Source: Vreelandella nigrificans | Lineage (GTDB): Bacteria > Pseudomonadota > Gammaproteobacteria > Pseudomonadales > Halomonadaceae | Assembly (NCBI RefSeq): GCF_002374315.1 | Contig: NZ_NWUX01000001.1 | Location: 186,001-250,000, forward strand | Direction of reading: 5' to 3' | DNA: 64,000 nt | Shown here: in pieces, positions 1 through 64,000 of the stretch | Layout: each line of letters opens with the position of its first letter | Position numbering within the stretch: the stretch's first letter is position 1 | The notes under the pieces: generated by a model | Databases searched by the model: none | What the model was told of the DNA's origin: nothing | The model's input: only the letters and a program-made list of their open reading frames with translations | Made by a program: the position numbers and the translations under genes

Positions 1-456
1 TCGCCCAGGCATGGGCAGCCATTGATGGATTTGTTCGCAGGGATTGGCAATTTTAGCCTGCCGTTAGCAGCGGCTGGTGCAAAAGTGCATGCTGTAGAGG
101 GCAATCCAGCAATGGTTGAACGTATTGTGGCTAATGCTAGCCTTAACCAGCTTGACGTAAGTGCCCAGCAGGCGAATTTAAGCGATGCCAAGGTGGTCCA
201 AGAGCTGCTAAGCAGCCAGCAGATAGACGCGTTGGTGCTGGACCCTCCACGCAGTGGGGCAGAAGCTATCTGCCAAGCCTTGGGGCGTCACAGGATTGCT
301 AAAGTCGCCTATATTTCCTGTGATCCAGCAACACTTGCCCGAGATGCGGCACACCTTGTGCATGCGGGGTACTGCATCAAGCAAGTAGCAGTGGCGGATA
401 TGTTCCTGCACACTGCCCACATGGAAACGCTGATGCTGTTTGAATACGCGGGCTAG
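1..456 (+). CDS. rlmD: 23S rRNA (uracil-1939-C5)-methyltransferase RlmD, C-terminal part
   Basis: This is the C-terminal ~150 residues of a SAM-dependent RNA m5U methyltransferase of the RlmD/RumA family. The reading frame is open from base 1, so the gene begins upstream of the window. The SAM-binding motif LDLFAGIGNFSLPLA-like block is visible near the start. It is followed by LDPPRSGA, and by YISCDPATLARD, which contains the catalytic cysteine typical of m5U methyltransferases. The family methylates U1939 of 23S rRNA through a cysteine adduct. The next gene, relA, starts 70 bases downstream on the same strand, as in enterobacteria where rlmD, relA and mazG are neighbours, which supports the RlmD assignment over TrmA. 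Confidence 0.9.
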   Translation, partial: SPRHGQPLMDLFAGIGNFSLPLAAAGAKVHAVEGNPAMVERIVANASLNQLDVSAQQANLSDAKVVQELLSSQQIDALVLDPPRSGAEAICQALGRHRIAKVAYISCDPATLARDAAHLVHAGYCIKQVAVADMFLHTAHMETLMLFEYAG

Positions 457-526
457 TTTGCCCATTGCATCAAGCCTCGATGACGTTTGCGTAGAGGTCG
501 TCGCCCAGAAAGGATGAGTCATTGTC

Positions 527-2803
527 ATGGTGAAAGTGCGTGAAGACCAGCCGCTAACAGAAAGCGGTAAGGTGGACATACAACAATGGTTAACGCGCCT
601 TCAAGAGGATGTGCGCCTACCTGAACCTGAACGGTTACTGCAAGCGTGCTCGCTTGCCGATCAACTGGAGCAAGATGCGCCAAATTCTCACCGAGTATGG
701 CTCTCTCCAGGTTCAAGTTTCCGCATGGGGCTTGAAATGGCAGACATTCTTGCCGAACTCAAGCTGGACCAGCCCACCCTTGAGGCCGCCGTGCTCTATC
801 GCTCAGTACGCGAAGGTTTGCTGAGTCTTGAGGCAGTAACCAAGCGCTTTGGTGATGAGGTCGCTACGCTCATTGATGGCGTTTTACAGATGGCCGCCAT
901 TAGTTACCCACTGGCACCAAACCACGGCATGAGCCAGCATAATCAGCAGGAAAACCTGCGCAAAATGCTGGTGAATATGGTGGGGGACGTACGCGTTGCG
1001 TTAATTAAAATTGCTGAGCGCACCTGCGCTCTACGCCAAGTAAAAGATGCCCCCCGAGAAAAGTGCCTGCAAGTGGCCCGTGAAGTCGCTGATATCTATG
1101 CACCACTTGCCCACCGCTTAGGTATTGGCCAAATCAAATGGGAGCTTGAAGACCTCTCATTCCGTTATCTGCATGAAGATGACTATAAAGCGATTGCCAA
1201 GTTGCTGGCCGAAAAACGTTTGGATCGAGACCGCTATATCCATGACGTTGTGGAAACGCTAAAAAGCTTGATGGAAGCTCAAAACATTCTGCGTTATGAC
1301 GTGAGCGGCCGGGCCAAGCATATTTACTCCATTTGGCGCAAAATGAAGCGCAAACGGATTGATTTCTCTCAAGTGCATGATGTGCGTGCGGTGCGCATTC
1401 TGGTGCCGGAAGTGACCGACTGCTATACCGTGTTAGGGATAGTCCACTCGCGCTGGCACCATGTGCCCAACGAGTTTGATGACTACATCGCCAACCCTAA
1501 GAAAAATGGCTACCAGTCGCTGCATACCGCAGTGATGGGTCCGGAAAATAAGGTATTGGAGATTCAAATCCGTACCTTTGCCATGCACGACGAAGCAGAA
1601 CTGGGTGTTTGTGCCCACTGGCGCTACAAGGGTCACGATACCAACGCTAAAAGCCGTAGCTATGAAGAGAAAATTGCATGGCTACGTCAAGTGCTGGAGT
1701 GGCAAGACGAAGTGGGTGGCTTTGGGGACCTGCGCGAAGGGCTTTCAAGTGATGTCGCCCCTGATCGCATCTACGTGTTTACGCCGGATGGCCACGTGAT
1801 CGACTTACCGCGTATTGCGACACCGATTGATTTCGCCTACCGGGTACATACCGAGATTGGACATCGCTGCCGTGGCGCCAAAATTAATGGCCGTATTGTA
1901 CCGCTTACTTACAAACTGAAGACTGGCCAGCAGATCGAGATACTGACTGCTACGAAAGGCGGCCCCAGCCGCGATTGGCTCAACCCTAGCTTGGGTTATG
2001 TGCGGACTTCCCGCGCCCGGGCCAAAATTCAAGCGTGGTTTAAATACCAAGCCAGAGATCAGAACCTGGATGAAGGACGTACTCTATTTGAGCGGGAAAT
2101 GCGCCGCTTGGATGTTGAAGGGTTAGATCTTGCTCAACTGGCCAAGGCCGTTAATTACCAAAATGCTGACGATATGTATGCGGCACTTGGTGCTGGCGAT
2201 CTGCGAATTGGTCAGGTACTTCACCAGGCTCAGCAACTATTTGGTGAGACCGATGATCAAGAGCAGCTCGATCGTCTGCTGGCCAAGCCGCGTCGTCAAC
2301 CAAGCAAAGCAACCCAAAGTGATATTACAGTGCTTGGCGTTGGTAACCTGAAAACCAGCATGGCCAACTGCTGTCGCCCGGTGCCGGGTGAGCCCATCGT
2401 CGGGTTTATTACCCAGGGGCGGGGAGTCACGGTGCACCGCCAGGACTGCACCAACATTCTCCAATTGCGCATGGAAGAGCCTCAGCGCATTATCGAGGTG
2501 GAGTGGGGGGAGCGCGCTCACACCCGCTATCCGGTCACTATCGAGATTCAAGCCTGGGACCGCTCAGGCCTGCTGCGCGATGTTACAGGGTTGCTAGGCA
2601 ATGAGAAGGTCAACGTACTGGCTGTGAATACCCTCACCGATACCGATGAAGGTATTGCACGGCTGCGCATTACCCTGGAAGTGGATGGTTTAGAGTCCTT
2701 GGGGCGGTTATTCTCGCGTATTCAGCAGTTGCCAAATGTGACTGAGGTGCGTCGCTTGCGTAATGCAGACCCAACCAAAAGCGCCCGCAAAGGAGGGGCT
2801 TAA
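527..2803 (+). CDS. relA: GTP pyrophosphokinase RelA, (p)ppGpp synthetase I
   Basis: The protein is 758 aa, close to E. coli RelA (744 aa), and makes (p)ppGpp from ATP and GTP/GDP on stalled ribosomes. The N-terminal hydrolase region (about residues 50-200) is degenerate: the canonical HD metal site is absent and the loop reads FGDEVATLIDGV, as expected for a synthetase-only RelA rather than a bifunctional SpoT. The synthetase core contains NPKKNGYQSLHTAV (about residue 325) and ELGVCAHWRYK. A TGS domain follows at about 400-465 (RIYVFTPDGHVIDLP), then a zinc-finger-like segment with NCCRPVPGEPI, then a C-terminal ACT domain (about 680-750). The start MVKVREDQPL resembles that of E. coli RelA (MVAVR). 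Its stop overlaps the mazG start by one base. Confidence 0.96.
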   Translation: MVKVREDQPLTESGKVDIQQWLTRLQEDVRLPEPERLLQACSLADQLEQDAPNSHRVWLSPGSSFRMGLEMADILAELKLDQPTLEAAVLYRSVREGLLSLEAVTKRFGDEVATLIDGVLQMAAISYPLAPNHGMSQHNQQENLRKMLVNMVGDVRVALIKIAERTCALRQVKDAPREKCLQVAREVADIYAPLAHRLGIGQIKWELEDLSFRYLHEDDYKAIAKLLAEKRLDRDRYIHDVVETLKSLMEAQNILRYDVSGRAKHIYSIWRKMKRKRIDFSQVHDVRAVRILVPEVTDCYTVLGIVHSRWHHVPNEFDDYIANPKKNGYQSLHTAVMGPENKVLEIQIRTFAMHDEAELGVCAHWRYKGHDTNAKSRSYEEKIAWLRQVLEWQDEVGGFGDLREGLSSDVAPDRIYVFTPDGHVIDLPRIATPIDFAYRVHTEIGHRCRGAKINGRIVPLTYKLKTGQQIEILTATKGGPSRDWLNPSLGYVRTSRARAKIQAWFKYQARDQNLDEGRTLFEREMRRLDVEGLDLAQLAKAVNYQNADDMYAALGAGDLRIGQVLHQAQQLFGETDDQEQLDRLLAKPRRQPSKATQSDITVLGVGNLKTSMANCCRPVPGEPIVGFITQGRGVTVHRQDCTNILQLRMEEPQRIIEVEWGERAHTRYPVTIEIQAWDRSGLLRDVTGLLGNEKVNVLAVNTLTDTDEGIARLRITLEVDGLESLGRLFSRIQQLPNVTEVRRLRNADPTKSARKGGA

Positions 2804-3639
2804 TGCGCCATAGCCTGGATGACTTACTCACCTTAATGGCAGTGCTGCGTGATACTGAGCAGGGCTGCCCGTGGGATATTAAACAGAGCTGGGACAGCAT
2901 TGTGCCCCACACGATAGAAGAGGCCTATGAGGTGGCCGATGCCATTGAGCGGCGCGCTTTCGATGAGCTACCCGGCGAGTTAGGTGATCTGCTCTTTCAA
3001 GTGGTCTACTACGCTCAATTCGGCGCGGAGGAGCAGCGCTTCGACTTTAACGATATTGTCGATACGCTTACCGCCAAGATGCTGCGCCGTCATCCCCATG
3101 TCTTTCCCGATGGCACATTAGATTCGCGGCGTCCGCCCGGCATTAGTGCCAAAGATGTTCAAACCCAGCAGGTTAATACTCGTTGGGAGTCGCTAAAGGC
3201 CGATGAGCGCGCCGAACGGGCACAGCGTGCACCATCGATATTAGACGATGTGCCACGCACGCTGCCCGCGCTTAGCCGGGCGGCTAAGTTGTCTAAGCGA
3301 GTGGCCCGGGTCGGCTTTGATTGGCCGGATGCCGCTGGTGTACTGGCTAAGATCCATGAAGAGCTGGGTGAAGTTGAAGAAGCCCTTGCCGCTGGCGATC
3401 TTCAGCACGCCCAAGAAGAAGTCGGCGACCTGCTATTTGCGGTCACCAATTTAGCACGCACATTAGGGGCTGACCCTGAACAGTGCTTGCGTACGACTAA
3501 TAGTAAATTTGAGCGCCGCTTTCGCTACGTTGAGCATGCGCTTGCCACGGCCGAGCGCCCTTTAAATGAGGCCTCGCTGGATGAGATGGAAAGCCACTGG
3601 CAAGCCGCTAAAGCCCAAGAACAACATATAACTTCTTAA
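2803..3639 (+). CDS. mazG: Nucleoside triphosphate pyrophosphohydrolase MazG
   Basis: The protein is 278 aa with two MazG domains. The first carries EEAYEVADAI and ELGDLLFQVV (residues about 38-70). The second carries EELGEVEEAL and EEVGDLLFAV (about 185-215). These are the ExxE and ExxD metal-binding pairs of the all-alpha NTP pyrophosphatase fold. MazG hydrolyses NTPs to NMP and PPi, and in E. coli it lowers (p)ppGpp under starvation, so coupling to relA makes functional sense. The start codon overlaps the relA stop (TAATG), which implies translational coupling. A good RBS (AAAGGAGG) lies just upstream, inside the end of relA. Confidence 0.95.
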   Translation: MRHSLDDLLTLMAVLRDTEQGCPWDIKQSWDSIVPHTIEEAYEVADAIERRAFDELPGELGDLLFQVVYYAQFGAEEQRFDFNDIVDTLTAKMLRRHPHVFPDGTLDSRRPPGISAKDVQTQQVNTRWESLKADERAERAQRAPSILDDVPRTLPALSRAAKLSKRVARVGFDWPDAAGVLAKIHEELGEVEEALAAGDLQHAQEEVGDLLFAVTNLARTLGADPEQCLRTTNSKFERRFRYVEHALATAERPLNEASLDEMESHWQAAKAQEQHITS

Positions 3640-3675
3640 TATACATCAACGCGACCCCGCAAGGAGGCCATGCCA

Positions 3676-6324
3676 ATGAGTCACGACCTACACGAATCGC
3701 TGCGCGATAATGTGCGCATCCTGGGCGATAGCCTAGGGCGTACTATCGCTGACGATTTAGGCCAGTCTTTTGTTGATAAGATCGAAACCATTCGTGCCCA
3801 TGCCAAGCGGGGGCGACAGGGTGATTCACTGCAGCAGCGCCAGTTGATTGAGTATTTACGCCAGCTCCCCGAGCGAGATCTGTTGCCCGTCACCCGCGCG
3901 TTCAACCAGTTCTTAAACCTTGCCAATATTGCCGAGCAGCACTATCGGGCGCGCTTTCGCCGAGTGGAAGATTACAAGCCGGGTTCGCAGCCGGTGCTGG
4001 GAGAGCTGCTACGCCGTGCTCAGCAGGCCGGTAACTCGCCCCGCAAGCTGGTAGAAACCTTAGCCAACATGCGTGTTGAGCTGGTACTGACTGCACACCC
4101 AACCGAAGTTATTCGCCGCACGCTGATTCAGAAGTATGACGCCATTGATGAGTGCCTAACCGCTATCGAAAGCTCTGAAGATTATCCTGAGCGCGGCGCA
4201 CGTGCCCAGGGAAGACTGGAAGAGCTAATTAGCCAAGCCTGGCACACTGATGAAATTCGCCACGAGCGGCCAACGCCAGTGGACGAAGCGAAATGGGGCT
4301 TTGCGGTTATTGAAAACTCGCTGTGGCAAGCGGTACCTGATTTCCACCGGGATTTGGATTGCTTGCTGCTGGATACTGCCGGTGAGCGCCTACCTCTCGA
4401 TGCAGCGCCTATTCGCTACGCTTCATGGATGGGTGGTGACCGGGATGGCAATCCCAATGTAACCGCAAAAGTCACCCAGGAAGTGCTGCTGTTAGGCCGT
4501 TGGATGGCGGCTGATCTTTATCTGCGGGACCTGGAACAACTAAAAACTGAGCTTTCCATGTGGAAGGCCAATAGCGCTTTACGCGCCGAAGTAGGGGATG
4601 TTGCTGAACCCTACCGCGAGTTACTGAAGCGCCTCTTGACCAAGATGGAAGCCACGCGTGATTGGGCAAAAGCTGCGCTGGATGGGCGCAATTTTGATGG
4701 TGGCCCGATTATTGAGACCCGCGATCAGCTCTATGCACCGTTGCTGGCGTGCTATCGCTCACTGTGCGATGTAGGGCTAGACACCATCGCCAACGGTGCG
4801 CTGCTGGATACACTGCGCCGAGTGGCCGTATTTGGTGTCACGCTAACTAAGCTGGATCTACGCCAAGAGGCCAGTCGCCACGCCCAAGTGATGGAAGAGC
4901 TTACCCACTCTCTGGGGCTTGGCCACTACCAGGAGTGGAGTGAGACTCAGCGCCAGGAGTTCCTGCTGTCGGAGCTGGAGTCACGCCGCCCGCTGATTCC
5001 ACGTCGCTGGGAGTGCTCGGCAGAGTCCCGCGAAGTGCTTGATACCTTCAAGGTGATTGCTCAAGAGCACGCAGAGGCACTGGGTACCTACATAATATCG
5101 ATGGCCGGCCAGCCGTCAGATGTGCTAACGGTTGCGCTTCTAATGAAAGAAGTGGGTGGGCAAGTCACGCTGCCTATCGCGCCGCTGTTTGAAACCCTGA
5201 ATGACCTTGACCATGCAGGGGGGGTGATTGATCAGTTGCTGGCGCTGCCGGGCTACCGTGCGCTAACCAACGACCGCCAAGAAGTTATGATTGGCTATTC
5301 AGACTCTGCTAAAGATGCCGGTCAGTTAGCCGCCGCCTGGGCGCAATACCGCGCCCAAGAAGCACTAGTTAACGTGTGTGACAAGCACGGCGTTGACTTA
5401 ACACTGTTCCATGGTCGTGGTGGTACCGTTGGTCGTGGCGGCGGCCCGGCCCACGCGGCGATTCTTTCTCAACCCCCCGGTTCTGTAAACGGCAGTCTTC
5501 GGGTGACTGAACAGGGTGAGATGATACGCTTTAAGTTCGGTCAGCCGGATATTGCCCTGCGCTCTATGGAAATTTATGCCTGCGCCGTACTGGAAGCGAC
5601 GCTGCTGCCGCCGCCGGCACCTGAGCCACATTGGCGCGAAGAAATGGATCAGCTCGCGAAGGTTGGGCACGCGGCATATGTAGGTGTGGTGCGAGAAGAC
5701 CCGGACTTTGTGCCGTATTTCCGTGCAGTTACACCCGAAGGAGCATTAGGCAGGTTGCCGCTTGGCTCACGGCCCACCAAGCGCCGTCAGGATGGTGGTG
5801 TGGAAACCTTGCGCGCCATTCCATGGATCTTTGCCTGGACACAAATTCGCTTAATGCTGCCCGCTTGGTTAGGTAGTGGCGAGGCCTTTTCGCAGCGCTT
5901 GGAACAGCCTGGTGGTCGGGAAGTGTTGCAAGAAATGCGTAGCCAGTGGCCATTCTTTGGCACTTATCTCGACATGCTTGAGATGCTGCTAGCCAAGGCG
6001 GACGTGGCCATCGCGGCGTATTATGAGCACCGTCTGGTGGATGAACCCTCACTTAAAGAGTTGGGCAAAAAGCTGCGCGAGCGCTTTGAGCGGCTTGAAA
6101 ATGTGGTGCTGGATATCCTGCAGCAAGAGAAACTGCTCGAGAACACGCCACTGATTCGCCAGGCAATCGATGTGCGTAACCCCTATATAGATCCGCTACA
6201 CGGTTTACAGGCAGAGCTTTTACAGCGTAACCGCGATGCTGATGGGGCGATTAGTGCCGATTTGTCGAGGGCGCTAATGGTCACCATGGCGGGTATTGCG
6301 GCAGGTCTACGTAATACTGGCTAA
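3676..6324 (+). CDS. ppc: Phosphoenolpyruvate carboxylase
   Basis: The protein is 882 aa and catalyses the anaplerotic reaction PEP + bicarbonate to oxaloacetate + Pi. Visible hallmarks are LTAHPTEVIRRT with the catalytic histidine (about residue 140), GGDRDGNPNVT, YSDSAKDAG, FHGRGGTVGRGGG (about 577-590) and the C-terminal GLRNTG that closes the active site. I chose the ATG at 3676 rather than 3670. The Shine-Dalgarno AAGGAGG at 3661-3667 lies 8 bases before 3676 but only 2 bases before 3670, and translation from 3676 gives MSHDLHESLRDNVRILGDSLG, typical of the family. The gene is 36 bases after mazG and may be co-transcribed with it. A hairpin follows its stop. Confidence 0.96.
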   Translation: MSHDLHESLRDNVRILGDSLGRTIADDLGQSFVDKIETIRAHAKRGRQGDSLQQRQLIEYLRQLPERDLLPVTRAFNQFLNLANIAEQHYRARFRRVEDYKPGSQPVLGELLRRAQQAGNSPRKLVETLANMRVELVLTAHPTEVIRRTLIQKYDAIDECLTAIESSEDYPERGARAQGRLEELISQAWHTDEIRHERPTPVDEAKWGFAVIENSLWQAVPDFHRDLDCLLLDTAGERLPLDAAPIRYASWMGGDRDGNPNVTAKVTQEVLLLGRWMAADLYLRDLEQLKTELSMWKANSALRAEVGDVAEPYRELLKRLLTKMEATRDWAKAALDGRNFDGGPIIETRDQLYAPLLACYRSLCDVGLDTIANGALLDTLRRVAVFGVTLTKLDLRQEASRHAQVMEELTHSLGLGHYQEWSETQRQEFLLSELESRRPLIPRRWECSAESREVLDTFKVIAQEHAEALGTYIISMAGQPSDVLTVALLMKEVGGQVTLPIAPLFETLNDLDHAGGVIDQLLALPGYRALTNDRQEVMIGYSDSAKDAGQLAAAWAQYRAQEALVNVCDKHGVDLTLFHGRGGTVGRGGGPAHAAILSQPPGSVNGSLRVTEQGEMIRFKFGQPDIALRSMEIYACAVLEATLLPPPAPEPHWREEMDQLAKVGHAAYVGVVREDPDFVPYFRAVTPEGALGRLPLGSRPTKRRQDGGVETLRAIPWIFAWTQIRLMLPAWLGSGEAFSQRLEQPGGREVLQEMRSQWPFFGTYLDMLEMLLAKADVAIAAYYEHRLVDEPSLKELGKKLRERFERLENVVLDILQQEKLLENTPLIRQAIDVRNPYIDPLHGLQAELLQRNRDADGAISADLSRALMVTMAGIAAGLRNTG

Positions 6325-6339
6325 TCGGGCCTGACCCAC

Positions 6340-6368
6340 CAGCGCCGCTAGCAAAAGTGGCGGCGCTG
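6340..6368 (+). terminator. Hairpin after ppc
   Basis: A perfect 9-bp inverted repeat (CAGCGCCGC at 6340-6348, GCGGCGCTG at 6360-6368) with an 11-base loop follows the ppc stop by 15 bases. Only two T residues follow it, so it is at best a weak intrinsic terminator or an mRNA 3'-end stabiliser. Confidence 0.45.
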
Positions 6369-6398
6369 TTAAGACCTTACAAGTAAGGAGGGGAAACA

Positions 6399-6944
6399 AT
6401 GACAATGGATGCTCAGTCGGTACTCACATTCTGGTTTAATGAGTTGACACCAGCGCAGTGGTTTAAAAAAGATACCGCGCTAGATCAGCAAATTGCCCAG
6501 CGGTTTAGTCAGTTGCTGAAGAGTGCCGCTGCCTGTGAATGTTACGAGTGGCGAGGCACTGCGCAGGGTCGGTTGGCTGAAATTATCGTACTGGATCAGT
6601 TCTCACGAAACATTTACCGGGACGACCCGCGCTCCTTCGCAAATGATGCGTTAGCCTTGGCGCTTGCTCAGGAGGCGGTAGCCGCTGGAGCAGATGCAGA
6701 GCTGGCCATTGACCAGCGGGTGTTCCTCTATATGCCCTATATGCATAGTGAGTCTGCTGCTATTCATGAGTTGGCAATGCAGCTATTTGACCAGCCGGGG
6801 TTAGAGAATAATCTTGATTTTGAAGTCCGTCACAAGGCGATTATTGATCGTTTTGGGCGTTATCCGCACCGTAATGCGCTGCTGGGACGGGCTTCTAGTG
6901 ACGAAGAGCTGGCTTTTTTACAGCAACCTGGCTCCTCTTTTTAA
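6399..6944 (+). CDS. DUF924 family protein
   Basis: The protein is 181 aa and recognisable as DUF924 by VLTFWFNELTPAQWF near the N-terminus, VLDQFSRNIYRDDPRSFA (about residues 64-81), LYMPYMHSES (about 109-118) and the C-terminal RFGRYPHRN. The family is an all-helical, TPR-like cytosolic fold of unknown biochemical role that is widespread in proteobacteria. A strong RBS (AAGGAGGGG, 6385-6393) precedes the ATG at 6399; an in-frame ATG two codons later is also possible. No partner genes suggest a pathway. Confidence 0.85.
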   Translation: MTMDAQSVLTFWFNELTPAQWFKKDTALDQQIAQRFSQLLKSAAACECYEWRGTAQGRLAEIIVLDQFSRNIYRDDPRSFANDALALALAQEAVAAGADAELAIDQRVFLYMPYMHSESAAIHELAMQLFDQPGLENNLDFEVRHKAIIDRFGRYPHRNALLGRASSDEELAFLQQPGSSF

Positions 6945-6980
6945 ACCTTTATTTACCCTCTTTTAGCCATATGGCGTTTT

Positions 6981-8042
6981 ATGTCATTACGAAAATCTAC
7001 CCGTATCAATAAGTACATTAGTGAAAGTGGAATGTGCTCTCGCCGTGAAGCTGACCGTTTTGTAGAGCAGGGCAACGTGTGGATTAATGGTCGCCGTGCC
7101 ACTACTGGTGATCAGGTAGTGGCGGGGGACCTGGTTAAGGTCAATGGCCAGGAAATTGAACCTCAGGAAGAGGAAGACTTGGTGCTTATCGCGCTGAATA
7201 AGCCGGTGGGCATTGTGAGTACCACGGAGTCCAGTGAAAAAGATAATATTGTCGAATTCGTTAAGCACGGCACACGTATCTTTCCCATTGGCCGACTCGA
7301 TAAAGACTCCGAAGGGCTGATTTTTTTAACCAATAACGGTGATTTGGTTAATAAGATTCTGCGCGCTAATAACAATCACGAAAAAGAGTATCTGGTGACG
7401 GTGAACAAACCGATCACCGATGAATTTGTCAACGGCATGCAAAGTGGCGTACCGATTCTTGGACAAGTGACAAAGCGCTGTAAGGTACAAAAAGAGTCCA
7501 CCTTCGTATTCACTATTACCCTGGTTCAGGGGCTAAATCGTCAAATCCGCCGTATGTGCGAATACTTCGGCTATGAGGTCACCCAGCTTATTCGTACTCG
7601 TATTATGAATGTGGCGTTAAAAGGTTTAGCCCTGGGCGACTGGCGTGATCTCACACCCAAAGAGATCAATACCATTATCGCTTTAACTGAAAGCTCAGAA
7701 GCAGCTCCCGAGAAGGCTAAACCCGCAAGGCCTAATTATAATTCGCGTTCAAACACTGGAAAGCCAGGTAAATCGGCAGCTAAAACTCATCATAAGCCAG
7801 CTAAACCTGGCGCTAAAGCCGCTGGAGAAAAGCCCGTTTCCAAGGGAAAGAGAGTTGCCAGTGGGAAAGTCCGCACAGGACCGAATGCCAAAGCTGATGC
7901 TAGTGGCAAGCCTAATCTCAAGGCCAAAGCCGCTGGAAAGCCCAATGTAAAAGGCAAAGCTAGCGCTAAAACCGTGGGTAAAGGCCGTGTTGGTCGTGGC
8001 AAGCCTGTGGCTGGTGGTAAGCCTTCACAGCGGCGCAAGTAG
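6981..8042 (+). CDS. rluF: 23S rRNA pseudouridine(2604) synthase RluF
   Basis: The protein is 353 aa. An S4 RNA-binding domain (about residues 7-60, [10 protein letters not shown]-like with [13 protein letters not shown]) precedes an RsuA-family catalytic domain. [15 protein letters not shown] carries the catalytic Asp107. [15 protein letters not shown] and [11 protein letters not shown] match RluF more closely than RluB or RluE. The enzyme isomerises U2604 in 23S rRNA. The C-terminal ~105 residues form a low-complexity tail rich in Lys, Ala, Gly and Pro with repeated KPNxK/AGKPxxK units. It is probably disordered and positively charged, and longer than in E. coli RluF. No strong Shine-Dalgarno is obvious before the ATG. 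Confidence 0.92.
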
Positions 8043-8122
8043 CCGTTGCTTCGGTTCTTCACCGCCGCTGCCTGTGGAGTTAATGCTGCTTGTTTCGTCT
8101 ACCACCTGTTCCGAGCGACTCG

Positions 8123-8407
8123 ATGCTGATTCTAATAGCCGCTTTTTATGTTGTTGTCAGCGTTGCTGCTTATATCACTTACGCTGTCGATAAAAAGGCG
8201 GCTATTAGAAAGCGCCGGCGTGTGAGCGAGAAATCACTGCACCTGCTCTCTTTAGCCGGGGGGTGGCCTGGAGCCTGGCTGGCACAACAACACTTACGGC
8301 ATAAAACCCAAAAAACACCCTTCCGGCTGGTTTACTGGCTCACGGTAGCGCTAAATTTAGCGATTTTGTGGGGAGTGGTGTCTCTCTTTGATAGCTTTAG
8401 CCGTTAG
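8123..8407 (+). CDS. DUF1294 small membrane protein
   Basis: The protein is about 94 aa. It opens with a hydrophobic helix (MLILIAAFYVVVSVAAYITY), followed by the family signature DKKAAIRKRRRVSEKSLH, LAGGWPGAWLAQQ and HKTQKTPF, and then a second transmembrane helix (about residues 68-88). This is the DUF1294 core, an inner-membrane protein of unknown function sometimes fused to cold-shock domains. I prefer the ATG at 8123 because it starts directly at the first helix; a TTG at 8090 would add 11 residues. Neither start has a convincing RBS. It converges with trpG. Confidence 0.75.
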   Translation: MLILIAAFYVVVSVAAYITYAVDKKAAIRKRRRVSEKSLHLLSLAGGWPGAWLAQQHLRHKTQKTPFRLVYWLTVALNLAILWGVVSLFDSFSR

Positions 8408-8455
8408 CTGTTTAGCGGGCGGGTATAAATTCTGAAAAACCGACTGATCATGGTT

Positions 8456-9124
8456 TCATGCGTTAGGCGCAAACAGAAAGTTAGCTATCAGCTCTTTGCC
8501 GCCTTCAGTGGCAAACGATTCCGGGTGGAATTGAATGCCATGAATGGGGTACTCCCGATGTTTAACACCCATTAGTTCAAACTCTGCCAGTGCTGGCCAG
8601 CGGCTGCGCTGCTCGAAATTGTCAGCTTCCAGGGCACCTACCGCTGCGGTCACTTCCAGGCACTCGGGTAGGGTAGCTGCATCGGCAATCAGCGAGTGGT
8701 AGCGCATTACCTCGAGTTGGTCGGGCACGCCGTTAAACACCGATGCGTTATTGTGGTTGATTGGACTGATCTTGCCATGCATGGGTAGTGGCGCTTTCAC
8801 CACCTTGCCGCCGAAGACGTGCACAATGCCCTGCATGCCCAAGCAAACCCCCAGCAATGGGGTGGTTTTGCCGAGTTTTTCGATGACTTCAGCGCAAACA
8901 CCGAAGTAGCGTGGGTCATCCGGCGAGCCTGGACCAGGAGAGATAATGATTCGGTCAGGGGCTATTGCCTCTATCGCTTTAAAATCCACCTGATCGTTGC
9001 GCTTAACAATAATTTCAAAGTGGGGCAGAGCGCCGCGATTCTTCTCCGTGGTTAAAATCTCACCGATAAACTGGTAGAGGTTATAGGTGAAAGAGTCGTA
9101 ATTATCGATGATAAGTACCTTCAT
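8456..9124 (-). CDS. trpG: Anthranilate synthase component II (glutamine amidotransferase)
   Basis: The protein is 222 aa, a class I glutamine amidotransferase that supplies ammonia from glutamine to TrpE for anthranilate synthesis. The nucleophile Cys94 lies in LLGVCLGMQ, the oxyanion loop in IISPGPGSPDD, and His200/Glu202 of the triad in GIQFHPESF. Its start overlaps the trpE stop by 4 bases (ATGA), so the two subunits are translationally coupled. The linked trpR and trpE argue for anthranilate rather than 4-amino-4-deoxychorismate synthesis. It is the last gene of the trpR-trpE-trpG unit and converges with the DUF1294 gene. Confidence 0.92.
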   Translation of the reverse strand: MKVLIIDNYDSFTYNLYQFIGEILTTEKNRGALPHFEIIVKRNDQVDFKAIEAIAPDRIIISPGPGSPDDPRYFGVCAEVIEKLGKTTPLLGVCLGMQGIVHVFGGKVVKAPLPMHGKISPINHNNASVFNGVPDQLEVMRYHSLIADAATLPECLEVTAAVGALEADNFEQRSRWPALAEFELMGVKHREYPIHGIQFHPESFATEGGKELIANFLFAPNA

Positions 9125-10542
9125 GCTTGGCTCTCCATGTCCGTCTCCATAAAGGGGGCTAAGGCTTTGCGAGTACCGGCAAATTTGCGGCGAATCTCTT
9201 CATACTCATCAGCAGCGTTACTATCGAACACGTTACCACCACAGGTTTGTACGTAAGCATGCTCGCCGTTCACGAATACTGTACGAATCGGTATTGCAAA
9301 GGTGCAGTCGCCGTTAAAGGAGAACTGGCCCACCGCGCCTCCGTAGGGGCCTCGTCCGTCGATTTCCAGATCGTCGATAATTTTCATTGCTTCGATTTTT
9401 GGCGCGCCTGTTAATGTTCCCGCCGGAAAGTTGCTGGCCAGGGCGCTAAACATATCCTCACCCTCGGCAATAATGCCGACGATTTCACTAGAAATATGTT
9501 GAACATGACTAAAGCGCTTAATATCCATCAGGCTGCGCACTTTAACCGTCCCAAATTGCGCCACGCGGCCAATATCGTTGCGATGCAGATCCACAATCAT
9601 ATTGTGTTCAGCGATCTCTTTGGGGTCGTTCAGCAACGCGCGTGCCAGTTGGGTATCTTCTTGTGGCGTCTGGCCCCGGGTGGTGGTGCCTGCCAGCGGG
9701 AAGGTTTCCATCTCGCCCTGGCGTAGCCGGAACAGCAGCTCGGGGCTGGCACCGATTAGTTTCTGCTCACCAAATTTGACGTAGTACATCTGCGGCGAGG
9801 GGTTAATGGTGCGCATCTGGTCATACAGTGCCAGCGTATCGCCTTTAATACTAAAGCGCTTTTTGAAACCAACCTCACACTGGAATACCTTGCCATCGAC
9901 AATATCCTGCTTCACCTTGGCCACCGCTTCGGCGTGCTCTGCCTGGCTCATGGTATCGCCGAGAGCGGTGATATGCAGCGGGCCTGCTGGCTCATCCTCT
10001 GCATCGATCAGCGTTTGCAGAAATTCATAGCGGCTATTGTCGTAGTAGAAGTAGGTAACTTCCCCTGTCATCTTGTCGAGAATCAAGCCGTCTTTATAAA
10101 GCCCAAACCTGAAAGTGTCGAAGTCATCACTGGTTTTTAGCGTTAGTGACGGCTCAAAATAGTGCATGGCATCATAGCCAAGATAACCACTTAGCCCGCC
10201 AGCATATTTACGGGAAATGATATTTTGCGGGATTAGGCTGCGCAGCAGCTCGTAAGGGTTATCGCTTGGGTAGTGGCTGGCATTGCCATCACGGTCTTCA
10301 ATCGTCAGCGTATTGCCGTTAGCGTACAGCGTGTACTCGGGATCAAAGCCAATGATCGAGTGGCGCGCTATATGGCTATCTTCACCCAGGGACTCCAGCA
10401 TGTAGCAAGTATCAAACTGGCGTTCAATTTTCTGGAATAGTGCGAAGAAATCGCAGTCGGCGGCCAGCGTAACGTAGTGAGGCTTGCGTGGCAGCGTAAA
10501 GGGCTGCGGGCCTGCCGTGGCAGGCGTAGTGGTCGTCGTCAT
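9121..10542 (-). CDS. trpE: Anthranilate synthase component I
   Basis: The protein is 473 aa, a chorismate-binding enzyme making anthranilate with TrpG, the first step of tryptophan synthesis. The N-terminal part has MLES (about residue 48), equivalent to the LLES feedback-site motif that binds tryptophan. The catalytic part has IGASPELLFRL, PLAGTTTRG, DPKEIAEHNMIVDLHRNDIG, FPAGTLTGAPKIEAM and GPYGGAVG. The PLAGTTTRG segment differs from the usual PIAGTRxRG of proteobacterial TrpE, and the protein is shorter than the ~500-520 aa common there, so it may belong to a distinct TrpE branch. Only 2 bases separate it from trpR. It is expected to be repressed by TrpR through the operator at 10868-10891. 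Confidence 0.9.
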   Translation of the reverse strand: MTTTTTPATAGPQPFTLPRKPHYVTLAADCDFFALFQKIERQFDTCYMLESLGEDSHIARHSIIGFDPEYTLYANGNTLTIEDRDGNASHYPSDNPYELLRSLIPQNIISRKYAGGLSGYLGYDAMHYFEPSLTLKTSDDFDTFRFGLYKDGLILDKMTGEVTYFYYDNSRYEFLQTLIDAEDEPAGPLHITALGDTMSQAEHAEAVAKVKQDIVDGKVFQCEVGFKKRFSIKGDTLALYDQMRTINPSPQMYYVKFGEQKLIGASPELLFRLRQGEMETFPLAGTTTRGQTPQEDTQLARALLNDPKEIAEHNMIVDLHRNDIGRVAQFGTVKVRSLMDIKRFSHVQHISSEIVGIIAEGEDMFSALASNFPAGTLTGAPKIEAMKIIDDLEIDGRGPYGGAVGQFSFNGDCTFAIPIRTVFVNGEHAYVQTCGGNVFDSNAADEYEEIRRKFAGTRKALAPFMETDMESQA

Positions 10543-10544
10543 GA

Positions 10545-10823
10545 TTAATCGGTCCGTGAAGAGGGTGACGATACTGAAGTGGGTAACGTAGTTAAGGCAC
10601 GTGAACCTCGAGATACCGTAGCAATACCAACGCCCAGAGTTTCGGCAATTTTGCGGTGGGGAACACCTTCGCGCAGTAGTTTAAAAATTTGTAGGCGTTT
10701 GCTTATTTCTTGGTACTCTGCTGGGGTTAACAGGCTGGCTAACGCTTCGTTCATCGCCTCTGGTGAGTCGAGGGCAAGCAAATAGTCCACTAAATCAGCC
10801 TGATGAACATCATCTAATGACAT
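10545..10823 (-). CDS. trpR: Trp operon repressor TrpR
   Basis: The protein is 92 aa, a small all-helical repressor activated by L-tryptophan. The family signature is LLTPAEYQEISKRLQIFKLL followed by the helix-turn-helix RKIAETLGVGIATVSRGS (about residues 57-75), which closely follows the E. coli sequence ending in GAGIATITRGS. The protein is shorter at the N-terminus than E. coli TrpR (108 aa). A palindromic operator matching the TrpR consensus lies 45-68 bases upstream and overlaps the predicted -10, so trpR probably autoregulates itself together with trpE and trpG. No clear Shine-Dalgarno is visible before the ATG. Confidence 0.93.
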   Translation of the reverse strand: MSLDDVHQADLVDYLLALDSPEAMNEALASLLTPAEYQEISKRLQIFKLLREGVPHRKIAETLGVGIATVSRGSRALTTLPTSVSSPSSRTD

Positions 10824-10867
10824 GGGTTGAAGTCACTTTATTGCCACCGAAGTAAGGTAATAAATAT

Positions 10868-10891
10868 ATTGTACTAGCGTACTAGTACAAT
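10868..10891 (-). promoter_or_regulatory. TrpR operator
   Basis: This is a perfect 10-bp inverted repeat with a 4-base spacer whose core reads GTACTAG-CGTA-CTAGTAC. The E. coli TrpR consensus has the same half-sites and the same 4-base spacing (GTACTAG-TTAA-CTAGTAC). It lies in the divergent region between trpR and the Kef-type gene and overlaps the predicted trpR -10 element. Confidence 0.92.
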
Positions 10892-10914
10892 ATCTTATTG
10901 CACAGTGAAGTCAA
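10887..10914 (-). promoter_or_regulatory. Predicted sigma-70 promoter of trpR-trpE-trpG
   Basis: On the minus strand TTGACT (10914-10909) and TATTGT (10892-10887) are separated by 16 bases. The -10 hexamer lies inside the TrpR operator, so bound repressor would occlude RNA polymerase. This is a sequence match only; the transcription start has not been mapped. Confidence 0.65.
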
Positions 10915-10942
10915 GCCGTTCGCATCAAGTTGAGGAAATCCG

Positions 10943-12790
10943 ATGACTGGCTACTTTATTCAAGCGTTTATTTACCTCATTGCTGCGGTGATTGCCGTTC
11001 CCCTGGCTAAGCGTTTTGGGCTTGGCTCTGTATTGGGGTACTTGGTGGCAGGGGTAGCGATTGGTCCTGTGCTGGGGCTGGTCGGACAAGAGACGACGAC
11101 TATCCAGCACTTTGCTGAATTTGGCGTTGTGATGATGCTGTTTTTAGTCGGCATGGAGCTTGACCCAAAAGGCTTATGGGCCATGCGGGTGCGTTTGTTG
11201 GGGCTGGGTGGTTTGCAGGTGCTGATCACTGCTGCTGCGGGTACTGCCATTGGCTGGTGGCTGGGACTTGTGTGGCAAACGGCCTTAGCCATAGGGCTGA
11301 TTTTTGCCCTTTCTTCCACTGCGATAGTGCTGCAAACCCTGAACGAAAAAGGGCTCACGAAAACAGAAGGGGGACGCAGTGCATTTTCGGTGCTGCTATT
11401 TCAGGATATAGCGGTCATTCCCATGTTGGCGCTGATTCCATTACTGGCGTTGCCCGAGCTGATGGGTGAAGGCGGCAGTTATGCTGAGCACGGAAGCCTA
11501 AGTCTTGTAGCAGATATGTCTCCATGGCTTCACGGTTTGGTAGTTGTGGGAGCCATTGGACTCGTGATTATTGGTGGGTATTACCTCGGGCCTTTACTGT
11601 TTCGCTATGTGGTTTCTTCAGGCTTGAGAGAAGTGTTTACTGCCGCTGCTTTAATGCTGGTGATTGGCATCTCGGCACTAATGGGGATTGTCAATTTGTC
11701 CCCCGCTCTGGGCGCCTTCTTGGCGGGTGTTGTACTGGCTAATAGTGAATTCAAGCACGAAATTGAAGCCAATATTGAGCCGTTCAAGGGGCTCCTGTTG
11801 GGTTTGTTTTTTATTACGGTAGGGGCAGGGATAAATTTTCAGGTGTTGGCGGCGCAGTGGCCTACTGTGTTGGCGCTTGGGCTAGCGGTCATTATTGTAA
11901 AAGGAGCCGTCTTGTTTGGGTTGGCATTACTGTTTCGGGTTCGCAGCAGTAATGGCTGGCTGTTTACATTAAGCCTTGCCCAGGCGGGTGAATTTGGGTT
12001 TGTGTTGTTAACTTACAGTGTACAAAGCAATGTTATTCCGGTTGATGTATCGCAAGTGCTTTCGCTGGTTGTTGCTTTCTCAATGTTTGTAACACCGCTG
12101 TTGTTTATTGCTTATGACCGCTTGGTACTGCCGCGCTACCAAACAGTTAAAAACGATCAGCGCAATGCCGATACCATTGAAGAACAAGCACCGATTATCG
12201 TTGCTGGTGTTGGCCGCTTTGGTCAGGTTGTTTGTCGTCTGCTACGGGCACACAACATCCCTACTGTGGCTCTGGATCTAGAGCTTGAGCAAGTTGAACT
12301 GCTGCGTCATATTCAGATTAAAAGCTATTTTGGAGATGCCAGCCGCTCAGACCTTTTGCAAACTGCTGGCATTTCACAAGCGCGTCTAGTGGTTATTGCT
12401 ATCGATGACCGCGAGCGTGCCGTAGGCATGGTCAAGTACATTAAAAAGTACTATCCCAATGTCAGGGTGTTGGCGCGAGCGTTTGATCGTGGCCATGGAT
12501 ATCAGCTTCGCGAAGCAGGTGCCGACGATGTGACGAGGGAGGTTTATCACTCTGCGTTGGAACTAGGTGGTTGTGCATTAACAGCCATGGGAGTGCATCC
12601 CTTACGCGCAAAGCAGATGATTGAATCTTTTGAGCAGCATGAAAAAGACCATGAGGATGAGCTGTTTGAAGCCTGGAAAGAGATAGAAGAGGGCATTAGC
12701 TTTAGCCCGCGTTATGGCGAACTCTTTATGAAGCTGGAGGAAGCGCTGAGTACGCCAATACAGCCAGAAAGGAGCGACCCAAAAGAGTGA
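10943..12790 (+). CDS. Kef-type K+/H+ antiporter with TrkA-N domain (CPA2 family)
   Basis: The protein is 615 aa. An N-terminal Na+/H+-exchanger domain of about 12 transmembrane helices (residues 1-395) contains EFGVVMMLFLVGMELDP and LLFQDIAVIPML, which carry conserved CPA2 ion-path acidic residues. A cytosolic TrkA-N (RCK) domain follows from about residue 415 with the nucleotide-binding motif VAGVGRFGQVVCRLL, and an acidic C-terminal tail closes the protein. This is the KefB/KefC architecture for potassium efflux coupled to proton entry. Whether it is glutathione-gated like E. coli KefC cannot be read from the sequence, and no kefF/kefG partner adjoins it. RBS GAGGA lies 8 bases before the ATG. 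It is divergent from trpR. Confidence 0.85.
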   Translation: MTGYFIQAFIYLIAAVIAVPLAKRFGLGSVLGYLVAGVAIGPVLGLVGQETTTIQHFAEFGVVMMLFLVGMELDPKGLWAMRVRLLGLGGLQVLITAAAGTAIGWWLGLVWQTALAIGLIFALSSTAIVLQTLNEKGLTKTEGGRSAFSVLLFQDIAVIPMLALIPLLALPELMGEGGSYAEHGSLSLVADMSPWLHGLVVVGAIGLVIIGGYYLGPLLFRYVVSSGLREVFTAAALMLVIGISALMGIVNLSPALGAFLAGVVLANSEFKHEIEANIEPFKGLLLGLFFITVGAGINFQVLAAQWPTVLALGLAVIIVKGAVLFGLALLFRVRSSNGWLFTLSLAQAGEFGFVLLTYSVQSNVIPVDVSQVLSLVVAFSMFVTPLLFIAYDRLVLPRYQTVKNDQRNADTIEEQAPIIVAGVGRFGQVVCRLLRAHNIPTVALDLELEQVELLRHIQIKSYFGDASRSDLLQTAGISQARLVVIAIDDRERAVGMVKYIKKYYPNVRVLARAFDRGHGYQLREAGADDVTREVYHSALELGGCALTAMGVHPLRAKQMIESFEQHEKDHEDELFEAWKEIEEGISFSPRYGELFMKLEEALSTPIQPERSDPKE

Positions 12791-12879
12791 GCGATCACAA
12801 ACAAATGTGACCCACAATGCAACAGCCGCGCGAGGCCGAAAGGAGAGGTGTTGGGCGGCTAAGTTAAAGTAAAAGTACT

Positions 12880-12930
12880 GGTGAGAGTAAAGTCTTGGTG
12901 AGATTAAAGTCTTGGTGAGAGTAAAGTCTT
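12880..12930. repeat. Tandem repeat, 17 bp x 3
   Basis: Three consecutive copies of GGTGAGAGTAAAGTCTT lie at 12880-12896, 12897-12913 (one substitution) and 12914-12930. Degenerate partial units flank them on both sides. The array lies between the convergent antiporter and outer-membrane protein genes, ending 6 bases from the latter's stop. Confidence 0.85.
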
Positions 12931-12936
12931 GTGAGG

Positions 12937-13500
12937 TTAAAACGGCAGGTGTAGTGAGGCGCTGAGTATATTGAGATGGTTTAGGGTGGGGGCGTCAAGA
13001 CGCTCGTACTCTAAACGGCTGACCACTCGGTTGACGGTCATGGTGGCGCCAAATCCTTGCAGTAGCGCAGTGCCACCGTCGGTGGCGAGGAGTTGGTCAG
13101 CTTCACCACGCCACTCGGTCAGGCCAGATTTTGCGTAAACACTAAATGCTCCCACGCGCACGCCAGCGACAATGGCTCCACTTAGGGTAAGGGTATCCAT
13201 TATTAAGGGGGAAACACCGGTAGTAATAGGCACTTCTTCGCTTTCGCGGTAGGCAATTTCTGCACCTATATCTAGCCGCGGTAGCCGTTCAGGACTGAAA
13301 CCAGCGGTTAAGCGAAAGCCGGTGGTGTAGTTATCCAAGCTATTTAAATCGCTTCCTTCCAGTACAACGCCATTTTCCAGCCGAATGAGTTCGCTATCAG
13401 CGTACGCGTAGGCGATAACAGGAGCATCGTCTGCGTAACTCATCAAAGGGAGGGCAGGGCCGACAACGCTACAGAGTAGGATGCTTGCCAAGCGATTCAT
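12937..13500 (-). CDS. Predicted outer-membrane beta-barrel protein
   Basis: The protein is 187 aa from the ATG at 13500, which begins a clear signal peptide (MNRLASILLCSVVGPALPL, then cleavage near SYADD). The mature part consists of alternating polar/hydrophobic strands separated by short turns and ends in the terminal phenylalanine (SASLHLPF) typical of BamA-recognised outer-membrane barrels. It resembles the small 8-stranded OmpW/OmpA-like barrels, but I do not recognise the specific family. RBS GAGGA lies 7 bases before the start; an upstream frame extension to 13581 lacks a signal peptide and is rejected. The methyltransferase gene ends 43 bases upstream on the same strand. Confidence 0.7.
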   Translation of the reverse strand: MNRLASILLCSVVGPALPLMSYADDAPVIAYAYADSELIRLENGVVLEGSDLNSLDNYTTGFRLTAGFSPERLPRLDIGAEIAYRESEEVPITTGVSPLIMDTLTLSGAIVAGVRVGAFSVYAKSGLTEWRGEADQLLATDGGTALLQGFGATMTVNRVVSRLEYERLDAPTLNHLNILSASLHLPF

Positions 13501-13543
13501 TGGCGTTCCTCTATCCTTTATTATGGAGGTCAATCTACTTAGA

Positions 13544-14383
13544 TTAGCAACGGGCGCTGATTTCCACCACGTTAATTGCACGAATCGATAAATTTTCTAG
13601 CAAATTTTTACCCATTTGCAAAAAGCGTTCGCCAAATACCCACTGTGGTGAGAGCACGGCGGTATGTGATGCTTGCTCTTTTTGGCGCTGACGTTGGCGC
13701 CACTCCAGCGCGGTGCTACTCCAGTCTTCGCTATGCAGAATCTGAAAGCCGCTTGCCTCTAGTAGCTGCGTTAGCTCTGTCAGCGTGAGCAGATGCGAGT
13801 GCTCCTGCGTCGCAGCCCAGGGAACAGGAAAGCGTAGCTCGGTAATGTTTTCACCGCTTACCACTTCGTGCATCACCAGCCTGCCTCCAGGGCGAAGCAC
13901 CCGGCGGCATTGCGCAATCACCTGGTTGGGATCCGGCATGTTCATGAGGCTGTGTTGAAACAGTACGGCATCAAAGGTGTTTTCGGCAAAGGGGAGTGCG
14001 CTGGCATTGCCAGTAATATAGCGAAGCGCTGCACCGTTTTTGTCAAGGGTGTGGGGTTCTAAGGTAAGTTGGCTCAGCGTTTGGTTAAGGGCATTAAAGC
14101 GGTGGGTAATATCCAGTCCGGTAATCTGCAACCCCAGGGCTGCCCCTTGGCGCATTAAGCCGCCTAGCCCCGAGCCAATATCCAGTACCTTTGGGTGCTT
14201 TTGGGGATCAAGTAAGTTCAGCAGTTTTTTTGAGGCGGCTATACCGCCGATATGCAACTGGTCTAACGGGGCAAGCTGATGAAGAGTGGGGCCGTTGGGA
14301 TAGTGGGTGCGAACTTGAGTAAGAATTGCATCATCGCGCAGCCCTTGATGATAATGCTCGGTTAACCGCTGGTGATCGGGCAT
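13544..14383 (-). CDS. Class I SAM-dependent methyltransferase
   Basis: The protein is 279 aa. Motif I VLDIGSGLGGL (about residue 66) and the following LDIT form the SAM site. The segment FDAVLFQHSLMNMP is the post-II/motif IV region and RRVLRPGGRLVMHEV is the usual motif VI of Methyltransf_11 proteins. QLHIGGIAASKKLL before motif I resembles the substrate helix of small-molecule N/C-methyltransferases of the glycine/sarcosine or ubiquinone type, but the substrate cannot be told. I take the ATG at 14383 (MPDHQRLTEHYHQG); the upstream extension to 14407 would start at TTG. Confidence 0.75.
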   Translation of the reverse strand: MPDHQRLTEHYHQGLRDDAILTQVRTHYPNGPTLHQLAPLDQLHIGGIAASKKLLNLLDPQKHPKVLDIGSGLGGLMRQGAALGLQITGLDITHRFNALNQTLSQLTLEPHTLDKNGAALRYITGNASALPFAENTFDAVLFQHSLMNMPDPNQVIAQCRRVLRPGGRLVMHEVVSGENITELRFPVPWAATQEHSHLLTLTELTQLLEASGFQILHSEDWSSTALEWRQRQRQKEQASHTAVLSPQWVFGERFLQMGKNLLENLSIRAINVVEISARC

Positions 14384-14412
14384 GTCAGTGTCTCGGTATC
14401 CTAACAAATAAC

Positions 14413-14436
14413 AACGCCGACCACCGGGTCGGCGTT
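14413..14436 (-). terminator. Intrinsic terminator of the acyl-CoA synthetase gene
   Basis: A perfect 10-bp stem (AACGCCGACC / GGTCGGCGTT) with a 4-base loop is followed on the minus strand by the T-rich stretch GTTATTTGTT. It sits 26 bases after the stop of the leftward acyl-CoA synthetase gene and separates it from the methyltransferase gene. Confidence 0.75.
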
Positions 14437-14462
14437 GACGATGGGGCGGTTACTCGTCTAAC

Positions 14463-16160
14463 TTACTCGTCTAACCCTAATTCCTGGATAGAGATTTCGC
14501 GCATTTTAAATTTCTGGATTTTGCCCGTCACGGTCATTGGGAATTCATCAACGAATTTGAAGTAGCGTGGAATCTTAAAGTGAGTGATTTTGCCCTTGCA
14601 GTAGTCGCGTAGCTCTTCGCCGGTTATTTCGCCTGCGCTGCTATTGAGCTTCACCCAGGCTATTAACTCTTCGCCGTACTTCTTATCCGGTACGCCGGTT
14701 ACCTGTACTTCTGAAATAGCGGGATGGGCGTATAAAAACTCTTCAATCTCTTTGGGGTACACATTCTCCCCACCGCGAATGACCATATCTTTGATACGGC
14801 CAACGATTTGGATGTAGCCCTCATCGTCCATGGTCGCCAGGTCACCGGTATGCATCCAGCCTGAATCATCGATCGCTTCTTCAGTGGCTTTTTCGTTTTT
14901 CCAGTACTTAAGCATCACGCTATAACCGCGGGTGCATAGCTCGCCAATCTCGCCACGGGGAAGGATATCACCGTTGCCAGGGTCGACAATTTTACTCTCC
15001 AAGTGGGGCTGGGTGCGGCCCACTGTGGAAACGCGCTTTTCGATGCTGTCATTGGCGCCTGTTTGGGTTGAAACAGGGCTTGTTTCTGTCATGCCGTAGG
15101 CAATCTGCACGCCCTTCATGTTCATCTTATTAATCACTTGCTTCATGATTTCCGCAGGACAGATAGAGCCCGCCATAATACCGGTGCGCAGCGTGGAAAA
15201 ATCGGTGCTGGCGAAGTCTGGATGCTCAAGTTCAGCGATAAACATGGTCGGCACGCCATACAGTGCAGTGGCTTTTTGTTCATGCACCGCTTTTAGCACT
15301 TTACCGGGGTCGAAGCCCTCATCGGGATAGATCATCGTTGCGCCGTGGGTCATGCAGCCCAGGTTGCCCATTACCATGCCAAAGCAGTGGTAGAGGGGGA
15401 CGGGAATCACCAGGCGGTCTTCGCTGGTAAAGCCCATACTTTCGGCAACGAAAAAACCGTTATTGAGAATATTATGATGAGAAAGTGTGGCGCCTTTTGG
15501 AAAGCCCGTGGTGCCGGAGGTGTACTGAATATTAATGGGGTCATCGAACTGTAGTGTGGCTTGCAGGTCATCCACATCGGTTTGACTGACCTTATTGGCT
15601 TCATTGATAAAATCAGCCCAGCGCCACATGCCGTTATGTTTGTCGGTGCTTAAGTTAATCACACACTCTAGGTCAGGCAGCTTTTCTGATGTTAGTTGGC
15701 CTTCGGTGCAGTGGTTCAGCTCGGGGGCTAGCTCAAACAGCATGGCAGTGTAGTCTGAGCTTTTGAACTGATTGGCCGTAATCAGGAAGCGGGCACCGGA
15801 TTGATTGAGCGCGTAATCAAGTTCGTGGGTGCGGTAGGACGGGTTAATGTTGACCAGAATGGCACCAATTTTGGCAGTGGCAAACTGGGTTAGGGTCCAT
15901 TCACTGCAGTTAGGCGCCCAGATGCCTACACGGTCACCTTTTTTAACACCTATCGCCAGCAGTGCGCGGGCACAGCGGTTAACTTCTTCTTGAAGCTGGC
16001 GATAGTTCCAGTGAATGTTCTGGTGCAGGGAGATTAGCGCGTCATTATCGGGATACTGGGCAACAATCTGGTCGAGTTTATCGCCAATGGTCATACCCAG
16101 TAATGGTTTATCTGCCGTGCTGCTGGTGTAACTGGGTAGGATGGGTGCAGGTGATGCCAT
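14463..16160 (-). CDS. AMP-dependent acyl-CoA synthetase (fatty-acyl-CoA ligase family)
   Basis: The protein is 565 aa of the ANL superfamily, activating a carboxylate to acyl-AMP and then acyl-CoA. The P-loop-like motif is [18 protein letters not shown], the adenylate motif [10 protein letters not shown] (about residue 353), the hinge region [19 protein letters not shown] and [16 protein letters not shown], and the catalytic lysine lies in [12 protein letters not shown] near the C-terminus. It sits at the end of the liu operon, 57 bases after liuE. This context suggests activation of a branched or short-chain acid such as isovalerate or acetoacetate, but the substrate is inferred. It has a GGAGAG RBS and may also be transcribed independently. 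A strong hairpin follows. Confidence 0.85.
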
Positions 16161-16217
16161 GATATGTCTCTCCGATATTTTTTTTGTCTAAACGGGAAGT
16201 CAGGCGATATTTAATTA

Positions 16218-17126
16218 TTATTGGTTGCCAGCGCCTTTTGCTAGGGCGACTTTTGAGCTTGGCCTGCGGCCTAACTTGTTGGTAATCCAGTAGCCAGTGT
16301 CTATGACCGCTTGTAGGTCGATGCCAGTGTGAATTCCTAAGCCTTCTATCAAGTAGAGCACGTCTTCGGTAGCCACATTGCCGGAAGCACCTTTGGCATA
16401 GGGGCAGCCACCAAGGCCCGCTGTTGCCGCATCAATCACACTCACTCCTTCTTCCAGTACGGCATAGAGATTCGCCAACGCCATGCCGTAGGTATCGTGG
16501 AAGTGAGCAGCTAAATACTCAATGGGCACTTGCTGGCGGGTCGCTTCAATCATGCGCTTAGCGGCTAATGGCGTGCCTACACCAATGGTGTCGCCAAGCG
16601 ATATCTCATAGCAGCCCATCTCGAAAAGAGCATTGGCTACCTCGGCGACTTTAGCGGGGGAGATATCACCTTCATAAGGGCAGCCCAGCACACAGGAGAC
16701 GTAGCCGCGTACTCTCACGCCAGCCTCATTAGCCCGCTCAAGCACTGGTTCAAAGCGCTTAAGAGATTCGGCGATCGAACAGTTTATGTTCTTTTGTGAG
16801 AATGCCTCAGAGGCTGCGCCAAACACCGCGACCTCTTCAACACCTGCTGCCAGTGCGCCCTCTAACCCCTTTAGATTGGGCGTGAGCGCCGAGTAGACGA
16901 CGCCGGGTTGACGAGTAATGCCGTTCATGACGTCAGTGGCATCGCCCATTTGCGGTACCCATTTAGGCGAAACAAAGCTAGCCGCCTCAATATGAGTAAG
17001 GCCAGCCTTGGCTAGCCGTTCGATAAGCTCGATTTTGGTGGTAGTGGGCACCAACGTGCCCGGTTCGTTTTGTAGGCCGTCGCGCGGGGCCATCTCAAAT
17101 AGCTTGATAGAGGTTGGCAGTGCCAT
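16218..17126 (-). CDS. liuE: Hydroxymethylglutaryl-CoA lyase
   Basis: The protein is 302 aa and cleaves HMG-CoA to acetyl-CoA and acetoacetate, the last step of leucine degradation. The DRE-TIM signature appears as [11 protein letters not shown] (residues about 11-21), [15 protein letters not shown] follows, the metal ligands lie in [13 protein letters not shown], and [19 protein letters not shown] carries the active-site cysteine. Length and motifs match bacterial HMG-CoA lyases. It follows liuD by 12 bases in the same operon. The clear RBS AGGAGAG lies before the ATG at 17126. Confidence 0.94.
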
Positions 17127-17138
17127 TGGTTGGCTCTC

Positions 17139-19205
17139 CTATTCGCTGGGGGCAAAGTCGAGCAGCACATCACCCTGGCTGACGGTATCGCCTGCCTGGA
17201 AATGGAAGGCATCGACGCTGCCATCGGCTGGCGCAGTCATGGTGTGTTCCATCTTCATGGCTTCCATGACCATTAGCGGCATACCTTTCTCAACGGCTGC
17301 CCCTGACGCTACAAGAAGGGCGACAACCGTGCCGTTCATGGGGGCTGTCAGGGTGGATTCTGTCTCATGGTGACCATGGTCGATGGCATCAATTCGTCGC
17401 CAGAACAGGCGGGTTTCACCACTTGGTTCAGCCATTACCACAATATGTCCGTCCCGGCGGGCCTGCAGGCGGCGTCGGTGGCCATTTAGCGTCACTGCAA
17501 CGGCATCGCCAGTGAGTGGCTGTAGGCTGGCGGTTAGCGTTTTATCACCGATAGTGAGGTTCCATAGCGACTCGCCACTTTCACGTTTGCCTTCAACAAT
17601 GACCACTGCCTCATCGTTATCGGATGCTTGGGCAGGCCCTTGAGAAAATCCAGGGTCGCTCAATGCTATACGGATAGTATGGGGTGCATTCAAGCGGAAG
17701 CCATCGTGACGATCCCAGGGTGAATCGCTTTCGCACTCTTGGGCTAGCTGGTTTAGTCCAATCAACGCAGCGCTGGCGTATGCTTCGGTGGAGTAGCTGC
17801 GCGGTGCAAACAGTGCGGCTTCGTTGCGTTCGATAAAGCGCGTGTCCAGCTCAACGTTTTTGAAGCCAGGGTGGTTGGCAAGGCGCTGGAGGAACGCTCG
17901 GTTAGTTACCACGCCCTGTACATCCAGCGCAGCCAAGGCTCGGTTGAGCGTGGCTAGCGCGGCATCACGGTCAGCACCGTGCACAATCAGTTTGGCAAGC
18001 ATGGGGTCGTAGTGCATCGAGACCACATCGCCACTCTCCACGCCGCTATCTAAGCGAACCTGGTCGGCACTTAATCCTGCGCCTTCTAAATCCAGTGCGA
18101 AGCGAGTGAGTAGACCGGTAGCAGGCAGAAAGTCCTGATCCGGGTCTTCGGCATAAATACGCGCCTCGAAGCTGTGTCCGGTAATGGTCAGCTCATCTTG
18201 AGTGCAAGGGAGCTTTTCGCCCATGGCAACACGTAGCTGCCACTCGACCAAATCCTGACCGGTGATCATCTCCGTCACCGGGTGCTCAACCTGTAGACGG
18301 GTATTCATTTCCATAAAGTAGAATGAGCCATCGGCGTCTAGTAGAAACTCGACGGTACCAGCACCTACATAACCGATTTCCTGAGCGGCACGCACGGCGG
18401 CATCACCCATGGCGCTACGCAGCTCCGCCGTCATGCCCGGTGCGGGGGCTTCTTCGATTACCTTTTGGTGGCGTCGCTGCACACTACAGTCGCGTTCGAA
18501 CAGGTAAACGCCGTTACCGTGACGGTCGCAGAATACCTGGACTTCCACATGTCGGGGTTGTACCAGGTACTTCTCGATCAGCATTCGGTCATCACCGAAA
18601 GCGGCCTTGGACTCGCGTCGGCAACCGTCTAGGGCTGCCTTGAACCCTTCACCACTTTCCACCACGCGCATGCCTTTACCACCGCCGCCTGCACTGGCTT
18701 TGAGCATCACTGGGTAGCCGATCTTGTCAGACTCGGCACGCAACAGAGCGTCGTCTTGGTCATCGCCATGGTAGCCAGGCACGAGTGGAACACCTGCGTT
18801 GGCCATACGCGCTTTCGCTGCGGATTTATCGCCCATAGCAGCAATCGCAGAGGCGGGCGGGCCGACAAACGTAATACCTGCTTGCTCAAGGGCTTTTACG
18901 AAGCCACCATTTTCTGAGAGAAATCCATAACCAGGGTGAATAGCCCCGGTGCCAGTGCGTTTGGCGGCATCAATTACTGCTTCAATATTAAGGTAACTTT
19001 CGCGGGCGGCGGCGGGGCCTAAACGTACTGCTTCATCGGCTTCACGCACGTGGCGGGCAGAGGCATCGGCATCCGAATAGATAGCGACGGTTTTCAGTCC
19101 CATACGGCGGGCGGTGCGCATTACACGGCAAGCAATTTCGCCTCGGTTGGCCACTAGCAGCGTGTCGAATTTATGTATTTCAGGCCTGTTTTCGTCAAGC
19201 GTCAT
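17139..19205 (-). CDS. liuD: Methylcrotonyl-CoA carboxylase alpha (biotin-carrying) subunit
   Basis: The protein is 688 aa. A biotin carboxylase half (about 10-455) has ATP-grasp motifs KASAGGGGKGMRVVE, QRRHQKVIEEAPAP and FMEMNTRLQVEHPVTE. A linker follows, then a biotinyl domain with EAMKMEH, in which Lys651 is the biotin site. It carboxylates biotin for transfer by LiuB to 3-methylcrotonyl-CoA. Acetyl- and propionyl-CoA carboxylase alpha subunits are similar, but the liu context fixes the assignment. Its start overlaps the liuC stop by 4 bases. Confidence 0.93.
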   Translation of the reverse strand: MTLDENRPEIHKFDTLLVANRGEIACRVMRTARRMGLKTVAIYSDADASARHVREADEAVRLGPAAARESYLNIEAVIDAAKRTGTGAIHPGYGFLSENGGFVKALEQAGITFVGPPASAIAAMGDKSAAKARMANAGVPLVPGYHGDDQDDALLRAESDKIGYPVMLKASAGGGGKGMRVVESGEGFKAALDGCRRESKAAFGDDRMLIEKYLVQPRHVEVQVFCDRHGNGVYLFERDCSVQRRHQKVIEEAPAPGMTAELRSAMGDAAVRAAQEIGYVGAGTVEFLLDADGSFYFMEMNTRLQVEHPVTEMITGQDLVEWQLRVAMGEKLPCTQDELTITGHSFEARIYAEDPDQDFLPATGLLTRFALDLEGAGLSADQVRLDSGVESGDVVSMHYDPMLAKLIVHGADRDAALATLNRALAALDVQGVVTNRAFLQRLANHPGFKNVELDTRFIERNEAALFAPRSYSTEAYASAALIGLNQLAQECESDSPWDRHDGFRLNAPHTIRIALSDPGFSQGPAQASDNDEAVVIVEGKRESGESLWNLTIGDKTLTASLQPLTGDAVAVTLNGHRRRLQARRDGHIVVMAEPSGETRLFWRRIDAIDHGHHETESTLTAPMNGTVVALLVASGAAVEKGMPLMVMEAMKMEHTMTAPADGSVDAFHFQAGDTVSQGDVLLDFAPSE

Positions 19206-20035
19206 GAGCGTGGCTCCGCGGCGTTGTTATGTTCTTGAGAATTTGAAGGTTGCGTCCAGACAGGGCGGCGCTTTTCAAAAAAGCTGGATAATCCTTCTTG
19301 GCCCTCTGGGCTAACCCGCAGCTCGGCAATTACCTGGCAGGTATGCTCTCGAGTGGCATCGCTGTCTGGTGCTTGGGCCACACGTGCTAAAAGCGCCTTG
19401 GTTGCTCGTTGGGCCTGGGGAGAACCAGCGAGCAGGGTATCCAGCATGGCATCTATCGCGTTATCAAGGGCCTCGTGATCTACCACTTGATGGGCTAAAC
19501 CGAGTGCCAGCGCGGTTTGGGCATCGATCACTTCTGCCGTTAGTGCATAGCGGCGCATCTGGCGTTCGCCAAGTGCACGCTGAACGTAAGGGCTGATCAC
19601 TGCGGGCGACAGGCCGACTTTGACTTCCGAGAGGCAGAACTTGGCTTTATCCGATGCCACCACCAAGTCGCAGCAGGCAGCCAGGCCCACCGCACCGCCA
19701 AAGGCAGCGCCTTGAACACGGCAAACCGTGGGGCAGGGTAGGGAGTCAAGCCCATACATCAGCGCAGCTAGCTTGCGGGAGTCGGCAAGGTTGTCTTCCA
19801 GGTCATAATCGACCATGCGCTTCATCCAGTTCAGGTCAGCTCCTGCGGAGAAGCTTTTGCCTTCCGAGCCCAGTACTACCACCCGCACATCACCGGACTT
19901 GGCCAGTTGATGCAGCCTATCTAGATGGCTATTTAGCTCGGCGATCAGACTGTCATCAAAGGCGTTATGCACCTCTGGGCGGTTAAGCGTTAAGCGGGCG
20001 ATTCCGTCTTCAATCAATAACGTTGAGTAAGCCAT
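19202..20035 (-). CDS. liuC: Methylglutaconyl-CoA hydratase
   Basis: The protein is 277 aa of the enoyl-CoA hydratase/crotonase superfamily, hydrating 3-methylglutaconyl-CoA to HMG-CoA. The oxyanion-hole segments are KSFSAGADLNWMKRM (about 65-78) and VQGAAFGGAVGLAACCDLV (about 103-121), and SEVKVGLSPAVISPYV follows. ADLNWM is characteristic of the LiuC/AUH group. It sits between liuB (12 bases upstream) and liuD (4-base overlap). The C-terminal ~20 residues (SNSQEHNNAAEPRS) look like an unstructured extension. Confidence 0.92.
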   Translation of the reverse strand: MAYSTLLIEDGIARLTLNRPEVHNAFDDSLIAELNSHLDRLHQLAKSGDVRVVVLGSEGKSFSAGADLNWMKRMVDYDLEDNLADSRKLAALMYGLDSLPCPTVCRVQGAAFGGAVGLAACCDLVVASDKAKFCLSEVKVGLSPAVISPYVQRALGERQMRRYALTAEVIDAQTALALGLAHQVVDHEALDNAIDAMLDTLLAGSPQAQRATKALLARVAQAPDSDATREHTCQVIAELRVSPEGQEGLSSFFEKRRPVWTQPSNSQEHNNAAEPRS

Positions 20036-20047
20036 CGTCTTCGCCCC

Positions 20048-21655
20048 TTACATCCGGAACACGCCGAAGCGTGTCTCTTCAACTTCCGCGTTCATGGCAG
20101 CTGCAAGGGAAAGCCCAAGTACATCACGGGTTTGCAGCGGATCGATAACACCGTCGTCCCACAAGCGGGCGCTGGCGTAGTAGGGATGGCCTTGATGCTC
20201 GTACTGGTCGCGGGTGGGTTGTTTGAAAGCTTCTTCTTCCTCCTTGCCCCATTCGCGGCCTTCGCGTTCGTGTTGCTCGCGCTTTACCTGTGAAAGTACG
20301 CCCGCTGCCTGCTCGCCGCCCATCACCGAAATACGTGCGTTAGGCCACATAAACAGCAGGTTAGGGTCATAGGCGCGACCACACATACCATAGTTGCCCG
20401 CACCGAAGCTGCCGCCAATTAACACGGTGTATTTGGGGACTTTGGCGCAGGCCACCGCAGTAACAAGTTTGGCACCATGCTTGGCGATCCCTTCGTGCTC
20501 GTACTTGGAGCCGACCATAAAGCCGGTAATATTCTGTAGGAAGACCAGCGGAATCTTGCGCTGGGCACATAGCTCGATAAAGTGCGCGCCTTTTACGGCA
20601 CTTTCAGAGAACAGCACGCCGTTGTTGGCCACAATCCCTACGGGGTGGCCGTGGATATGGGCAAAGCCAGTGACCAAAGTATCGCCGTAGTAGCGTTTGA
20701 ATTCGTCAAAGTCTGAGCTATCAACAATTCGACCAATGACTTCACGCACGTCGTAAGGTTTTTTCAGGTCGGTGCCGACAATGCCATACAGCTCAGTAGG
20801 ATCAAGCTTAGGTGGTTTGGGCGCTTGCATGGCCAATTTGCCACGCTTTTGCCAGTTCAGTCGTGACACACAGGCACGGGCCAACTGTAGTGCGTGGGCA
20901 TCATTTTCAGCGTAGTGGTCGGCCACACCACTTATTTTAGCGTGAACATCGGCACCGCCTAGATCTTCCGCACTGATGCTTTCACCGGTAGCTGCTTTTA
21001 CCAGTGGCGGTCCGCCTAAGAAAATTGTGCCTTGCTCTTTTACGATGATCGATTCGTCCGCCATGGCGGGCACATAAGCGCCACCAGCGGTACAGGAGCC
21101 CATGACGACGGCAATTTGCGGAATACCTTCGGCGGACATAGTGGCTTGGTTGTAGAAAATGCGACCGAAGTGGTCGCGGTCAGGAAACACTTCATCTTGG
21201 CGGGGCAAGAAGGCACCGCCAGAGTCCACGAGATAAATACACGGCAGGCGATGTTTACGAGCAATTTCCTGGGCGCGCAGGTGTTTTTTAACCGTTAGCG
21301 GAAAATAAGTGCCGCCTTTTACCGTGGCATCGTTGGCGACAATCACGCATTCAACGCCCGATACCCGGCCAATACCCGTCACCACACCTGCAGCAGGTAC
21401 GTCGCTGTCGTAAACGTGGTGGGCTGCCAGCGCGGAAAACTCTAAAAATGGCGAGCCTTCATCGATCAAGTGGTCAATTCGGTCGCGGACAAAAAGTTTG
21501 CCACGGCTTTCATGGCGTTCTCGGGCTTTAGCGCCGCCACCCTGGGCGACGGCCGCAGTGAGTTGGCGTAGTTTAGTAACCTCCCCAAGCATTGACGATT
21601 CATTCGCCTGGAAGACATCACTGCGTGGATTGATCTGAGTGGAAATAGTGCTCAT
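20048..21655 (-). CDS. liuB: Methylcrotonyl-CoA carboxylase beta (carboxyltransferase) subunit
   Basis: The protein is 535 aa, a carboxyltransferase that moves the carboxyl group from biotin on LiuD to 3-methylcrotonyl-CoA. Family landmarks include [44 protein letters not shown] split over about residues 143-167, the CoA-binding [12 protein letters not shown] (about 375) and [18 protein letters not shown] (about 408-425). The length matches bacterial MCC beta subunits. It lies 22 bases after the liuA stop and 12 bases before liuC. Confidence 0.94.
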
Positions 21656-21677
21656 AGCGCGCCCCTACGGAATTTCA

Positions 21678-22847
21678 TTAAAGAGTTTCGTTGAAGAGTT
21701 CGCGACCAATTAGCATACGGCGAATTTCGCTGGTACCCGCGCCAATTTCATAGAGCTTCGCATCGCGTAGTAGGCGACCGGTGGGGTACTCATTGATATA
21801 GCCATTGCCGCCCAGTAACTGAATGGAATCCAGTGCCACTTGAGTGGCTTTTTCGGCACAGTAGAGGATCACGCCAGCAGCGTCTTTGCGGGACGTTTGG
21901 CCACGGTCGCAGGCGCCGGCAACGGCGTATAAATAGGCGCGGCAAGCGTTCAGAGTGGTGTACATATCGGCTACTTTGCCCTGCACCAGCTGGAACTCGC
22001 CAATCGATTGATTGAACTGCTTACGTTCGTGGATATAGGGCATCACCACATCCATGGCAGCCTGCATAATGCCAATCGGGCCTGCGGCGAGCACGGTGCG
22101 CTCGTAGTCCAGCCCGCTCATCAGTACGCGTACACCTTTGCCTACGTCTCCCAACACGTTTTCGGCAGGTACTTTGCAGTCTTGGAATACCAGCTCGCAG
22201 GTGTTGGAGCCACGCATGCCCAGCTTGTCGAGTTTCTGGGCGGTAGAAAAGCCTGGCATGCCTTTCTCGATAATGAAGGCGGTGATGCCTTTAGAGCCCG
22301 CATCGGGGTCAGTTTTAGCGTAAACCACCAGCACGTCAGCATCAGGGCCGTTGGTGATCCACATTTTGTTGCCGTTAAGAATGTAGTGATCGCCGTCCTG
22401 TTTGGCGCGTAACTGCATAGAGACGACATCGGAACCCGCGCCAGGCTCGGACATCGCAAGCGCGCCCACATGGTCGCCGCTAATCAATTTGGGCAGGTAT
22501 TTGGCTTTCTGTTCGGCGGACGCATTAATCTTGAGCTGGTTAACGCACAGGTTAGAGTGGGCGCCGTAGGAGAGTGCTACCGAAGCACTGGCCCGAGAGA
22601 TCTCCTCCATAGCGATACAGTGGGCGAGGTAGCCCATCCCGCTGCCACCATCCTCTTCAGATACCGTAATACCCAACAGGCCCATATCGCCAAACTTCTT
22701 CCATAGATCGTTCGGAAATTCGTTGTTGCGGTCAATTTCGGCGGCGCGGGGGGCAATCTCGCTAGCGGCAAAGGCATTGACCTGTTCGCGCAGCATGTTC
22801 AGTTCGTCGTCCAGGCCAAAGTTAAGTTCTGAATAGTGTGAAAACAT
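21678..22847 (-). CDS. liuA: Isovaleryl-CoA dehydrogenase
   Basis: The protein is 389 aa, an FAD acyl-CoA dehydrogenase oxidising isovaleryl-CoA to 3-methylcrotonyl-CoA. The FAD/substrate segment is [20 protein letters not shown], then [19 protein letters not shown]. The catalytic base is in [14 protein letters not shown], the position specific to isovaleryl-CoA dehydrogenases, and [32 protein letters not shown] (split here only for description) forms the C-terminal FAD contact. I use the ATG at 22847 ([11 protein letters not shown]) with AAGG 9 bases upstream, not the TTG at 22853. It is the first structural gene of liuABCDE. A short imperfect tandem repeat separates it from liuR. Confidence 0.94.
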
Positions 22848-22860
22848 GGTCAATTACCTT

Positions 22861-22917
22861 GTCATTGTTAAAGGGACTAGTCGTCGTTAAAGAGACTGGC
22901 CGTTATTCAAAGAGGGC
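22861..22917. repeat. Imperfect tandem repeat, about 19 bp x 3
   Basis: Three related 19-base units (22861-22879, 22880-22898, 22899-22917) share the core GTCGTCGTTAAAGAGACT with several substitutions. The array lies between liuR and liuA and runs into the liuR stop region. Confidence 0.6.
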
Positions 22918-23320
22918 TTTTCGTTGTTAACGGAGGTTTTTCGTTAAGTTCTTCAAGGGCTTGGCGGCAGCGAATCTCAGCACTCTCAAGCTCTAGCTGC
23001 ACAATAGCGATATCTTTCATTTGCTGTTCTAAGGCGGCTTTGCGTTCGCTGATCTTGCTTAGCATTAGGTGCAGCTGCTTTTCACTGCCACTACGGGTCT
23101 CATCCCACAGTTCAAACAGTTCACGTATCTCTGCCAGAGAAAACCCCAACCGCTTACCGCGTAGTGTGAGCTTTAGTCGTACACGATCTTTACTGCTGTA
23201 AATACGTGTTTGGCCCCGACGAGAGGGGTGTAGTAGCTCCTGGTCTTCATAAAACCGAATGCTGCGAGTGGTTACGTCAAACTCACTGGCCAGTTCACTG
23301 ATCGAGTAGGTTTTGCTCAT
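22907..23320 (-). CDS. liuR: MerR-family regulator of branched-chain amino acid catabolism
   Basis: The protein is 137 aa. The N-terminal winged helix (SISELASEFDVTTRSIRFYED, then LLHPSRRGQTRIYSSKDR) is typical of MerR proteins. A coiled-coil dimerisation helix of about 60 residues follows, with no cysteine metal site. Position at the head of liuABCDE and the perfect palindrome upstream identify it as LiuR, which in other gammaproteobacteria represses leucine catabolic genes. I choose the ATG at 23320 (MSKTYSISEL) because it begins just before the HTH and is preceded by GACGAGAA; a frame extension to 23362 lacks support. It lies 60 bases ahead of liuA. Confidence 0.9.
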   Translation of the reverse strand: MSKTYSISELASEFDVTTRSIRFYEDQELLHPSRRGQTRIYSSKDRVRLKLTLRGKRLGFSLAEIRELFELWDETRSGSEKQLHLMLSKISERKAALEQQMKDIAIVQLELESAEIRCRQALEELNEKPPLTTKSPL

Positions 23321-23383
23321 GATCGTTATTCTCGTCGATAGGGGAATGTCCCTATGGAACACTGACCATGAGGCTAAAACAAG

Positions 23384-23399
23384 TTTACGTTAACGTAAA
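23384..23399. promoter_or_regulatory. LiuR box upstream of liuR-liuABCDE
   Basis: A perfect 16-base palindrome TTTACGTTAACGTAAA lies 64 bases before the liuR start. It contains two ACGT cores 2 bases apart, the pattern known for LiuR operators in gammaproteobacteria. Confidence 0.88.
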
Positions 23400-23550
23400 G
23401 ATGATATTGCTGTGGTTTGATATGCGTATTTTTATTGTAAGCTGTTGATAAATAATTATAAGAAATGATTTTAAAAGATTTTATGAAGGTTGCGTAGACC
23501 AAAGTTGTAATTGTAATACCCCTCAAGTGATTGCTAGTTTGCACCTACAC

Positions 23551-23566
23551 CTTACGTTCAGGTAAA
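23551..23566. promoter_or_regulatory. LiuR-box-like site upstream of the ABC transporter
   Basis: CTTACGTTCAGGTAAA matches the perfect liuR-side palindrome at 13 of 16 positions and keeps the spacing of the two cores (ACGT and AGGT). It lies 88 bases upstream of the livG-like start, so the transporter may share LiuR control. Confidence 0.6.
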
Positions 23567-23653
23567 GATGTGTCGCCGGCTAACGATTTTCCGCTCCAGA
23601 GTAAACTGGCTGGTGCAAAGTCAGCACAATAACAACAAGAGGCTTACCACTTC

Positions 23654-24442
23654 ATGCGTGCAGACGATGTAGTTAATGGGCCAGTGCTCGAAACGCGAGG
23701 GCTGACCAAAGAGTTCCGCGGCTTTACCGCCGTTGATAATGTGAATCTTCAGGTACAAGAGGGTCATATTCATGCGCTAATCGGGCCAAACGGCGCCGGT
23801 AAAACAACGGTGTTCAATCTACTTACCAAATTTCTACCCCCTACCCGCGGTGAAATCTTATATCGCGGCCAACCTATCACTAGTAAAAAATCTAATGAAA
23901 TCGCCCAGCTTGGGTTAGTGCGCTCTTTCCAAATTTCGGCGGTGTTTGCCCACATGACAGCGCTGGAAAATGTCCGCGTGGCGCTACAGCGTCAATTGGG
24001 GACATCCTTTCATTTTTGGAAGTCGGAGAAGTCGCTTGATCATCTCAATGATCGAGCAATGGAGTTGCTGAATGAGGTAGGCCTAAAAGAGTATGCCGAC
24101 ACCTTAACCGTAGAAATGCCCTATGGCCGCAAGCGCGCCCTGGAAGTGGCGACTACTTTGGCACTTGACCCCACCATGATGCTGCTGGATGAACCCACCC
24201 AGGGCATGGGCGCGGAAGATGTTGATCGCATCGTAGCGCTGATTAAACGCGTCTCAAAAGGGCGCACAGTATTAATGGTTGAGCATAACCTGAGTGTGGT
24301 GAGCCGCCTTTGCGACCGAATTACCGTGTTGGCGCGTGGAGCAGTGTTAGCGGAGGGCGATTACGAAAACGTTTCCCGCAACCCGCTGGTACGAGAAGCC
24401 TATATGGGTAGTGAAGCCGCTGAAGAGGAGGCTGCCGTATGA
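23654..24442 (+). CDS. livG: Branched-chain-type ABC transporter ATP-binding protein (LivG-like)
   Basis: The protein is 262 aa. Walker A is GPNGAGKTT (about residue 43), the Q-loop lies in VRSFQISAVF, the signature motif is the variant MPYGRKRALEVA, Walker B is MMLLDEP, and the H-loop is MVEHNLSVV. The insert after the Q-loop and the C-terminal VREAYMGSE are typical of LivG-type subunits. It is the first gene of livG-livF-SBP-livH-livM, a HAAT-family importer for branched-chain amino acids or related amides. The neighbouring catabolic operons make leucine, valine or isoleucine the likely cargo, by inference. The next gene overlaps by 4 bases. Confidence 0.88.
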   Translation: MRADDVVNGPVLETRGLTKEFRGFTAVDNVNLQVQEGHIHALIGPNGAGKTTVFNLLTKFLPPTRGEILYRGQPITSKKSNEIAQLGLVRSFQISAVFAHMTALENVRVALQRQLGTSFHFWKSEKSLDHLNDRAMELLNEVGLKEYADTLTVEMPYGRKRALEVATTLALDPTMMLLDEPTQGMGAEDVDRIVALIKRVSKGRTVLMVEHNLSVVSRLCDRITVLARGAVLAEGDYENVSRNPLVREAYMGSEAAEEEAAV

Positions 24443-25188
24443 ATACCGCTGAAGCCTATGAGGCGAATGAAGCAACCGATACCCACTCTTTAGAAATGCT
24501 GCGTGTTCAGGATCTGCATGCCTTCTACGGTGAATCGCATATTCTGCATGGCGTTAACTTCAATGTTAAGCGGGGGGAGTTGGTCACTCTGTTAGGCCGC
24601 AACGGTGCTGGGCGCAGTACCACGCTAAAGTCGATTATGAATATGGTGGGGCGGCGTACGGGCTCAATCGTGATTAACGGTAACGAAACCCTACACATGA
24701 AGCCGCACCATATCCCTCGCTTGGGTATCGGTTATTGCCCAGAAGAGCGCGGTATTTTTGCCAGCCTCGATGTTCACGAAAACCTGCTGTTACCGCCAAC
24801 GGTTCGCTCTGGGGGGATGAGCCTGGACGAGATTTACGGGATGTTCCCTAATCTTTACGAGCGTCGTAAAAGTCAGGGCACGCGCCTTTCCGGCGGTGAG
24901 CAGCAGATGTTGGCCATGGCGCGTATTTTGCGCACCGGTGCCAGGCTGTTACTGCTTGATGAGATTACCGAAGGGCTAGCGCCGGTTATTGTGCAGAAAT
25001 TAGCCGAGGTGCTGGTTCAGCTAAAAGAGCGCGGCATGACCATTGTGCTGGTAGAGCAGAACTTCCGTTTTGCAGCCCCTTTGGCCGACCGCCACTTTGT
25101 CATGGACCATGGTCAGATAGTAGAAGAGATCAGCGCAGCACAGCTGCCTTCACGCCGCGAACACCTTAATACCATGCTGGGGGTATAG
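24439..25188 (+). CDS. livF: Branched-chain-type ABC transporter ATP-binding protein (LivF-like)
   Basis: The protein is 249 aa. The Walker A motif reads GRNGAGRST, so arginine 59 stands where the invariant P-loop lysine is expected. The rest of the ATPase looks intact: Q-loop region GIGYCPEERGIFASLDVHENL, signature LSGGEQQMLAMAR, Walker B LLLLDEITEGLAP and switch His/Gln region LVEQNFRFA. An N-terminal extension of about 20 residues is rich in Glu, Ala and Thr. It overlaps livG by 4 bases and pairs with it as the second nucleotide-binding subunit. The K-to-R change may mean an asymmetric ATPase pair or a subfamily trait. Confidence 0.86.
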   Translation: MNTAEAYEANEATDTHSLEMLRVQDLHAFYGESHILHGVNFNVKRGELVTLLGRNGAGRSTTLKSIMNMVGRRTGSIVINGNETLHMKPHHIPRLGIGYCPEERGIFASLDVHENLLLPPTVRSGGMSLDEIYGMFPNLYERRKSQGTRLSGGEQQMLAMARILRTGARLLLLDEITEGLAPVIVQKLAEVLVQLKERGMTIVLVEQNFRFAAPLADRHFVMDHGQIVEEISAAQLPSRREHLNTMLGV

Positions 25189-25264
25189 CGCCGACCTCAA
25201 CTGAAAATAACAGACACAATCAACGCTGCTCCTTTGCTCCTAACCACGACACTTTAAAGTAATT

Positions 25265-25316
25265 CTTGAAAACAAGTCTTGAAAACAAGTTTTTAAAACA
25301 AGCTTTTAAAACAACG
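25265..25316. repeat. Tandem repeat, 13 bp x 4
   Basis: Two identical units CTTGAAAACAAGT (25265-25277, 25278-25290) are followed by two diverged units TTTTAAAACAAGC and TTTTAAAACAACG. The array lies in the 183-base gap between livF and the substrate-binding protein gene. Each of the first two units is itself palindromic (CTTG...CAAG). Confidence 0.85.
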
Positions 25317-25371
25317 CTGCACTAATACGTCGCATCACAAAAACAAAGGCCTTCAGGGCCAGGAGACGAAC

Positions 25372-26595
25372 ATGACCTTTATCAAAAAAACACTGGCTAC
25401 CAGTATCGCTGTTGCCGCTGCCTCTAGCATAGCTATCTCAACCGCTCAGGCTGAGATCAGTAATGGGGAAGTGCGGATTGGCTATTTAGCGGATATGTCA
25501 GGCACTTACCGTGATCTTGCTGGTCCGGGTGGCCAAAAAGCGCTAGAAATGGCAGTGGCAGATTTTGGCGGCAGCGTAAACGGTGCACCCATCGTCGTGT
25601 TTAGTGCCGATGACCGCAATAGTGCCGACGTAGGTGCTAACACCGTGCGCGAGTGGATTGATCAGCGCAACGTGGACATGGTGGCAGGGCTGGTAGCCTC
25701 CTCAGTTACCATTGCGGTGACCAGGGTGCTTGAGGAAAACAATGGGCTAGGTATCGTTTCCGGCTCTGCGGCGTCCAGTATTACCAATGAGCACTGTACC
25801 CCCAATCATATTCACTGGGTGTATGACACCTATCCGCTCGCCAATGGTACGGCGCAGGCTGTTGTGGAGCAGGGTGGAGATAGCTGGTTCCTCCTTACTG
25901 CCGATTACGCTTTCGGTCACGCTCTGGAAGGCGATGTACGGCGTGTAGTAGAAGAGAGCGGCGGTGAGGTAGTCGGTGGTGTTCGTCATCCATTCCCCAC
26001 CAGCGATTTCTCTTCTTATATTCTTCAGGCGCAAGGTTCTGGCGCCAAAATCGTGGGCCTAGCTAATGCTGGTGCCGATACTGTCAACGCCATCACCACA
26101 GCCAGCCAGTTTGGCCTTACTCAAAGTGGCCAGCAGTTAGCGGGCCTACTGATCTTCTTGAACGATGTTCATGCGTTAGGTTTGGATGCCACCCAAGGAC
26201 TGCTGCTAACCACCGGTTGGTACTGGGATATGGATGAAGAAGCCCGTGAGTGGTCCGAGCGCTACTACGCCGAAATGGGTCGTATGCCCACTATGGTTCA
26301 GGCCGGTGTTTACTCAAGCACCATGCACTATCTGAAAGCGGTGGAAGCGGCTGGCACCGATGACCCAGAAACAGTGCGTGCGCAAATGGCTGAGATGCCC
26401 GTTGAGGACTTCTTTGCCCGTAACGGCAGGATTCGTGAAGATGGTCGTATGATTCACGATATGTACCTTGCCCAGGTGAAAACACCTGAAGAGTCCACTG
26501 GTGAGTGGGATCTGTACGAAATCCTCAGCACTATCCCCGCCGAAGACGCCTACCGTCCGCTTTCTGACAGCCAATGCAAGCTGGTTCAAAACTAA
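25372..26595 (+). CDS. Branched-chain-type ABC transporter periplasmic substrate-binding protein
   Basis: The protein is 407 aa with a Sec signal peptide (KKTLATSIAVAAASSIAIS, cleavage near AQAEIS). The mature protein is a type I periplasmic binding fold (Peripla_BP_6): VRIGYLADMSGTYRDLAGPGG at the N-terminus, SADDRNSADVG, GLVASSVTIAVTRVLEENN, and LLTADYAFGHALEGDVR in the hinge region. This matches Leu/Ile/Val, amide and urea binders; the ligand cannot be fixed from sequence alone. RBS AGGAG lies 7 bases before the ATG. A gap of 183 bases before it, with tandem repeats, may hold its own promoter. Confidence 0.88.
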   Translation: MTFIKKTLATSIAVAAASSIAISTAQAEISNGEVRIGYLADMSGTYRDLAGPGGQKALEMAVADFGGSVNGAPIVVFSADDRNSADVGANTVREWIDQRNVDMVAGLVASSVTIAVTRVLEENNGLGIVSGSAASSITNEHCTPNHIHWVYDTYPLANGTAQAVVEQGGDSWFLLTADYAFGHALEGDVRRVVEESGGEVVGGVRHPFPTSDFSSYILQAQGSGAKIVGLANAGADTVNAITTASQFGLTQSGQQLAGLLIFLNDVHALGLDATQGLLLTTGWYWDMDEEAREWSERYYAEMGRMPTMVQAGVYSSTMHYLKAVEAAGTDDPETVRAQMAEMPVEDFFARNGRIREDGRMIHDMYLAQVKTPEESTGEWDLYEILSTIPAEDAYRPLSDSQCKLVQN

Positions 26596-26780
26596 CGCTG
26601 TTTCACAACGAGCGTTGGTTCAGAGCCAAAGCAGGCTGAAAAGCAAGTTAGAAAGCATCAGGCCTATGGCGACGCACAAGGTGTAGCAATGAACAGCAAC
26701 CTTGGAGCGTTATTACAAAAGCAATATCCAGGTGCGGCAGCAGGTGCTGCCGCACGCTTGGCGGCGAGGAGAGTCATACC

Positions 26781-27668
26781 ATGACGATGATATTCGGCGT
26801 GCCACTGGCCGTGTTCATGGGCCAGCTAACGCTTGGGCTCGTGAACGGTGCCTTTTATGCACTGCTTAGTTTGGGCCTGGCGGTCATCTTCGGCCTACTG
26901 AAGATCGTCAACTTTGCCCACGGGGCGCAATACATGCTGGGAGCCTTCGCCGCGCTGTTAGGCTTTCGCTACTTGGGCATTAATTACTGGCTAGCGCTCA
27001 TTTTAGTGCCGCTGGTGGTTGGTGGTTTCGGCATGCTGATGGAGCGCTTCTTGTTACGTCGAATTGCCCATTTGGACCACCTTTACGGGCTGCTATTAAC
27101 CTTTGGGCTGGCGCTGATTTTTGAAGGGACGCTGGTCAACTTTTTTGGGGTTTCCGGCGCACGCTACACCACCCCGGAGGCGCTACAGGGGGGTATGAAC
27201 CTTGGGTTTATGTTCCTGCCTACTTATCGTGCCTGGGTGCTGGTGGCGGCATTAACGATGTGTCTATTCACCTGGTTTATGATTGAGCGCACTCGTTTGG
27301 GCGCCTACCTGAGGGCTGGTACTGAGAATTCCCAGCTCATGCAGGCGTTCGGTGTGAACGTGCCACTGTTAATCACATTAACCTATGGGTTTGGCGTGGC
27401 GCTTGCCGCCTTTGCCGGTGTTCTTGCGGCACCGCTATATCCTGTATCACCAACTATGGGGTCAAGTCTGCTAATCGTGGTGTTTGCAGTGGTCGTCATT
27501 GGCGGAATGGGCTCGATTCTGGGGGCGATTCTCACTGGCCTGGGTATGGGGGTTATTGAAGGGCTAACGAAGGTGTATTACCCGGAAGCCTCCAATACCG
27601 TGATCTTCCTGGTGATGATATTGGTGCTCATGTTACGCCCCGCAGGGCTGTTCGGTAAGGAGGCATGA
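26781..27668 (+). CDS. livH: Branched-chain-type ABC transporter permease (LivH-like)
   Basis: The protein is 295 aa and very hydrophobic, with about eight transmembrane helices. It opens with GQLTLGLVNGAFYALLSLGL and GLLKIVNFAHGAQYMLGAF, the standard LivH N-terminal pattern. The cytoplasmic coupling region includes ERTRLGAYLRAGTENSQLMQAFGVN, and VVIGGMGSILGAILTG is the conserved C-terminal segment. It pairs with LivM to form the membrane channel. RBS GAGGAG lies about 10 bases upstream, and the livM start overlaps its stop by 4 bases. Confidence 0.9.
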   Translation: MTMIFGVPLAVFMGQLTLGLVNGAFYALLSLGLAVIFGLLKIVNFAHGAQYMLGAFAALLGFRYLGINYWLALILVPLVVGGFGMLMERFLLRRIAHLDHLYGLLLTFGLALIFEGTLVNFFGVSGARYTTPEALQGGMNLGFMFLPTYRAWVLVAALTMCLFTWFMIERTRLGAYLRAGTENSQLMQAFGVNVPLLITLTYGFGVALAAFAGVLAAPLYPVSPTMGSSLLIVVFAVVVIGGMGSILGAILTGLGMGVIEGLTKVYYPEASNTVIFLVMILVLMLRPAGLFGKEA

Positions 27669-28663
27669 CCATGGCAGATTCTCAAGCAATCAAGGCACCA
27701 TCCGCAGTAAGAGAGCGTCAAAAAAGGGCCGATATGCGTCGCAATCTATTCTATATAGCGCTTATCGCGATTGGGCTGGTTGCGCCCTTTGTGGCCTATC
27801 CCGTGTTCTTAATGAAGATCCTCTGCTTTGCGCTATTTGCCTGCGCTTTTAATCTACTGCTTGGCTATGCTGGCCTGCTCTCTTTTGGACATGCGGCGTT
27901 CTTGGCCACTGGGGGGTATGTGACTGGCTACTTGCTGGCAAGTTACCCAGGCCTTACACCCGAGTTGGGAATTATAGGCGGTACCCTGTTGGCAACACTG
28001 CTGGGGTTCTTGTTTGGTGTGCTCTCTATCCGCCGCCAGGGTATCTACTTTGCCATGGTAACGCTGGCGCTGGCGCAGCTTGTCTACTTCATGTTTGTGC
28101 AAGCGCCGTTTACCGGTGGTGAGGATGGCTTGCACGGCGTGCCTCGTGGTGAGCTGTTTGGGTTTATCAGTCTGCGCAGTAACTTAGCCATGTACTACTT
28201 CGTGTTCGCAATCTTCTTATTCGGCTTTGCGCTTATTCAGCGTACCGTGCATTCGCCCTTTGGGCAGGTGCTTAAAGCAATTCGCGAAAACGAGCCCCGT
28301 GCCATTTCTCTGGGCTATAACGTTGATGCCTACAAACTGCTGGCTTTTGTGCTTTCAGCGGCACTGGCAGGGCTGGCGGGTTCTACCAAAACCGTGGTGT
28401 TCCAGCTGGCCTCGTTAACCGATGCCCATTGGCATATGTCGGGTGAAGTGATCCTGATGACGCTGCTGGGTGGGGTAGGTACTTTACTCGGCCCGCTGAT
28501 GGGGGCTGGCATTGTGGTTAGCCTGCAGCACGTTTTGGCGCAGTCACCATTAGGCAACTGGGTAAACGTCATCTTAGGGATCATCTTTGTAGTCTGCGTA
28601 CTTAGCTTCCGCAGTGGCATTGTGGGTGAGCTGGGCAAGATGTATCGCAAAAACTTTAAATAA
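27665..28663 (+). CDS. livM: Branched-chain-type ABC transporter permease (LivM-like)
   Basis: The protein is 332 aa with about ten predicted transmembrane helices. Family landmarks are FNLLLGYAGLLSFGHAAF, FGVLSIRRQGIYFAMVTLA, the coupling-helix region GQVLKAIRENEPRAISLGYN and GGVGTLLGPLMGAGIV. It forms the translocation pore with LivH. It overlaps livH by 4 bases and is followed by a strong terminator, so it closes the transporter operon. Confidence 0.9.
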   Translation: MTMADSQAIKAPSAVRERQKRADMRRNLFYIALIAIGLVAPFVAYPVFLMKILCFALFACAFNLLLGYAGLLSFGHAAFLATGGYVTGYLLASYPGLTPELGIIGGTLLATLLGFLFGVLSIRRQGIYFAMVTLALAQLVYFMFVQAPFTGGEDGLHGVPRGELFGFISLRSNLAMYYFVFAIFLFGFALIQRTVHSPFGQVLKAIRENEPRAISLGYNVDAYKLLAFVLSAALAGLAGSTKTVVFQLASLTDAHWHMSGEVILMTLLGGVGTLLGPLMGAGIVVSLQHVLAQSPLGNWVNVILGIIFVVCVLSFRSGIVGELGKMYRKNFK

Positions 28664-28688
28664 TGGCTTGAATCGGGTCTGTCCGTTG

Positions 28689-28712
28689 GGTGCCTCAGGG
28701 CACCTTTTTTTT
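28689..28712 (+). terminator. Intrinsic terminator of the ABC transporter operon
   Basis: A 6-bp stem GGTGCC / GGCACC with a 4-base loop (28689-28704) is followed by eight T residues (28705-28712), 25 bases after the livM stop. This is a classical rho-independent terminator. Confidence 0.9.
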
Positions 28713-28796
28713 GCCAAAAAACGCATCTACGCCACAGTATCTACGCCAAAGGTCGTGGGGGGTAAGCGGTTGCGTAGGTTAGGGTAAGAATATAAG

Positions 28797-28812
28797 TTAA
28801 CGTAAACGTCAA
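28797..28812. promoter_or_regulatory. LiuR-box-like site upstream of the valine catabolic operon
   Basis: TTAACGTAAACGTCAA contains two ACGT cores 2 bases apart, as in the perfect LiuR palindrome, and matches it at 13 of 16 positions. It lies 119 bases before the acyl-CoA dehydrogenase start. An overlapping register at 28791-28806 matches 14 of 16 positions but holds only one ACGT core. Confidence 0.7.
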
Positions 28813-28931
28813 CATTGCCAGTGGCGACACCCGTCAATAACGATAATCGCCAATAACGAAAAATAGTAACGCGTTCACTGTTCAACATAATTGAAAATAG
28901 TTGCACTGCCACGCTTACGCGGAGAAACGTC

Positions 28932-30086
28932 ATGAATTTTGAGCTAAACGAAGACCAGGTTGCCTTTGCTGATATGGCACGGGCATTTGCCCAGAATGAG
29001 CTTGAGCCCCATGCCGCCCAGTGGGATGCCGAAGCTTTCTTTCCGGTAGATGTGATTCGCAAAGCGGGTGAGTTGGGCTTTTGTTCGCTCTACGCGTCCG
29101 AAAGCGTTGGTGGGCTAGGTCTTTCCCGGTTAGACGCCAGCATCATTTTCGAGCAGCTCTCCATGGGTTGTACCTCAACCACGGCTTACCTCACGATTCA
29201 TAATATGGTGACCTGGATGCTGGCAGATTTCGGCACGCCAGCAGCGGTAGCACAGTGGGGTGAAAAGCTGGCGACTGGCGAGCTACTCGGTTCCTACTGC
29301 TTAACCGAGCCCAATGCAGGCTCTGATGCGGCATCGCTTAAAACCACCGCCAAACGCGATGGTGACGCCTATGTGCTGAACGGCAGTAAAATGTTTATTT
29401 CCGGTGCAGGTAGTACCGATTTTCTAGTCGTAATGGCGCGCACCGGTGGTGAAGGCCCTGGCGGTGTTTCCGCTTTTGCCGTCGACGCTAAAGCAAGCGG
29501 CATTAGCTATGGCCGCAAAGAGGACAAAATGGGCTGGAATAGCCAGCCTACCCGCATGATCACCTTTGAAGATGTACGCGTGCCCGCTGATCATCTATTG
29601 GGCAACGAAGGCGACGGTTTTAAAATTGCCATGAAGGGGTTGGATGGTGGCCGCATCAATATCGCCACGTGTTCAATCGGTACCGCCCAGCAGGCAATTA
29701 ATAAAGCCCGCGAGTACATGCTAGAGCGTAAACAGTTCGGCAAGCGTTTAGCAGACTTTCAAGCGTTGCAGTTCCGCTTGGCTGATATGGTCACTGAACT
29801 TGTTGCTGCTCGCCAGTTGGTGCGCATGGCGGCCGCTAAGCTGGATTTAGGCCACCCAGATGCCACCGCTTATTGTGCCATGGCCAAGCGCTTTGCTACC
29901 GATGTAGGCTTTAAGGTCTGCGATGAAGCGCTTCAGCTATATGGTGGTAACGGCTATATCAAGGAGTACCCCATGGAGCGCTATGTGCGTGACACCCGGG
30001 TACACCGCATTCTGGAAGGTACCAATGAAATTATGCGGCTGATTATTTCTCGCCGCATACTGGCCAGTGGTGCCGCCGAGCTATAG
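28932..30086 (+). CDS. Acyl-CoA dehydrogenase, probably isobutyryl-CoA dehydrogenase
   Basis: The protein is 384 aa, an FAD-dependent acyl-CoA dehydrogenase. GSYCLTEPNAGSDAASLKTTA and KMFISGAGSTDFLVVMART form the FAD and substrate site. LQLYGGNGYIKEYPMERYVRD and RILEGTNEIMRLIISR carry the C-terminal catalytic glutamate as in short-chain enzymes. The segment MGCTSTTAYLTIHNMVTWML strongly resembles mammalian ACAD8 (isobutyryl-CoA dehydrogenase). The following hydrolase and mmsB complete most of the valine pathway. The clear start is MNFELNEDQVAFADMA. It is probably LiuR-controlled. Confidence 0.88.
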   Translation: MNFELNEDQVAFADMARAFAQNELEPHAAQWDAEAFFPVDVIRKAGELGFCSLYASESVGGLGLSRLDASIIFEQLSMGCTSTTAYLTIHNMVTWMLADFGTPAAVAQWGEKLATGELLGSYCLTEPNAGSDAASLKTTAKRDGDAYVLNGSKMFISGAGSTDFLVVMARTGGEGPGGVSAFAVDAKASGISYGRKEDKMGWNSQPTRMITFEDVRVPADHLLGNEGDGFKIAMKGLDGGRINIATCSIGTAQQAINKAREYMLERKQFGKRLADFQALQFRLADMVTELVAARQLVRMAAAKLDLGHPDATAYCAMAKRFATDVGFKVCDEALQLYGGNGYIKEYPMERYVRDTRVHRILEGTNEIMRLIISRRILASGAAEL

Positions 30087-30130
30087 TTAGACAGCCAGAC
30101 ACAAGACCAGCCAACCAAAAGGATAATGGA

Positions 30131-31246
30131 ATGAGTTGCGTACTGTTTGCTGAACACACCACCCAAGATGGCCATGTGGTTGCAGAGATTACCCTCAATG
30201 CCGAGCGCTCGCTTAATGCGCTAACGCTGGAAATGATCGAAGCAATATTGCCACGGCTTCAAGCCTGGCAAGCTGATGCGCGGGTAGTCGCGATACTGCT
30301 GGATAGCGCTGGCGAAAAAGCGTTTTGCGCTGGAGGTGATGTGGTCAACCTCTATAAAGCCATTACGGGCGATGGAGACCCAGACTTTCCCCAGCGTTTT
30401 TTTGATACGGAGTATCGCCTCGACTACCTGCTGCACACCTATCCCAAACCGGTTATTTGTTGGGGCAGTGGCATTGTAATGGGCGGTGGTATGGGGTTGC
30501 TGAGTGGCAGTAGCCATCGTGTGGTGACTGAAACTTCCCGTCTTGCCATGCCGGAAGTAACGATTGGCCTATACCCGGATGTGGGAGCAAGCTGGTTTCT
30601 AAACCGGCTGCCTAACGGTACAGGACGCTTTTTAGCGATGACGGGTGGCCAAATTAACGCACTAGATGCAGTACATCTAGGCCTGGCTGACCGTGCTATA
30701 GCAAGCCACCAGCGGGATGTGCTGGCGCAGAAGCTGCTAGAAGCGACCTGGGGGGAAGGTAAGCATACTGACGCTCATGGCGTGGTTAACGGCGTGCTAC
30801 GCGAGTTAGAGCAGGCCTCTCAAAATGCCTTTGCCGAACTTGAATCACCTGTGTACAAATCCACCGCGTTGATCCGTGAACTCATGGACCATGACACTGT
30901 TGAGCAAATAGTAGCGTCGATTCTAGCGGTAAAAACTGATGATAAGTGGTTTAACCGAGCGCAAAAAACGTTAGCCCACGGCAGCCCGGTATCGGTCAAG
31001 CTAATTGATGAGCAGCTAAAGCGCGCCAAGCACATGTCGCTTGCGGAGGTGTTTCAGTCGGAACTGGCGCTTTCAGTACAGTGCTGTCGCCATCGGGAAT
31101 TCCCGGAAGGTGTACGTGCACTATTGGTAGATAAAGATGGCCTGCCCGCGTGGACGTACCCCGATGTTGCTTCGGTCAAACCATCTTTTATTGATGAGCT
31201 GCTAGCCTCTCCGTGGGAGAAGAGCCCCCTCGCAGATCTTCACTGA
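30131..31246 (+). CDS. 3-hydroxyisobutyryl-CoA hydrolase
   Basis: The protein is 371 aa, a crotonase-superfamily member that hydrolyses 3-hydroxyisobutyryl-CoA in valine degradation. KAFCAGGDVVNLYKA (about residues 63-77), WGSGIVMGGGMGLLSGSSHR (about 113-132) and MPEVTIGLYPDVGASWFLNRL carry the oxyanion hole and catalytic Glu/Asp of this subgroup. The C-terminal ~120-residue extension distinguishes it from ordinary 260-aa enoyl-CoA hydratases. It lies 44 bases after the acyl-CoA dehydrogenase and before mmsB. The RBS AAAAGGAT precedes the ATG. Confidence 0.9.
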   Translation: MSCVLFAEHTTQDGHVVAEITLNAERSLNALTLEMIEAILPRLQAWQADARVVAILLDSAGEKAFCAGGDVVNLYKAITGDGDPDFPQRFFDTEYRLDYLLHTYPKPVICWGSGIVMGGGMGLLSGSSHRVVTETSRLAMPEVTIGLYPDVGASWFLNRLPNGTGRFLAMTGGQINALDAVHLGLADRAIASHQRDVLAQKLLEATWGEGKHTDAHGVVNGVLRELEQASQNAFAELESPVYKSTALIRELMDHDTVEQIVASILAVKTDDKWFNRAQKTLAHGSPVSVKLIDEQLKRAKHMSLAEVFQSELALSVQCCRHREFPEGVRALLVDKDGLPAWTYPDVASVKPSFIDELLASPWEKSPLADLH

Positions 31247-31257
31247 CACCATTTCCA

Positions 31258-31299
31258 AAACACGCTAATTCTTAAACACACTCATTCTTCAACACACTA
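31258..31299. repeat. Tandem repeat, 16 bp x 2 plus a degenerate unit
   Basis: AAACACGCTAATTCTT (31258-31273) and AAACACACTCATTCTT (31274-31289) differ at two positions; a partial third unit CAACACACTA follows. The array ends 15 bases before the mmsB start. Confidence 0.7.
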
Positions 31300-31314
31300 A
31301 TAAGGACAACAAAG

Positions 31315-32208
31315 ATGACTACTGTTGCGTTTATCGGTTTAGGCAATATGGGCGGCCCAATGGCAGCCAACTTGGCAAAAGCGGGTTTTAATGTACGTGC
31401 GTTCGATCTTTCAGAGCAAGCACTTGAAACCGCAAAATCGCAAGGCTGCGAAGTAGCAGTGTCAGCCAAGGCCGCCGCTACTGATGCAGACTTTATTATT
31501 TCCATGCTGCCTGCGGGCAAGCATGTGCGGGGGCTCTATGTAGACGGCGATGAGCCACTATTCAGTGTGATTAAACAGAGCGCATTGGTGATTGACTGCT
31601 CAACGATCGATGCTGATACCGCACGTAGCGTAGCTGCTGCCGGTGCGGAAAAAGGGGTTGGCTTTGTTGATGCTCCGGTATCCGGCGGGGTGGGCGGTGC
31701 CCAAGCAGGTACGCTGACTTTCATCGTGGGTGGCAGCGCTGCACAGTTTGAACAGGCTCAACCCGTGCTGGAAGTGATGGGTAAAAATATCTTCCATGCT
31801 GGTGACCATGGTGCCGGGCAGGTAGCCAAAGTATGCAACAACATGCTGTTGTCTATTTTGATGGCGGGCACCTGTGAAGCGATCAATATGGGCGTGAAAA
31901 ACGGCCTGGACCCAGCGGTGCTTTCCGAAATCATGAAACAAAGCTCTGGCGGTAACTGGGCACTGAACGTTTACAACCCTTACCCTGGCGTGATGGAAAA
32001 TGCCCCCGCCTCGAAAGGCTACCAGGGCGGCTTCCAGGTGGATCTTATGATCAAAGACCTGGGCCTTGCCATGGATGTTAGCCAACAGAGCGCTTCGCCT
32101 GTCCCCATGGGATCTGCTGCCCGCTCGCTGTTTACCCTGCACAAGGCGAGCGGCAACGGCAAGCTCGACTTCTCCAGCCTGCTACAGCTTTATCAGGATA
32201 AAGAGTGA
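31315..32208 (+). CDS. mmsB: 3-hydroxyisobutyrate dehydrogenase
   Basis: The protein is 297 aa and oxidises 3-hydroxyisobutyrate to methylmalonate semialdehyde with NAD+. The N-terminal Rossmann motif is FIGLGNMGGPMAANLAKAG; DAPVSGGVGGAQAGTLTFIV is the substrate-binding signature; GAGQVAKVCNNMLL carries the catalytic lysine (about residue 171); and KDLGLAMDVSQQ is the conserved C-terminal helix. It is the third gene of the valine cluster. The expected mmsA (methylmalonate semialdehyde dehydrogenase) is not in the window. RBS AAGGAC lies just upstream of the ATG. Confidence 0.93.
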   Translation: MTTVAFIGLGNMGGPMAANLAKAGFNVRAFDLSEQALETAKSQGCEVAVSAKAAATDADFIISMLPAGKHVRGLYVDGDEPLFSVIKQSALVIDCSTIDADTARSVAAAGAEKGVGFVDAPVSGGVGGAQAGTLTFIVGGSAAQFEQAQPVLEVMGKNIFHAGDHGAGQVAKVCNNMLLSILMAGTCEAINMGVKNGLDPAVLSEIMKQSSGGNWALNVYNPYPGVMENAPASKGYQGGFQVDLMIKDLGLAMDVSQQSASPVPMGSAARSLFTLHKASGNGKLDFSSLLQLYQDKE

Positions 32209-32235
32209 GGGGAGGAGAAAAGAGAAAAAAGTGGC

Positions 32236-32305
32236 GTAGCGCGTGGTAACGAGTAGCGAGCACAGCGAGAAACGAGGCTCCTGCAGTAGGGCGGCTTTGC
32301 CGCCC
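32236..32305. repeat. Interspersed repeat copy 1 with hairpin
   Basis: A 43-base element (32236-32278) beginning GTAGCGCGTGGTAACGAG recurs at 33154-33196 with one mismatch. It is internally repetitive (several CGAG units). It is followed by a perfect hairpin GGGCGGC-TTT-GCCGCCC (32289-32305), which may terminate or stabilise the mmsB transcript. It looks like a REP-type intergenic element. Confidence 0.75.
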
Positions 32306-32371
32306 CTTGCCACTGGTCTCTAGGCCGGGCAAACTCAATTTCCTTCACTAATACTCAAAAAAGGGATTTCC

Positions 32372-32998
32372 ATGATTACGCTTTGGGGCCGTAACAACTC
32401 TACTAACGTCAAAAAAGTCCGCTGGGTACTGGAAACACTGGAACTGCCTTACGAGCAGATTCTGGCAGGGCGGGAGCATGGCGTTAATAATACTCCCGAA
32501 TACCTTGCCATGAACCCCAACGGTCTGGTGCCGGTGTTACGCGACGATTCCACCAATAGCGTACTCTGGGAGTCCAACACCATTATGCGGTACCTGGCTG
32601 CTCAGTATGGCCAGGACAAGCTTTGGATTGAAGAGCCTGCCAAGCGTGCCCAGATGGAAAAGTGGATGGATTGGGCGAATGGCACCTTTTCACCGCTTCA
32701 CCGGCCAATTTTACTGGGCTATGTCAGAACCCCTGCAGAACAGCGTGACATGGCTAGTTTAGAAACGACGATTGCCGCCTGTGAAAAATTGTTCGAGCAG
32801 ATGGACAACGCGCTCGCCGAACAGACATGGTTCTCAGGCGATGCTTTCGGCCTGGGTGATGTCGCCATTGCCCCGTTCGTTTATAACCTACGTAACAGTG
32901 GCCTTAACTGGCAGACCCGGCCCCACTTAGCACGCTGGGCCGAGCAACTTACCGAGCTGCCCGCTTATCGCAAGGTCGTGATGATTCCCGTCTCATAA
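32372..32998 (+). CDS. Glutathione S-transferase family protein
   Basis: The protein is 208 aa. The thioredoxin-like N-terminal domain ([29 protein letters not shown] with the cis-proline; [10 protein letters not shown] for gamma-glutamyl binding) is followed by the all-helical C-terminal domain from about residue 88, with [11 protein letters not shown] as the N-capping motif. The Ser/Asn-rich GRNNSTNV start suggests the serine/cysteine-type bacterial GST classes. The substrate is unknown. It is flanked by hairpin/repeat elements on both sides and reads as a single transcription unit. Confidence 0.88.
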
Positions 32999-33011
32999 AC
33001 CACACGTGAAA

Positions 33012-33028
33012 GGGCGGCGAAGCCGCCC
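33012..33028. terminator. Hairpin after the GST gene
   Basis: A perfect 7-bp stem GGGCGGC / GCCGCCC with a GAA loop lies 13 bases after the GST stop. There is no T-run, so termination strength is uncertain; it resembles the hairpin at 32289-32305. Confidence 0.5.
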
Positions 33029-33038
33029 CAAGCGCTGG

Positions 33039-33129
33039 CTAAAAACTTGCCTCCAACACCGCCAGCCCATTATCCAACTCCTGCAATACCTTACTCACCA
33101 ACCCATGGCGCGGGGTGCTCTCGTTCAGT
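33039..33129 (-). pseudogene. 3' fragment of a duplicated PanE-like reductase gene
   Basis: Read on the minus strand this stretch encodes ...NESTPRHGLVSKVLQELD followed by NGLAVLEASF and a stop. It is clearly homologous to the last ~25 residues of the intact reductase gene at 33234-34154 (GLVSKVLQELDDELAVLEAGC). About 70 bases are nearly identical between 33041-33105 and 33236-33300. No upstream coding remainder exists, so this is a partial tandem duplication or the remnant of a second gene copy. Confidence 0.75.
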
Positions 33130-33153
33130 AATCGCCTTCGGTAATGCACACTT

Positions 33154-33196
33154 GTAGCGCGTGGTAACGAGTAGCGAGCGCAGCGAGAAACGAGGC
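33154..33196. repeat. Interspersed repeat copy 2
   Basis: This is the second copy of the 43-base element found at 32236-32278, with a single A/G difference. Here it is followed by a degenerate rather than perfect hairpin and lies between the reductase fragment and the intact reductase gene. Confidence 0.8.
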
Positions 33197-33233
33197 ACCC
33201 GCGGGAGGATGGCGAAGCTGCCTCAGGAGATGG

Positions 33234-34154
33234 CTAACAACCTGCCTCCAACACCGCCAACTCATCATCCAACTCCTGCAATACCTTACTCACCAACCCA
33301 TACCGCTGGGCACTTTCAATCAATGGCCCCAAAATTGCCCCACGTTCGGTGAGGCGTTTGGCCTCTACGTCCTGCAACATCGACGCCTTATTGTTGGCGG
33401 TATTTTTCACCACTTGCCATACCAGCGCTAACCACGCGTTTTCACCTTCTCCACCGTTCGGAGACTGAATACCCTCGGCGTACATAATCGCCGCGACTTC
33501 CTTAACAACCGCTTCTACATGGCCTGAATAAGCCTCTCCGCGTAATTCCCCATTGCGCACGCCATGTATCGCCACCAGCGGGTTAATTGCTGCATTCACT
33601 GCCAGCTTTTGCCACAGACGCTGGCGAATATCACTCACGGCCGTCGCAGCAAGCCCAGCCTGGGTTAAGGCCTGCGCCAATGCTTCTGCTAAATCGCTAT
33701 GCTGGTTATGCAAATCACCAACATAAGTATGCCCACGCCCTGCATGTACCACACCAGCATCGCCAACCAAATACGCACCCTCCGTTGTGGTGGCGCATAG
33801 CACCGGCCCCGGCCACGCCTGGGTAATCCGCGGCTGAGCCAAAAAGCCGTTTTGCCACAGTACCAGTGGGGTAGTGGGTGGAATAGTCTCAGCAATGCCA
33901 GCCAGCGCCGACTCAGCTGCCATCGCTTTAGTGGTGATATGAACAAAAGCGGGTGGCTCATGCGTGCCAGAACCCAGTTGGGCAACCGTAAGTACCTTTA
34001 ATTGCTGCACCCGCTGCTCGCCTTCTAGAGTAGTAAGAGCCTGCTGCTCAGGCAAACTACGGCGGCCAACTAACGCGGTGGCCGCTATAGGAGCAAGCGA
34101 GTGCGCAAGCAAGCGGCCAATGGCGCCAGGGCCAAGAATCCAATGGGTAGTCAT
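33234..34154 (-). CDS. 2-dehydropantoate 2-reductase family protein (PanE-like)
   Basis: The protein is 306 aa from the ATG at 34154. The start MTTHWILGPGAIGRLLAH places the Rossmann motif GPGAIG at residues 8-13, with proline replacing the usual alanine. WQKLAVNAAINPLVAIHG carries the catalytic lysine and Asn of the ApbA/PanE C-terminal domain, and SMLQDVEAKRLTE is the family's substrate-binding segment. It may reduce ketopantoate with NADPH in pantothenate synthesis, though ApbA-family paralogues with other ketoacid substrates are common. The ~84-codon upstream frame extension shows no homology and is rejected. A partial duplicate of its 3' end lies downstream. Confidence 0.82.
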   Translation of the reverse strand: MTTHWILGPGAIGRLLAHSLAPIAATALVGRRSLPEQQALTTLEGEQRVQQLKVLTVAQLGSGTHEPPAFVHITTKAMAAESALAGIAETIPPTTPLVLWQNGFLAQPRITQAWPGPVLCATTTEGAYLVGDAGVVHAGRGHTYVGDLHNQHSDLAEALAQALTQAGLAATAVSDIRQRLWQKLAVNAAINPLVAIHGVRNGELRGEAYSGHVEAVVKEVAAIMYAEGIQSPNGGEGENAWLALVWQVVKNTANNKASMLQDVEAKRLTERGAILGPLIESAQRYGLVSKVLQELDDELAVLEAGC

Positions 34155-34585
34155 GATCAAGTACGTACTCGGAAGCGGCAATGCCGCCAAGCTTACCGTG
34201 TTCGGCATAAGGAAATGAAGGGAGGGAAAACAATGACAAGAAGGGCGGCTAATGGCTAATGACGGCATCAAACATAATCTGCTAGCGTTAAGACTAAGCA
34301 TATTTTGAAAAAAAGTGCATGGAGTGAGAGAAAGTAAGTGTAGATGACTGCTGGGGAGGCATCTAACGGGGGGCTGATTTCGACCCTGAGCGGCCAGCTG
34401 GTTCAACAGTGTTATGCAGCCTATTTATACTTAATTTATTTTAATTTCAACTAGATAGGTCGTGAATGAAAGGCGATATAACCTGAATTAATGCTCCGTC
34501 GGGTTCATTCAGGTTATGTAGAGGGGCGTATAATCACTGTTAGAGCTCACGAAGTTTCGTATGTCAGCGTCATTAAAGGACAGAA
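34155..34585. other. Intergenic region at the left edge of the accessory segment
   Basis: This 431-base gap shows no supported gene. It holds copy A of the ~52-base interspersed element (34256-34307) and an AT-rich stretch (34420-34460). A short inverted repeat (AACCTGAATTAA / TTCATTCAGGTT, about 34480-34516) may act as a hairpin before the first cassette-like genes. Confidence 0.5.
34256..34307. repeat. 52-bp interspersed element, copy A
   Basis: It shares the core ATCTGCTAGCGTTAAG and the leading CTAATGACGG with copies at 43987-44037 and 49063-49114. All three copies are in direct orientation and lie at edges of accessory segments. Confidence 0.75.
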
Positions 34586-35224
34586 ATGCAAAACCTTGTA
34601 AAACACACGCTTTATCTATTTCTTTGGATTACTGGTCTCACTGCTGCTATGGCGCTCGCAGGAATGGGCTATGCATGGTTTTTCTCAGAGGCCAAAGAGC
34701 TTCCTCATTTGGAGTGGCTAATTGGTTCTGTAATAATAGAGGTGGTTGTAGTAATTCTTATGCTTGCAAAAAAGGGGATGAAGTATCTGCCTGACACGCA
34801 AACGGATAAAGAACCAAAGGATACACTTAAGTTTATGGAGAAATTTATCTCTATGGGAACAAGTGCGACGGTAGTGAGTAACAGAGTTTCGTGGCTTGTT
34901 GGTGACGATAAATTGATATCTATTCTTCAATCCAAAATTGAGAGCGGTACTCGCATTGAAATTATTACGCCAAGTGCAGTTCCAGAGGTGCTCAGAGAAA
35001 AGCTGAAAGGCGCATCTTTCATTATTACGAAAGAACAAGTTTCTCCTGAAGCAAGATTTACATTAGTGAATGGCGACCGTAGCGGTGCTGAAAAGCTTGC
35101 CATAGCACGAGGCGTTCACCCTGATCATGAGATAACAATTTTCGACAATAATTCTGGACCTCAAATAATTGCAATGGCGAAGGACATAATTAGAAAATCT
35201 AAGGAGCTGTCTAATGCCGCATAG
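34586..35224 (+). CDS. Two-helix membrane protein with a PLD-like cytosolic domain (unknown function)
   Basis: The protein is 212 aa and AT-rich relative to neighbours. Two transmembrane helices (about residues 7-30 and 44-62) are followed by a soluble domain. The segment RIEIITPSAVPEVLREKL and the later ARFTLVNGDRSGAEKLAIA and EITIFDNNSGPQIIAMAKDI resemble one half of a phospholipase D-like fold, but no HKD motif is present, so catalytic activity is unlikely. I do not recognise a named family. It overlaps the following methyltransferase gene by 11 bases, and an attC site follows that gene. The pair therefore looks like a two-gene integron cassette. Confidence 0.65.
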   Translation: MQNLVKHTLYLFLWITGLTAAMALAGMGYAWFFSEAKELPHLEWLIGSVIIEVVVVILMLAKKGMKYLPDTQTDKEPKDTLKFMEKFISMGTSATVVSNRVSWLVGDDKLISILQSKIESGTRIEIITPSAVPEVLREKLKGASFIITKEQVSPEARFTLVNGDRSGAEKLAIARGVHPDHEITIFDNNSGPQIIAMAKDIIRKSKELSNAA

Positions 35225-35921
35225 ATGGTGCAATTCAGCACAAATACGTCGAGAGCAAATTGAGTCAGGGACAGACTTAACATTCAATGAAGTATTCAAG
35301 CCCCTTATAGTAAGCCGCATTAGGGGACTTAGGCCTAGTCGAGTTCTGGAAGTCGGTGCTGGAACTGGCCACATTTCCATTGAACTATTTAAATTGGGTT
35401 TTTCGGTCACGGCAATAGAACCTTCTTTAGGTATGTATTTGGTCGCCCAAGATGTTTTGTCTTCAACCGACGTAAAATTAGTAAACTGCACATCGTTCGA
35501 GTTAGAGCAAGATACGATTTACGAGGTCGCTTTCTCTCACCTTGTTGCACACGTTGTTGATGATCTTTCTGCATTTTTTAGATCGATCGGACAGCACATC
35601 GAGAAGAACGGGCACTTTATTTTCTCAATCCCACATCCCTGCTTTTATAATGACTACAAGCGTTTTTTCGGAGATGAATATAATTACATGGTAACAATGA
35701 CAAAAAACGTGTCATTTACCATCACAAAAGATTCACAAAATACAATAAGTGGAGTTCCGTATCACCACAGGCCATTGTCAGAATACTTTAATAAACTGGT
35801 TGAGTCCGGTTTCGCTATCGACGGCTTTGATGAAACTTACCCAGATGAACATATTCAAGAAAAATATGGAGCCAAATGGGAAACCCCACGATATTGTATG
35901 TTTACATGCAAAAAGCTCTAA
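35214..35921 (+). CDS. SAM-dependent methyltransferase in a cassette
   Basis: The protein is 235 aa. Motif I is VLEVGAGTGHISIELF (about residue 43), followed by VTAIEPSLGM. The motif IV-like SHLVAHVVDDLSAFF precedes the post-VI strand HFIFSIPHPCFYNDYKRFF, which resembles UbiG/Methyltransf_11-type small-molecule methyltransferases; the IPHPCF motif is seen in many unassigned proteins. AT-rich, like the preceding gene, which it overlaps by 11 bases (start 35214 within that gene's last codons), implying coupled translation. Its stop codon lies within the R'' box of an attC site, as is usual for integron cassettes. Confidence 0.8.
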   Translation: MPHRWCNSAQIRREQIESGTDLTFNEVFKPLIVSRIRGLRPSRVLEVGAGTGHISIELFKLGFSVTAIEPSLGMYLVAQDVLSSTDVKLVNCTSFELEQDTIYEVAFSHLVAHVVDDLSAFFRSIGQHIEKNGHFIFSIPHPCFYNDYKRFFGDEYNYMVTMTKNVSFTITKDSQNTISGVPYHHRPLSEYFNKLVESGFAIDGFDETYPDEHIQEKYGAKWETPRYCMFTCKKL

Positions 35922-35987
35922 CAAACGCATGTTGTCGGATTGGTTTTCCGCTGCGCTCCAAACCAACCGCAAATGCGGGCGTTAAAT
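35916..35987 (+). repeat. attC recombination site 1
   Basis: It begins CTCTAACAAACGCATG (R'' side) and ends TGCGGGC-GTTAAAT (R' core GTTRRRY). Inner arms ATTGGTTT and AAACCAAC flank a CCGCTGCGCTCC loop, giving the imperfect palindrome expected of integron attC sites. It spans 72 bases directly after the methyltransferase gene. Confidence 0.85.
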
Positions 35988-36005
35988 CTGAAGGAGGAAC
36001 GTGTG

Positions 36006-36209
36006 ATGGAAGTTGTATATAGCTCGAGTTCAAAGGAAGAGAAGGTCTACACAACCGTTACCTTGCACGAGGACGTCGATATGCATGGTGGTAACGTAGA
36101 AGTTGGTTGTTGGGTGCCAAATTCGGACTCTAGAGCAGAGTGCGCGGAAAATACCAAAAGTGAAGCGATTAGGCTGTTGAAGCTTGCCTTGGCCGAACTA
36201 GAGTCCTAA
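36006..36209 (+). CDS. Small cassette protein, unknown function
   Basis: The protein is 67 aa from the ATG at 36006 (MEVVYSSSSKEEKVY). A strong AAGGAGG lies 8 bases upstream and immediately follows attC site 1, as for a cassette's first ORF. The protein is acidic, with a predicted strand-rich N-terminus (KVYTTVTLHEDVDMH) and a C-terminal helix (KSEAIRLLKLALAELES). I do not recognise a family. The upstream frame extension from 35940 runs through the attC site and is not credible. Confidence 0.7.
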   Translation: MEVVYSSSSKEEKVYTTVTLHEDVDMHGGNVEVGCWVPNSDSRAECAENTKSEAIRLLKLALAELES

Positions 36210-36241
36210 TTTTTGAGGTGGCCAAGCTTTCAATGAACGCT

Positions 36242-36350
36242 AGCTAACGGGTCGCTTCGTGATTTAACCAAGCGGTCAACCGGACGCCAAAAGTGTCCGC
36301 TTTTGGTTCCCTCCGCTGGCGCTCCGGCGCCAGCTACCTCAGCGTTGAGC
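36242..36350 (+). repeat. attC-like site 2 (long)
   Basis: It starts AGCTAACGGG and ends CAGC-GTTGAGC (R' core GTTRRRY). Outer complementary segments AACGCTAGCT and AGCT...AGCGTT bracket internal hairpins CCAAAAG/CTTTTGG and GCTGGCGC/GGCGCCAGC. At 109 bases it is in the range of long attC sites. It follows the 67-aa ORF by 32 bases and abuts the IS remnant. Confidence 0.65.
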
Positions 36351-36351
36351 C

Positions 36352-37031
36352 TGTATAAAAACCCCTCTGACACCTAAGTTTTGGTAGGATCGAGGAAACA
36401 AATGAGGAGTGGTCAGCATGCCGCGCTTCAAGGCTTATAACTACGATCAGAACGCCATGGTGGTGATCAACTACCAAGATCAGCTCCAACCAGGCACCTT
36501 TGAACACGCTGTGCATTACCTGATCGAGCATAAACTCGACTTGTCCGTTTTCCATCCCCAGTACCGCAACGATGCGACCGGACGGCTGGCCTACGATCCG
36601 GCCATCCTGTTGAAGATCACCCTGTTTGCTTACTCAAAAGGCATCACCTACTAGAGCACTACGCGCGTGATAAAGCCGAGACGGAAGCTGATCTGGGTAG
36701 GGATATCCGACGGGACAAGACGATCCTCTCGCTAGATGCCGCCATGAACAAAGTGGATCGTTTCCTAAAGACGCACAGCCCAAGGATGGGCCGGGGGAAG
36801 CGAATCAAGGAAGTGAAGAGCAATCTGACCGATAACGAAAGTGCCAAGAAGGCAGGTTTTTTGCTCCTGCAAAACCTGCATTCCCCACATTCCTGTGGGT
36901 CAATGACAAGCAAGGACACGATCCAGGGTTATAACGGCGTCGCCACGGTGGATTAAAAAGCACCAGATCGTCATTGACGCTCAGGCCTTCGGCGAAGGCG
37001 TGGAGGTGACTCTAAAACGGTTTTTTCTACA
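36352..37031 (+). mobile_element. Decayed IS1182-like insertion sequence
   Basis: The element is bounded by candidate terminal inverted repeats: TGTATAAAAACCCC at 36352 and the complement of TGTAGAAAAAACCG ending at 37031. It contains a broken transposase reading frame. It is about 680 bases against roughly 1.5-2 kb for intact IS1182-family elements, so much of the middle and 3' part is deleted. The left end abuts attC-like site 2, and the right end abuts the 3' half of another attC. Confidence 0.7.
36418..37002 (+). pseudogene. IS1182-family transposase, frameshifted fragment
   Basis: MPRFKAYNYDQNAMVVINYQ from 36418 is the typical N-terminus of IS1182-type transposases, continuing to a stop at 36654. 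The frame then shifts: EHYARDKAETEADLGRDI and RFLKTHSPRMGRGKRIKEVK continue from 36654 to 36956. After another +1 shift, HQIVIDAQAFGEG continues to about 37002. At least two frameshifts and internal deletions mean no functional transposase is made. RBS GAGGAG precedes the ATG. Confidence 0.85.
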
Positions 37032-37036
37032 GCCTC

Positions 37037-37080
37037 GTTAGGCCGCCGCTGCGCGGTTCCGCTGAACTTGGGTGTTAGGC
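37037..37080 (+). repeat. 3' half of an attC site
   Basis: GCCGCCGCTGCGCGGTTCCG followed by GAACTTGGGTGTTAGGC is the loop, L' and R' half of a classical attC ending in the core GTTAGGC (37074-37080). The 5' half is missing, replaced by the IS right end. It lies immediately upstream of the DUF5701-like cassette gene. Confidence 0.7.
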
Positions 37081-37136
37081 ATCAAAAGTAGTCCAATGCC
37101 AGAGCATAAGATTCAACGAAAAATAAAGGAGCTTCA

Positions 37137-37784
37137 ATGTTGAGCGATCCCGTCGCAGAATTTGATAGGCAAGTAGATGTGTTATTCCAGCGGATAAGGA
37201 ATAACGTATTTAAATATGACCTTTCCAAATTTCAGCAACAGACTGCTGAGCTGCGGCCAAGAATTTGCGACCTTGATACTGCTCAGGATGTGAGAGAAGG
37301 GAATATCCCTGTAGTTATCGTTTTCAGAATACAGGTTGCTTCCTATGATAATTTATTGTGTCAGCTACATCACAAGGGTCGCGAAGGTTATATTGAGATG
37401 ACGCCAAAAACCCCTGAGAGTTTTGTGGATATTGACTCACTTGCCGTCTCGGAAGCTGATATCTATGCGCTGTGGGATGTCGATACAGGGGGATCAATGC
37501 TTAATATCAGTCCTAGTGACAGTGTCGATATGCTCGAGAGCAAGGGACGAACGCCATTAACAATGTATGAAGGCGTGCAGTGCGTATTGGCAATCCCTGA
37601 GATTTTGACTGACAAGCAACGATTCAATGCAATCCAGATGCCTGGTTCACGTATCGGCGGCGATCAGCGAGTGCCCTCCATCTGGATCAGCAAGGGAGCG
37701 CCACGCCTGGGTTGGTGCTGGTTTGGTAACATTCATACTTGGTTAGCGACTGCATCATGCAAGTCAAGGGTTCAAGGGGGTTGA
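37137..37784 (+). CDS. DUF5701-like cassette protein
   Basis: The protein is 215 aa and cytosolic. The C-terminal half has SPSDSVDMLESKGRTPLTMYEG, split here over about residues 124-145, and QRVPSIWISKGAPRLGWCWF with NIHTWLATASC, which I recall as the pattern of DUF5701 proteins, known mainly from actinobacteria. Function is unknown. It is bounded by an attC half-site upstream and a complete attC site 77 bases downstream, so it is an integron cassette gene. RBS AAAGGAGC lies before the ATG at 37137. Confidence 0.6.
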   Translation: MLSDPVAEFDRQVDVLFQRIRNNVFKYDLSKFQQQTAELRPRICDLDTAQDVREGNIPVVIVFRIQVASYDNLLCQLHHKGREGYIEMTPKTPESFVDIDSLAVSEADIYALWDVDTGGSMLNISPSDSVDMLESKGRTPLTMYEGVQCVLAIPEILTDKQRFNAIQMPGSRIGGDQRVPSIWISKGAPRLGWCWFGNIHTWLATASCKSRVQGG

Positions 37785-37860
37785 ACGTTTTGTGGTCATC
37801 AGGGCTTTTTTATCGCAGCTATTGGCAAGAGTTGAGCTTTGAACTCGGACGTCAACAGAT

Positions 37861-37932
37861 GCCTAACAACTTGCTGCACACGGATAAATTACTCACTGCG
37901 CTCGCAATTGACCGGTGAGCAAGGCGTTATAT
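37861..37932 (+). repeat. attC recombination site 3
   Basis: R'' GCCTAAC matches RYYYAAC exactly, and the site ends AAGGC-GTTATAT. Inner arms CACACGG/CCGGTG and AATT/AATT flank CACTGCGCTCGC. The 72-base length and layout are those of typical chromosomal-integron attC sites. Confidence 0.82.
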
Positions 37933-38173
37933 CAGAGACGCCTAAAAGGCAGCTTTTTGACTGATAGCAGCCAGCTCCCTGACTCCTAATATGAGGTCAC
38001 AGTTAACCATAGCTATTCCGCCTCCATCACTTCCACGATCTACTCAATCCAGGTTGCAGCGTTGGTCGAGTCGCAGCGTGTGCCAGGTGGCGAGTGCTTG
38101 GCGGCCAGCATGCTCGCTAGGTTATGCAGGTGTACTAAACTTTCCATAACGTCGTTGAGTTGGAGTGAGCCCC
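37933..38173. other. Intergenic region without a recognised gene
   Basis: About 240 bases follow attC site 3 (389 bases counting from the DUF5701-like stop). No credible ORF, repeat or terminator was seen. It probably includes the promoter of the SixA-CHAD gene. Confidence 0.5.
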
Positions 38174-39535
38174 ATGCGGCACCTATACGTGATGCGGCAC
38201 GCCAAAGCCAAACAGCCTAGCGGCGATATGACTGATCACCAGCGGCCATTGCGAAAGTGGGGGAAGCGTCAGGCGGGGGCTATGGCGCGAGTGCTGCAGG
38301 GTTGGCATGCATTGGAAGGCGAGATTTACGTCAGCACGGCGGCGCGCACGCGGGAGACGTTTGATGCAGTGGTGGCGCAATTGCCTAAACGTACGCTGGC
38401 TGATCAGGTGCACTTTGAGGAAGCTTTGTACATCTTCGATGGTGATGCACTGTTGGAGTGGCTGAAAGCGCTACCTGATAAGGCCGAGAGGGTGCTGATA
38501 ATCGGCCATAATCCGGCCCTGTCTGACTTGGCCCGCTGGCTAAATAAGGAGGCACCGTATTCGCTGCCGACCGGTAGCGTGCTGCATTTCACCATGCCTG
38601 ATACTTCCTGGTCCGCCATGGAGCGGGGCTGTGCCGAGTTGGTGGGGAGCCTTGTACCAGAGGAGGCCAGCTATCCACTTTTCAAACGCTTTGCACCTAC
38701 GCCACCCGAATATCAAGAAGACATGGCGAGACGTATTGGTGACATGTTGGAGTACCAGTGTCGAATGGTCAGAGCTCTAGAGCCTGGGGTAATCGCGGGC
38801 TTTGATGTTGAGTTTCTGCATCAGTATCGGGTTAACCTGCGCCGTAGCCGGGCAGTGGGCGAATCCTTGCTTTCTGTTGCTAAGGTATCTGGCCTGAAAA
38901 AGATGCTTAAGCGCCTCAAGCACCTCGGGCAGGCCACCAGCGATCTCCGCGACCTTGATGTGTTTCTGAAATACCAGAGCACGTCTCCGCCACCACTCTC
39001 AGCACGTGCCCACCAGGGCTTAAAGCAATGGTTACAGGGTTGTCAGCAGGCGCAGTACCAAGCACTTTGTCAGCAGTTAAGCACACCGGAGTATACCGAG
39101 CAGTTGCAGAGCTGGCAGACGTTTATCGCTTCCGATGAATTTAAAGAAGCGCTCTCTACAATCACACCAAAGCGCATCAACAAGGTGCTGGATAAGCGCA
39201 TCTTCCACCAGAATGAAGATCTGGCCGCACTCTCGTTAGACTCCCCTGACACTGCCTTGCATAAACTTCGCAAGCACGTAAAGCGTATCCGTTATCTGGC
39301 GGATCTGAACCCAAATACGCCAATGACTTTTCTATCTACATTGAAGCACCGCCAGAGCCTGCTTGGGGAGTATCAAGATTTGTGCACTCGACAAACCTGG
39401 CTTGAAGCCTTTATTGAAAGCCTTGATAGTGACGCAGAGCAGAAGCGAGAGTGCAGCTCTTGGTACGCTTCGTTAGAAGTATCGAAGCAAACGCTACACA
39501 AGGAAGTCTTAGGCTTGGCACCCCTGGCAAGCTAA
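38174..39535 (+). CDS. SixA-type phosphohistidine phosphatase fused to a CHAD domain
   Basis: The protein is 453 aa. The N-terminal histidine phosphatase domain has the RHG-like motif YVMRHAKAKQP with His9 and the second catalytic histidine in IIGHNPALSDLARWL (about residue 110), as in SixA. From about residue 175 a CHAD domain follows, with the conserved basic helices EFLHQYRVNLRRSRA and LHKLRKHVKRIRYL that bind inorganic polyphosphate in characterised CHAD proteins. The fusion suggests phosphohistidine or polyphosphate-linked regulation, by inference. I choose the ATG at 38174 with GGAG 8 bases upstream rather than GTG at 38165. It is probably not a cassette gene, since no attC follows it. 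Confidence 0.88.
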   Translation: MRHLYVMRHAKAKQPSGDMTDHQRPLRKWGKRQAGAMARVLQGWHALEGEIYVSTAARTRETFDAVVAQLPKRTLADQVHFEEALYIFDGDALLEWLKALPDKAERVLIIGHNPALSDLARWLNKEAPYSLPTGSVLHFTMPDTSWSAMERGCAELVGSLVPEEASYPLFKRFAPTPPEYQEDMARRIGDMLEYQCRMVRALEPGVIAGFDVEFLHQYRVNLRRSRAVGESLLSVAKVSGLKKMLKRLKHLGQATSDLRDLDVFLKYQSTSPPPLSARAHQGLKQWLQGCQQAQYQALCQQLSTPEYTEQLQSWQTFIASDEFKEALSTITPKRINKVLDKRIFHQNEDLAALSLDSPDTALHKLRKHVKRIRYLADLNPNTPMTFLSTLKHRQSLLGEYQDLCTRQTWLEAFIESLDSDAEQKRECSSWYASLEVSKQTLHKEVLGLAPLAS

Positions 39536-39668
39536 AGTATGCCGTCATACCCTTTAAAAGGGCGCAAAGGGTTCGACAACATACTCTCGCGTCAGAACAG
39601 GGATATGACAAGTTTCTATAGCACTTGTGATGAATCTCTACAGGAGGTTTCCTTCCAAATATATGAAG

Positions 39669-40190
39669 TTAAAGATTACTTATCACAGCAGATAAGTTTC
39701 GGTTAAATTCCTCATTAGTAACGACACCCTGATCTAAGTCAAAATTGTCGAAAAAGCTTGGTAATGAAAGAGCACCTACTACTTTTGCTGAAAAATAGGG
39801 AGCTGATTCTTGTGCGGAAGCTAACACACTTTGTGCTCCCCCTTGGCCCGGAGAGGTAGATAGCATAAGAACGGGCTTGTTTTGAAATACTTTCATATCT
39901 ATTCGTGATACCCAGTCAAATAGGTTTTTATAGGCTGAAGTATAAGAGCCGTTGTGCTCTGCGAATGACATTACAACGATATCTGTATCACCGATAGCGT
40001 TATAGAAATCATGCGCTAACTCAGGAATGCCGAACTCTTTTTCTCTTTCCACACTGAATATTGGCATTTCAAAGTCGTTAATGTCGATTAACGAGATATC
40101 TGAGTCGTTGATTTTCTGTGCAGCATAAAAAGCCAGCTTTTTGTTAATGGAACTTCTACTATTGCTTGTGCCAAATGCAAGTGCTTTCAT
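39669..40190 (-). CDS. NAD(P)H-dependent FMN reductase family protein
   Basis: The protein is 173 aa with a flavodoxin-like fold. LAFGTSNSRSSINKKLAFYA is the phosphate-binding loop of the NADPH-dependent FMN reductase (YieF/ChrR-like) family, and SFAEHNGSYTSAYKNLFDWV and LSTSPGQGGAQSVL contact flavin. Members reduce FMN, quinones or chromate. I use the ATG at 40190 (MKALAFGTS) with GAGGA 8 bases upstream. A SoxR-type promoter about 105 bases upstream implies induction by redox-cycling agents. AT-rich and on the minus strand within the accessory region. Confidence 0.83.
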   Translation of the reverse strand: MKALAFGTSNSRSSINKKLAFYAAQKINDSDISLIDINDFEMPIFSVEREKEFGIPELAHDFYNAIGDTDIVVMSFAEHNGSYTSAYKNLFDWVSRIDMKVFQNKPVLMLSTSPGQGGAQSVLASAQESAPYFSAKVVGALSLPSFFDNFDLDQGVVTNEEFNRNLSAVISNL

Positions 40191-40295
40191 TTTAATGTCC
40201 TCGTGGTTAATCTCATGTTGCATGGTTGGTTAGAGCGGGAATAGGCAAAGGTCTTTTCACCAGTGATGAGCTTGAGGTGGTTTTGATGTACGTCT

Positions 40296-40326
40296 ATTCT
40301 GAGACCTCAACTTAAGTTGAGGTCAA
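40296..40326 (-). promoter_or_regulatory. SoxR/MerR-type promoter of the FMN reductase gene
   Basis: On the minus strand -35 TTGACC (40326-40321) and -10 CAGAAT (40301-40296) are separated by 19 bases, the stretched spacing used by MerR-family activators. The spacer is part of a perfect 22-base palindrome (40303-40324, halves GACCTCAACTT and AAGTTGAGGTC). Its outer CCTCAA...TTGAGG arms and spacing match the SoxR box CCTCAAGTTAACTTGAGG, with two inner bases swapped. Confidence 0.8.
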
Positions 40327-40452
40327 GGGGGTGGGAAACAAATTCACTCCTAAATGGATATCGATAGGTACGTGAAGTGAAAGGGCGGGGCTATCAGTAT
40401 CAGCCTTGCCTTCCTATGAAAGGAAAGGATTGATAAAGAATCAGAGCAACGC

Positions 40453-40475
40453 ACCTAACAATGCGGGTGTTAGGC
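40453..40475 (+). repeat. Collapsed attC remnant (R'' and R' boxes only)
   Basis: ACCTAAC (RYYYAAC) and GTTAGGC (GTTRRRY) are present but separated by only 9 bases, giving the perfect inverted repeat CCTAACA/TGTTAGG without the central stem. It lies upstream of the VOC gene where an attC would be expected. Confidence 0.55.
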
Positions 40476-40502
40476 AGAAGATCGATAGGAGGATGTTTTC
40501 TG

Positions 40503-40892
40503 ATGATTGCTTATACGATGGTGGGCACAGAAGACCTAGAAAAGGCTCTGGCGTTCTATGAGCCACTTTTTGCAGAGATGAATTTTGAAGTATGTTGGAA
40601 AGATGAGTCGTGTTTTTCATACGGGAAAACTCAAGACCTAAGCTTCCCAAGATTTATTGTTGGGTATCCTTTTGACGGAGGTCCGCCGAGCGTTGGGAAT
40701 GGTGTCATGACGGCCTTCCAGTTCTGCGATCCGAAAGTTGTTGACCGGCTCTATGAAATCGCTATGAGTTGTGGTGGTAATTCGGAAGGTGAGCCTGGCT
40801 ATAGGCCTCAGTATGCGGAGGGGTTTTACGCAGCCTATGTTCGTGACCCCGATGGAAACAAGCTGGCATTCGTTGTGTATCCGCAAGAGTAG
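40503..40892 (+). CDS. VOC (glyoxalase-like) family cassette protein
   Basis: The protein is 129 aa with a single vicinal-oxygen-chelate repeat pair. MIAYTMVGTEDLEKALAFYEP is the usual N-terminal strand/helix, and YAAYVRDPDGNKLAFVVYP is the conserved C-terminal strand with DPDGN. Related proteins are dioxygenase/glyoxalase homologues of unassigned substrate and are common in integron cassettes. I choose the ATG at 40503 with AGGAGG 10 bases upstream. An attC remnant precedes it and an attC-like site starts just 6 bases after its stop, so it is a cassette gene. Confidence 0.8.
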   Translation: MIAYTMVGTEDLEKALAFYEPLFAEMNFEVCWKDESCFSYGKTQDLSFPRFIVGYPFDGGPPSVGNGVMTAFQFCDPKVVDRLYEIAMSCGGNSEGEPGYRPQYAEGFYAAYVRDPDGNKLAFVVYPQE

Positions 40893-40898
40893 CAAAGT

Positions 40899-40976
40899 GT
40901 ATAACCAAGCCATTACATTCGCTGCTTACGGTCGCAGGGTATTCGTTCCTTGCGTCGTTGATAGTAGGCGTTAATT
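40899..40976 (+). repeat. attC-like site 4
   Basis: It begins GTATAACCAAGCC just after the VOC stop and ends GTAGGC-GTTAATT, with the central ATTCGCTGC...GCAGGGTATTCG segment partly self-complementary. Ends, length (78 bases) and position fit an attC, although the inner arms pair less well than in sites 1 and 3. Confidence 0.6.
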
Positions 40977-40985
40977 TGTAGGGTT

Positions 40986-41034
40986 GGAAAGGCCTGGGGT
41001 GGAAAGGTCAGGGGGAAAGGTCAGGGGGAAAGGG
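40986..41034. repeat. Tandem repeat, 13 bp, about 4 units
   Basis: Two identical GGAAAGGTCAGGG units (41001-41013, 41014-41026) are flanked by one diverged unit on each side. The purine-rich array ends 7 bases before the start of the WYL regulator gene and supplies its RBS-like GGAAAGGG. Confidence 0.8.
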
Positions 41035-41040
41035 TAGAGC

Positions 41041-41730
41041 ATGCGGAAATCAGACAGGCTTTTTCAGTTAACTAATATTCTGCGTAGGCATCAGCCGATT
41101 ACTGCAAAGCAGTTAGCTGAGAAGTTGATGGTGTCTGAAAGAACCATCTATCGTTATATCGATGATTTGTCGATAGCTGGAATACCTGTTTACGGGGAAC
41201 CTGGCGTTGGGTACCGCTTGTCAGAGGGATTTGAGCTGCCACCTTTGCAATTGTCGCCGGGTGAATTAGAAGCTCTTATCACGGGAGTAAGCTTAACTGC
41301 CTCTTTAACTGGAAAGGAGTTGGCTGGCTCAGCGCATTCATTGCTTTCCAAAATCGAAGCTGCGTTACCGAATGAAGTAAGGTTGATTTCCAGCAAAGAT
41401 AGAGTGGTCCGGGTGCCAGCAAGCCATCGTGAATCTGAAGTTTATCAGCTGTGGGGTCGCATTCATGCTGCGATAGAGGCAAAGCGCTGGCTGAATATCG
41501 GTTATAACTCGCTTTCAGAGGTTGTGACCGCCAGAACCATCTTTCCCTTAGGGCTATTTTATTGGGGAGGAAAATGGACGCTGGGCTGTTGGTGCGAGCT
41601 TCGCGGCGACTACAGAGACTTTAGAGTGGACCGTATAACCCGATTAGAGCTAAGTGAGCATGCCGATGATTTGCCTGGGCACGTTTCTTTGGCTGCATAC
41701 ATTGAGCTCAAAAGTAAGCAAGCCTACTGA
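41041..41730 (+). CDS. YafY-type transcriptional regulator with HTH and WYL domains
   Basis: The protein is 229 aa. An N-terminal winged helix HTH_11 (RLFQLTNILRRHQPITAKQL, then MVSERTIYRYIDDLS) is followed by a WYL ligand-sensing domain (about 135-215) with WLNIGYNSLSEV, RTIFPLGLFYWGGKWTLG and DYRDFRVDRI. Such regulators sense ligands or nucleic acids and control adjacent genes. The small protein gene 61 bases downstream is the probable partner. The site just upstream holds a tandem repeat that could affect translation. Confidence 0.87.
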   Translation: MRKSDRLFQLTNILRRHQPITAKQLAEKLMVSERTIYRYIDDLSIAGIPVYGEPGVGYRLSEGFELPPLQLSPGELEALITGVSLTASLTGKELAGSAHSLLSKIEAALPNEVRLISSKDRVVRVPASHRESEVYQLWGRIHAAIEAKRWLNIGYNSLSEVVTARTIFPLGLFYWGGKWTLGCWCELRGDYRDFRVDRITRLELSEHADDLPGHVSLAAYIELKSKQAY

Positions 41731-41791
41731 CACAGTGGTGTCAGTAGCAACGCCTTAGAGTTGGTATTCAACCAAGACCTGAGGCACTGAG

Positions 41792-42112
41792 ATGATTAGT
41801 AATAACAACCTGGATAGCATTGGTGGTATGGAGTTTGCGACCTTCAAACTTAAAGAAGGCGTGACAGAAGCTAAGCTAGTAGAGCTATCTACTCAATTAG
41901 AGGCAGAGTTTCTGAGCCAACAAGAGGAGCTGGCTCTCCATTTTCTGGTCCGTGGCGCAGATGGCGTCTATGCCAATGTGGCTATCGCCAGTTCGCAAGA
42001 AAAAGCGGAGGAGTACTGCCAGCAATGGCTAAGTAATAGAGTTGCACTAGAATATTTAGAACTTCTTGAGCAAGAAACGGTGAACATGACGTTCTGGACC
42101 AGAATTAGCTAA
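41792..42112 (+). CDS. Small protein of unknown function, possibly a dimeric alpha-beta barrel
   Basis: The protein is 106 aa. GGMEFATFKLKEGVTEAKLVEL followed by a helix and LHFLVRGADGVYANVAIASS suggest the ferredoxin-like dimeric alpha-beta barrel seen in antibiotic biosynthesis monooxygenase-type proteins, but the match is only by pattern. YCQQWLSNRVALEYLELLEQE forms a C-terminal helix. It is probably co-transcribed with the WYL regulator 61 bases upstream; such regulator/small-enzyme pairs are common. I cannot name a function. Confidence 0.55.
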   Translation: MISNNNLDSIGGMEFATFKLKEGVTEAKLVELSTQLEAEFLSQQEELALHFLVRGADGVYANVAIASSQEKAEEYCQQWLSNRVALEYLELLEQETVNMTFWTRIS

Positions 42113-42202
42113 AAGCCCAACAATAGGCGGTAGAAGTGGCTAGAAATTGGTTTTTTTACAGCCTAGTGGTTGTTCGCCCTCCAGATCGGATATGGCACAT
42201 AA

Positions 42203-43012
42203 ATGAAACTTCAACTTCCGGCCACCGCACTCTCTCCCTATGTCAGCCATTACTGGTTATCACGTAATAATAGGGATACTGAGCATCTTGTTCTTCCGGA
42301 TGGCTGTGTTGACGTCGTATACGGTGTGGGCGGTGTCACGTTTGGTCTGGCTTATGGCGTTGCAACGCGCAAATCCTTCTGTGCGATGACTCCTGACTTT
42401 CACTATCTCGGTATTTGCTTTCGGCCGGGGCAGAGCCGCCATTTTTTGAAGTTCGCACAGAACCACCTCACTGATAGCAGCCTGTCAATCACTGGGCTGG
42501 CTGGGTTAAGTCCTGAGTCCTTCGCTGATGAGATTGCATCTGGTGAAGCCTTCCAGCGCCTGGATAAGGCACTGCTTGATTGGGTGGCACGCCAACCGAT
42601 GGAGTCAAGTGCGGTAGACGTTGCACTTGCCACCATCGACAGGTGCATCGGCTACGTCAGTATCGAAAACGTGGCATCGCAAGTGGGTGTGAGTCGGCGC
42701 CAGTTAGAAAGATACTTCCTGAGAGACGTAGGAATCTCCCCCAAGAACTATGCCCGCATACGGCGCTGGCAGTATACGTTTGGCTTATTGCGCTCTAGGA
42801 GGAGCATGGCGCTCGCTGATATTGCGCAGGTCGCCGGCTATGCTGATCAGAGTCATATGAGCCGGGACTTCCGGTATTTTTTTGGACAGTCCCCAGGCTC
42901 TGTTGCAGTTGACGCATTTGTTCAAGAGCAAGTGGCATCTTCCTATTATGCTGCCCTTGAAAGACTTCACAGGCATACGACTTCACAGGCATACATAGGA
43001 GATTTGATATGA
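42203..43012 (+). CDS. AraC-family transcriptional regulator
   Basis: The protein is 269 aa. The N-terminal domain (LSPYVSHYWLSRNN, LVLPDGCVDVVYG, YLGICFRPGQSRHFL) is the DUF6597-type sensor found in many AraC proteins. The C-terminal double HTH (about 155-250) has VASQVGVSRRQLERYFLRDVG and IAQVAGYADQSHMSRDFRYF. Its stop overlaps the SDR start by 4 bases (ATGA), so it is likely to regulate, and be co-expressed with, that enzyme. Confidence 0.88.
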   Translation: MKLQLPATALSPYVSHYWLSRNNRDTEHLVLPDGCVDVVYGVGGVTFGLAYGVATRKSFCAMTPDFHYLGICFRPGQSRHFLKFAQNHLTDSSLSITGLAGLSPESFADEIASGEAFQRLDKALLDWVARQPMESSAVDVALATIDRCIGYVSIENVASQVGVSRRQLERYFLRDVGISPKNYARIRRWQYTFGLLRSRRSMALADIAQVAGYADQSHMSRDFRYFFGQSPGSVAVDAFVQEQVASSYYAALERLHRHTTSQAYIGDLI

Positions 43013-43761
43013 AGCGCTTCGAGAATAAGAACGTTGTCGTGATTGGTGGAACACACGGGATGGGCTTGGCAACCGTGAAGGCACTAATTGATGGCGGGGC
43101 GCACGTTTGCCTTACAGGCAACAACCAAGAGAATGTCGATCGCGCCAAGGCCGATCTTGGGGCAGGTGTGGCAGTCATCCGTTCGGATGCATCCAGCTTG
43201 TCTGATATAGATACCTTAAGAGAAACGGTCAGCGATGTGTTTGGTACTATTGATGCCTTGCTCGTATTCGCAGCTGTTGCCGAATTTGAGCCTTTCGAGT
43301 GTGTGAGTGAGGCAAGTTTTGATCGGCAGTTTGCACTGAACACCAAAGGCGCTTTCTTTGTTGCACAACAGCTTGCTCCTCTCATAAAAGATGGCGGTTC
43401 AATAACCTTTACAACGGTTACGCCAGCGACTGGTTCTCCACAAATGTCAGTCTACATGGGGACCAAAGCAGCGGTACGGGCTTTTACTCAAGCTTTCGCA
43501 GCAGCGTTACTCGCGCGCAGAATCAGGGTAAACGCATTAGCACCTGGCTTTATTGATACACCGTCGCTAGGCCTCGCTAGCCTCACTCCGGAGGCTCGGC
43601 AAGCGGTTTATGATATCGGCAACCAAGTAACACCGATGAAACGCCATGGAACTGTCGCAGAGATTGCCAGTGGAGCACTCTTCTTGGCATTCGACGCGAC
43701 ATTTTCCACAGGGATTGAATTGCCTCTCGACGGGGGATTGTCGACGGTAGAGTGTCCCTAG
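43009..43761 (+). CDS. Short-chain dehydrogenase/reductase
   Basis: The protein is 250 aa with a Rossmann fold. The cofactor motif is VIGGTHGMGLATVKAL (TGxxxGxG type with GGTHGMG) and DASS follows the second strand. The active-site YxxxK is in MSVYMGTKAAVRAF (about residue 148), the GFIDTP segment follows, and the C-terminus ends in a LDGGLSTV signature. The usual NNAG motif is replaced by FAAVAEF, a less common variant. The substrate is unknown. It overlaps the AraC regulator gene, and its stop codon lies in a hairpin. Confidence 0.87.
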   Translation: MKRFENKNVVVIGGTHGMGLATVKALIDGGAHVCLTGNNQENVDRAKADLGAGVAVIRSDASSLSDIDTLRETVSDVFGTIDALLVFAAVAEFEPFECVSEASFDRQFALNTKGAFFVAQQLAPLIKDGGSITFTTVTPATGSPQMSVYMGTKAAVRAFTQAFAAALLARRIRVNALAPGFIDTPSLGLASLTPEARQAVYDIGNQVTPMKRHGTVAEIASGALFLAFDATFSTGIELPLDGGLSTVECP

Positions 43762-43783
43762 ATTCAGTGCTTTGAATCTAGGG
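43756..43783 (+). terminator. Hairpin at the end of the SDR gene
   Basis: A 10-bp perfect stem CCCTAGATTC / GAATCTAGGG with an 8-base loop includes the SDR stop codon. A T-run is lacking, so it may stabilise the transcript end rather than terminate strongly. Confidence 0.55.
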
Positions 43784-44221
43784 GGTATATCCTCCCCTGC
43801 AGAGCATCCGGCCGGCACTGCCATATGGTGTTGGCTGGAGGCTGGTCGTTACAAACACACGTCAAGCATCCGGCGCTGAGTAATCTACTAGCGCCTACAA
43901 ATCCAATATATTGGCACCTGTCTAGCGTGTGTTCACTGCCGAGAAAAGAGAGCGAGGTGGAATACCGCAAGATACACGGCTAACTTCTAGTGACGGTACG
44001 AATACTTATCTGCTAGCGTTAAGGCTAAGCAGAGTTGGTAAATGTTAGTGAGTTTTGCCACTGCTGAAAAAGCATGCAAGCACGGACGCTTATGGAAGCG
44101 CAGTGGTAACGGGGTGTGAGGTGGGCATTCGCGGATCTCGGTGCATAGCTTTCTCTGGCGGAACGGTAAGGCCTAGTTTCAAGTGTTCGGTACCAGTCCC
44201 TAAATACAGAGGTGCTTTTTT
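43784..44221. other. Intergenic region with repeat copy B
   Basis: This 438-base stretch contains no credible gene. It holds copy B of the 52-bp element (43987-44037). Nothing else was recognised. Confidence 0.55.
43987..44037. repeat. 52-bp interspersed element, copy B
   Basis: It shares TATCTGCTAGCGTTAAGGCT and CTAG-TGACGG with copies A (34256-34307) and C (49063-49114). It lies between the SDR gene and the hypothetical gene at 44222. Confidence 0.75.
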
Positions 44222-44854
44222 ATGATCAGAACGATAATGGTTGAACTATCTACCATCGAAGCAGCGGCTTATCGCCAGAAACTGCGTAATGGCAATTCTG
44301 GAATCGTGATCATGCGTTATGACACCGACCAGCCCGGCATCGCAACAGTCAACCGCAAGTCAGGTGAGCCTGACCCTTCGCACAATACCAATCTAGAACA
44401 GTTCCCCCTTGAAGCCTTTAAAGAGGTCATGGAACTAACGTACGGCATGCCTTATTCGCGGCGCGGAAAAGTTAAGCTTAGTGGCGAAAGAGAGGACGCC
44501 AGCGCCCAGGAAGAGACAGCCGAGGAGTTGGCAACTATCGATAGTGCTGAGTATGAAGCGATCGTCAACGCTTATACCAACCGTAAAGGCGAGCTTTCAT
44601 ACGAACTGTTGAACAAGGACTTTATTCAGTTTGCCAAATCGAGCACGGTTATCTCAGACATGGTGGCCAACCATGCCTCAGAGAAGGAGATCCGCAACCA
44701 CGTGGTCAAAGTAAAACTCGAAAGTCTCACCGGGAATCGCGAGTTGACCGTTGCGCAAACCCAGCGAATTATCGAGATGCTTGATGAAGTCAGCCCAAGG
44801 CACGTTTTCAAGGAACTGAATGACGAAATCAGGAAAATGCTCAGTCGTCGCTAG
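44222..44854 (+). CDS. Hypothetical protein, unknown function
   Basis: The protein is 210 aa, charged and probably cytosolic. The N-terminal ~80 residues (EAAAYRQKLRNGNSGIVIMRY ... PLEAFKEVMELTYGMPYSRRG) form one segment. An acidic linker and a helical C-terminal half (about 100-210) with YTNRKGELSYELLNKDFIQF follow. I do not recognise a family. RBS AGAGG lies about 9 bases before the ATG at 44222; an ATG at 44237 is an alternative. It stands alone, preceded by an interspersed repeat region. Confidence 0.6.
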   Translation: MIRTIMVELSTIEAAAYRQKLRNGNSGIVIMRYDTDQPGIATVNRKSGEPDPSHNTNLEQFPLEAFKEVMELTYGMPYSRRGKVKLSGEREDASAQEETAEELATIDSAEYEAIVNAYTNRKGELSYELLNKDFIQFAKSSTVISDMVANHASEKEIRNHVVKVKLESLTGNRELTVAQTQRIIEMLDEVSPRHVFKELNDEIRKMLSRR

Positions 44855-44892
44855 AGCAGCCAACCAATTGAAACTGGGCGCTATGCTCTGAC

Positions 44893-45408
44893 ATGAATGA
44901 ACTCGAAATCAGCATATTAACCCCGAAAGATTGGGAACGTTATAAATGCGTGAGGTTAGAGTCTCTCAACGACTCCCCTGACTCATTTGGCTCAACTTTC
45001 GGGGAGGAAGCGGCGTTGTCGGATTCTGAATGGCAATCACGCTTGGATCTTAAATCGCGGGGGCTGGATGCGTTGCCATTAATCGCAGAGATAAATGGTC
45101 AGGCAGTTGGCCTTGCTTGGGGGGTGATACATGCACCAGATAGGGAAGTCGTCCACATCTATCAAATGTGGGTGTCACCCGCATCGAGAGGCAAAGGTAT
45201 AGCACAGGCTCTTCTGAGTGAAATTAAAGCGTGGGCGTTAGGCAGCGGGTGTAATCTTTTGGCCCTTGCCGTCACCACAAGCAATGCAGCGGCAGTTCGC
45301 TTGTATCGGTCGTCTGGGTTCATAACTACAGGCCAGCCTACACCGCTACGAAGTGATTCACTTCTTATGCTGCAACCCATGGTGATGACGTTGCACAGTG
45401 GCGAATAA
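44893..45408 (+). CDS. GNAT-family N-acetyltransferase
   Basis: The protein is 171 aa. The acetyl-CoA-binding motif A is IYQMWVSPASRGKGIAQALL (about residues 89-108) with RGKGIA as the pyrophosphate loop, and motif B has LAVTTSNAAAVRLYRSSGF. The N-terminus YKCVRLESLNDSPDSFGSTF is typical of a common GNAT subgroup of unassigned substrate. It starts 38 bases after the preceding gene and could be co-transcribed. Confidence 0.85.
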   Translation: MNELEISILTPKDWERYKCVRLESLNDSPDSFGSTFGEEAALSDSEWQSRLDLKSRGLDALPLIAEINGQAVGLAWGVIHAPDREVVHIYQMWVSPASRGKGIAQALLSEIKAWALGSGCNLLALAVTTSNAAAVRLYRSSGFITTGQPTPLRSDSLLMLQPMVMTLHSGE

Positions 45409-45744
45409 AGCACTTCTCTCAACACTTTTTTAGACGAGAAAGTGTGCTCGAAACCGGTCTCTTATCGCTGTTAAATACTGTCTGGGCGAAAGTTGTGTTA
45501 TCCCCTGGTTTTACTTTTGATAATTTAACAAAACTATGTTCGTCAGCGCACAGTGAGTATGTGTTTTAAGGTCCATCCTGAGGTTAAGCGAGACAAGGGA
45601 AGTGTCTAAATAAGGATGTTGCGCTATGCGCTGCCAGGAAGGCAGCGCCACTAAGATCCCTTTCATTCGGTGTCACAAGGCGTGCGGCATAGTTCGCTGC
45701 CACCGGTTAGGCACTTAAGATAACGCTGAGTACACCACGCGACC
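45409..45744. other. Intergenic region, convergent, with hairpins
   Basis: The 336 bases lie between the convergent GNAT and lhgO genes. An imperfect inverted repeat (AGCACTTCTC near 45411 and GAGAAAGTGTGCT near 45437) and the strong hairpin at 45628-45648 are the only structures seen. No gene is supported. Confidence 0.55.
45628..45648 (-). terminator. Hairpin downstream of lhgO
   Basis: GCGCTGCC / GGCAGCGC forms an 8-bp perfect stem with a 5-base loop. On the minus strand it lies about 100 bases after the lhgO stop and is followed by a moderately T-rich stretch, so it may terminate the glaH-lhgO transcript. Confidence 0.5.
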
Positions 45745-46959
45745 CTAGATCACCACTGCGCTGGTTGGTGCAACCTGTTGCTTAACTTTCTTCACGATAT
45801 ACGCCCCAATGGGTATGGCGGAGGTAGCCGCAGGCGATGGTGCGTTGCACACATTAACCGTGCGTGGGGTATTGACGAACAGGAAGTCGTCGACCAGTTT
45901 GCCATCGTTGGATACCGCCTGGGCGCGCACGCCGGCGGGGTAGGGCTCAAGGTCAGCGAGTGTTAAGCTCGGGCAGTACTTACGTACCTGCTGAAGATAG
46001 CCTTTTTTGTAGAGTGAGTTCTTAAACTCAGTCAGCCCTGGGCGCAGGTTGTCTTTAAGCACCTGGCGGATACCACGGTGGCGTAACATGGCGAGGGTAT
46101 CTGATAGCGACACGTCGGTTTTCCGGTAGCCTTCACGCTTCCAGGCCAGTACCGCATTGGGGCCGACCGTCACGCTGCCGTCGATCATGCGCGTCAGGTG
46201 CACACCAAGAAACGGCATCGAAGGGTCAGGAATTGGGTAGATCAGATGGTTGACGATGTGATTGTGCTGCGCGGGTAGACGGAAGTACTCGCCACGGAAC
46301 GGGCAAATAGTGAAGTCCGGTTCGATCCCCAGCATGCGCACGACTCGGTCTGCCATTAGCCCTGAGCAGGAGATCATAAAGCGGGTAGAAAAATCTCCCT
46401 GGCTGGTGGACACCACCACTTCATTAGTACGCTCGCTTAAGCCGATTACTGATGTAGCATAGCGGATCTTGCCGCCAGCAGCTTCGAACTCGCGCCCCAT
46501 GGCGGCAGCCACTTCAGCATAGTTAACGATACCGCTTGAGGGAACAAAGATGCCACCTACACCTGTGATATTAGGCTCGCGCTCTTGCAACTCCTCCGCC
46601 GTTAGCCAATCGCGCTCCAAGCCATTGGCCTCGGTGCGTTCCCATAGTGCCTGCATGCGTTGAAGCTCAAGGTCGTTGGTGGCAACTAGTAGTTTTCCAC
46701 ACTCGTCGTAGGCAATGCTATGTTCGTCACAAAACGCCTTGGTGGCGAGGTTGCCCTCTAGACAGAAGCGCGCTTTTAAGCTGCCTGGCGTGTAGTAAAC
46801 CCCTGCGTGAATCACGCCACTGTTGTGGCCTGTTTGATGGCGGGCAGGGCCATCCTCTTTCTCGACCAGCAGCATCTTTTTATCAGGGTAAGCCCGAATA
46901 AGCTGCATGGCAGTCGACAGCCCAAGAATGCCGCCTCCGATAATAATGTAGTCGTACAT
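45745..46959 (-). CDS. lhgO: L-2-hydroxyglutarate oxidase/dehydrogenase
   Basis: The protein is 404 aa, an FAD-dependent DAO-family enzyme oxidising L-2-hydroxyglutarate to 2-oxoglutarate and passing electrons to the quinone pool. YDYIIIGGGILGLSTAMQL is the FAD motif; EKEDGPARHQTGHNSGVIHAG (split over about 36-57) with HNSGVIH is the family signature; VGPNAVLAWKREGY and RAQAVSNDGKLVDDF lie near the C-terminus. I use the ATG at 46959 (MYDYIIIGG), not the upstream TTG. It follows glaH, which makes its substrate, so glutarate is converted to 2-oxoglutarate by the pair. Confidence 0.93.
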   Translation of the reverse strand: MYDYIIIGGGILGLSTAMQLIRAYPDKKMLLVEKEDGPARHQTGHNSGVIHAGVYYTPGSLKARFCLEGNLATKAFCDEHSIAYDECGKLLVATNDLELQRMQALWERTEANGLERDWLTAEELQEREPNITGVGGIFVPSSGIVNYAEVAAAMGREFEAAGGKIRYATSVIGLSERTNEVVVSTSQGDFSTRFMISCSGLMADRVVRMLGIEPDFTICPFRGEYFRLPAQHNHIVNHLIYPIPDPSMPFLGVHLTRMIDGSVTVGPNAVLAWKREGYRKTDVSLSDTLAMLRHRGIRQVLKDNLRPGLTEFKNSLYKKGYLQQVRKYCPSLTLADLEPYPAGVRAQAVSNDGKLVDDFLFVNTPRTVNVCNAPSPAATSAIPIGAYIVKKVKQQVAPTSAVVI

Positions 46960-46984
46960 AGGCGTCTCGGTAGTCAAGGGTAAA

Positions 46985-47006
46985 GGCCACCGTTATGGCG
47001 GTGGCC
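46985..47006 (-). terminator. Intercistronic hairpin between glaH and lhgO
   Basis: An 8-bp perfect stem GGCCACCG / CGGTGGCC with a 6-base loop lies in the 88-base gap. On the minus strand TTTA follows it. It may act as an attenuator reducing lhgO expression relative to glaH, or as an mRNA stabiliser. Confidence 0.55.
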
Positions 47007-47047
47007 GACTTCTTTTGGGTGGCTGTTATACTGGTTTTGGGTGATGG

Positions 47048-48010
47048 CTATACTTGGCGTGGTTGGCGCAGTGTCTTGGCATGAGTGAAGTAACCACGTT
47101 GGCGCATCAACTCACGACGCAGGTCGGGGTGTGGCGTGAAGCGATCACGCCCATGCAGCCAAAAGTGATTGTTAATGAGCAGGAAGCTGCCGGTAGATAC
47201 CGGAACCGATAGCTGATGCTTACTGCCTTCCAGCGAATCAGAAAGATTGGCTAGCCAGTTACCTTCCTCGAAGTTCTTCGGCTGCACGAACTGGTCGATG
47301 TAAGACATGATCGGGCGACCCTCGGTATCCACATCGAACACGGGGTGGTAGATGTCGCGATCAACATTCTTGCTCGGCGGCGCGGTCCAGCGCATGTCAC
47401 GACGCGCCAGTGGGTGAGGGTAGAACGTGTCTAGCCCTTCCCAGTCATCAAGGTGCAGCAGTAGCGAGTTGCCACCTTGCATGTTTTGCTCGTCGACTTT
47501 CATCATCAACACGTAGTCGGTGTCCTGCTCCACGAACGTACCGTCGTTATGCAGCTCCATCACGCGGTGCGGCTGACGTAGGTAGCTGTCTGAGTTATCG
47601 ACGTTCTTCACTACAAAACGCGCATAGTACTGGCCGCTCATGGCGTCGTAATTGGAGCGCCCCATCAGGTGAGCCACCGCCGTGGCGAATATCACCATGT
47701 TGTCTGCCTGATCAACCTGATCCAACCCCTCAGGCGTGACCAAAAACGCCCCCGTATCCCGATCCACCATGGTATCGATCAACACCGGCTGTAAGGTGTT
47801 CTTGCATAGGTCGTCAAGAATCTTGGCCACCAGGAAACGTAGGAAAGACTTATATTCCAGTGCTTGAACCGGCCATTCCGACACGGCGTCAAGAAACGCT
47901 TGCACTGTCTCCTTTGGGAAGCTCAGTTGCAGTAAACGGTCCGACTGCGGCGAGCGGCCAAGGGTGAAACCATGATGCTGCTGTGCGGGGATAGTGGCTG
48001 GAGCGTTCAT
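47048..48010 (-). CDS. glaH: Glutarate 2-hydroxylase (CsiD/GlaH), Fe(II)/2-oxoglutarate dioxygenase
   Basis: The protein is 320 aa and hydroxylates glutarate to L-2-hydroxyglutarate using 2-oxoglutarate and O2. Metal ligands His154 and Asp156 are in [10 protein letters not shown], and His286 is in [12 protein letters not shown]. The length and CsiD-specific segments ([40 protein letters not shown]) match E. coli CsiD (325 aa). In E. coli it sits with lhgO and gabDT, where lysine is degraded via glutarate; here only lhgO is nearby. RBS GAGAGG precedes the ATG. An AT-rich promoter region lies upstream. Confidence 0.95.
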
Positions 48011-48054
48011 TGGACACCTCTCTGAAGCAAAAGAATTTAAAAAGAACCTGCGTC

Positions 48055-48083
48055 AAAATATCTACATTTTTTAATTTCGTCAA
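48055..48083 (-). promoter_or_regulatory. Predicted promoter of glaH-lhgO
   Basis: On the minus strand TTGACG (48083-48078) and TATTTT (48060-48055) are separated by 17 bases, giving a 5' leader of about 40 bases before the glaH start. The region upstream (48084-48180) is unusually AT-rich with long A/T runs, which suggests an UP element or regulator binding. Confidence 0.6.
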
Positions 48084-48290
48084 AGTTTTATATTAATTTT
48101 ATTAAAAATAAATATTAAAGATATTTTTATGGTAATGCTTATTGTATTTAAATTATTGATATTTAAAGTAAATGTTGGAATTTTGTTTGCAAGTAACGCT
48201 TAGGTGGGAGAGTTGTTGCTATCAAAGTCTTAGGCGTGGCAGCATTTGAGGTGTCTAGCCCTGATGCTTACAACCTCTAAGGTGCTGCCC

Positions 48291-48917
48291 ATGTCTATCG
48301 AAATTTGGTTTGCTTTTGCCCTTGCATCCGTGGCCTTGCTCGCTATTCCTGGGCCGACGATTTTGACGGTTGTCAGCTACTCCATCGCCCAAGGCCGGCG
48401 GGCTAATATTCCACTTGTCGCAGCGGTTGCTCTAGGCGATTCAACAGCGCTGGTCTTTTCATTGCTGGGTTTGGGGGCTGTTTTGGCAGCCTCCGCTTTT
48501 TGGTTCACCGTTATCAAGTGGATCGGCGGTTTATACCTGCTCTATATAGGCATAAAGCTGTTACGCGCTGGTATTTCATCGGTTCAGCCGGTAACGCCGG
48601 CCGTATCAGGTTCGCGCTGGAAGCTGTTCACCAATACCTATCTGGTAACGGCACTCAACCCAAAGGGCATCATCTTTTTCGTCGCCTTTTTGCCGCAATT
48701 TGTTAGCCCTGGCGCTAATGCGGGGCAGCAGTTGTGGATTTTGGCAGTCACCTTTGTGGCGTTAGCGACACTCAATGCCACGCTTTACGCGGTGTTTGCC
48801 TCATCAGTGCGCAAGATGCTTGCCTCACGCCGCGCCCAGCGCCGTTTCAATATTGTCGGCGGAACATTGCTTTCTTCAGCAGGCGTGTGGGCACTGCTGG
48901 CCAAACGACCTGCATAA
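48291..48917 (+). CDS. LysE/RhtB-family amino acid exporter
   Basis: The protein is 208 aa with six predicted transmembrane helices. ASVALLAIPGPTILTVVSYSIAQG (the PGPxxxxV motif in about residues 14-37) and TNTYLVTALNPKGIIFFVAFLPQF are hallmarks of the family, which exports lysine, homoserine, threonine or similar. The start at 48291 (MSIEIWFAFALA) has AAGGTG 7 bases upstream; an earlier ATG at 48264 in frame is less likely. It is divergent from glaH, so lysine or a derivative is a possible substrate, by inference only. Confidence 0.88.
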   Translation: MSIEIWFAFALASVALLAIPGPTILTVVSYSIAQGRRANIPLVAAVALGDSTALVFSLLGLGAVLAASAFWFTVIKWIGGLYLLYIGIKLLRAGISSVQPVTPAVSGSRWKLFTNTYLVTALNPKGIIFFVAFLPQFVSPGANAGQQLWILAVTFVALATLNATLYAVFASSVRKMLASRRAQRRFNIVGGTLLSSAGVWALLAKRPA

Positions 48918-49062
48918 TAAGCGGCCTGTGTAATAGGCGGTTGGTGATTTTAGACTGTCAGGAAACCGACGGAATTAACCATGATCAGGGATGCCGTTTT
49001 CACAATAAGTGGCGGCATCATGCTCCTGTCCATGGTGAAACCAGAGCTAGGCGACTAATTTT

Positions 49063-49114
49063 CTAATGACGGCAGCAATCATTATCTGCTAGCTTTTAGG
49101 CTAATTATATTTTG
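49063..49114. repeat. 52-bp interspersed element, copy C
   Basis: It begins CTAATGACGGCAGCAA and contains TTATCTGCTAGC, then TTTTAGGCTAATTATATTTTG; it is more diverged than copies A and B but clearly related. It lies between the RhtB gene and the cassette gene at 49529. Confidence 0.7.
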
Positions 49115-49381
49115 ATAATTGCAGGTTGTTGAATAAACGTAAGCGGAGTCGGTTACTGCGATCAGACACCCTTGCTGGAAGTCCGTTTTCCAAAGCAGAC
49201 GTTCTCTGAAACCCTAATTTTCGGGAGCTTTTAGCTGACACTGCGCGTTTTTCTGGTGACGGTTGTAATATGAGTGCGCATATTTCTGGGAAAGTATTCT
49301 GTAAGTTTTGGTAAAACAATAGTTTATGAAAAGGCGTTGTATGCTTATGTGCCATTTTAAAAAAATGATCATAAAGTTAGC

Positions 49382-49499
49382 GCGCATGCGCATTTTTCTA
49401 ACGAGCCTTACGAGAAAAAATAGTATTCAACCCTTTTCTATCAGTAATTTAGGTACCTGTTGGCAAGGTACGGCTTTCCAGAAAAACGCGCATGCGCAT
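49382..49499. repeat. Pair of GCGCATGCGCAT direct repeats 106 bp apart
   Basis: The palindromic 10-mer GCGCATGCGC plus AT occurs at 49382-49393 and 49488-49499, both within AT-rich DNA just upstream of the cassette gene at 49529. The function is unknown; it could be a protein-binding pair or an insertion-site duplication. Confidence 0.6.
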
Positions 49500-49528
49500 G
49501 AATAAAACTGTTATACCCTAGGAGTAAA

Positions 49529-50032
49529 ATGGACATTCAGAGTATCGCTCTAGGATTTTTAAGCGGAGTTCTTTTGGCTCTGATTGGAGGCTTGATTAAT
49601 CATAAAATCAAGACAAAGTCAGAAGAACAGAAGGCAATCGAAAAAGCAGAATATGAGCTTTTCCTAAAGCTAAATGACTTATATCAATGGTACTTCTGGC
49701 TTGCTACTAATGAACTTCATAAAAAAGAAACAGATGATGAAATTATCACAACTATTCATAAAATAGCTGTCGATATAGGGCAAGAACTTCATAAAAACGA
49801 AGATAGTGAATTCACCGAGCAACTGCTTCGTATCCTCTATGACGAAAGTTATGAAACCTATACTCAGCGCTGGAAAGAGATGAGTTCACTCTCAGAAGTA
49901 ATGGGCAAAAAAGTTACGCCAAAACATCATAAATATTTAAAGCAGTTAAATGACTCAAATTTAACGTATATGGCAAAATCAGGTTTCACACCTAAAGCGC
50001 CAGGAACATCTCGTTTCCGGCTACGGGTATAA
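49529..50032 (+). CDS. Membrane-anchored coiled-coil cassette protein, unknown function
   Basis: The protein is 167 aa. One N-terminal transmembrane helix (SIALGFLSGVLLALIGGLI, residues about 5-23) is followed by a charged helical region (KSEEQKAIEKAEYELFLKL, then more helices to about residue 145) likely to form a coiled coil in the cytosol. It is strongly AT-rich. I know no family for it. RBS TAGGAG lies 8 bases upstream. Its stop codon is embedded in the R'' end of an attC site, so it is an integron cassette gene; small membrane proteins are common in such cassettes. Confidence 0.72.
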   Translation: MDIQSIALGFLSGVLLALIGGLINHKIKTKSEEQKAIEKAEYELFLKLNDLYQWYFWLATNELHKKETDDEIITTIHKIAVDIGQELHKNEDSEFTEQLLRILYDESYETYTQRWKEMSSLSEVMGKKVTPKHHKYLKQLNDSNLTYMAKSGFTPKAPGTSRFRLRV

Positions 50033-50081
50033 CAAGAAATTCCAGGTGACGCCTACGGCGCACCTGAATTTGGCGTTAGGG
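50027..50081 (+). repeat. attC recombination site 5
   Basis: The site begins GTATAACAAG and ends TTTGGC-GTTAGGG. Its stem AAATTCCAGGTG / CACCTGAATTT is nearly perfect and carries a single unpaired extrahelical C, a hallmark of attC folding. At 55 bases it is short but very clear. Confidence 0.88.
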
Positions 50082-50373
50082 TGCTGCAATATCCTCAGGT
50101 GAGGAGGGTTTCGGCTGCGAGGTAAGTGGTCCCGAAGTGATATCAGGCCTGATTGCGAGGTTTGGCGCGGATGCTGAAATCCTCGCCTGCGTCGGCTATT
50201 AGTGGAGAAAAAGGCGATATGAATGCGGCTCCCGCAACCGATGCAATCGGCACGCCCAGCGCTCTGTAGTTCTTCGGTTAGCATGCTGCGGATGACGCGG
50301 TCCGCGTCAACTTGCTGGTCGAGCCCGTCCGCGATCGTGTACTGTTACATATCGACCTAGACCGGAGAACACC
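50082..50373. other. Spacer between attC 5 and the sulfurtransferase gene
   Basis: The 292 bases contain no supported gene. A minus-strand reading frame with a CIGC motif exists but runs into the attC and lacks homology. The sulfurtransferase RBS (CCGGAG) lies at its end. Confidence 0.45.
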
Positions 50374-51222
50374 ATGCCTTCCCCCCTCGTGACCACCGAC
50401 TGGCTGCAGGAGAATCTGGATAACGAACATTTGGTACTTATCGACGCTAGCATGGCCAATGTCGTTGGCAAGGAGCCGATCATTTATGACCGTCCGATGT
50501 TGATCCCGGGAAGTTTCCGAATAGACCTCGAAGGAACGCTTTGCGATACCGGAGCTTCCCAAGCCCACGCCTTCCCGACGGAAGAGCAGTTCACGGTGGA
50601 GATCCGTAGATTGGGCATCGAGCCCGAGAGCCTCGTGGTGTTGTACGACGATCAGGGTATCTACTCGTCGCCACGCGCCTGGTGGATTCTGCGGGCTATG
50701 GGCCTCAAACAGGTGTTTGTTCTGGATGGCGGCCTGCCGCAGTGGTTGGCCGAAGGTCGGGACACCGTTTCTGCTTCGGTGTCAGATGCGGCCAAGCATG
50801 GCAGCGTGGTTGGCAAGCTCGACGACACCCTGGTTCGAGATTCTGCCTACGTTTTCCAGCACATGGAGGACGAGCAAGTAACGGTCATCGATGCGCGATC
50901 ACAGGCTCGTTTCCTGGCGCTAGCGCCAGAACCCAGGCCTGGTGTGCGCGGTGGCCACATCCCCAATTCCCTCAACCTGCCGTTTACAGAGGTGCTGGAG
51001 GGCTATCGGTTCAAGCCAGCCAGCCAGCTGGCGTCAACGTTTGCCCACCTCGCTCCCTCCCTTCAGCCCAGCAACGGACACCAACTGGTGTTTTCCTGTG
51101 GCTCCGGCATCACCGCCTGCATCATCTTATTGGCGGCCGAGCTGGCCGGGTATACTCAGTTATCACTGTACGACGGTTCGTGGGCCGATTGGGGCGGCAG
51201 TGAGTCGTTGCCGGTAGCATAG
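50374..51222 (+). CDS. 3-mercaptopyruvate/thiosulfate sulfurtransferase
   Basis: The protein is 282 aa with two rhodanese domains. The first (about 1-125) is inactive and contains PMLIPGSFRIDLE and SSPRAWWILRAMG. The second carries DARSQARFLALAPEPRPGVR, GGHIPNSLNLPF and the active loop CGSGITAC with Cys242, matching the CGSGVTA loop of mercaptopyruvate sulfurtransferases (SseA) rather than CRKGVTA of rhodaneses. It transfers sulfane sulfur to thiols or cyanide. An attC site lies 34 bases after its stop, so a catalytic gene of ordinary chromosomal type appears to be carried as a cassette. The RBS GGAG precedes the ATG by 8 bases. Confidence 0.9.
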   Translation: MPSPLVTTDWLQENLDNEHLVLIDASMANVVGKEPIIYDRPMLIPGSFRIDLEGTLCDTGASQAHAFPTEEQFTVEIRRLGIEPESLVVLYDDQGIYSSPRAWWILRAMGLKQVFVLDGGLPQWLAEGRDTVSASVSDAAKHGSVVGKLDDTLVRDSAYVFQHMEDEQVTVIDARSQARFLALAPEPRPGVRGGHIPNSLNLPFTEVLEGYRFKPASQLASTFAHLAPSLQPSNGHQLVFSCGSGITACIILLAAELAGYTQLSLYDGSWADWGGSESLPVA

Positions 51223-51256
51223 CGGATATCATCTCGCTACGAGATGAACTGGCAGT

Positions 51257-51340
51257 TCCTAACAACCGCAGGCACGGCGACGGCTTTTCTAATGCGGCTT
51301 CGCCTCCATTCCAAAGCCGCGCATGCTGCGGGCGTTACAT
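51257..51340 (+). repeat. attC recombination site 6
   Basis: It begins TCCTAACAACCGCAG and ends CTGCGGGC-GTTACAT, so the outer arms CCGCAG/CTGCGG pair exactly. Inner arms CGGCTTT and AAAGCCG flank a TAATGCGGCTTCGCC segment. At 84 bases, this is a well-formed attC. Confidence 0.85.
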
Positions 51341-51379
51341 AAGCCTACGCTGAATGCCCGCTTCTGGCCGCTTTCAGAC

Positions 51380-51661
51380 CTTCGATCCATCTGGCGAAGT
51401 TCATGATGTGCGTGAAGCTGAAAACGTTACGTTTCTAAGCTAGGTGGGCATGACGTTTTACCACCTTCTGGGGCTGAATCAGTCGGCTCTTGTTTTAAAG
51501 CTGTTTAGATTGCTAAGGGGGGCAGTGTGGTCGAATCATTACGCGAGTTGTTAACCGAGTTAGAGCAATTTGGCCAAGAAAACGATGCTGCCATTGCTGA
51601 TCGTCCGCGTCGTATGTTGAATATAGCTCGTGGTACGGGGGAGTTAGTTAACAAGATATAA
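51380..51661 (+). pseudogene. Truncated copy of the O-methyltransferase gene and its leader
   Basis: Bases 51380-51646 are closely similar to 55721-55988, covering the shared leader and the first ~40 codons of the intact methyltransferase gene. Here translation from GTG 51527 gives VVESLRELLTELEQFGQEND, then departs from the homologue after TGEL and stops at 51661. The SAM-binding domain is absent. The loss of homology at about 51646 marks a deletion or recombination breakpoint. Confidence 0.85.
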
Positions 51662-51795
51662 CAAGTCGCAGCAGTTCGCGTCCGGTGGCTGCCCTCTCCT
51701 TGGCTTCTTCGTCGCCACTCCATAGGGCGAAACCCCGGAACATGATAAGGACTAGGCCCAGAGCGGGGCGGGTAGCAGGCAGTCTTCGTAAGAAT
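51648..51795 (-). pseudogene. Possible 3' remnant of a membrane protein gene
   Basis: A minus-strand frame without internal stops reads RPALGLVLIMFRGFALWSG followed by DEEAKERAATGRELLRLV before a stop at 51648. It resembles a last transmembrane helix and cytosolic tail. It has no start and no recognised homologue, and it begins exactly where the truncated methyltransferase copy ends, so it may be the other side of the rearrangement. This call is tentative. Confidence 0.3.
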
Positions 51796-51796
51796 C

Positions 51797-52678
51797 CTAG
51801 CTACGTTGTTGCGTCCGATACTCAGTAGGACTGACACCTGTCTCTGCGCGAAAACGGTTGCTGAAATGACTGCTGGAGCCAAAACCGCAGCGTAGTGCGA
51901 TCTCGGTCATATTAAGTAATGTCTCCGTCAGCAAGTATTGCGCCCGGATAAGACGACGGTGCAGCACATAGCGATGTGGTGGGTAACCAGTGGCTTGTTT
52001 GAACATGCGGGCGAAATGGTAGTCACTTAAGCCAGTGATACCCGCCATGCATGCCAGCGTAAGGGGTTGGTTCAGGTGATGCTCAATGAACTCCACCACT
52101 CGTTTTAATTGCCACGCAGGTAGTCCACCGGTTGGGCGCAGAGTTGGCAGTCGGCGCTGGCTATAGTGGCGTAGGGTGTGTATCAATGCCATTTGGGTGG
52201 CGGAATCCAGCGCTAATTGATCCAGCGGGTCTTGCCAGTTGCTCTGACCAAGGGTGGTGCAAAACAGCTGAGTGAGCAGCGCATCCTGGGCGAAGTCGAT
52301 TTCGTCCAGTTGCACGCTTCGGCCATCTTTATCCCATACCTGTTCGATCAACTGACTCAGGTGAGTGTCGCTGAAATAGAAATGCAGTAGTGAGATAGGC
52401 CCATGCACGTCCCAACTGGTGATTAGGTTGGCGGGCATTAAACACACGCTATTGCTGGTCTCGCTGGCAATGGTTTGTGATCCCTGCCTGCGTAGGGAGT
52501 TCTCCGCGCCGTTCAGATAAACGCTCAGAGTGTGGTGGTTTGAGTGAATTTTCTCAATACGGTCTTCTTGGTTACTCCAACGGGCCAGCGCCATGCCATT
52601 TTTTAGCTGGGTGCTATTCACTAGACGCGCCTGCGTCTGTTTCATCCTGGGATAGTGGCTCAAAGTGTCGGTGAACAT
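51797..52678 (-). CDS. AraC-family transcriptional regulator
   Basis: The protein is 293 aa. An N-terminal cupin-like sensor (about 20-120: HTLSVYLNGAENSLRRQG, SISLLHFYFSDTHL-like) is followed by a C-terminal double HTH with LACMAGITGLSDYHFARMFK and MTEIALRCGFGSSSHFSNRF, ending RAETGVSPTEYR. It is divergent from the EamA transporter gene, with 168 bases between, a common arrangement in which the regulator controls the exporter. The ATG at 52678 is the most upstream; an ATG at 52645 (MKQTQARL) is also plausible. Confidence 0.87.
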   Translation of the reverse strand: MFTDTLSHYPRMKQTQARLVNSTQLKNGMALARWSNQEDRIEKIHSNHHTLSVYLNGAENSLRRQGSQTIASETSNSVCLMPANLITSWDVHGPISLLHFYFSDTHLSQLIEQVWDKDGRSVQLDEIDFAQDALLTQLFCTTLGQSNWQDPLDQLALDSATQMALIHTLRHYSQRRLPTLRPTGGLPAWQLKRVVEFIEHHLNQPLTLACMAGITGLSDYHFARMFKQATGYPPHRYVLHRRLIRAQYLLTETLLNMTEIALRCGFGSSSHFSNRFRAETGVSPTEYRTQQRS

Positions 52679-52846
52679 GGGCGGCTCCTGGGAACTGCGT
52701 TAACAGTACTCAGACTCAGCACGAAACTCAATTCAGCGAACCATTCAACCGCAAGAATAGACAAACTGGCGCAAACGCAGGCAAGTCAGCCAGCCGGGGT
52801 GAGCCGATACTATGGCCGACACTAACCACTCTGGGAATGACAAGCT

Positions 52847-53752
52847 ATGAATAGCCTTCTGTATATCTCAACAGTTCTTATCTGGGGCTCGACCTGGCTG
52901 GCTATCGCTTGGCAAGTGGGCGAGGTGGCGGTGCCGGTCTCGGTATTCTATCGTTTTCTCATCGCCGCGCTGGTGCTGTTGGCCGGGCTTACATTGTTGC
53001 GCCGACGCCAGGCTCTGCATGCCAGGGATCATCTTTTCTGCCTGTTGCAGGGGGGCTGTGTCTTTGGTTTGAATTTCTACTGCTTCTATACCGCTGCGGG
53101 TTATCTGCCCAGCGGCCTAATTGCCATCCTGTTTTCTATGTCGATACTGTTTAATGCGGCCAATGGCTACCTGTTCTTTCGCACACCGGTTCCTCGGGTA
53201 TTTTACCTGGCTTTGGCCCTTGGTCTGCCGGGCATGGCGCTGATTTTCTGGCAGGATCTGGTCACAGTTGAGGCTACGTGGGAACTGCTGGGCGCCATTG
53301 GCTTGGCGTTGTTGGGTACCTACGGGTTTTCGCTGGGTAACATGGTGTCGGTCAGGCACCAGCGATGCGGTCTGCAAATCAACACCACCAACGCCTTTGC
53401 CATGCTGTATGGAGGGATGTTGATGGGGTTGATTGCCTGGGCTCAGGGAGCCAGTTTCAGCCTGCCAGCGGAACCGAGATATCTAGGTGCCCTGGTTTAT
53501 TTGGCGGTAATAGGATCGGTGGGAGGCTTTGGTGCCTACTTTATGCTGGTCGGCCGTATTGGTGCCGGTAAGGCGGCTTATGCGACGGTATTGTTTCCTT
53601 TGGTTGCGCTGGCGCTGTCAACGGTGTTCGAGGGTTACCAGTGGCATGCGGATGCACTTATAGGGTTAGCAATGATTGTGAGTGGCAACCTGCTGATGTT
53701 TAATGCCCATCGTTTGGTTTGGCGGTGGTTGGAGGCGCCGAGCCATACATGA
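52847..53752 (+). CDS. EamA-family (DMT superfamily) transporter
   Basis: The protein is 301 aa with ten predicted transmembrane helices in two EamA repeats. It starts LLYISTVLIWGSTWLAIAWQVG, typical of YdcZ/RhtA-like DMT proteins; PSGLIAILFSMSILFNA lies at the end of repeat 1 and GRIGAGKAAYATVLFPLVALAL in repeat 2. Substrates of the family are amino acids, metabolites or drugs; none can be assigned here. It is divergent from an AraC gene that probably regulates it. Confidence 0.88.
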   Translation: MNSLLYISTVLIWGSTWLAIAWQVGEVAVPVSVFYRFLIAALVLLAGLTLLRRRQALHARDHLFCLLQGGCVFGLNFYCFYTAAGYLPSGLIAILFSMSILFNAANGYLFFRTPVPRVFYLALALGLPGMALIFWQDLVTVEATWELLGAIGLALLGTYGFSLGNMVSVRHQRCGLQINTTNAFAMLYGGMLMGLIAWAQGASFSLPAEPRYLGALVYLAVIGSVGGFGAYFMLVGRIGAGKAAYATVLFPLVALALSTVFEGYQWHADALIGLAMIVSGNLLMFNAHRLVWRWLEAPSHT

Positions 53753-53942
53753 GCGATGAGTCGATCAGGCCACCGCCATGCTCGAAGAATGCCTTAACTA
53801 CTTCGGTACGCGCATCGAGCAGTTCAGGGTCGTTGCCAACAGTATGAACAGCAGGTGGGCGAGAAAGCTGATCTAGGCATTGGGTTTTGGGGCGGGCAAT
53901 GATATGACATCGCTCCAGTGCTGGGCCGTTAATGGCTCGGAT
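53753..53942. other. Intergenic region, no gene seen
   Basis: 190 bases between convergent EamA and aldo-keto reductase genes. A short open frame reading MLEECLNYFGTRIEQF is present but has no RBS or recognisable homology, so it is not annotated. Confidence 0.5.
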
Positions 53943-54764
53943 TCACACCATCTGCAAAGGCTGCTTGCGCGTTGGCGGAGGATAGGCGGCATCGATCTGG
54001 GCCAGGTCATCGTCGTCGAGTCTGACGTTATCAGCATCAAAGTTCTGCTTTAGGTGATCCAGATTCACAGCCTTAGGAATTGCAATCACACCGGGGTGGC
54101 GCAGTGCCCAGGCGAGGGCGACTTGCGCGGTGGTGGCGCTGTGTTTGTCGGCGATGCGTTGCAGGGCGGCATCATGCAGTAGCGCGCCGCCTTGCCCGAT
54201 CGGGCAGTAGGCCATGAGCGGCATGTTTTGTTGTGCTTGCCATGGCAGCAGGTCGTGTTCAATCCCCCTTGCTTCGGGGTTGTAGAGCACCTGGTTGGTG
54301 GCGCAAGCTGGCGCGTCGAGCTCAGCTAAGTCGTCAATGTCGAAGTTCGATACACCCCAGCGTAGAACCTTGCCCTGCTCGCGCAGCCGCTCAAAAGCTT
54401 CCACTGTTTCGCTCAGCGGGTATTGGCCGCGCCAGTGCAGCAGGTATAGATCAATAGTGTCGGTGCCCAACCGCCGCAGGCTGCGCTCGCAGGCGGCTTG
54501 AACACCTTTGGTGCTGGCGTTGTGCGGGTAGACCTTGCTGACCAGATACACCTTGTCGCGCCGGTCACGGATCGCTTGGCCAACGATCTCTTCAGCACCG
54601 CCCTCGGCATACATCTCTGCGGTATCGATCAGCGTCATGCCCAGATCCAGGCCTTCACGCAGCGCCCTGATCTCAGCCTGCCGTTGCCCTGCATTCTCGC
54701 CCATATGCCAGGTGCCCTGGCCGATACGGGGTACGCTTTCTCCGCCTAGCTCTATTGTCTGCAT
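53943..54764 (-). CDS. Aldo/keto reductase
   Basis: The protein is 273 aa, an NADPH-dependent (beta/alpha)8 oxidoreductase. The catalytic tetrad is visible: Asp47 and Tyr52 in MTLIDTAEMYAEGGAEE, Lys77 in LVSKVYP, and His110 in DLYLLHWRGQYPLSET. RWGVSNFD and IPKAVNLDHLKQNFDA carry cofactor contacts. The group resembles E. coli YeaE and other methylglyoxal/aldehyde reductases. It is a single gene, with the RBS GGAGAT before the ATG. Confidence 0.9.
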   Translation of the reverse strand: MQTIELGGESVPRIGQGTWHMGENAGQRQAEIRALREGLDLGMTLIDTAEMYAEGGAEEIVGQAIRDRRDKVYLVSKVYPHNASTKGVQAACERSLRRLGTDTIDLYLLHWRGQYPLSETVEAFERLREQGKVLRWGVSNFDIDDLAELDAPACATNQVLYNPEARGIEHDLLPWQAQQNMPLMAYCPIGQGGALLHDAALQRIADKHSATTAQVALAWALRHPGVIAIPKAVNLDHLKQNFDADNVRLDDDDLAQIDAAYPPPTRKQPLQMV

Positions 54765-55118
54765 ATCGCTATCTCCTACTGTATCTCTGTGGTACTGCTC
54801 TGACTATCCGCCGCCATCGTAGTTCATGAACCAAAACAAGCACCTTGAGCAATCGAAAGCCTCCACCATGTGAAAAGCTCATCGGTGATCATGCAGGCGC
54901 TTATTTACGTCAGATTAATATCCAGCATAGCTTGGTCTAGCAAGTGCTTGAAGAAGAGCGGGTGGTTAAGGTTCTTCGGCTCTGGAGTCACTACGAATAG
55001 TGCATAAACTGCCGCTGTTAGTAGGCAATTTGTCGTTAACAGGTGATCATCAGCGGTGATTGCTCCACTTGGAAAGTGATACTATAGTGCCACTATTAGT
55101 CTGGCTCAGAGTGTGCCC
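54765..55118. other. Intergenic region before the toxin-antitoxin pair
   Basis: 354 bases without a credible gene. The end holds the operator-like palindrome at 55084-55096 ahead of the antitoxin gene. Confidence 0.5.
55084..55096 (+). promoter_or_regulatory. Candidate toxin-antitoxin operator
   Basis: ATAGTG-C-CACTAT is a perfect 13-base palindrome lying 22 bases before the antitoxin start. Phd/YefM-type antitoxins commonly autoregulate by binding such palindromes at the promoter. Confidence 0.5.
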
Positions 55119-55376
55119 ATGAAAGTTGAACTTGTTACAAACCTTAAGCGCCAAGCCACAAAAATCTTGGCAGACCTGCATCTTTCGAAAGAGCCGGTAC
55201 TGATCACTGAACATGGCAAGCCATCCGCATACCTTGTCGATGTGCAAGATTACGAGTTTATGCAGCGCCGACTAGAGCTGCTTGAGGGGCTTTCGCGGGG
55301 AGAGCGCGCTGTACTTGAGGGAAGAACGTACAGCCAAAGTGAGGCCAGGGAGAAGATGAGTAAATGGCTGAAGTAA
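55119..55376 (+). CDS. Phd/YefM-family antitoxin
   Basis: The protein is 85 aa. MKVELVTNLKRQATKILADL and VLITEHGKPSAYLVDVQDYE form the DNA-binding N-terminal fold of Phd/YefM antitoxins. The C-terminal half (LEGLSRGERAVLEGRTYSQS, EAREKMSKWLK) is the toxin-neutralising tail. The start is the ATG at 55119; the in-frame GTG at 55113 is less likely. It overlaps the toxin gene by 13 bases, giving coupled translation. Confidence 0.9.
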   Translation: MKVELVTNLKRQATKILADLHLSKEPVLITEHGKPSAYLVDVQDYEFMQRRLELLEGLSRGERAVLEGRTYSQSEAREKMSKWLK

Positions 55377-55666
55377 TTTGGACAGAGCCTGCCCTTCAAG
55401 AACTGGATGCCATCGCTGAGTACATTGCTCTGGATAATCCTGTTGCCGCAAGTCATCTGGTCAAAGACGTTTTTGATAAGACCGAGCATTTGGAAAATTT
55501 CCCCCGATCCGGACGGGTTCCTCCTGAGCTCCCCCATTCGGTATACAGGGAGATAGTGGTTCCACCATGTCGCATTTTTTATCGTGAGGATGAGAAACAG
55601 GTTCTGGTCCTTTATGTTATGCGAGAGGAGCGGCAGCTTCGTGCGTACATGCTTGGGAACAGCTAA
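55364..55666 (+). CDS. RelE/ParE-family toxin
   Basis: The protein is 100 aa. EVIWTEPALQELDAIAEYIA is the canonical ParE N-terminal strand-helix, followed by LENFPRSGRVPPEL and the strand YREIVVPPCRIFYRED; VLVLYVMREERQLRAYML closes the sheet. These features favour ParE (gyrase-directed) over RelE ribonuclease, but target choice is not certain. It partners the upstream Phd-type antitoxin. Its stop codon lies in a collapsed attC-like sequence, so the pair could once have been a cassette. Confidence 0.88.
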   Translation: MAEVIWTEPALQELDAIAEYIALDNPVAASHLVKDVFDKTEHLENFPRSGRVPPELPHSVYREIVVPPCRIFYREDEKQVLVLYVMREERQLRAYMLGNS

Positions 55667-55680
55667 CCAGGGGCGTTACT
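55662..55680 (+). repeat. Collapsed attC remnant
   Basis: GCTAAC (55662-55667) and GGGC-GTTACT (55671-55680) resemble the outer boxes of attC site 6 but only a few bases separate them; the central stem is missing. It overlaps the toxin stop codon and precedes the repeated methyltransferase leader, just as attC 6 precedes the truncated copy. Confidence 0.5.
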
Positions 55681-55720
55681 AGAATACCGTTGTCTTCGCT
55701 GCGTCAACGTCACTGATGAG

Positions 55721-55802
55721 CTTTCGATCAATCTGGTGAAGTTCATTATGTGCGTTAAGCTGAAAACGTTAAGTTTCTAAGTTAGGTGGGCATGACGTTT
55801 TA
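55721..55802 (+). repeat. Leader repeat copy 2 (copies also at 51380 and 58827)
   Basis: An ~82-base stretch containing AAGCTGAAAACGTTAAGTTT and TTAGGTGGGCATGACGTTTT matches 51380-51461 and, less closely, 58827-58909. Here it precedes the intact methyltransferase gene. Confidence 0.8.
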
Positions 55803-55869
55803 CCACCTTCTGAGGCTGAATCAGTCGGCTCTTATTTTAACGCTGTTTAGATTGCTAAGGGGGGTAAGT

Positions 55870-56460
55870 GTGGTCGAATCATTACGCGAGTTGCTAACTG
55901 AGTTAGAGCAATTTGGCCAGGAAAACGATGCGGCTATTTCTGATCGCCTACGGCGTATGCTGAATATTACCCGTGATACGGGGGAGTTTCTTTCAGTACT
56001 GACTCAAGCCACGAATGCCAAACGGGTGCTGGAAATTGGCACCTCGAATGGCTATTCCACGTTGTGGTTTGCCCAGGCAGCACAGAAGATTGCCGGGCAC
56101 GTCACGACAGTAGAGCTTTCCGAACACAAGTTCGATATGGCGGCCAAGAATTTTGAGCGCTCGGGTCTCTCTGACTACATTACCCCGCTGCAATGTGACG
56201 CTGGCGAGCTACTGGAAAGCGTGGATGATTCTTCATTCGACTTGCTCTTTCTCGACTCTAACCGCTCGGAGTATTTGCAGTGGTGGCCAAATATCAAACG
56301 AGTTCTGCGAGAGGGGGGGCTTCTTGTGGTGGATAACGCTACTTCCCATGCAGACGAAATGGCGGCTTTTATAGAACTGGTATCGGCAGACTCTGGTTTC
56401 ACCACGTGTACCGTACCAGTTGGCAAGGGGGAATTTCTGGCAACGCGCTGTGGTGGTTAA
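55870..56460 (+). CDS. O-methyltransferase (class I SAM-dependent, caffeoyl-CoA OMT-like)
   Basis: The protein is about 196 aa. The SAM site is VLEIGTSNGYSTLWFAQAA (about residue 55) with TTVELSEHKFDMA, and FDLLFLDSNRSEYLQWW carries the metal-binding Asp region of OMT_3-type enzymes; LREGGLLVVDNATSHADE follows. I prefer the GTG start at 55870 because AAGGGGGG lies about 6 bases upstream and homologues begin with SLxxLLxELExFG. Starting at ATG 55792 would add 26 residues coded by the repeated leader. A truncated duplicate lies at 51380-51661. Confidence 0.82.
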   Translation: MVESLRELLTELEQFGQENDAAISDRLRRMLNITRDTGEFLSVLTQATNAKRVLEIGTSNGYSTLWFAQAAQKIAGHVTTVELSEHKFDMAAKNFERSGLSDYITPLQCDAGELLESVDDSSFDLLFLDSNRSEYLQWWPNIKRVLREGGLLVVDNATSHADEMAAFIELVSADSGFTTCTVPVGKGEFLATRCGG

Positions 56461-56512
56461 AGGCAGCCCTTATCACGGCTTGGCTAAGCCTAGATGATCA
56501 TGAGAGAACACT

Positions 56513-56902
56513 ATGTTTCCTGTATCAATAAAAGGTGTTTTGGTCTTACCGTCTGACGAGGTAGTGCTGGCGCTCAATGATCGCAATGAGTGGGAACTGC
56601 CCGGTGGGCGTATTGAGATTGGAGAGAGTTCTACCGATTGCCTGGTTAGGGAGTTTAAGGAAGAACTGGGTATCGAGGTTGAGGCAGTCAACCTTGTCGA
56701 TACTTACCTATTTGAGGTGATACCGGATAAATATGTGTTCATCGTCACTTATAGCTGTCGCTTGATTGGGCAATTTACTCCTGTAGTGAGTCACGAGCAT
56801 CACAAGATTGAAACGTTCCCAATCGATGATTTACCGAATAATTTGCCCATAGGCTATGCGAAGTCTATTCAAAAATCGTTTTCTATGAACTTAAGTTGTT
56901 GA
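56513..56902 (+). CDS. Nudix hydrolase
   Basis: The protein is 129 aa. The complete Nudix box is present: GGRIEIGESSTDCLVREF followed by KEELGI (about residues 32-55), which binds Mg2+ and hydrolyses nucleoside diphosphate derivatives. NEWELPGG precedes it. The substrate is not identifiable. It lies 52 bases after the methyltransferase and 20 bases before a GNAT gene, so the three may be one transcript. Confidence 0.9.
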   Translation: MFPVSIKGVLVLPSDEVVLALNDRNEWELPGGRIEIGESSTDCLVREFKEELGIEVEAVNLVDTYLFEVIPDKYVFIVTYSCRLIGQFTPVVSHEHHKIETFPIDDLPNNLPIGYAKSIQKSFSMNLSC

Positions 56903-56921
56903 TGCTTAAATGGAGTTGGCA

Positions 56922-57419
56922 ATGATCAGAGAGGCTGTAGGAGGTGATTCGCTAGCAATTGCAGAGATCTATAACCACTACATTGAAAATACCGCTACTT
57001 CCTTTGAAGAAAAGCCAGTATCGGGTACCGACATCCAGGGCAGGATAGAAAGTGTGCAGGGAGTAGGCTTACCCTGGATAGTCGCAGTGGAAGACGGTGC
57101 TGTGGTGGGCTATGCCTACGCTACCAAATGGAAGGAAAGGAGTGCCTATCGATTTGCAGTTGAAGTCAGCGTCTATCTATCCAACCACATACAAGGCCGA
57201 GGCTTGGGCACAACGTTGTACGAAACCATTTTCTCTAAGCTCAAAGAAGCCGGGATTCAAACGGTGATTGGCGGCATAACACTTCCAAACCCAGCAAGTG
57301 TTGCACTGCACGAAAAAATGGGTATGAAAAAAGTGGCCCATTTTGAAAAGGTAGGATTTAAGTTCGATCACTGGCATGACGTTGGCTACTGGCAGCTAAA
57401 CTGGAATATCTGGACGTAA
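56922..57419 (+). CDS. GNAT acetyltransferase of the phosphinothricin/L-methionine sulfone type
   Basis: The protein is 165 aa. MIREAVGGDSLAIAEIYNHY and IENTATSFEEKPVS, then IVAVEDGAVVGYAYATKWKE and VYLSNHIQGRGLGTTLYETI (the acetyl-CoA loop RGLG), match the PAT/MnaT group (phosphinothricin or methionine sulfone acetyltransferase). PNPASVALHEKMGMKKVAHF and DVGYWQLNW end the protein in the expected way. I choose ATG 56922 with GGAG 7 bases upstream over ATG 56910. It may confer tolerance to glutamine-analogue toxins. Confidence 0.88.
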   Translation: MIREAVGGDSLAIAEIYNHYIENTATSFEEKPVSGTDIQGRIESVQGVGLPWIVAVEDGAVVGYAYATKWKERSAYRFAVEVSVYLSNHIQGRGLGTTLYETIFSKLKEAGIQTVIGGITLPNPASVALHEKMGMKKVAHFEKVGFKFDHWHDVGYWQLNWNIWT

Positions 57420-57749
57420 CTCATACGCGCTATCCCACCTTGCTGCGCATCGATTGAAACGATATCCCCACTCATTAGATGGGGATGTCGACAATGGTAT
57501 CTAGCACTGCGACATACAGATCCCGCGTTGAGGCTAACGCGCCCCCATGAACCCTACGCCTTTCCTTGGTCAGCCTGAAACGAGCGGGTAGCCGCCGGGC
57601 ATGACACAGATGCACAGCGTGCATTGGTTCGTCATTCAATATTGTCGATTTTTAACTAGCCATTTTCTGATCGACTTGTTGCTCAACTTTACACGATATA
57701 TGATTCGTATATGATATATATGCATTTCGTTTATTTTGTAGGGGGCGCT
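57420..57749. other. Intergenic region before the ParD-like/map operon
   Basis: 330 bases without a supported gene. It holds the hairpin at 57464-57486 and, near its end (57691-57725), an AT-rich stretch with repeated ATATATGAT-like elements that may be the promoter/operator of the ParD-like gene. Confidence 0.5.
57464..57486 (+). terminator. Hairpin after the GNAT gene
   Basis: ATCCCCA / TGGGGAT forms a 7-bp stem with a 9-base loop about 45 bases after the GNAT stop. No T-run follows, so it is a weak terminator candidate. Confidence 0.4.
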
Positions 57750-57956
57750 ATGGGTATCGTGAAAATTAATGACCAGCTACACGAAGACATTCGCAAGGCT
57801 AGCTCGGTGATGGTGCGCTCTATCAATGCACAGGCGGAGTACTGGATAAAAGTAGGCATGCTAGCTGAGGCGAATCCGAGCATGACTTTCTCTGAGATTA
57901 TGCGTGAGCAAATGAAACAAGCCGATGTCGATTTAAGGAAGGTGATCGGTGGATAA
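57750..57956 (+). CDS. ParD-like antitoxin family protein (PF11903-type)
   Basis: The protein is 68 aa. GIVKINDQLHEDIRKASSVM, then RSINAQAEYWIKVGMLAEAN, matches the ParD-like family, predicted ribbon-helix-helix DNA-binding proteins annotated as antitoxins. The start at 57750 has GGGGG 5-9 bases upstream; an in-frame extension to 57711 encodes unrelated hydrophobic residues. It overlaps the downstream methionine aminopeptidase gene by 8 bases, so the two are coupled. No classical toxin is adjacent; the aminopeptidase occupies the toxin position. Confidence 0.82.
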   Translation: MGIVKINDQLHEDIRKASSVMVRSINAQAEYWIKVGMLAEANPSMTFSEIMREQMKQADVDLRKVIGG

Positions 57957-58737
57957 CGTAGTGCTCAAAAGTGCGGAGGAGTTGGCCTTAATGCGTGAAG
58001 CCGGGCGGCTGCTCGCAATGGTTTTCAGTTATCTTGATAAGCAAATTGGGCCCGGCGTATCCACTATGGATATTAATAATTGGGTCGAGCGTTATATTGT
58101 GGATGATTTGCAGGCTCGCCCAGCCAGCAAAGGGCAATATGGTTATCAGTATGTGCTCAATGCATCAGTCAATCATGTGGTATGTCATGGCATGCCATCT
58201 GAACAGCAAACGCTTAAATCAGGCGATATCGTTAATGTTGATATTACCTTAGAGAAAAACGGCTTTATTGCCGATTCTAGCAAGATGTACCTAATCGGAG
58301 AGGTAAAGCCCTATGCAAAGCGGCTGGTAGACAAAACCTACGAGGCGTTGTGGCAGGGAATACAAGCGGTTAAGCCAGGAGCGACGTTAGGTGATGTTGG
58401 TTATGTGATTCAGCAATATGCCGAAAAGCACGGCTACTCTGTTGTCCGTGAGTATTGTGGCCATGGGATTGGCCGGGAAATGCATGAAGAGCCGGAAGTG
58501 TTGCACTACGGTAAGCCGGGGAAAGGGTTGGTATTGAAAGAGGGCATGGTGTTCACCATCGAACCCATGGTCAACCAGGGCAAGGCCAAAATTAAAACGA
58601 AAAAAGATGGCTGGACCGTTGTCACAAGTGATAAGAAATTGTCTGCACAATGGGAACATACGGTAGCAGTGACTGCGAGCGGCGTAGAAGTTCTTACACT
58701 TCGCGATGATGAGCGTATGCAACCTGAATTTAACTAA
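57949..58737 (+). CDS. map: Type I methionine aminopeptidase (second, operon-borne copy)
   Basis: The protein is 262 aa with the pita-bread fold. All metal ligands and catalytic histidines are in place: His80 (VCHGMP), Asp98 (NVDIT), Asp109 (IADSSKM), His172 (GHGIGREMH), His179, Glu205 (TIEPMVNQG) and Glu236 (QWEHTVAVT). It should therefore be active in removing N-terminal methionine. Start is GTG at 57949, within the end of the ParD-like gene (8-base overlap). A housekeeping map normally sits near rpsB, so this is probably an accessory paralogue whose expression is tied to the ParD-like regulator. Confidence 0.92.
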   Translation: MDNVVLKSAEELALMREAGRLLAMVFSYLDKQIGPGVSTMDINNWVERYIVDDLQARPASKGQYGYQYVLNASVNHVVCHGMPSEQQTLKSGDIVNVDITLEKNGFIADSSKMYLIGEVKPYAKRLVDKTYEALWQGIQAVKPGATLGDVGYVIQQYAEKHGYSVVREYCGHGIGREMHEEPEVLHYGKPGKGLVLKEGMVFTIEPMVNQGKAKIKTKKDGWTVVTSDKKLSAQWEHTVAVTASGVEVLTLRDDERMQPEFN

Positions 58738-58826
58738 GTAACCTCTGAATTAACTATTGCGTTGATTACTTCAGGCGGCTTGTCTGTTCATAAGTCGTGG
58801 CATTTTTTTGCTTATATCTCTAGTGG

Positions 58827-58909
58827 TTTCCAATCCAGCTGGCGAAGTTTGTTATGTGGGTTAAGCTGAAATCGTTAAGTTTCTAAATTAGGTGGAGATG
58901 AGGTTTTAC
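58827..58909 (+). repeat. Leader repeat copy 3
   Basis: It is related to 55721-55802 and 51380-51461 through AGCTGGCGAAGTTTGTTATG and TTAAGCTGAAATCGTTAAGT, and then diverges. It lies about 130 bases before the subtilase start, in an otherwise empty 299-base gap (58738-59036). Confidence 0.7.
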
Positions 58910-59036
58910 GAGCTACCATCTTTCGAGGCCGACCTATCGGCTCGGATTGGCCGCCTGGCGCAGGCTGTTTTTGTACAACGCTTTGCCGTCGCATGCGACC
59001 AACATCTTCATAGAGCCAAGCGAAAAGGAACCTACG

Positions 59037-60350
59037 ATGGCGACAAAACCTAAAGGTAATGGCGGCGGGAAATCTACGGGGCGTGAGTCACTCAACTCTG
59101 TGTCGTGCGGGGCCGAACAGCTGTTATTAGCGGCATTGGAACGGGGTAGCCACTGCCTTGAGACAGGTCGTTTTCTCATCAGTTACCGAGACGGGATGTT
59201 AGAGGAGGGTATCAAAACACTCAAAGACCGAAAATTTCGCGTTGCCGATGCCCGTGACTTTGCAGATCAAGCAGTTAGCTTGGAAGATACCGGTGATGCT
59301 GAAGTAATGGTGTTTCCTGAGATCGGCGTCGCGCTTGTGGGCGGCGATGCCCTACAGCAGCATGGGATGAGCGTGAATGATGCTGTTTTAACGGAAGGCC
59401 CGATAGAAATTATCGAGCCTGAATATTTTGCCTTCTCGGAAAACTCGGAGTATCTGCGCGGCTTTTTGCGGGCAGCGAGCACCATTGCCCATGATCTTGG
59501 TGTTGATCGTGGTATGGGGGAAGCCGAAGAAAATCTTGATGATGAAGTGCTCGGGGCGACCTGGGGATTAGCCAAATGCAGGGTTCCGCAAAGTAGCTGG
59601 AGTGGCGCTGGTATTAAGGTCGCCGTGCTAGATACGGGAATGGATTGTGGGCACCCAGACTTTGCCGACAGGCCATTCGACAGCCGCTCATTCGTAGGGC
59701 AGCCGGTTCAAGATATCAATGGGCACGGAACTCATTGTATTGGCACAGCTTGTGGGCCCAGAGCTTCCTCAGGTAGCACCCCAGGTTATGGTGTCGCTTT
59801 CGATGCGCGGGTTTTCGTAGGCAAGGTGCTGACTAACTCAGGCAGCAGCACAGGCGCAGGGGTGCTAGCAGGAATGAATTGGGCGATTGCCAATCGGTGC
59901 GAGGTTATCTCGATGTCGCTTGGGAGCCAGAGCCCAGCGCAGGCAGCCTACACCCATGCGGGCGCGGCGGCTCTTCGTAACGAATGCCTTATTATCGCCG
60001 CCGCTGGTAATGCTTCGATGAAAACGGGAGCGCCTGCCAATTCGCCAACGATTATGTCTGTTGCGTCGCTGGACCCGAACTTAAAGCCATCAAGCTTTTC
60101 GAACTTTGGTAAGGTCGAAATTGCGGCACCGGGGCGTGATGTGTTTTCGTCCTGGCCTCGGCCGGTTAACTTTAAAACGATTAGCGGTACCAGTATGGCA
60201 ACACCACACGTTGCTGGCTGCGCGGCGCTTTGGGCCCAGTCCGACTCCTCACTGCGCGGAATGAATCTCTGGCGGCGACTGCTGGCTTCAGCACGGCAAT
60301 TGCCATTTCCCGACGCCCGCGTAGGGGCTGGGTTGGTGCAAGCGCCCTAA
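59037..60350 (+). CDS. Subtilisin-like serine peptidase (S8), cytosolic
   Basis: The protein is 437 aa. The catalytic triad is Asp199 (VAVLDTGMDCGHPDF), His230 (NGHGTHCIGTACG) and Ser386 (ISGTSMATPHVAG), with oxyanion Asn325 (AAAGNAS). Residues about 30-135 form an N-terminal domain resembling an I9-type propeptide. No signal peptide is present (start MATKPKGNGGGK), so it probably acts in the cytosol or is released by other means. I choose ATG 59037 with AAGGA upstream; the longer frame to 58947 runs through non-coding DNA. A small inhibitor-like gene follows 72 bases later. Confidence 0.88.
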   Translation: MATKPKGNGGGKSTGRESLNSVSCGAEQLLLAALERGSHCLETGRFLISYRDGMLEEGIKTLKDRKFRVADARDFADQAVSLEDTGDAEVMVFPEIGVALVGGDALQQHGMSVNDAVLTEGPIEIIEPEYFAFSENSEYLRGFLRAASTIAHDLGVDRGMGEAEENLDDEVLGATWGLAKCRVPQSSWSGAGIKVAVLDTGMDCGHPDFADRPFDSRSFVGQPVQDINGHGTHCIGTACGPRASSGSTPGYGVAFDARVFVGKVLTNSGSSTGAGVLAGMNWAIANRCEVISMSLGSQSPAQAAYTHAGAAALRNECLIIAAAGNASMKTGAPANSPTIMSVASLDPNLKPSSFSNFGKVEIAAPGRDVFSSWPRPVNFKTISGTSMATPHVAGCAALWAQSDSSLRGMNLWRRLLASARQLPFPDARVGAGLVQAP

Positions 60351-60422
60351 GCTGAGCTGATTATCCTTGGGTAGCGGCGATACGTGGCACTGCTCAAGGT
60401 ATTAATGTTGGGGATAGGATCG

Positions 60423-60662
60423 ATGCAGAAAATAGAGCTCTGGATAGTGACGATTTCAAGCGATCAATCGATCAAGGAAATAGCCACACGCCTTAGTGCA
60501 GAAGGTTTAACCATTAGGGATGTACTTGAGGAAATTGGCTGTATTACGGGGGCAGCAGATACTGCCACAGCGGATCGGCTAAAGAACATTGAAGGCGTGG
60601 TGGATATTGCGCCGGATATGCAGATTGAAGTGGGGCCGCCAGGCTCCGAAGAGACTTGGTAG
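60423..60662 (+). CDS. Small protein resembling a standalone subtilase propeptide/inhibitor
   Basis: The protein is 79 aa, beginning MQKIELWIVTISSDQ at 60423. Its pattern (strand IELWIVTISSD, helix SIKEIATRLSAEGL, strand IRDVLEEIGCITG, helix ADRLKNIEGVVDI, strand IAPDMQIEV) is the beta-alpha-beta-beta-alpha-beta order of I9-type subtilisin propeptides. LKNIEGVVDIAPD resembles the end of such inhibitors, where VxxVEPD precedes the protease. Its place just downstream of the S8 peptidase gene suggests a cognate inhibitor or chaperone. RBS AGGA is close to the ATG. Confidence 0.6.
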   Translation: MQKIELWIVTISSDQSIKEIATRLSAEGLTIRDVLEEIGCITGAADTATADRLKNIEGVVDIAPDMQIEVGPPGSEETW

Positions 60663-60726
60663 GCCTGCTCGCTACGATGCTCTGCGATGGTTAATGTTTA
60701 GTAATGTGATGGGCGTTGAGGCAAGT

Positions 60727-61947
60727 ATGACGATGATTGAAATTGAACGCCCGAAAGAGCTAGCGCGCTTACGTCGCCTTGCTCTGGCTGCACAAGGGTT
60801 ACTGCAAGCTCAGCCTTTCGGGCGCGGCTTAGCCGGAGCTCGTGAAGCGATTAATCACCTGGGCTATGTCCAGATCGACACCATCTCAGTGGTCGAGCGA
60901 GCCCATCATCATGTTGTTCACTCCCGTGTGCCTGGGTTCAAGCCAGACATGATCAACCAGTTGTTGATCGATAAAGACATCTTTGAATATTGGGCGCATG
61001 CGGCGGCTTTTTTGCCCATCGCTGATTTTCGTTTTTCCTTACCGTACAAACATGCACTCAAAAGTGGTCAAACGCATTGGTTCAAAAACCCTGATAAGAA
61101 GTTTATGGGTGAGCTGTTGGCTCGCATAGAGTCAGATGGCCCGCTGCGCTCCCGAGATCTGGAGACCACTACCACAAAACGTTCAGGTTGGTGGGACTGG
61201 AAGCCTGCCAAAAAGGCGCTGGAGCAGTTGTATATGCAGGGTGACCTCATGGTCCGCGACCGCGAAGGTTTCCAAAAAACATATGACTTAACCGAGCGTG
61301 TATTGCCATCGCACGTAAATTTAAAGATGCCCTCTATGGAGGAGTTTGCGACGCACATTATAGACCAGCAGTTACGCTGCCATGGGCTTGCCTCGCTTAA
61401 AGGATTTACCTATCAGCGTCGCAACTCTGAATTACGCAACACTGTGAAAACTCTGGTGAACGAAAGGTTGGCACAGGGGGATCTGGAAAGGGTAAAGGTG
61501 AGAAGTGGAGAGGTCTTTATCGTGGAAACAGGCGCGCTTGAGCGCCCACTGCCGCGGTTGAGGAACCACATGCTGATTCTTTCGCCGTTCGATAACAGTG
61601 TCATTCAACGGGAACGGCTCAATGCACTATTTCAATACGAATATCAGTTGGAATGTTATGTACCTGAAGCCAAGCGTCAGTATGGCTATTTTTGCTTACC
61701 GCTAGTTTATCGCGATGCATTTATTGGGCGCATGGATTGTAAAGCCCATCGAAAAACCAGGCAGCTAGAGATCAAGTTTTTACATTTTGAACCACACACG
61801 TTTGATGAGGGTCTAGTCGTTACCGCTTTTGTAGAAGCCATCAGACAGTTTTGTCATTTTCAACAGTGTGATTCAGTGTCTTTGACTAACGTTCATCCAG
61901 AGCACCTCTCCCAGCGTTTGCGCAGCGCGCTAACAGCTCTAGGATGA
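60727..61947 (+). CDS. ycaQ: YcaQ/AlkX-type DNA glycosylase (winged-helix HTH_42 family)
   Basis: The protein is 406 aa. The HTH_42 family acts on alkylated bases and DNA interstrand crosslinks. The catalytic loop QID (Gln49-Ile50-Asp51 in GYVQIDTISVVERAHHHV) is the QxD form of YcaQ-type enzymes rather than QxQ of AlkZ. HSRVPGFKPDMINQLL, EYWAHAAAFLP and FDNSVIQRERLNALFQYEYQ are conserved landmarks. I choose the ATG at 60727 with TTGAGG upstream; an extended frame from 60589 overlaps the previous gene. It probably stands alone in transcription. Confidence 0.88.
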   Translation: MTMIEIERPKELARLRRLALAAQGLLQAQPFGRGLAGAREAINHLGYVQIDTISVVERAHHHVVHSRVPGFKPDMINQLLIDKDIFEYWAHAAAFLPIADFRFSLPYKHALKSGQTHWFKNPDKKFMGELLARIESDGPLRSRDLETTTTKRSGWWDWKPAKKALEQLYMQGDLMVRDREGFQKTYDLTERVLPSHVNLKMPSMEEFATHIIDQQLRCHGLASLKGFTYQRRNSELRNTVKTLVNERLAQGDLERVKVRSGEVFIVETGALERPLPRLRNHMLILSPFDNSVIQRERLNALFQYEYQLECYVPEAKRQYGYFCLPLVYRDAFIGRMDCKAHRKTRQLEIKFLHFEPHTFDEGLVVTAFVEAIRQFCHFQQCDSVSLTNVHPEHLSQRLRSALTALG

Positions 61948-62040
61948 GACCAAGCAGAGATACAGGGAAGCGGCTAATGTCTAATAAGTCACTGCTAAGG
62001 CAAGACTTTTCCGTGGAGCTACGACATTAGGTAAATAGAT

Positions 62041-62445
62041 ATGTCTCAACAGTCGCTGCTTATATTGCTGGCAGATGCCATCTTGGTCATCCATGTGCTG
62101 TTCGTGGCCTTTGTAGTGCTTGGTTTGTTGGCCGTTTATGCGGGCTATTTTTTTAACTGGCACTGGGTACGTAACCGAGTATTTCGCATCATTCATCTAT
62201 GTGCCATTGGCTATGTGGTGGTGCAGTCCTGGTTAGGCATGGTTTGCCCTTTAACCATCTGGGAAATGGCGCTGCGGGCTGAGGCTGGGGTAGATACCTA
62301 TTCAGGCGCCTTTATTCAGTATTGGCTGCATAGTCTGCTGTATTTTACTGCGCCAGAGTGGGTGTTTATGCTGGTTTATACGGCGTTCGGTAGCTTGGTT
62401 TTAGCAAGCTGGTTTGTTGTACGGCCTAATGCACGCCTTTGTTAA
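62041..62445 (+). CDS. DUF2784 membrane protein
   Basis: The protein is 134 aa with four predicted transmembrane helices. LLADAILVIHVLFVAFVVLG, WVRNRVFRIIHLCAIGYVVV and QSWLGMVCPLTIWEMALR, then YSGAFIQYWLHSLLYFTAPE, are the DUF2784 signature with conserved His, Cys and Pro residues in helices. Function is unknown. It lies 93 bases after ycaQ and 122 bases before lemA. Confidence 0.88.
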   Translation: MSQQSLLILLADAILVIHVLFVAFVVLGLLAVYAGYFFNWHWVRNRVFRIIHLCAIGYVVVQSWLGMVCPLTIWEMALRAEAGVDTYSGAFIQYWLHSLLYFTAPEWVFMLVYTAFGSLVLASWFVVRPNARLC

Positions 62446-62496
62446 TACGTATTAACGCTAAGCTGCTAGTCTGTTTACACCGCCCAGTCTCAGTGT

Positions 62497-62552
62497 TCCA
62501 GACGAACTATTCCAGACGAACTACTCCAGTCCAACTACTCCGGCTCAACTAC
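62497..62552. repeat. Tandem repeat, 14 bp x 4
   Basis: Units TCCAGACGAACTAT, TCCAGACGAACTAC, TCCAGTCCAACTAC and TCCGGCTCAACTAC run head to tail at 62497-62552, ending 15 bases before the lemA start. They occupy the mRNA leader or promoter region. Confidence 0.88.
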
Positions 62553-62567
62553 TAAGGAAAAATCATA

Positions 62568-63161
62568 ATGCTGACTTTTATCATCACTGCAGCGATCATC
62601 GCTATTATCGTGTTTTATGTCATCTCTATTTATAACCGCCTTGTCGCGTTACGAAATCGCTTCGGGAATGCCTTTGCACAGATTGAAGTGCAGCTGAAGC
62701 GACGGCACGATCTTATTCCTAATTTAGTAGAAACAGCCAAGGGTTATCTCAACCATGAGAGGGAGACGCTGCAATCGGTGACTGAAGCACGTAATACCGC
62801 TGTGGCGGGGTTGAAAGCAGCCGCTGAAAACCCTGGCAGCGCTAAGGCAATTGCTGATTTAGGCAGTGCCGAAGGGGCGCTCACTCAGGCAATGGGGCGG
62901 CTCAATGTGGTCATGGAAGCCTATCCGGATCTGAAAGCCTCTCAAAACATGCAGCAGCTGTCAGAAGAGCTCACCAGCACTGAAAACAAGGTAGCCTTTG
63001 CGCGGCAGTCATTTAACGATGCGGTGATGCACTACAACACCTACCGCCAGAGTTTCCCTCCGGTAGCGGTGGCTGGCATGTTTGGCCATGGTCAAGATGC
63101 TTCCCTGTTAGAGTTTGAAGACAGTGCCCAGATCCAAGTGGCGCCTAAGGTGTCGTTCTAA
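62568..63161 (+). CDS. lemA: LemA family protein
   Basis: The protein is 197 aa. An N-terminal transmembrane helix (MLTFIITAAIIAIIVFYVI) is followed by the LemA core: LVALRNRFGNAFAQIEVQLK, RRHDLIPNLVETAKGYLNHE, LSEELTSTENKVAFARQSFN and AVMHYNTYRQSFPPVAVAG. The C-terminal coiled-coil region is predicted to face outside. LemA-type proteins are commonly linked with an M48 peptidase, as here 24 bases downstream. RBS AAGGA lies 8-10 bases before the ATG. Confidence 0.92.
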   Translation: MLTFIITAAIIAIIVFYVISIYNRLVALRNRFGNAFAQIEVQLKRRHDLIPNLVETAKGYLNHERETLQSVTEARNTAVAGLKAAAENPGSAKAIADLGSAEGALTQAMGRLNVVMEAYPDLKASQNMQQLSEELTSTENKVAFARQSFNDAVMHYNTYRQSFPPVAVAGMFGHGQDASLLEFEDSAQIQVAPKVSF

Positions 63162-63185
63162 GTAACAACCCAAGGAAAGCGAGAC

Positions 63186-64000
63186 ATGGATTTTTTCACG
63201 GCTCAGGATCAAGCCCGGCGCAAAACCGGGCGACTGGTTGTCTTGCTGGTGTTGGCAGTGCTGGCCCTGATTGTGGTGACAACGTTAGCCGTCGCCGTTG
63301 CGCTTTATCTAATGGGGGGGCAATCCTCAGCGCAAGCGGATCTTTCTGCTCAAGGAATGCTGTCCGCATTATCGGTTGAGCTGGTGGCCGGTGTGGCTGT
63401 TGCGGTGTTGGCCGTTGTGGTGTTGGGCGGTCTTTTCAAACGAAGCCAGCTAAGGCGTGGTGGCCGCGCAGTGGCTGAGGCGCTAGGCGGCCGCGAGATC
63501 AATCTTAATACTCGCGATGCTGATGAGCGTCGCATTCTCAACGTGGTTGAAGAGATGGCTATTGCCTCTGGTACGTCCGTGCCCTCTGTTTACGTATTAG
63601 AGGAGGAGAGCATCAACGCCTTTGCTGCAGGCTACCAAACCAATGATGCCGTGATTGGTATTACCCGTGGCACCATCCGTAACCTTAATAGGGATGAGCT
63701 GCAGGGCGTTGTAGCCCATGAGTTTAGCCATATTCTACATGGTGACATGCGGCTGAATATGCGCTTGATTAGCATATTGCACGGCATTCTAATTATTGGC
63801 TTTTTGGGCAGCATGCTACTGCGTAGTATGCGTTTTCGGCGGGTCGGTGGTGGTGGCAAGCGCGATAACTCAGGCGCCGTTGTTTTAGCCTTGGGGGCAG
63901 CGCTGATGGTGATCGGCTACGCCGGCACCTTCTTTGGTAATTTGATCAAGTCGGCGGTCAGTCGACAGCGCGAATATCTGGCGGATGCATCAGCGGTGCA
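63186..64000 (+). CDS. M48-family metallopeptidase (HtpX-like), C-terminus beyond window
   Basis: The frame is open to the window edge, giving 271 residues so far. Two N-terminal transmembrane helices (about 18-45 and 60-82) are followed by the zinc-binding HEFSH (His178-His182) in VVAHEFSHILHGDMRL, and further membrane helices. RREYLADASAV-like SRQREYLADASAV at the end supplies the third ligand Glu. The architecture matches M48 proteins adjacent to lemA, which act in membrane protein quality control in several bacteria. It starts 24 bases after lemA (AAGGAAAG RBS), so the two are one operon. Confidence 0.9.
   Translation, partial: MDFFTAQDQARRKTGRLVVLLVLAVLALIVVTTLAVAVALYLMGGQSSAQADLSAQGMLSALSVELVAGVAVAVLAVVVLGGLFKRSQLRRGGRAVAEALGGREINLNTRDADERRILNVVEEMAIASGTSVPSVYVLEEESINAFAAGYQTNDAVIGITRGTIRNLNRDELQGVVAHEFSHILHGDMRLNMRLISILHGILIIGFLGSMLLRSMRFRRVGGGGKRDNSGAVVLALGAALMVIGYAGTFFGNLIKSAVSRQREYLADASAV

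Follow-up and report, generated by a model that had tools for sequence, protein, structure and literature searches.

Predicted LiuR operators and CrbR/ErdR-type sites at promoters for branched-chain amino acid uptake and breakdown in Vreelandella nigrificans

In the 64,000-nucleotide stretch of Vreelandella nigrificans DNA analyzed here (the window, whose positions are used throughout), one LiuR repressor very probably controls both the uptake and the breakdown of branched-chain amino acids. Our overall reading, to which we give a probability of about 0.65, is that LiuR would repress from its operators and that CrbR/ErdR would activate at ACTU sites of some of these promoters. When branched-chain substrates are scarce, LiuR would repress liuR-liu together with the ABC importer next to it and the valine operon; its targets in this genome would further comprise mmsA, the acyl-CoA ligase/HADH2 operon and one TRAP importer. 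Phosphorylated CrbR/ErdR would activate from an upstream ACTU-type site at liv, at the ligase operon and, more weakly, at acdH. Since a LiuR box and an ACTU site lie on the same promoters, these may fire with CrbR active and LiuR inactive. The sites, their conservation, their fixed spacing and an ErdR homologue encoded next to acs and a CrbS-like kinase are seen in the sequence; from it we infer binding, the direction of effect, promoter positions, inducer and substrate.

The liuR gene (22907-23320, minus strand, with the ATG at 23320 as likely start) encodes a MerR-family regulator (Pfam MerR_1, 1.5e-16) and lies with liu genes, as judged by Pfam, relatives and synteny. Among the family models compared with it, none is named LiuR and the MerR models scored under their cut-offs. 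The liuA-liuD genes (17139-22853, minus strand) encode an acyl-CoA dehydrogenase, a carboxyltransferase, a hydratase and a biotin carboxylase; liuA and liuB were assigned by Pfam, liuC and liuD by gene order and tblastn synteny only. The predicted LiuR box of liuR-liu (op1, 23384-23399) is an exact palindrome, TTTACGTTAACGTAAA, as had been reported in the sequence-only reading along with boxes at 23551 and 28797, and all three were recovered at these positions. This box lies upstream of liuR in 80 of 80 loci, which are related and not independent, with 0-2 mismatches in 79 and 3 in L043. It ranks first or second among the matches to the LiuR matrix, a small one made from 7 distinct op1 sites, in the 80 loci, the match counted for L043 being its acdH box. 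The operator overlaps the -35 and part of the spacer of the putative liuR promoter (23371-23399, minus strand; -35 TTTACG at 23399-23394, 17 bp, -10 TAGCCT at 23376-23371), whose hexamers, like those of the other promoters given here, were read by eye, in this case from conservation.

The valine operon (28932-32208, plus strand) contains acdH and the genes for a 3-hydroxyisobutyryl-CoA hydrolase (echA) and a 3-hydroxyisobutyrate dehydrogenase (mmsB), assigned by Pfam and NCBIfam (HIBADH, 428 bits for mmsB, over the cut-off). Its predicted LiuR box (op3, 28797-28812, TTAACGTAAACGTCAA) has two ACGT cores spaced as in op1. It is present in the window and in all 49 acdH-bearing halomonad loci, and absent from all 4 acdH loci outside the halomonads. 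The match ranks 1-2 with the LiuR matrix in 48 of 53 loci, the miss in L043 being an artefact of the exclusion rule. In loci of at least 12 kb, 2 of 100 permuted matrices equalled the LiuR result for acdH. A register at 28791 was rejected despite having fewer mismatches to the liuR palindrome, because the sequence is TTAACGTTAACGTCAA in 9 loci and TTGACGTTAACGTCAA in L064, which makes 28797 the true palindrome register. The operator would cover the -10 and the start of the acdH promoter predicted from conservation (28770-28798, plus strand; -35 TTGCGT at 28770-28775, 17 bp, -10 TAAGTT at 28793-28798). A conserved LiuR-type palindrome thus precedes both liuR and acdH in halomonads, and it is highly likely that LiuR acts at liu and acdH.

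A livG, livF, livK, livH, livM-like ABC importer of the HAAT type is encoded at 23654-28663 (plus strand), with Pfam matches for the livG and livK products and ORFs and synteny for the rest. The nearest solved structures to its binding protein are 3i09 and 3n0w. This LivK-type protein reaches 33 bits against the LivK model PRK15404 (cut-off 477) and LivG 192.5 bits against PRK11300 (cut-off 362), both below the cut-offs of the LIV-I (LivJ/K-HMGF) importer models; by family and context, the substrate would be branched-chain amino acids. The predicted liv promoter (23511-23540, plus strand) has a -35 TTGTAA (23511-23516), 18 bp and a -10 TAGTTT (23535-23540), and a TTGCTA stretch there is conserved in halomonads and other genera. 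A MerR-type long-spacer promoter was considered at liv and dropped. The weaker LiuR-type box of liv (op2, 23551-23566, CTTACGTTCAGGTAAA) falls at about +4 to +19 of the putative start; here, as at the ligase operon, the operator would sit just downstream of the start. It has 3 mismatches relative to op1, and the two ACGT-type cores at equal spacing that had been proposed for both liv and acdH hold at 28797-28812 but not here, where one core is a true ACGT and the other is AGGT.

With this imperfect half-site, op2 is conserved in all 47 halomonad sequences and in 8 of the 19 other loci. The conservation in close relatives on which the sequence-only reading had staked its proposal is therefore found at both 23551 and 28797 among halomonads; beyond them it extends to part of the liv loci and not to acdH. 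(The liv and acdH counts cover loci with an adjacent liv or acdH, respectively.) Only op1 and op3 might be LiuR operators, op2 being a site for another protein or a promoter or leader element, and liv would then be mainly under the ACTU-binding regulator or under LiuR from op1 alone. The AGGT in place of ACGT, the low matrix score of 6.5 in most halomonads and the loss of op2 from 11 of the 19 other loci while op1 remains agree with such a reading. We consider it unlikely, as op2 retains its outer arms, YTTAC/GTAAR, along with one ACGT half and is at most 2 mismatches from the liuR palindrome in L030 and L031, and as the relocated liv of Nitrincola has a strong LiuR-type box. In the Nitrincola loci L091-L093, some 2.0-2.2 kb separate the start of livG from liuR, and livG has its own LiuR-type box (scores 19.7, 19.7 and 22.0), so that the liv site is more than a by-product of the adjoining liuR. 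LiuR thus probably acts at liv, and the proposed co-regulation of liu, liv and acdH gains support from the conserved boxes and from this separate livG box.

With up to 3 mismatches allowed, the window has 4 matches to op1 (two overlapping at 28791 and 28797), versus 0.18 expected. The genome has 24 such matches per strand versus 20 for a reversed control pattern; op2 is therefore not significant alone and draws its support from conservation. Neighboring genes were inspected at 19 places among these 24 sites, several of which are inside genes. The pattern TTNACGTNNACGTNAA, picked after the first and third boxes were known, has 3 exact matches in the 4.93 Mb genome (liuR, acdH and mmsA), all adjoining branched-chain catabolic genes; at up to 1 mismatch, this degenerate pattern gives 11 matches versus 19 for the control. 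If the boxes before liv and acdH were chance matches in A+T-rich intergenic DNA, genome counts near or under the control would be no surprise, and one atoE-type site shows that chance matches do occur. Chance is very improbable all the same, being contradicted by conservation at fixed distances that far exceeds that of the surrounding DNA: mean column identity in 47 sequences is 95% for op2 versus 67% for 23400-23550 and 64% for 23567-23653.

A regulon wider than the three boxes is supported, with additional predicted boxes that the sequence-only reading missed. The mmsA box is found in 16 of 18 same-genus orthologues and in 1 of 2 from other genera, counted apart from the mmsA paralogues L181-L186. 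The acyl-CoA ligase/HADH2 operon has a LiuR-type box in 17 of 17 loci, in all 17 together with an ACTU site (L222, with a partial ligase gene, was set aside). The TRAP importer box scores at least 10 in 12 of 14 homologues, which are the 12 closest. The identity of several neighboring genes was read by eye. The atoE-type site (C3:56887) was rejected as chance, scoring 14.8 in this genome, with none of the 14 further loci scanned above 10.0. A BCAT site (C22:120379) is lineage-limited, scoring above 16 in 2 of 18 loci, 10-11 in two more and at most 4.8 in the rest.

Between the liuR and liv boxes there is a second conserved regulator-type site, overlooked earlier: an ACTU-like (CrbR/ErdR-type) inverted repeat at 23494-23509, just upstream of the likely liv promoter. 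The ACTU matrix was built without liv or acdH sites and is small (10 sites: 4 same-genus acs variants, 3 acs sites of other families chosen by eye and 3 from PMC5715377 Table 4). With it, the liv block is among the top 3 matches in 67 of 68 loci, and first in 51. In the window it is the second-best match (11.6, versus 14.2-19.9 for the training sites). In loci of at least 12 kb, 0 of 100 permuted matrices did as well as the real one at this block; the corresponding LiuR count for the liv region is uninformative on op2 because it includes op1, used for matrix training. The exact ACTU-core pattern has 8 genome matches (control 3), including acs and the ligase operon and not the liv block of the window, and 19 of 19 same-genus acs promoters have an ACTU site. 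Before acdH there is a weaker ACTU-like block (28742-28757, rank 11 in the window). For acdH, the best upstream match reaches the top 3 in 27 and the top 20 in 43 of 53 loci, not always falling at this block. L037 and L039 lack an acdH ACTU, and 1 of 100 permuted matrices equalled the ACTU result for acdH in loci of at least 12 kb. An ACTU repeat upstream of the promoter, as in the CrbS/R regulon, is therefore found at liv and the ligase operon, and weakly at acdH.

An ErdR homologue (269 bits, below the ErdR model cut-off of 390) is encoded between acs and a CrbS-like kinase. The kinase carries PAS, HisKA, HATPase and receiver domains, and its reading frame also gives a partial match to SSF. 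Since all 36 genomes tested have ErdR homologues, their presence does not discriminate. Many of these genomes hold a second homologue with 41-48% identity, which might point to another LuxR-type response regulator, an ErdR paralogue, as the protein bound at the liv block; liv would therefore answer a signal other than acetate. In the Nitrincola genome G062 (locus L093) the only ErdR match is 44% identical, yet the liv ACTU site is a perfect palindrome. This paralogue is a rather unlikely candidate, given that same-genus acs promoters carry the same site type and that a CrbR-type regulator is encoded beside acs. The G062 result weighs against CrbR at liv and against the dual-regulator reading, and we hold it only slightly more probable than a coin toss that CrbR/ErdR itself acts at liv. 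Both site types are kept at the relocated liv in the three Nitrincola loci; in Marinobacter loci without liv, the ACTU score upstream of liuR still reaches up to 9.4.

The distances between sites are constrained (66 sequences, loci up to L088). In 55 of 66, op2 and the ACTU block are 56-57 bp apart, and op1 lies 108-111 bp from this block in 48, 120-122 bp in 17 and 116 bp in one, the two classes differing by about one helical turn. An IHF-like site, TAAGCTGTTGATA (23438-23450, plus strand), lies in this region; YAANNNNTTGATW at up to 1 mismatch occurs in 49 of the 66, which are related sequences, versus 14.7 expected from mononucleotide shuffles. Phasing of op1 and op2 alone was not robust: the spacing in L071 is 173 bp (16.5 turns), and in Nitrincola the second box lies at 245 bp (L091, L092) or 138 bp (L093, -194 versus -56). 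Somewhat tentatively, at a little under even odds, liv and the ligase/HADH2 operon, with acdH more weakly, would form a module turned on by CrbR/ErdR and gated by LiuR, with a LiuR-IHF-CrbR complex at liu/liv. The acetate two-component system would then switch on branched-chain import and catabolism, the pair of LiuR and ACTU sites would travel as a unit at liv, and an IHF-like bend and the op1-ACTU distance may hold the three proteins in one complex for both divergent promoters.

Kazakov in 2009 reportedly described the LiuR regulon of Shewanella and other proteobacteria. In the passages available, LiuR is a MerR-family repressor of branched-chain amino acid utilization in these bacteria, with gltBD, thrABC and aceBA as lineage-specific extra targets in Shewanella (PMC3223726, PMC5343134). 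The predicted regulon resembles it in regulator family, in branched-chain use and in lineage-specific added targets, but differs from what those passages describe in including an ABC importer, the ligase/HADH2 operon and a TRAP importer. A literature search for LiuR in Halomonas gave no related paper; LiuR control of liv and acdH may already be on record for this order. The CrbS/R (MxtR/ErdR) acetate regulon, as far as the sections seen describe it, likewise uses an imperfect inverted repeat upstream of the promoter (PMC5715377, PMC8402216), and our case shares with it an ErdR homologue next to acs and a CrbS-like kinase, as well as the ACTU in acs promoters. However, the targets described for it, acs, actP and scpC with a small number of others, include no branched-chain operons (PMC5715377, PMC8402216). 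In P. aeruginosa, according to the part of a review consulted, liu is controlled by LiuR plus CbrAB and Crc/Hfq (PMC8871633). LiuR repression there is similarly joined to a carbon signal from a two-component system with an SLC5 domain in its kinase, whereas the site found here is of the CrbR type and occurs at the importer and at the ligase operon. Excerpts of a further P. aeruginosa study report that MmsA and MmsB rise on propionate, where an erdR deletion grows worse than an acsA deletion, and suggest that propionate and branched-chain catabolism are linked and that ErdR has additional targets (PMC9765439). The portions at hand of PMC5715377, PMC8402216, PMC9927547, PMC9765439 and PMC8871633 state no CrbR link to liv or liu, and the ACTU/CrbR link at branched-chain promoters would be new, if real. 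If true, branched-chain import and breakdown in halomonads and marine bacteria related to them would be tied to a two-component system that senses acetate.

The product of liuR is a MerR-family regulator, and its closest named relatives are found in Vreelandella and Halomonas. The genome has 4.93 Mb and the window sits on its contig 11. LiuR and its boxes are already known, and the sources, consulted in part, describe lineage-specific additional targets in other groups. Most halomonad loci share the order liu, liuR, livGFKHM, acdH-echA-mmsB, and the divergent liu/liv pair recurs also in Marinobacterium, Amphritea, Neptuniibacter and others. The binding protein of the putative branched-chain ABC importer fails the LivK model. 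The three LiuR boxes claimed in the sequence-only reading, upstream of liuR-liu (23384-23399), liv (23551-23566) and the valine operon (28797-28812), are present at these positions. A box precedes liuR in 80/80 loci; 79 of these boxes have 0-2 mismatches, and that of the halomonad locus L043 has 3. The acdH box was found in the window and in 49/49 halomonad loci with acdH, in the register first proposed (TTAACGTTAACGTCAA in nine loci, TTGACGTTAACGTCAA in locus L064), and in 0/4 acdH loci outside halomonads. Five halomonad loci (L043, L051, L054, L059 and L067) have no liv here; acdH adjoins liuR in directly divergent orientation and the acdH box is present. These loci suggest that the importer is gained or lost as one unit.

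The liv box has 3 mismatches to the liuR box and is not convincing alone, because genome-wide matches as loose as this one number 24, close to the 20 of the reversed-pattern control. Its column identity averages 95%, against 67% between the liuR and liv boxes (47 halomonad sequences). In 55/66 sequences the distance from the liv box to a second conserved block is 56-57 bp; the 11 of 66 in which this box was not found are all non-halomonad. In three Nitrincola loci livG starts 2.0-2.2 kb from liuR, yet has its own LiuR-type box (score 19.7-22.0). This conservation, the fixed spacing and the separate Nitrincola box support the proposed co-regulation: LiuR likely controls liv, though with less certainty than liu and acdH.

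By its boxes, the putative LiuR regulon extends beyond liu, liv and acdH. Exact TTNACGTNNACGTNAA occurs at three places in the genome, upstream of liuR, acdH and mmsA (methylmalonate-semialdehyde dehydrogenase; TIGR01722, 697 bits), while at one mismatch there are 11 matches against a larger control count of 19. Of 18 loci of the same genus, 16 keep the mmsA box, and so does one of two loci from other genera. A box upstream of an acyl-CoA ligase and HADH2-type dehydrogenase, possibly an isoleucine step, is kept in 17/17 loci scanned. Another, upstream of a TRAP binding protein with ketoacid-binding relatives, scores at least 10 in 12/14 homologues, these being the 12 closest. In the TRAP importer locus L146 the conserved box is at 3834-3849, and an ACTU-like block, TACAACTTTGG, lies ~200-215 bp further upstream. 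The branched-chain aminotransferase box is lineage-limited, and an AtoE-type box was rejected as it is not conserved.

The best-conserved part between the liuR and liv boxes (~23494-23516) resembles the ACTU inverted repeat, which P. fluorescens CrbR requires for activation and which occupies positions -52 to -36 of acs in that species, according to the portion of the source consulted (PMC5715377). An ACTU-type site is present in 19/19 acs promoters of the same genus; among 11 acs loci of other families, only L106 reaches 14/17 against that consensus, the others having at most 13. When a matrix trained on sites other than those of liv and acdH ranks the 5,447 to 20,441 positions of each locus, the best match of the liuR-livG region ranks in the top 3 of the locus in 67/68 loci and first in 51, a result equalled by 0/100 column-permuted matrices. 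At liv, halomonads score 7.9-12.8 and the other genera 12.4-20.6. The order at liv is ACTU block, a promoter-like TTG...TTGCTA stretch and the LiuR box, and in Nitrincola the ACTU site moves with liv, 50 bp ahead of the LiuR-type box. The ligase operon has both ACTU and LiuR box in 17/17, spaced 75-83 bp. The acdH block is weaker (top 3 in 27/53 loci, top 20 in 43/53). The distance between the ACTU start and the inferred -10, read by eye, is ~39 bp at acs, 41 at liv, 51 at acdH and 60 at the ligase operon, differing roughly by helical turns.

An ErdR/CrbR-like gene, whose product is below its model's cut-off, lies between acs and a CrbS-like hybrid kinase gene. Several observations count against CrbR as the regulator at these sites. 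Homologues occur in 36/36 genomes examined, so the presence of the regulator does not discriminate. The liv block of the window (23494-23509) scores 11.6 against 14.2-19.9 for training sites and is absent from the 8 exact ACTU-core matches genome-wide (control: 3), among them those at acs and the ligase operon. The Nitrincola genome of locus L093 has a perfect ACTU palindrome at liv and a sole regulator match of 44% identity; therefore a paralogue may bind the liv site instead of CrbR, or this draft may be incomplete. In Marinobacter loci without liv, the ACTU score upstream of liuR is 9.4 in two, inside the halomonad range, and 4.4 in two.

Further motifs were seen elsewhere. An exact ACTU-core match lies between CbrB-like and pcnB-like genes, named by eye (L229:1500-2330; contig C66 of the same genome, ~15483), in DNA holding many AACAACAA-type motifs. 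This DNA also gives a below-threshold Rfam match to CrcZ (17 bits, gathering 95, E 0.11). The livG leader carries AATAACAACAA (23628-23638), conserved among halomonads, directly ahead of the ribosome-binding region; it matches the Crc motif AAnAAnAA, reported after the acs and actP starts in the consulted part of PMC5715377. A tandem repeat at 12879-12935 (17 bp period, 3.4 copies) resembles an ACTU half-site pair in every copy (TGAGAGTAAAGTCTTG).

Excerpts of PMC3223726, and of PMC8871633 for P. aeruginosa, present LiuR as repressing the use of branched-chain amino acids. Relative to inferred promoters, the operators lie over the -35 and spacer at liuR, the -10 and start at acdH, and the first transcribed bases at liv and the ligase operon. 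These positions fit repression, and ACTU upstream of liv and the ligase operon fits activation. The literature searched on CrbR/ErdR, mostly as listings, shows no link to branched-chain import or catabolism; P. aeruginosa results on propionate, from a source consulted in part (PMC9765439), would fit one. An IHF-like site (23438-23450) holds a near-constant place between the liuR box and the ACTU block, with at most one mismatch in 49/66 sequences against 14.7 expected from shuffles. Among these 66, the spacing from liuR box to ACTU block is 108-111 bp 48 times, 120-122 bp 17 times and 116 bp once. A joint complex over the three sites is possible but speculative. The arrangement of sites predicts that transcription likely occurs when CrbR is on and LiuR is off.
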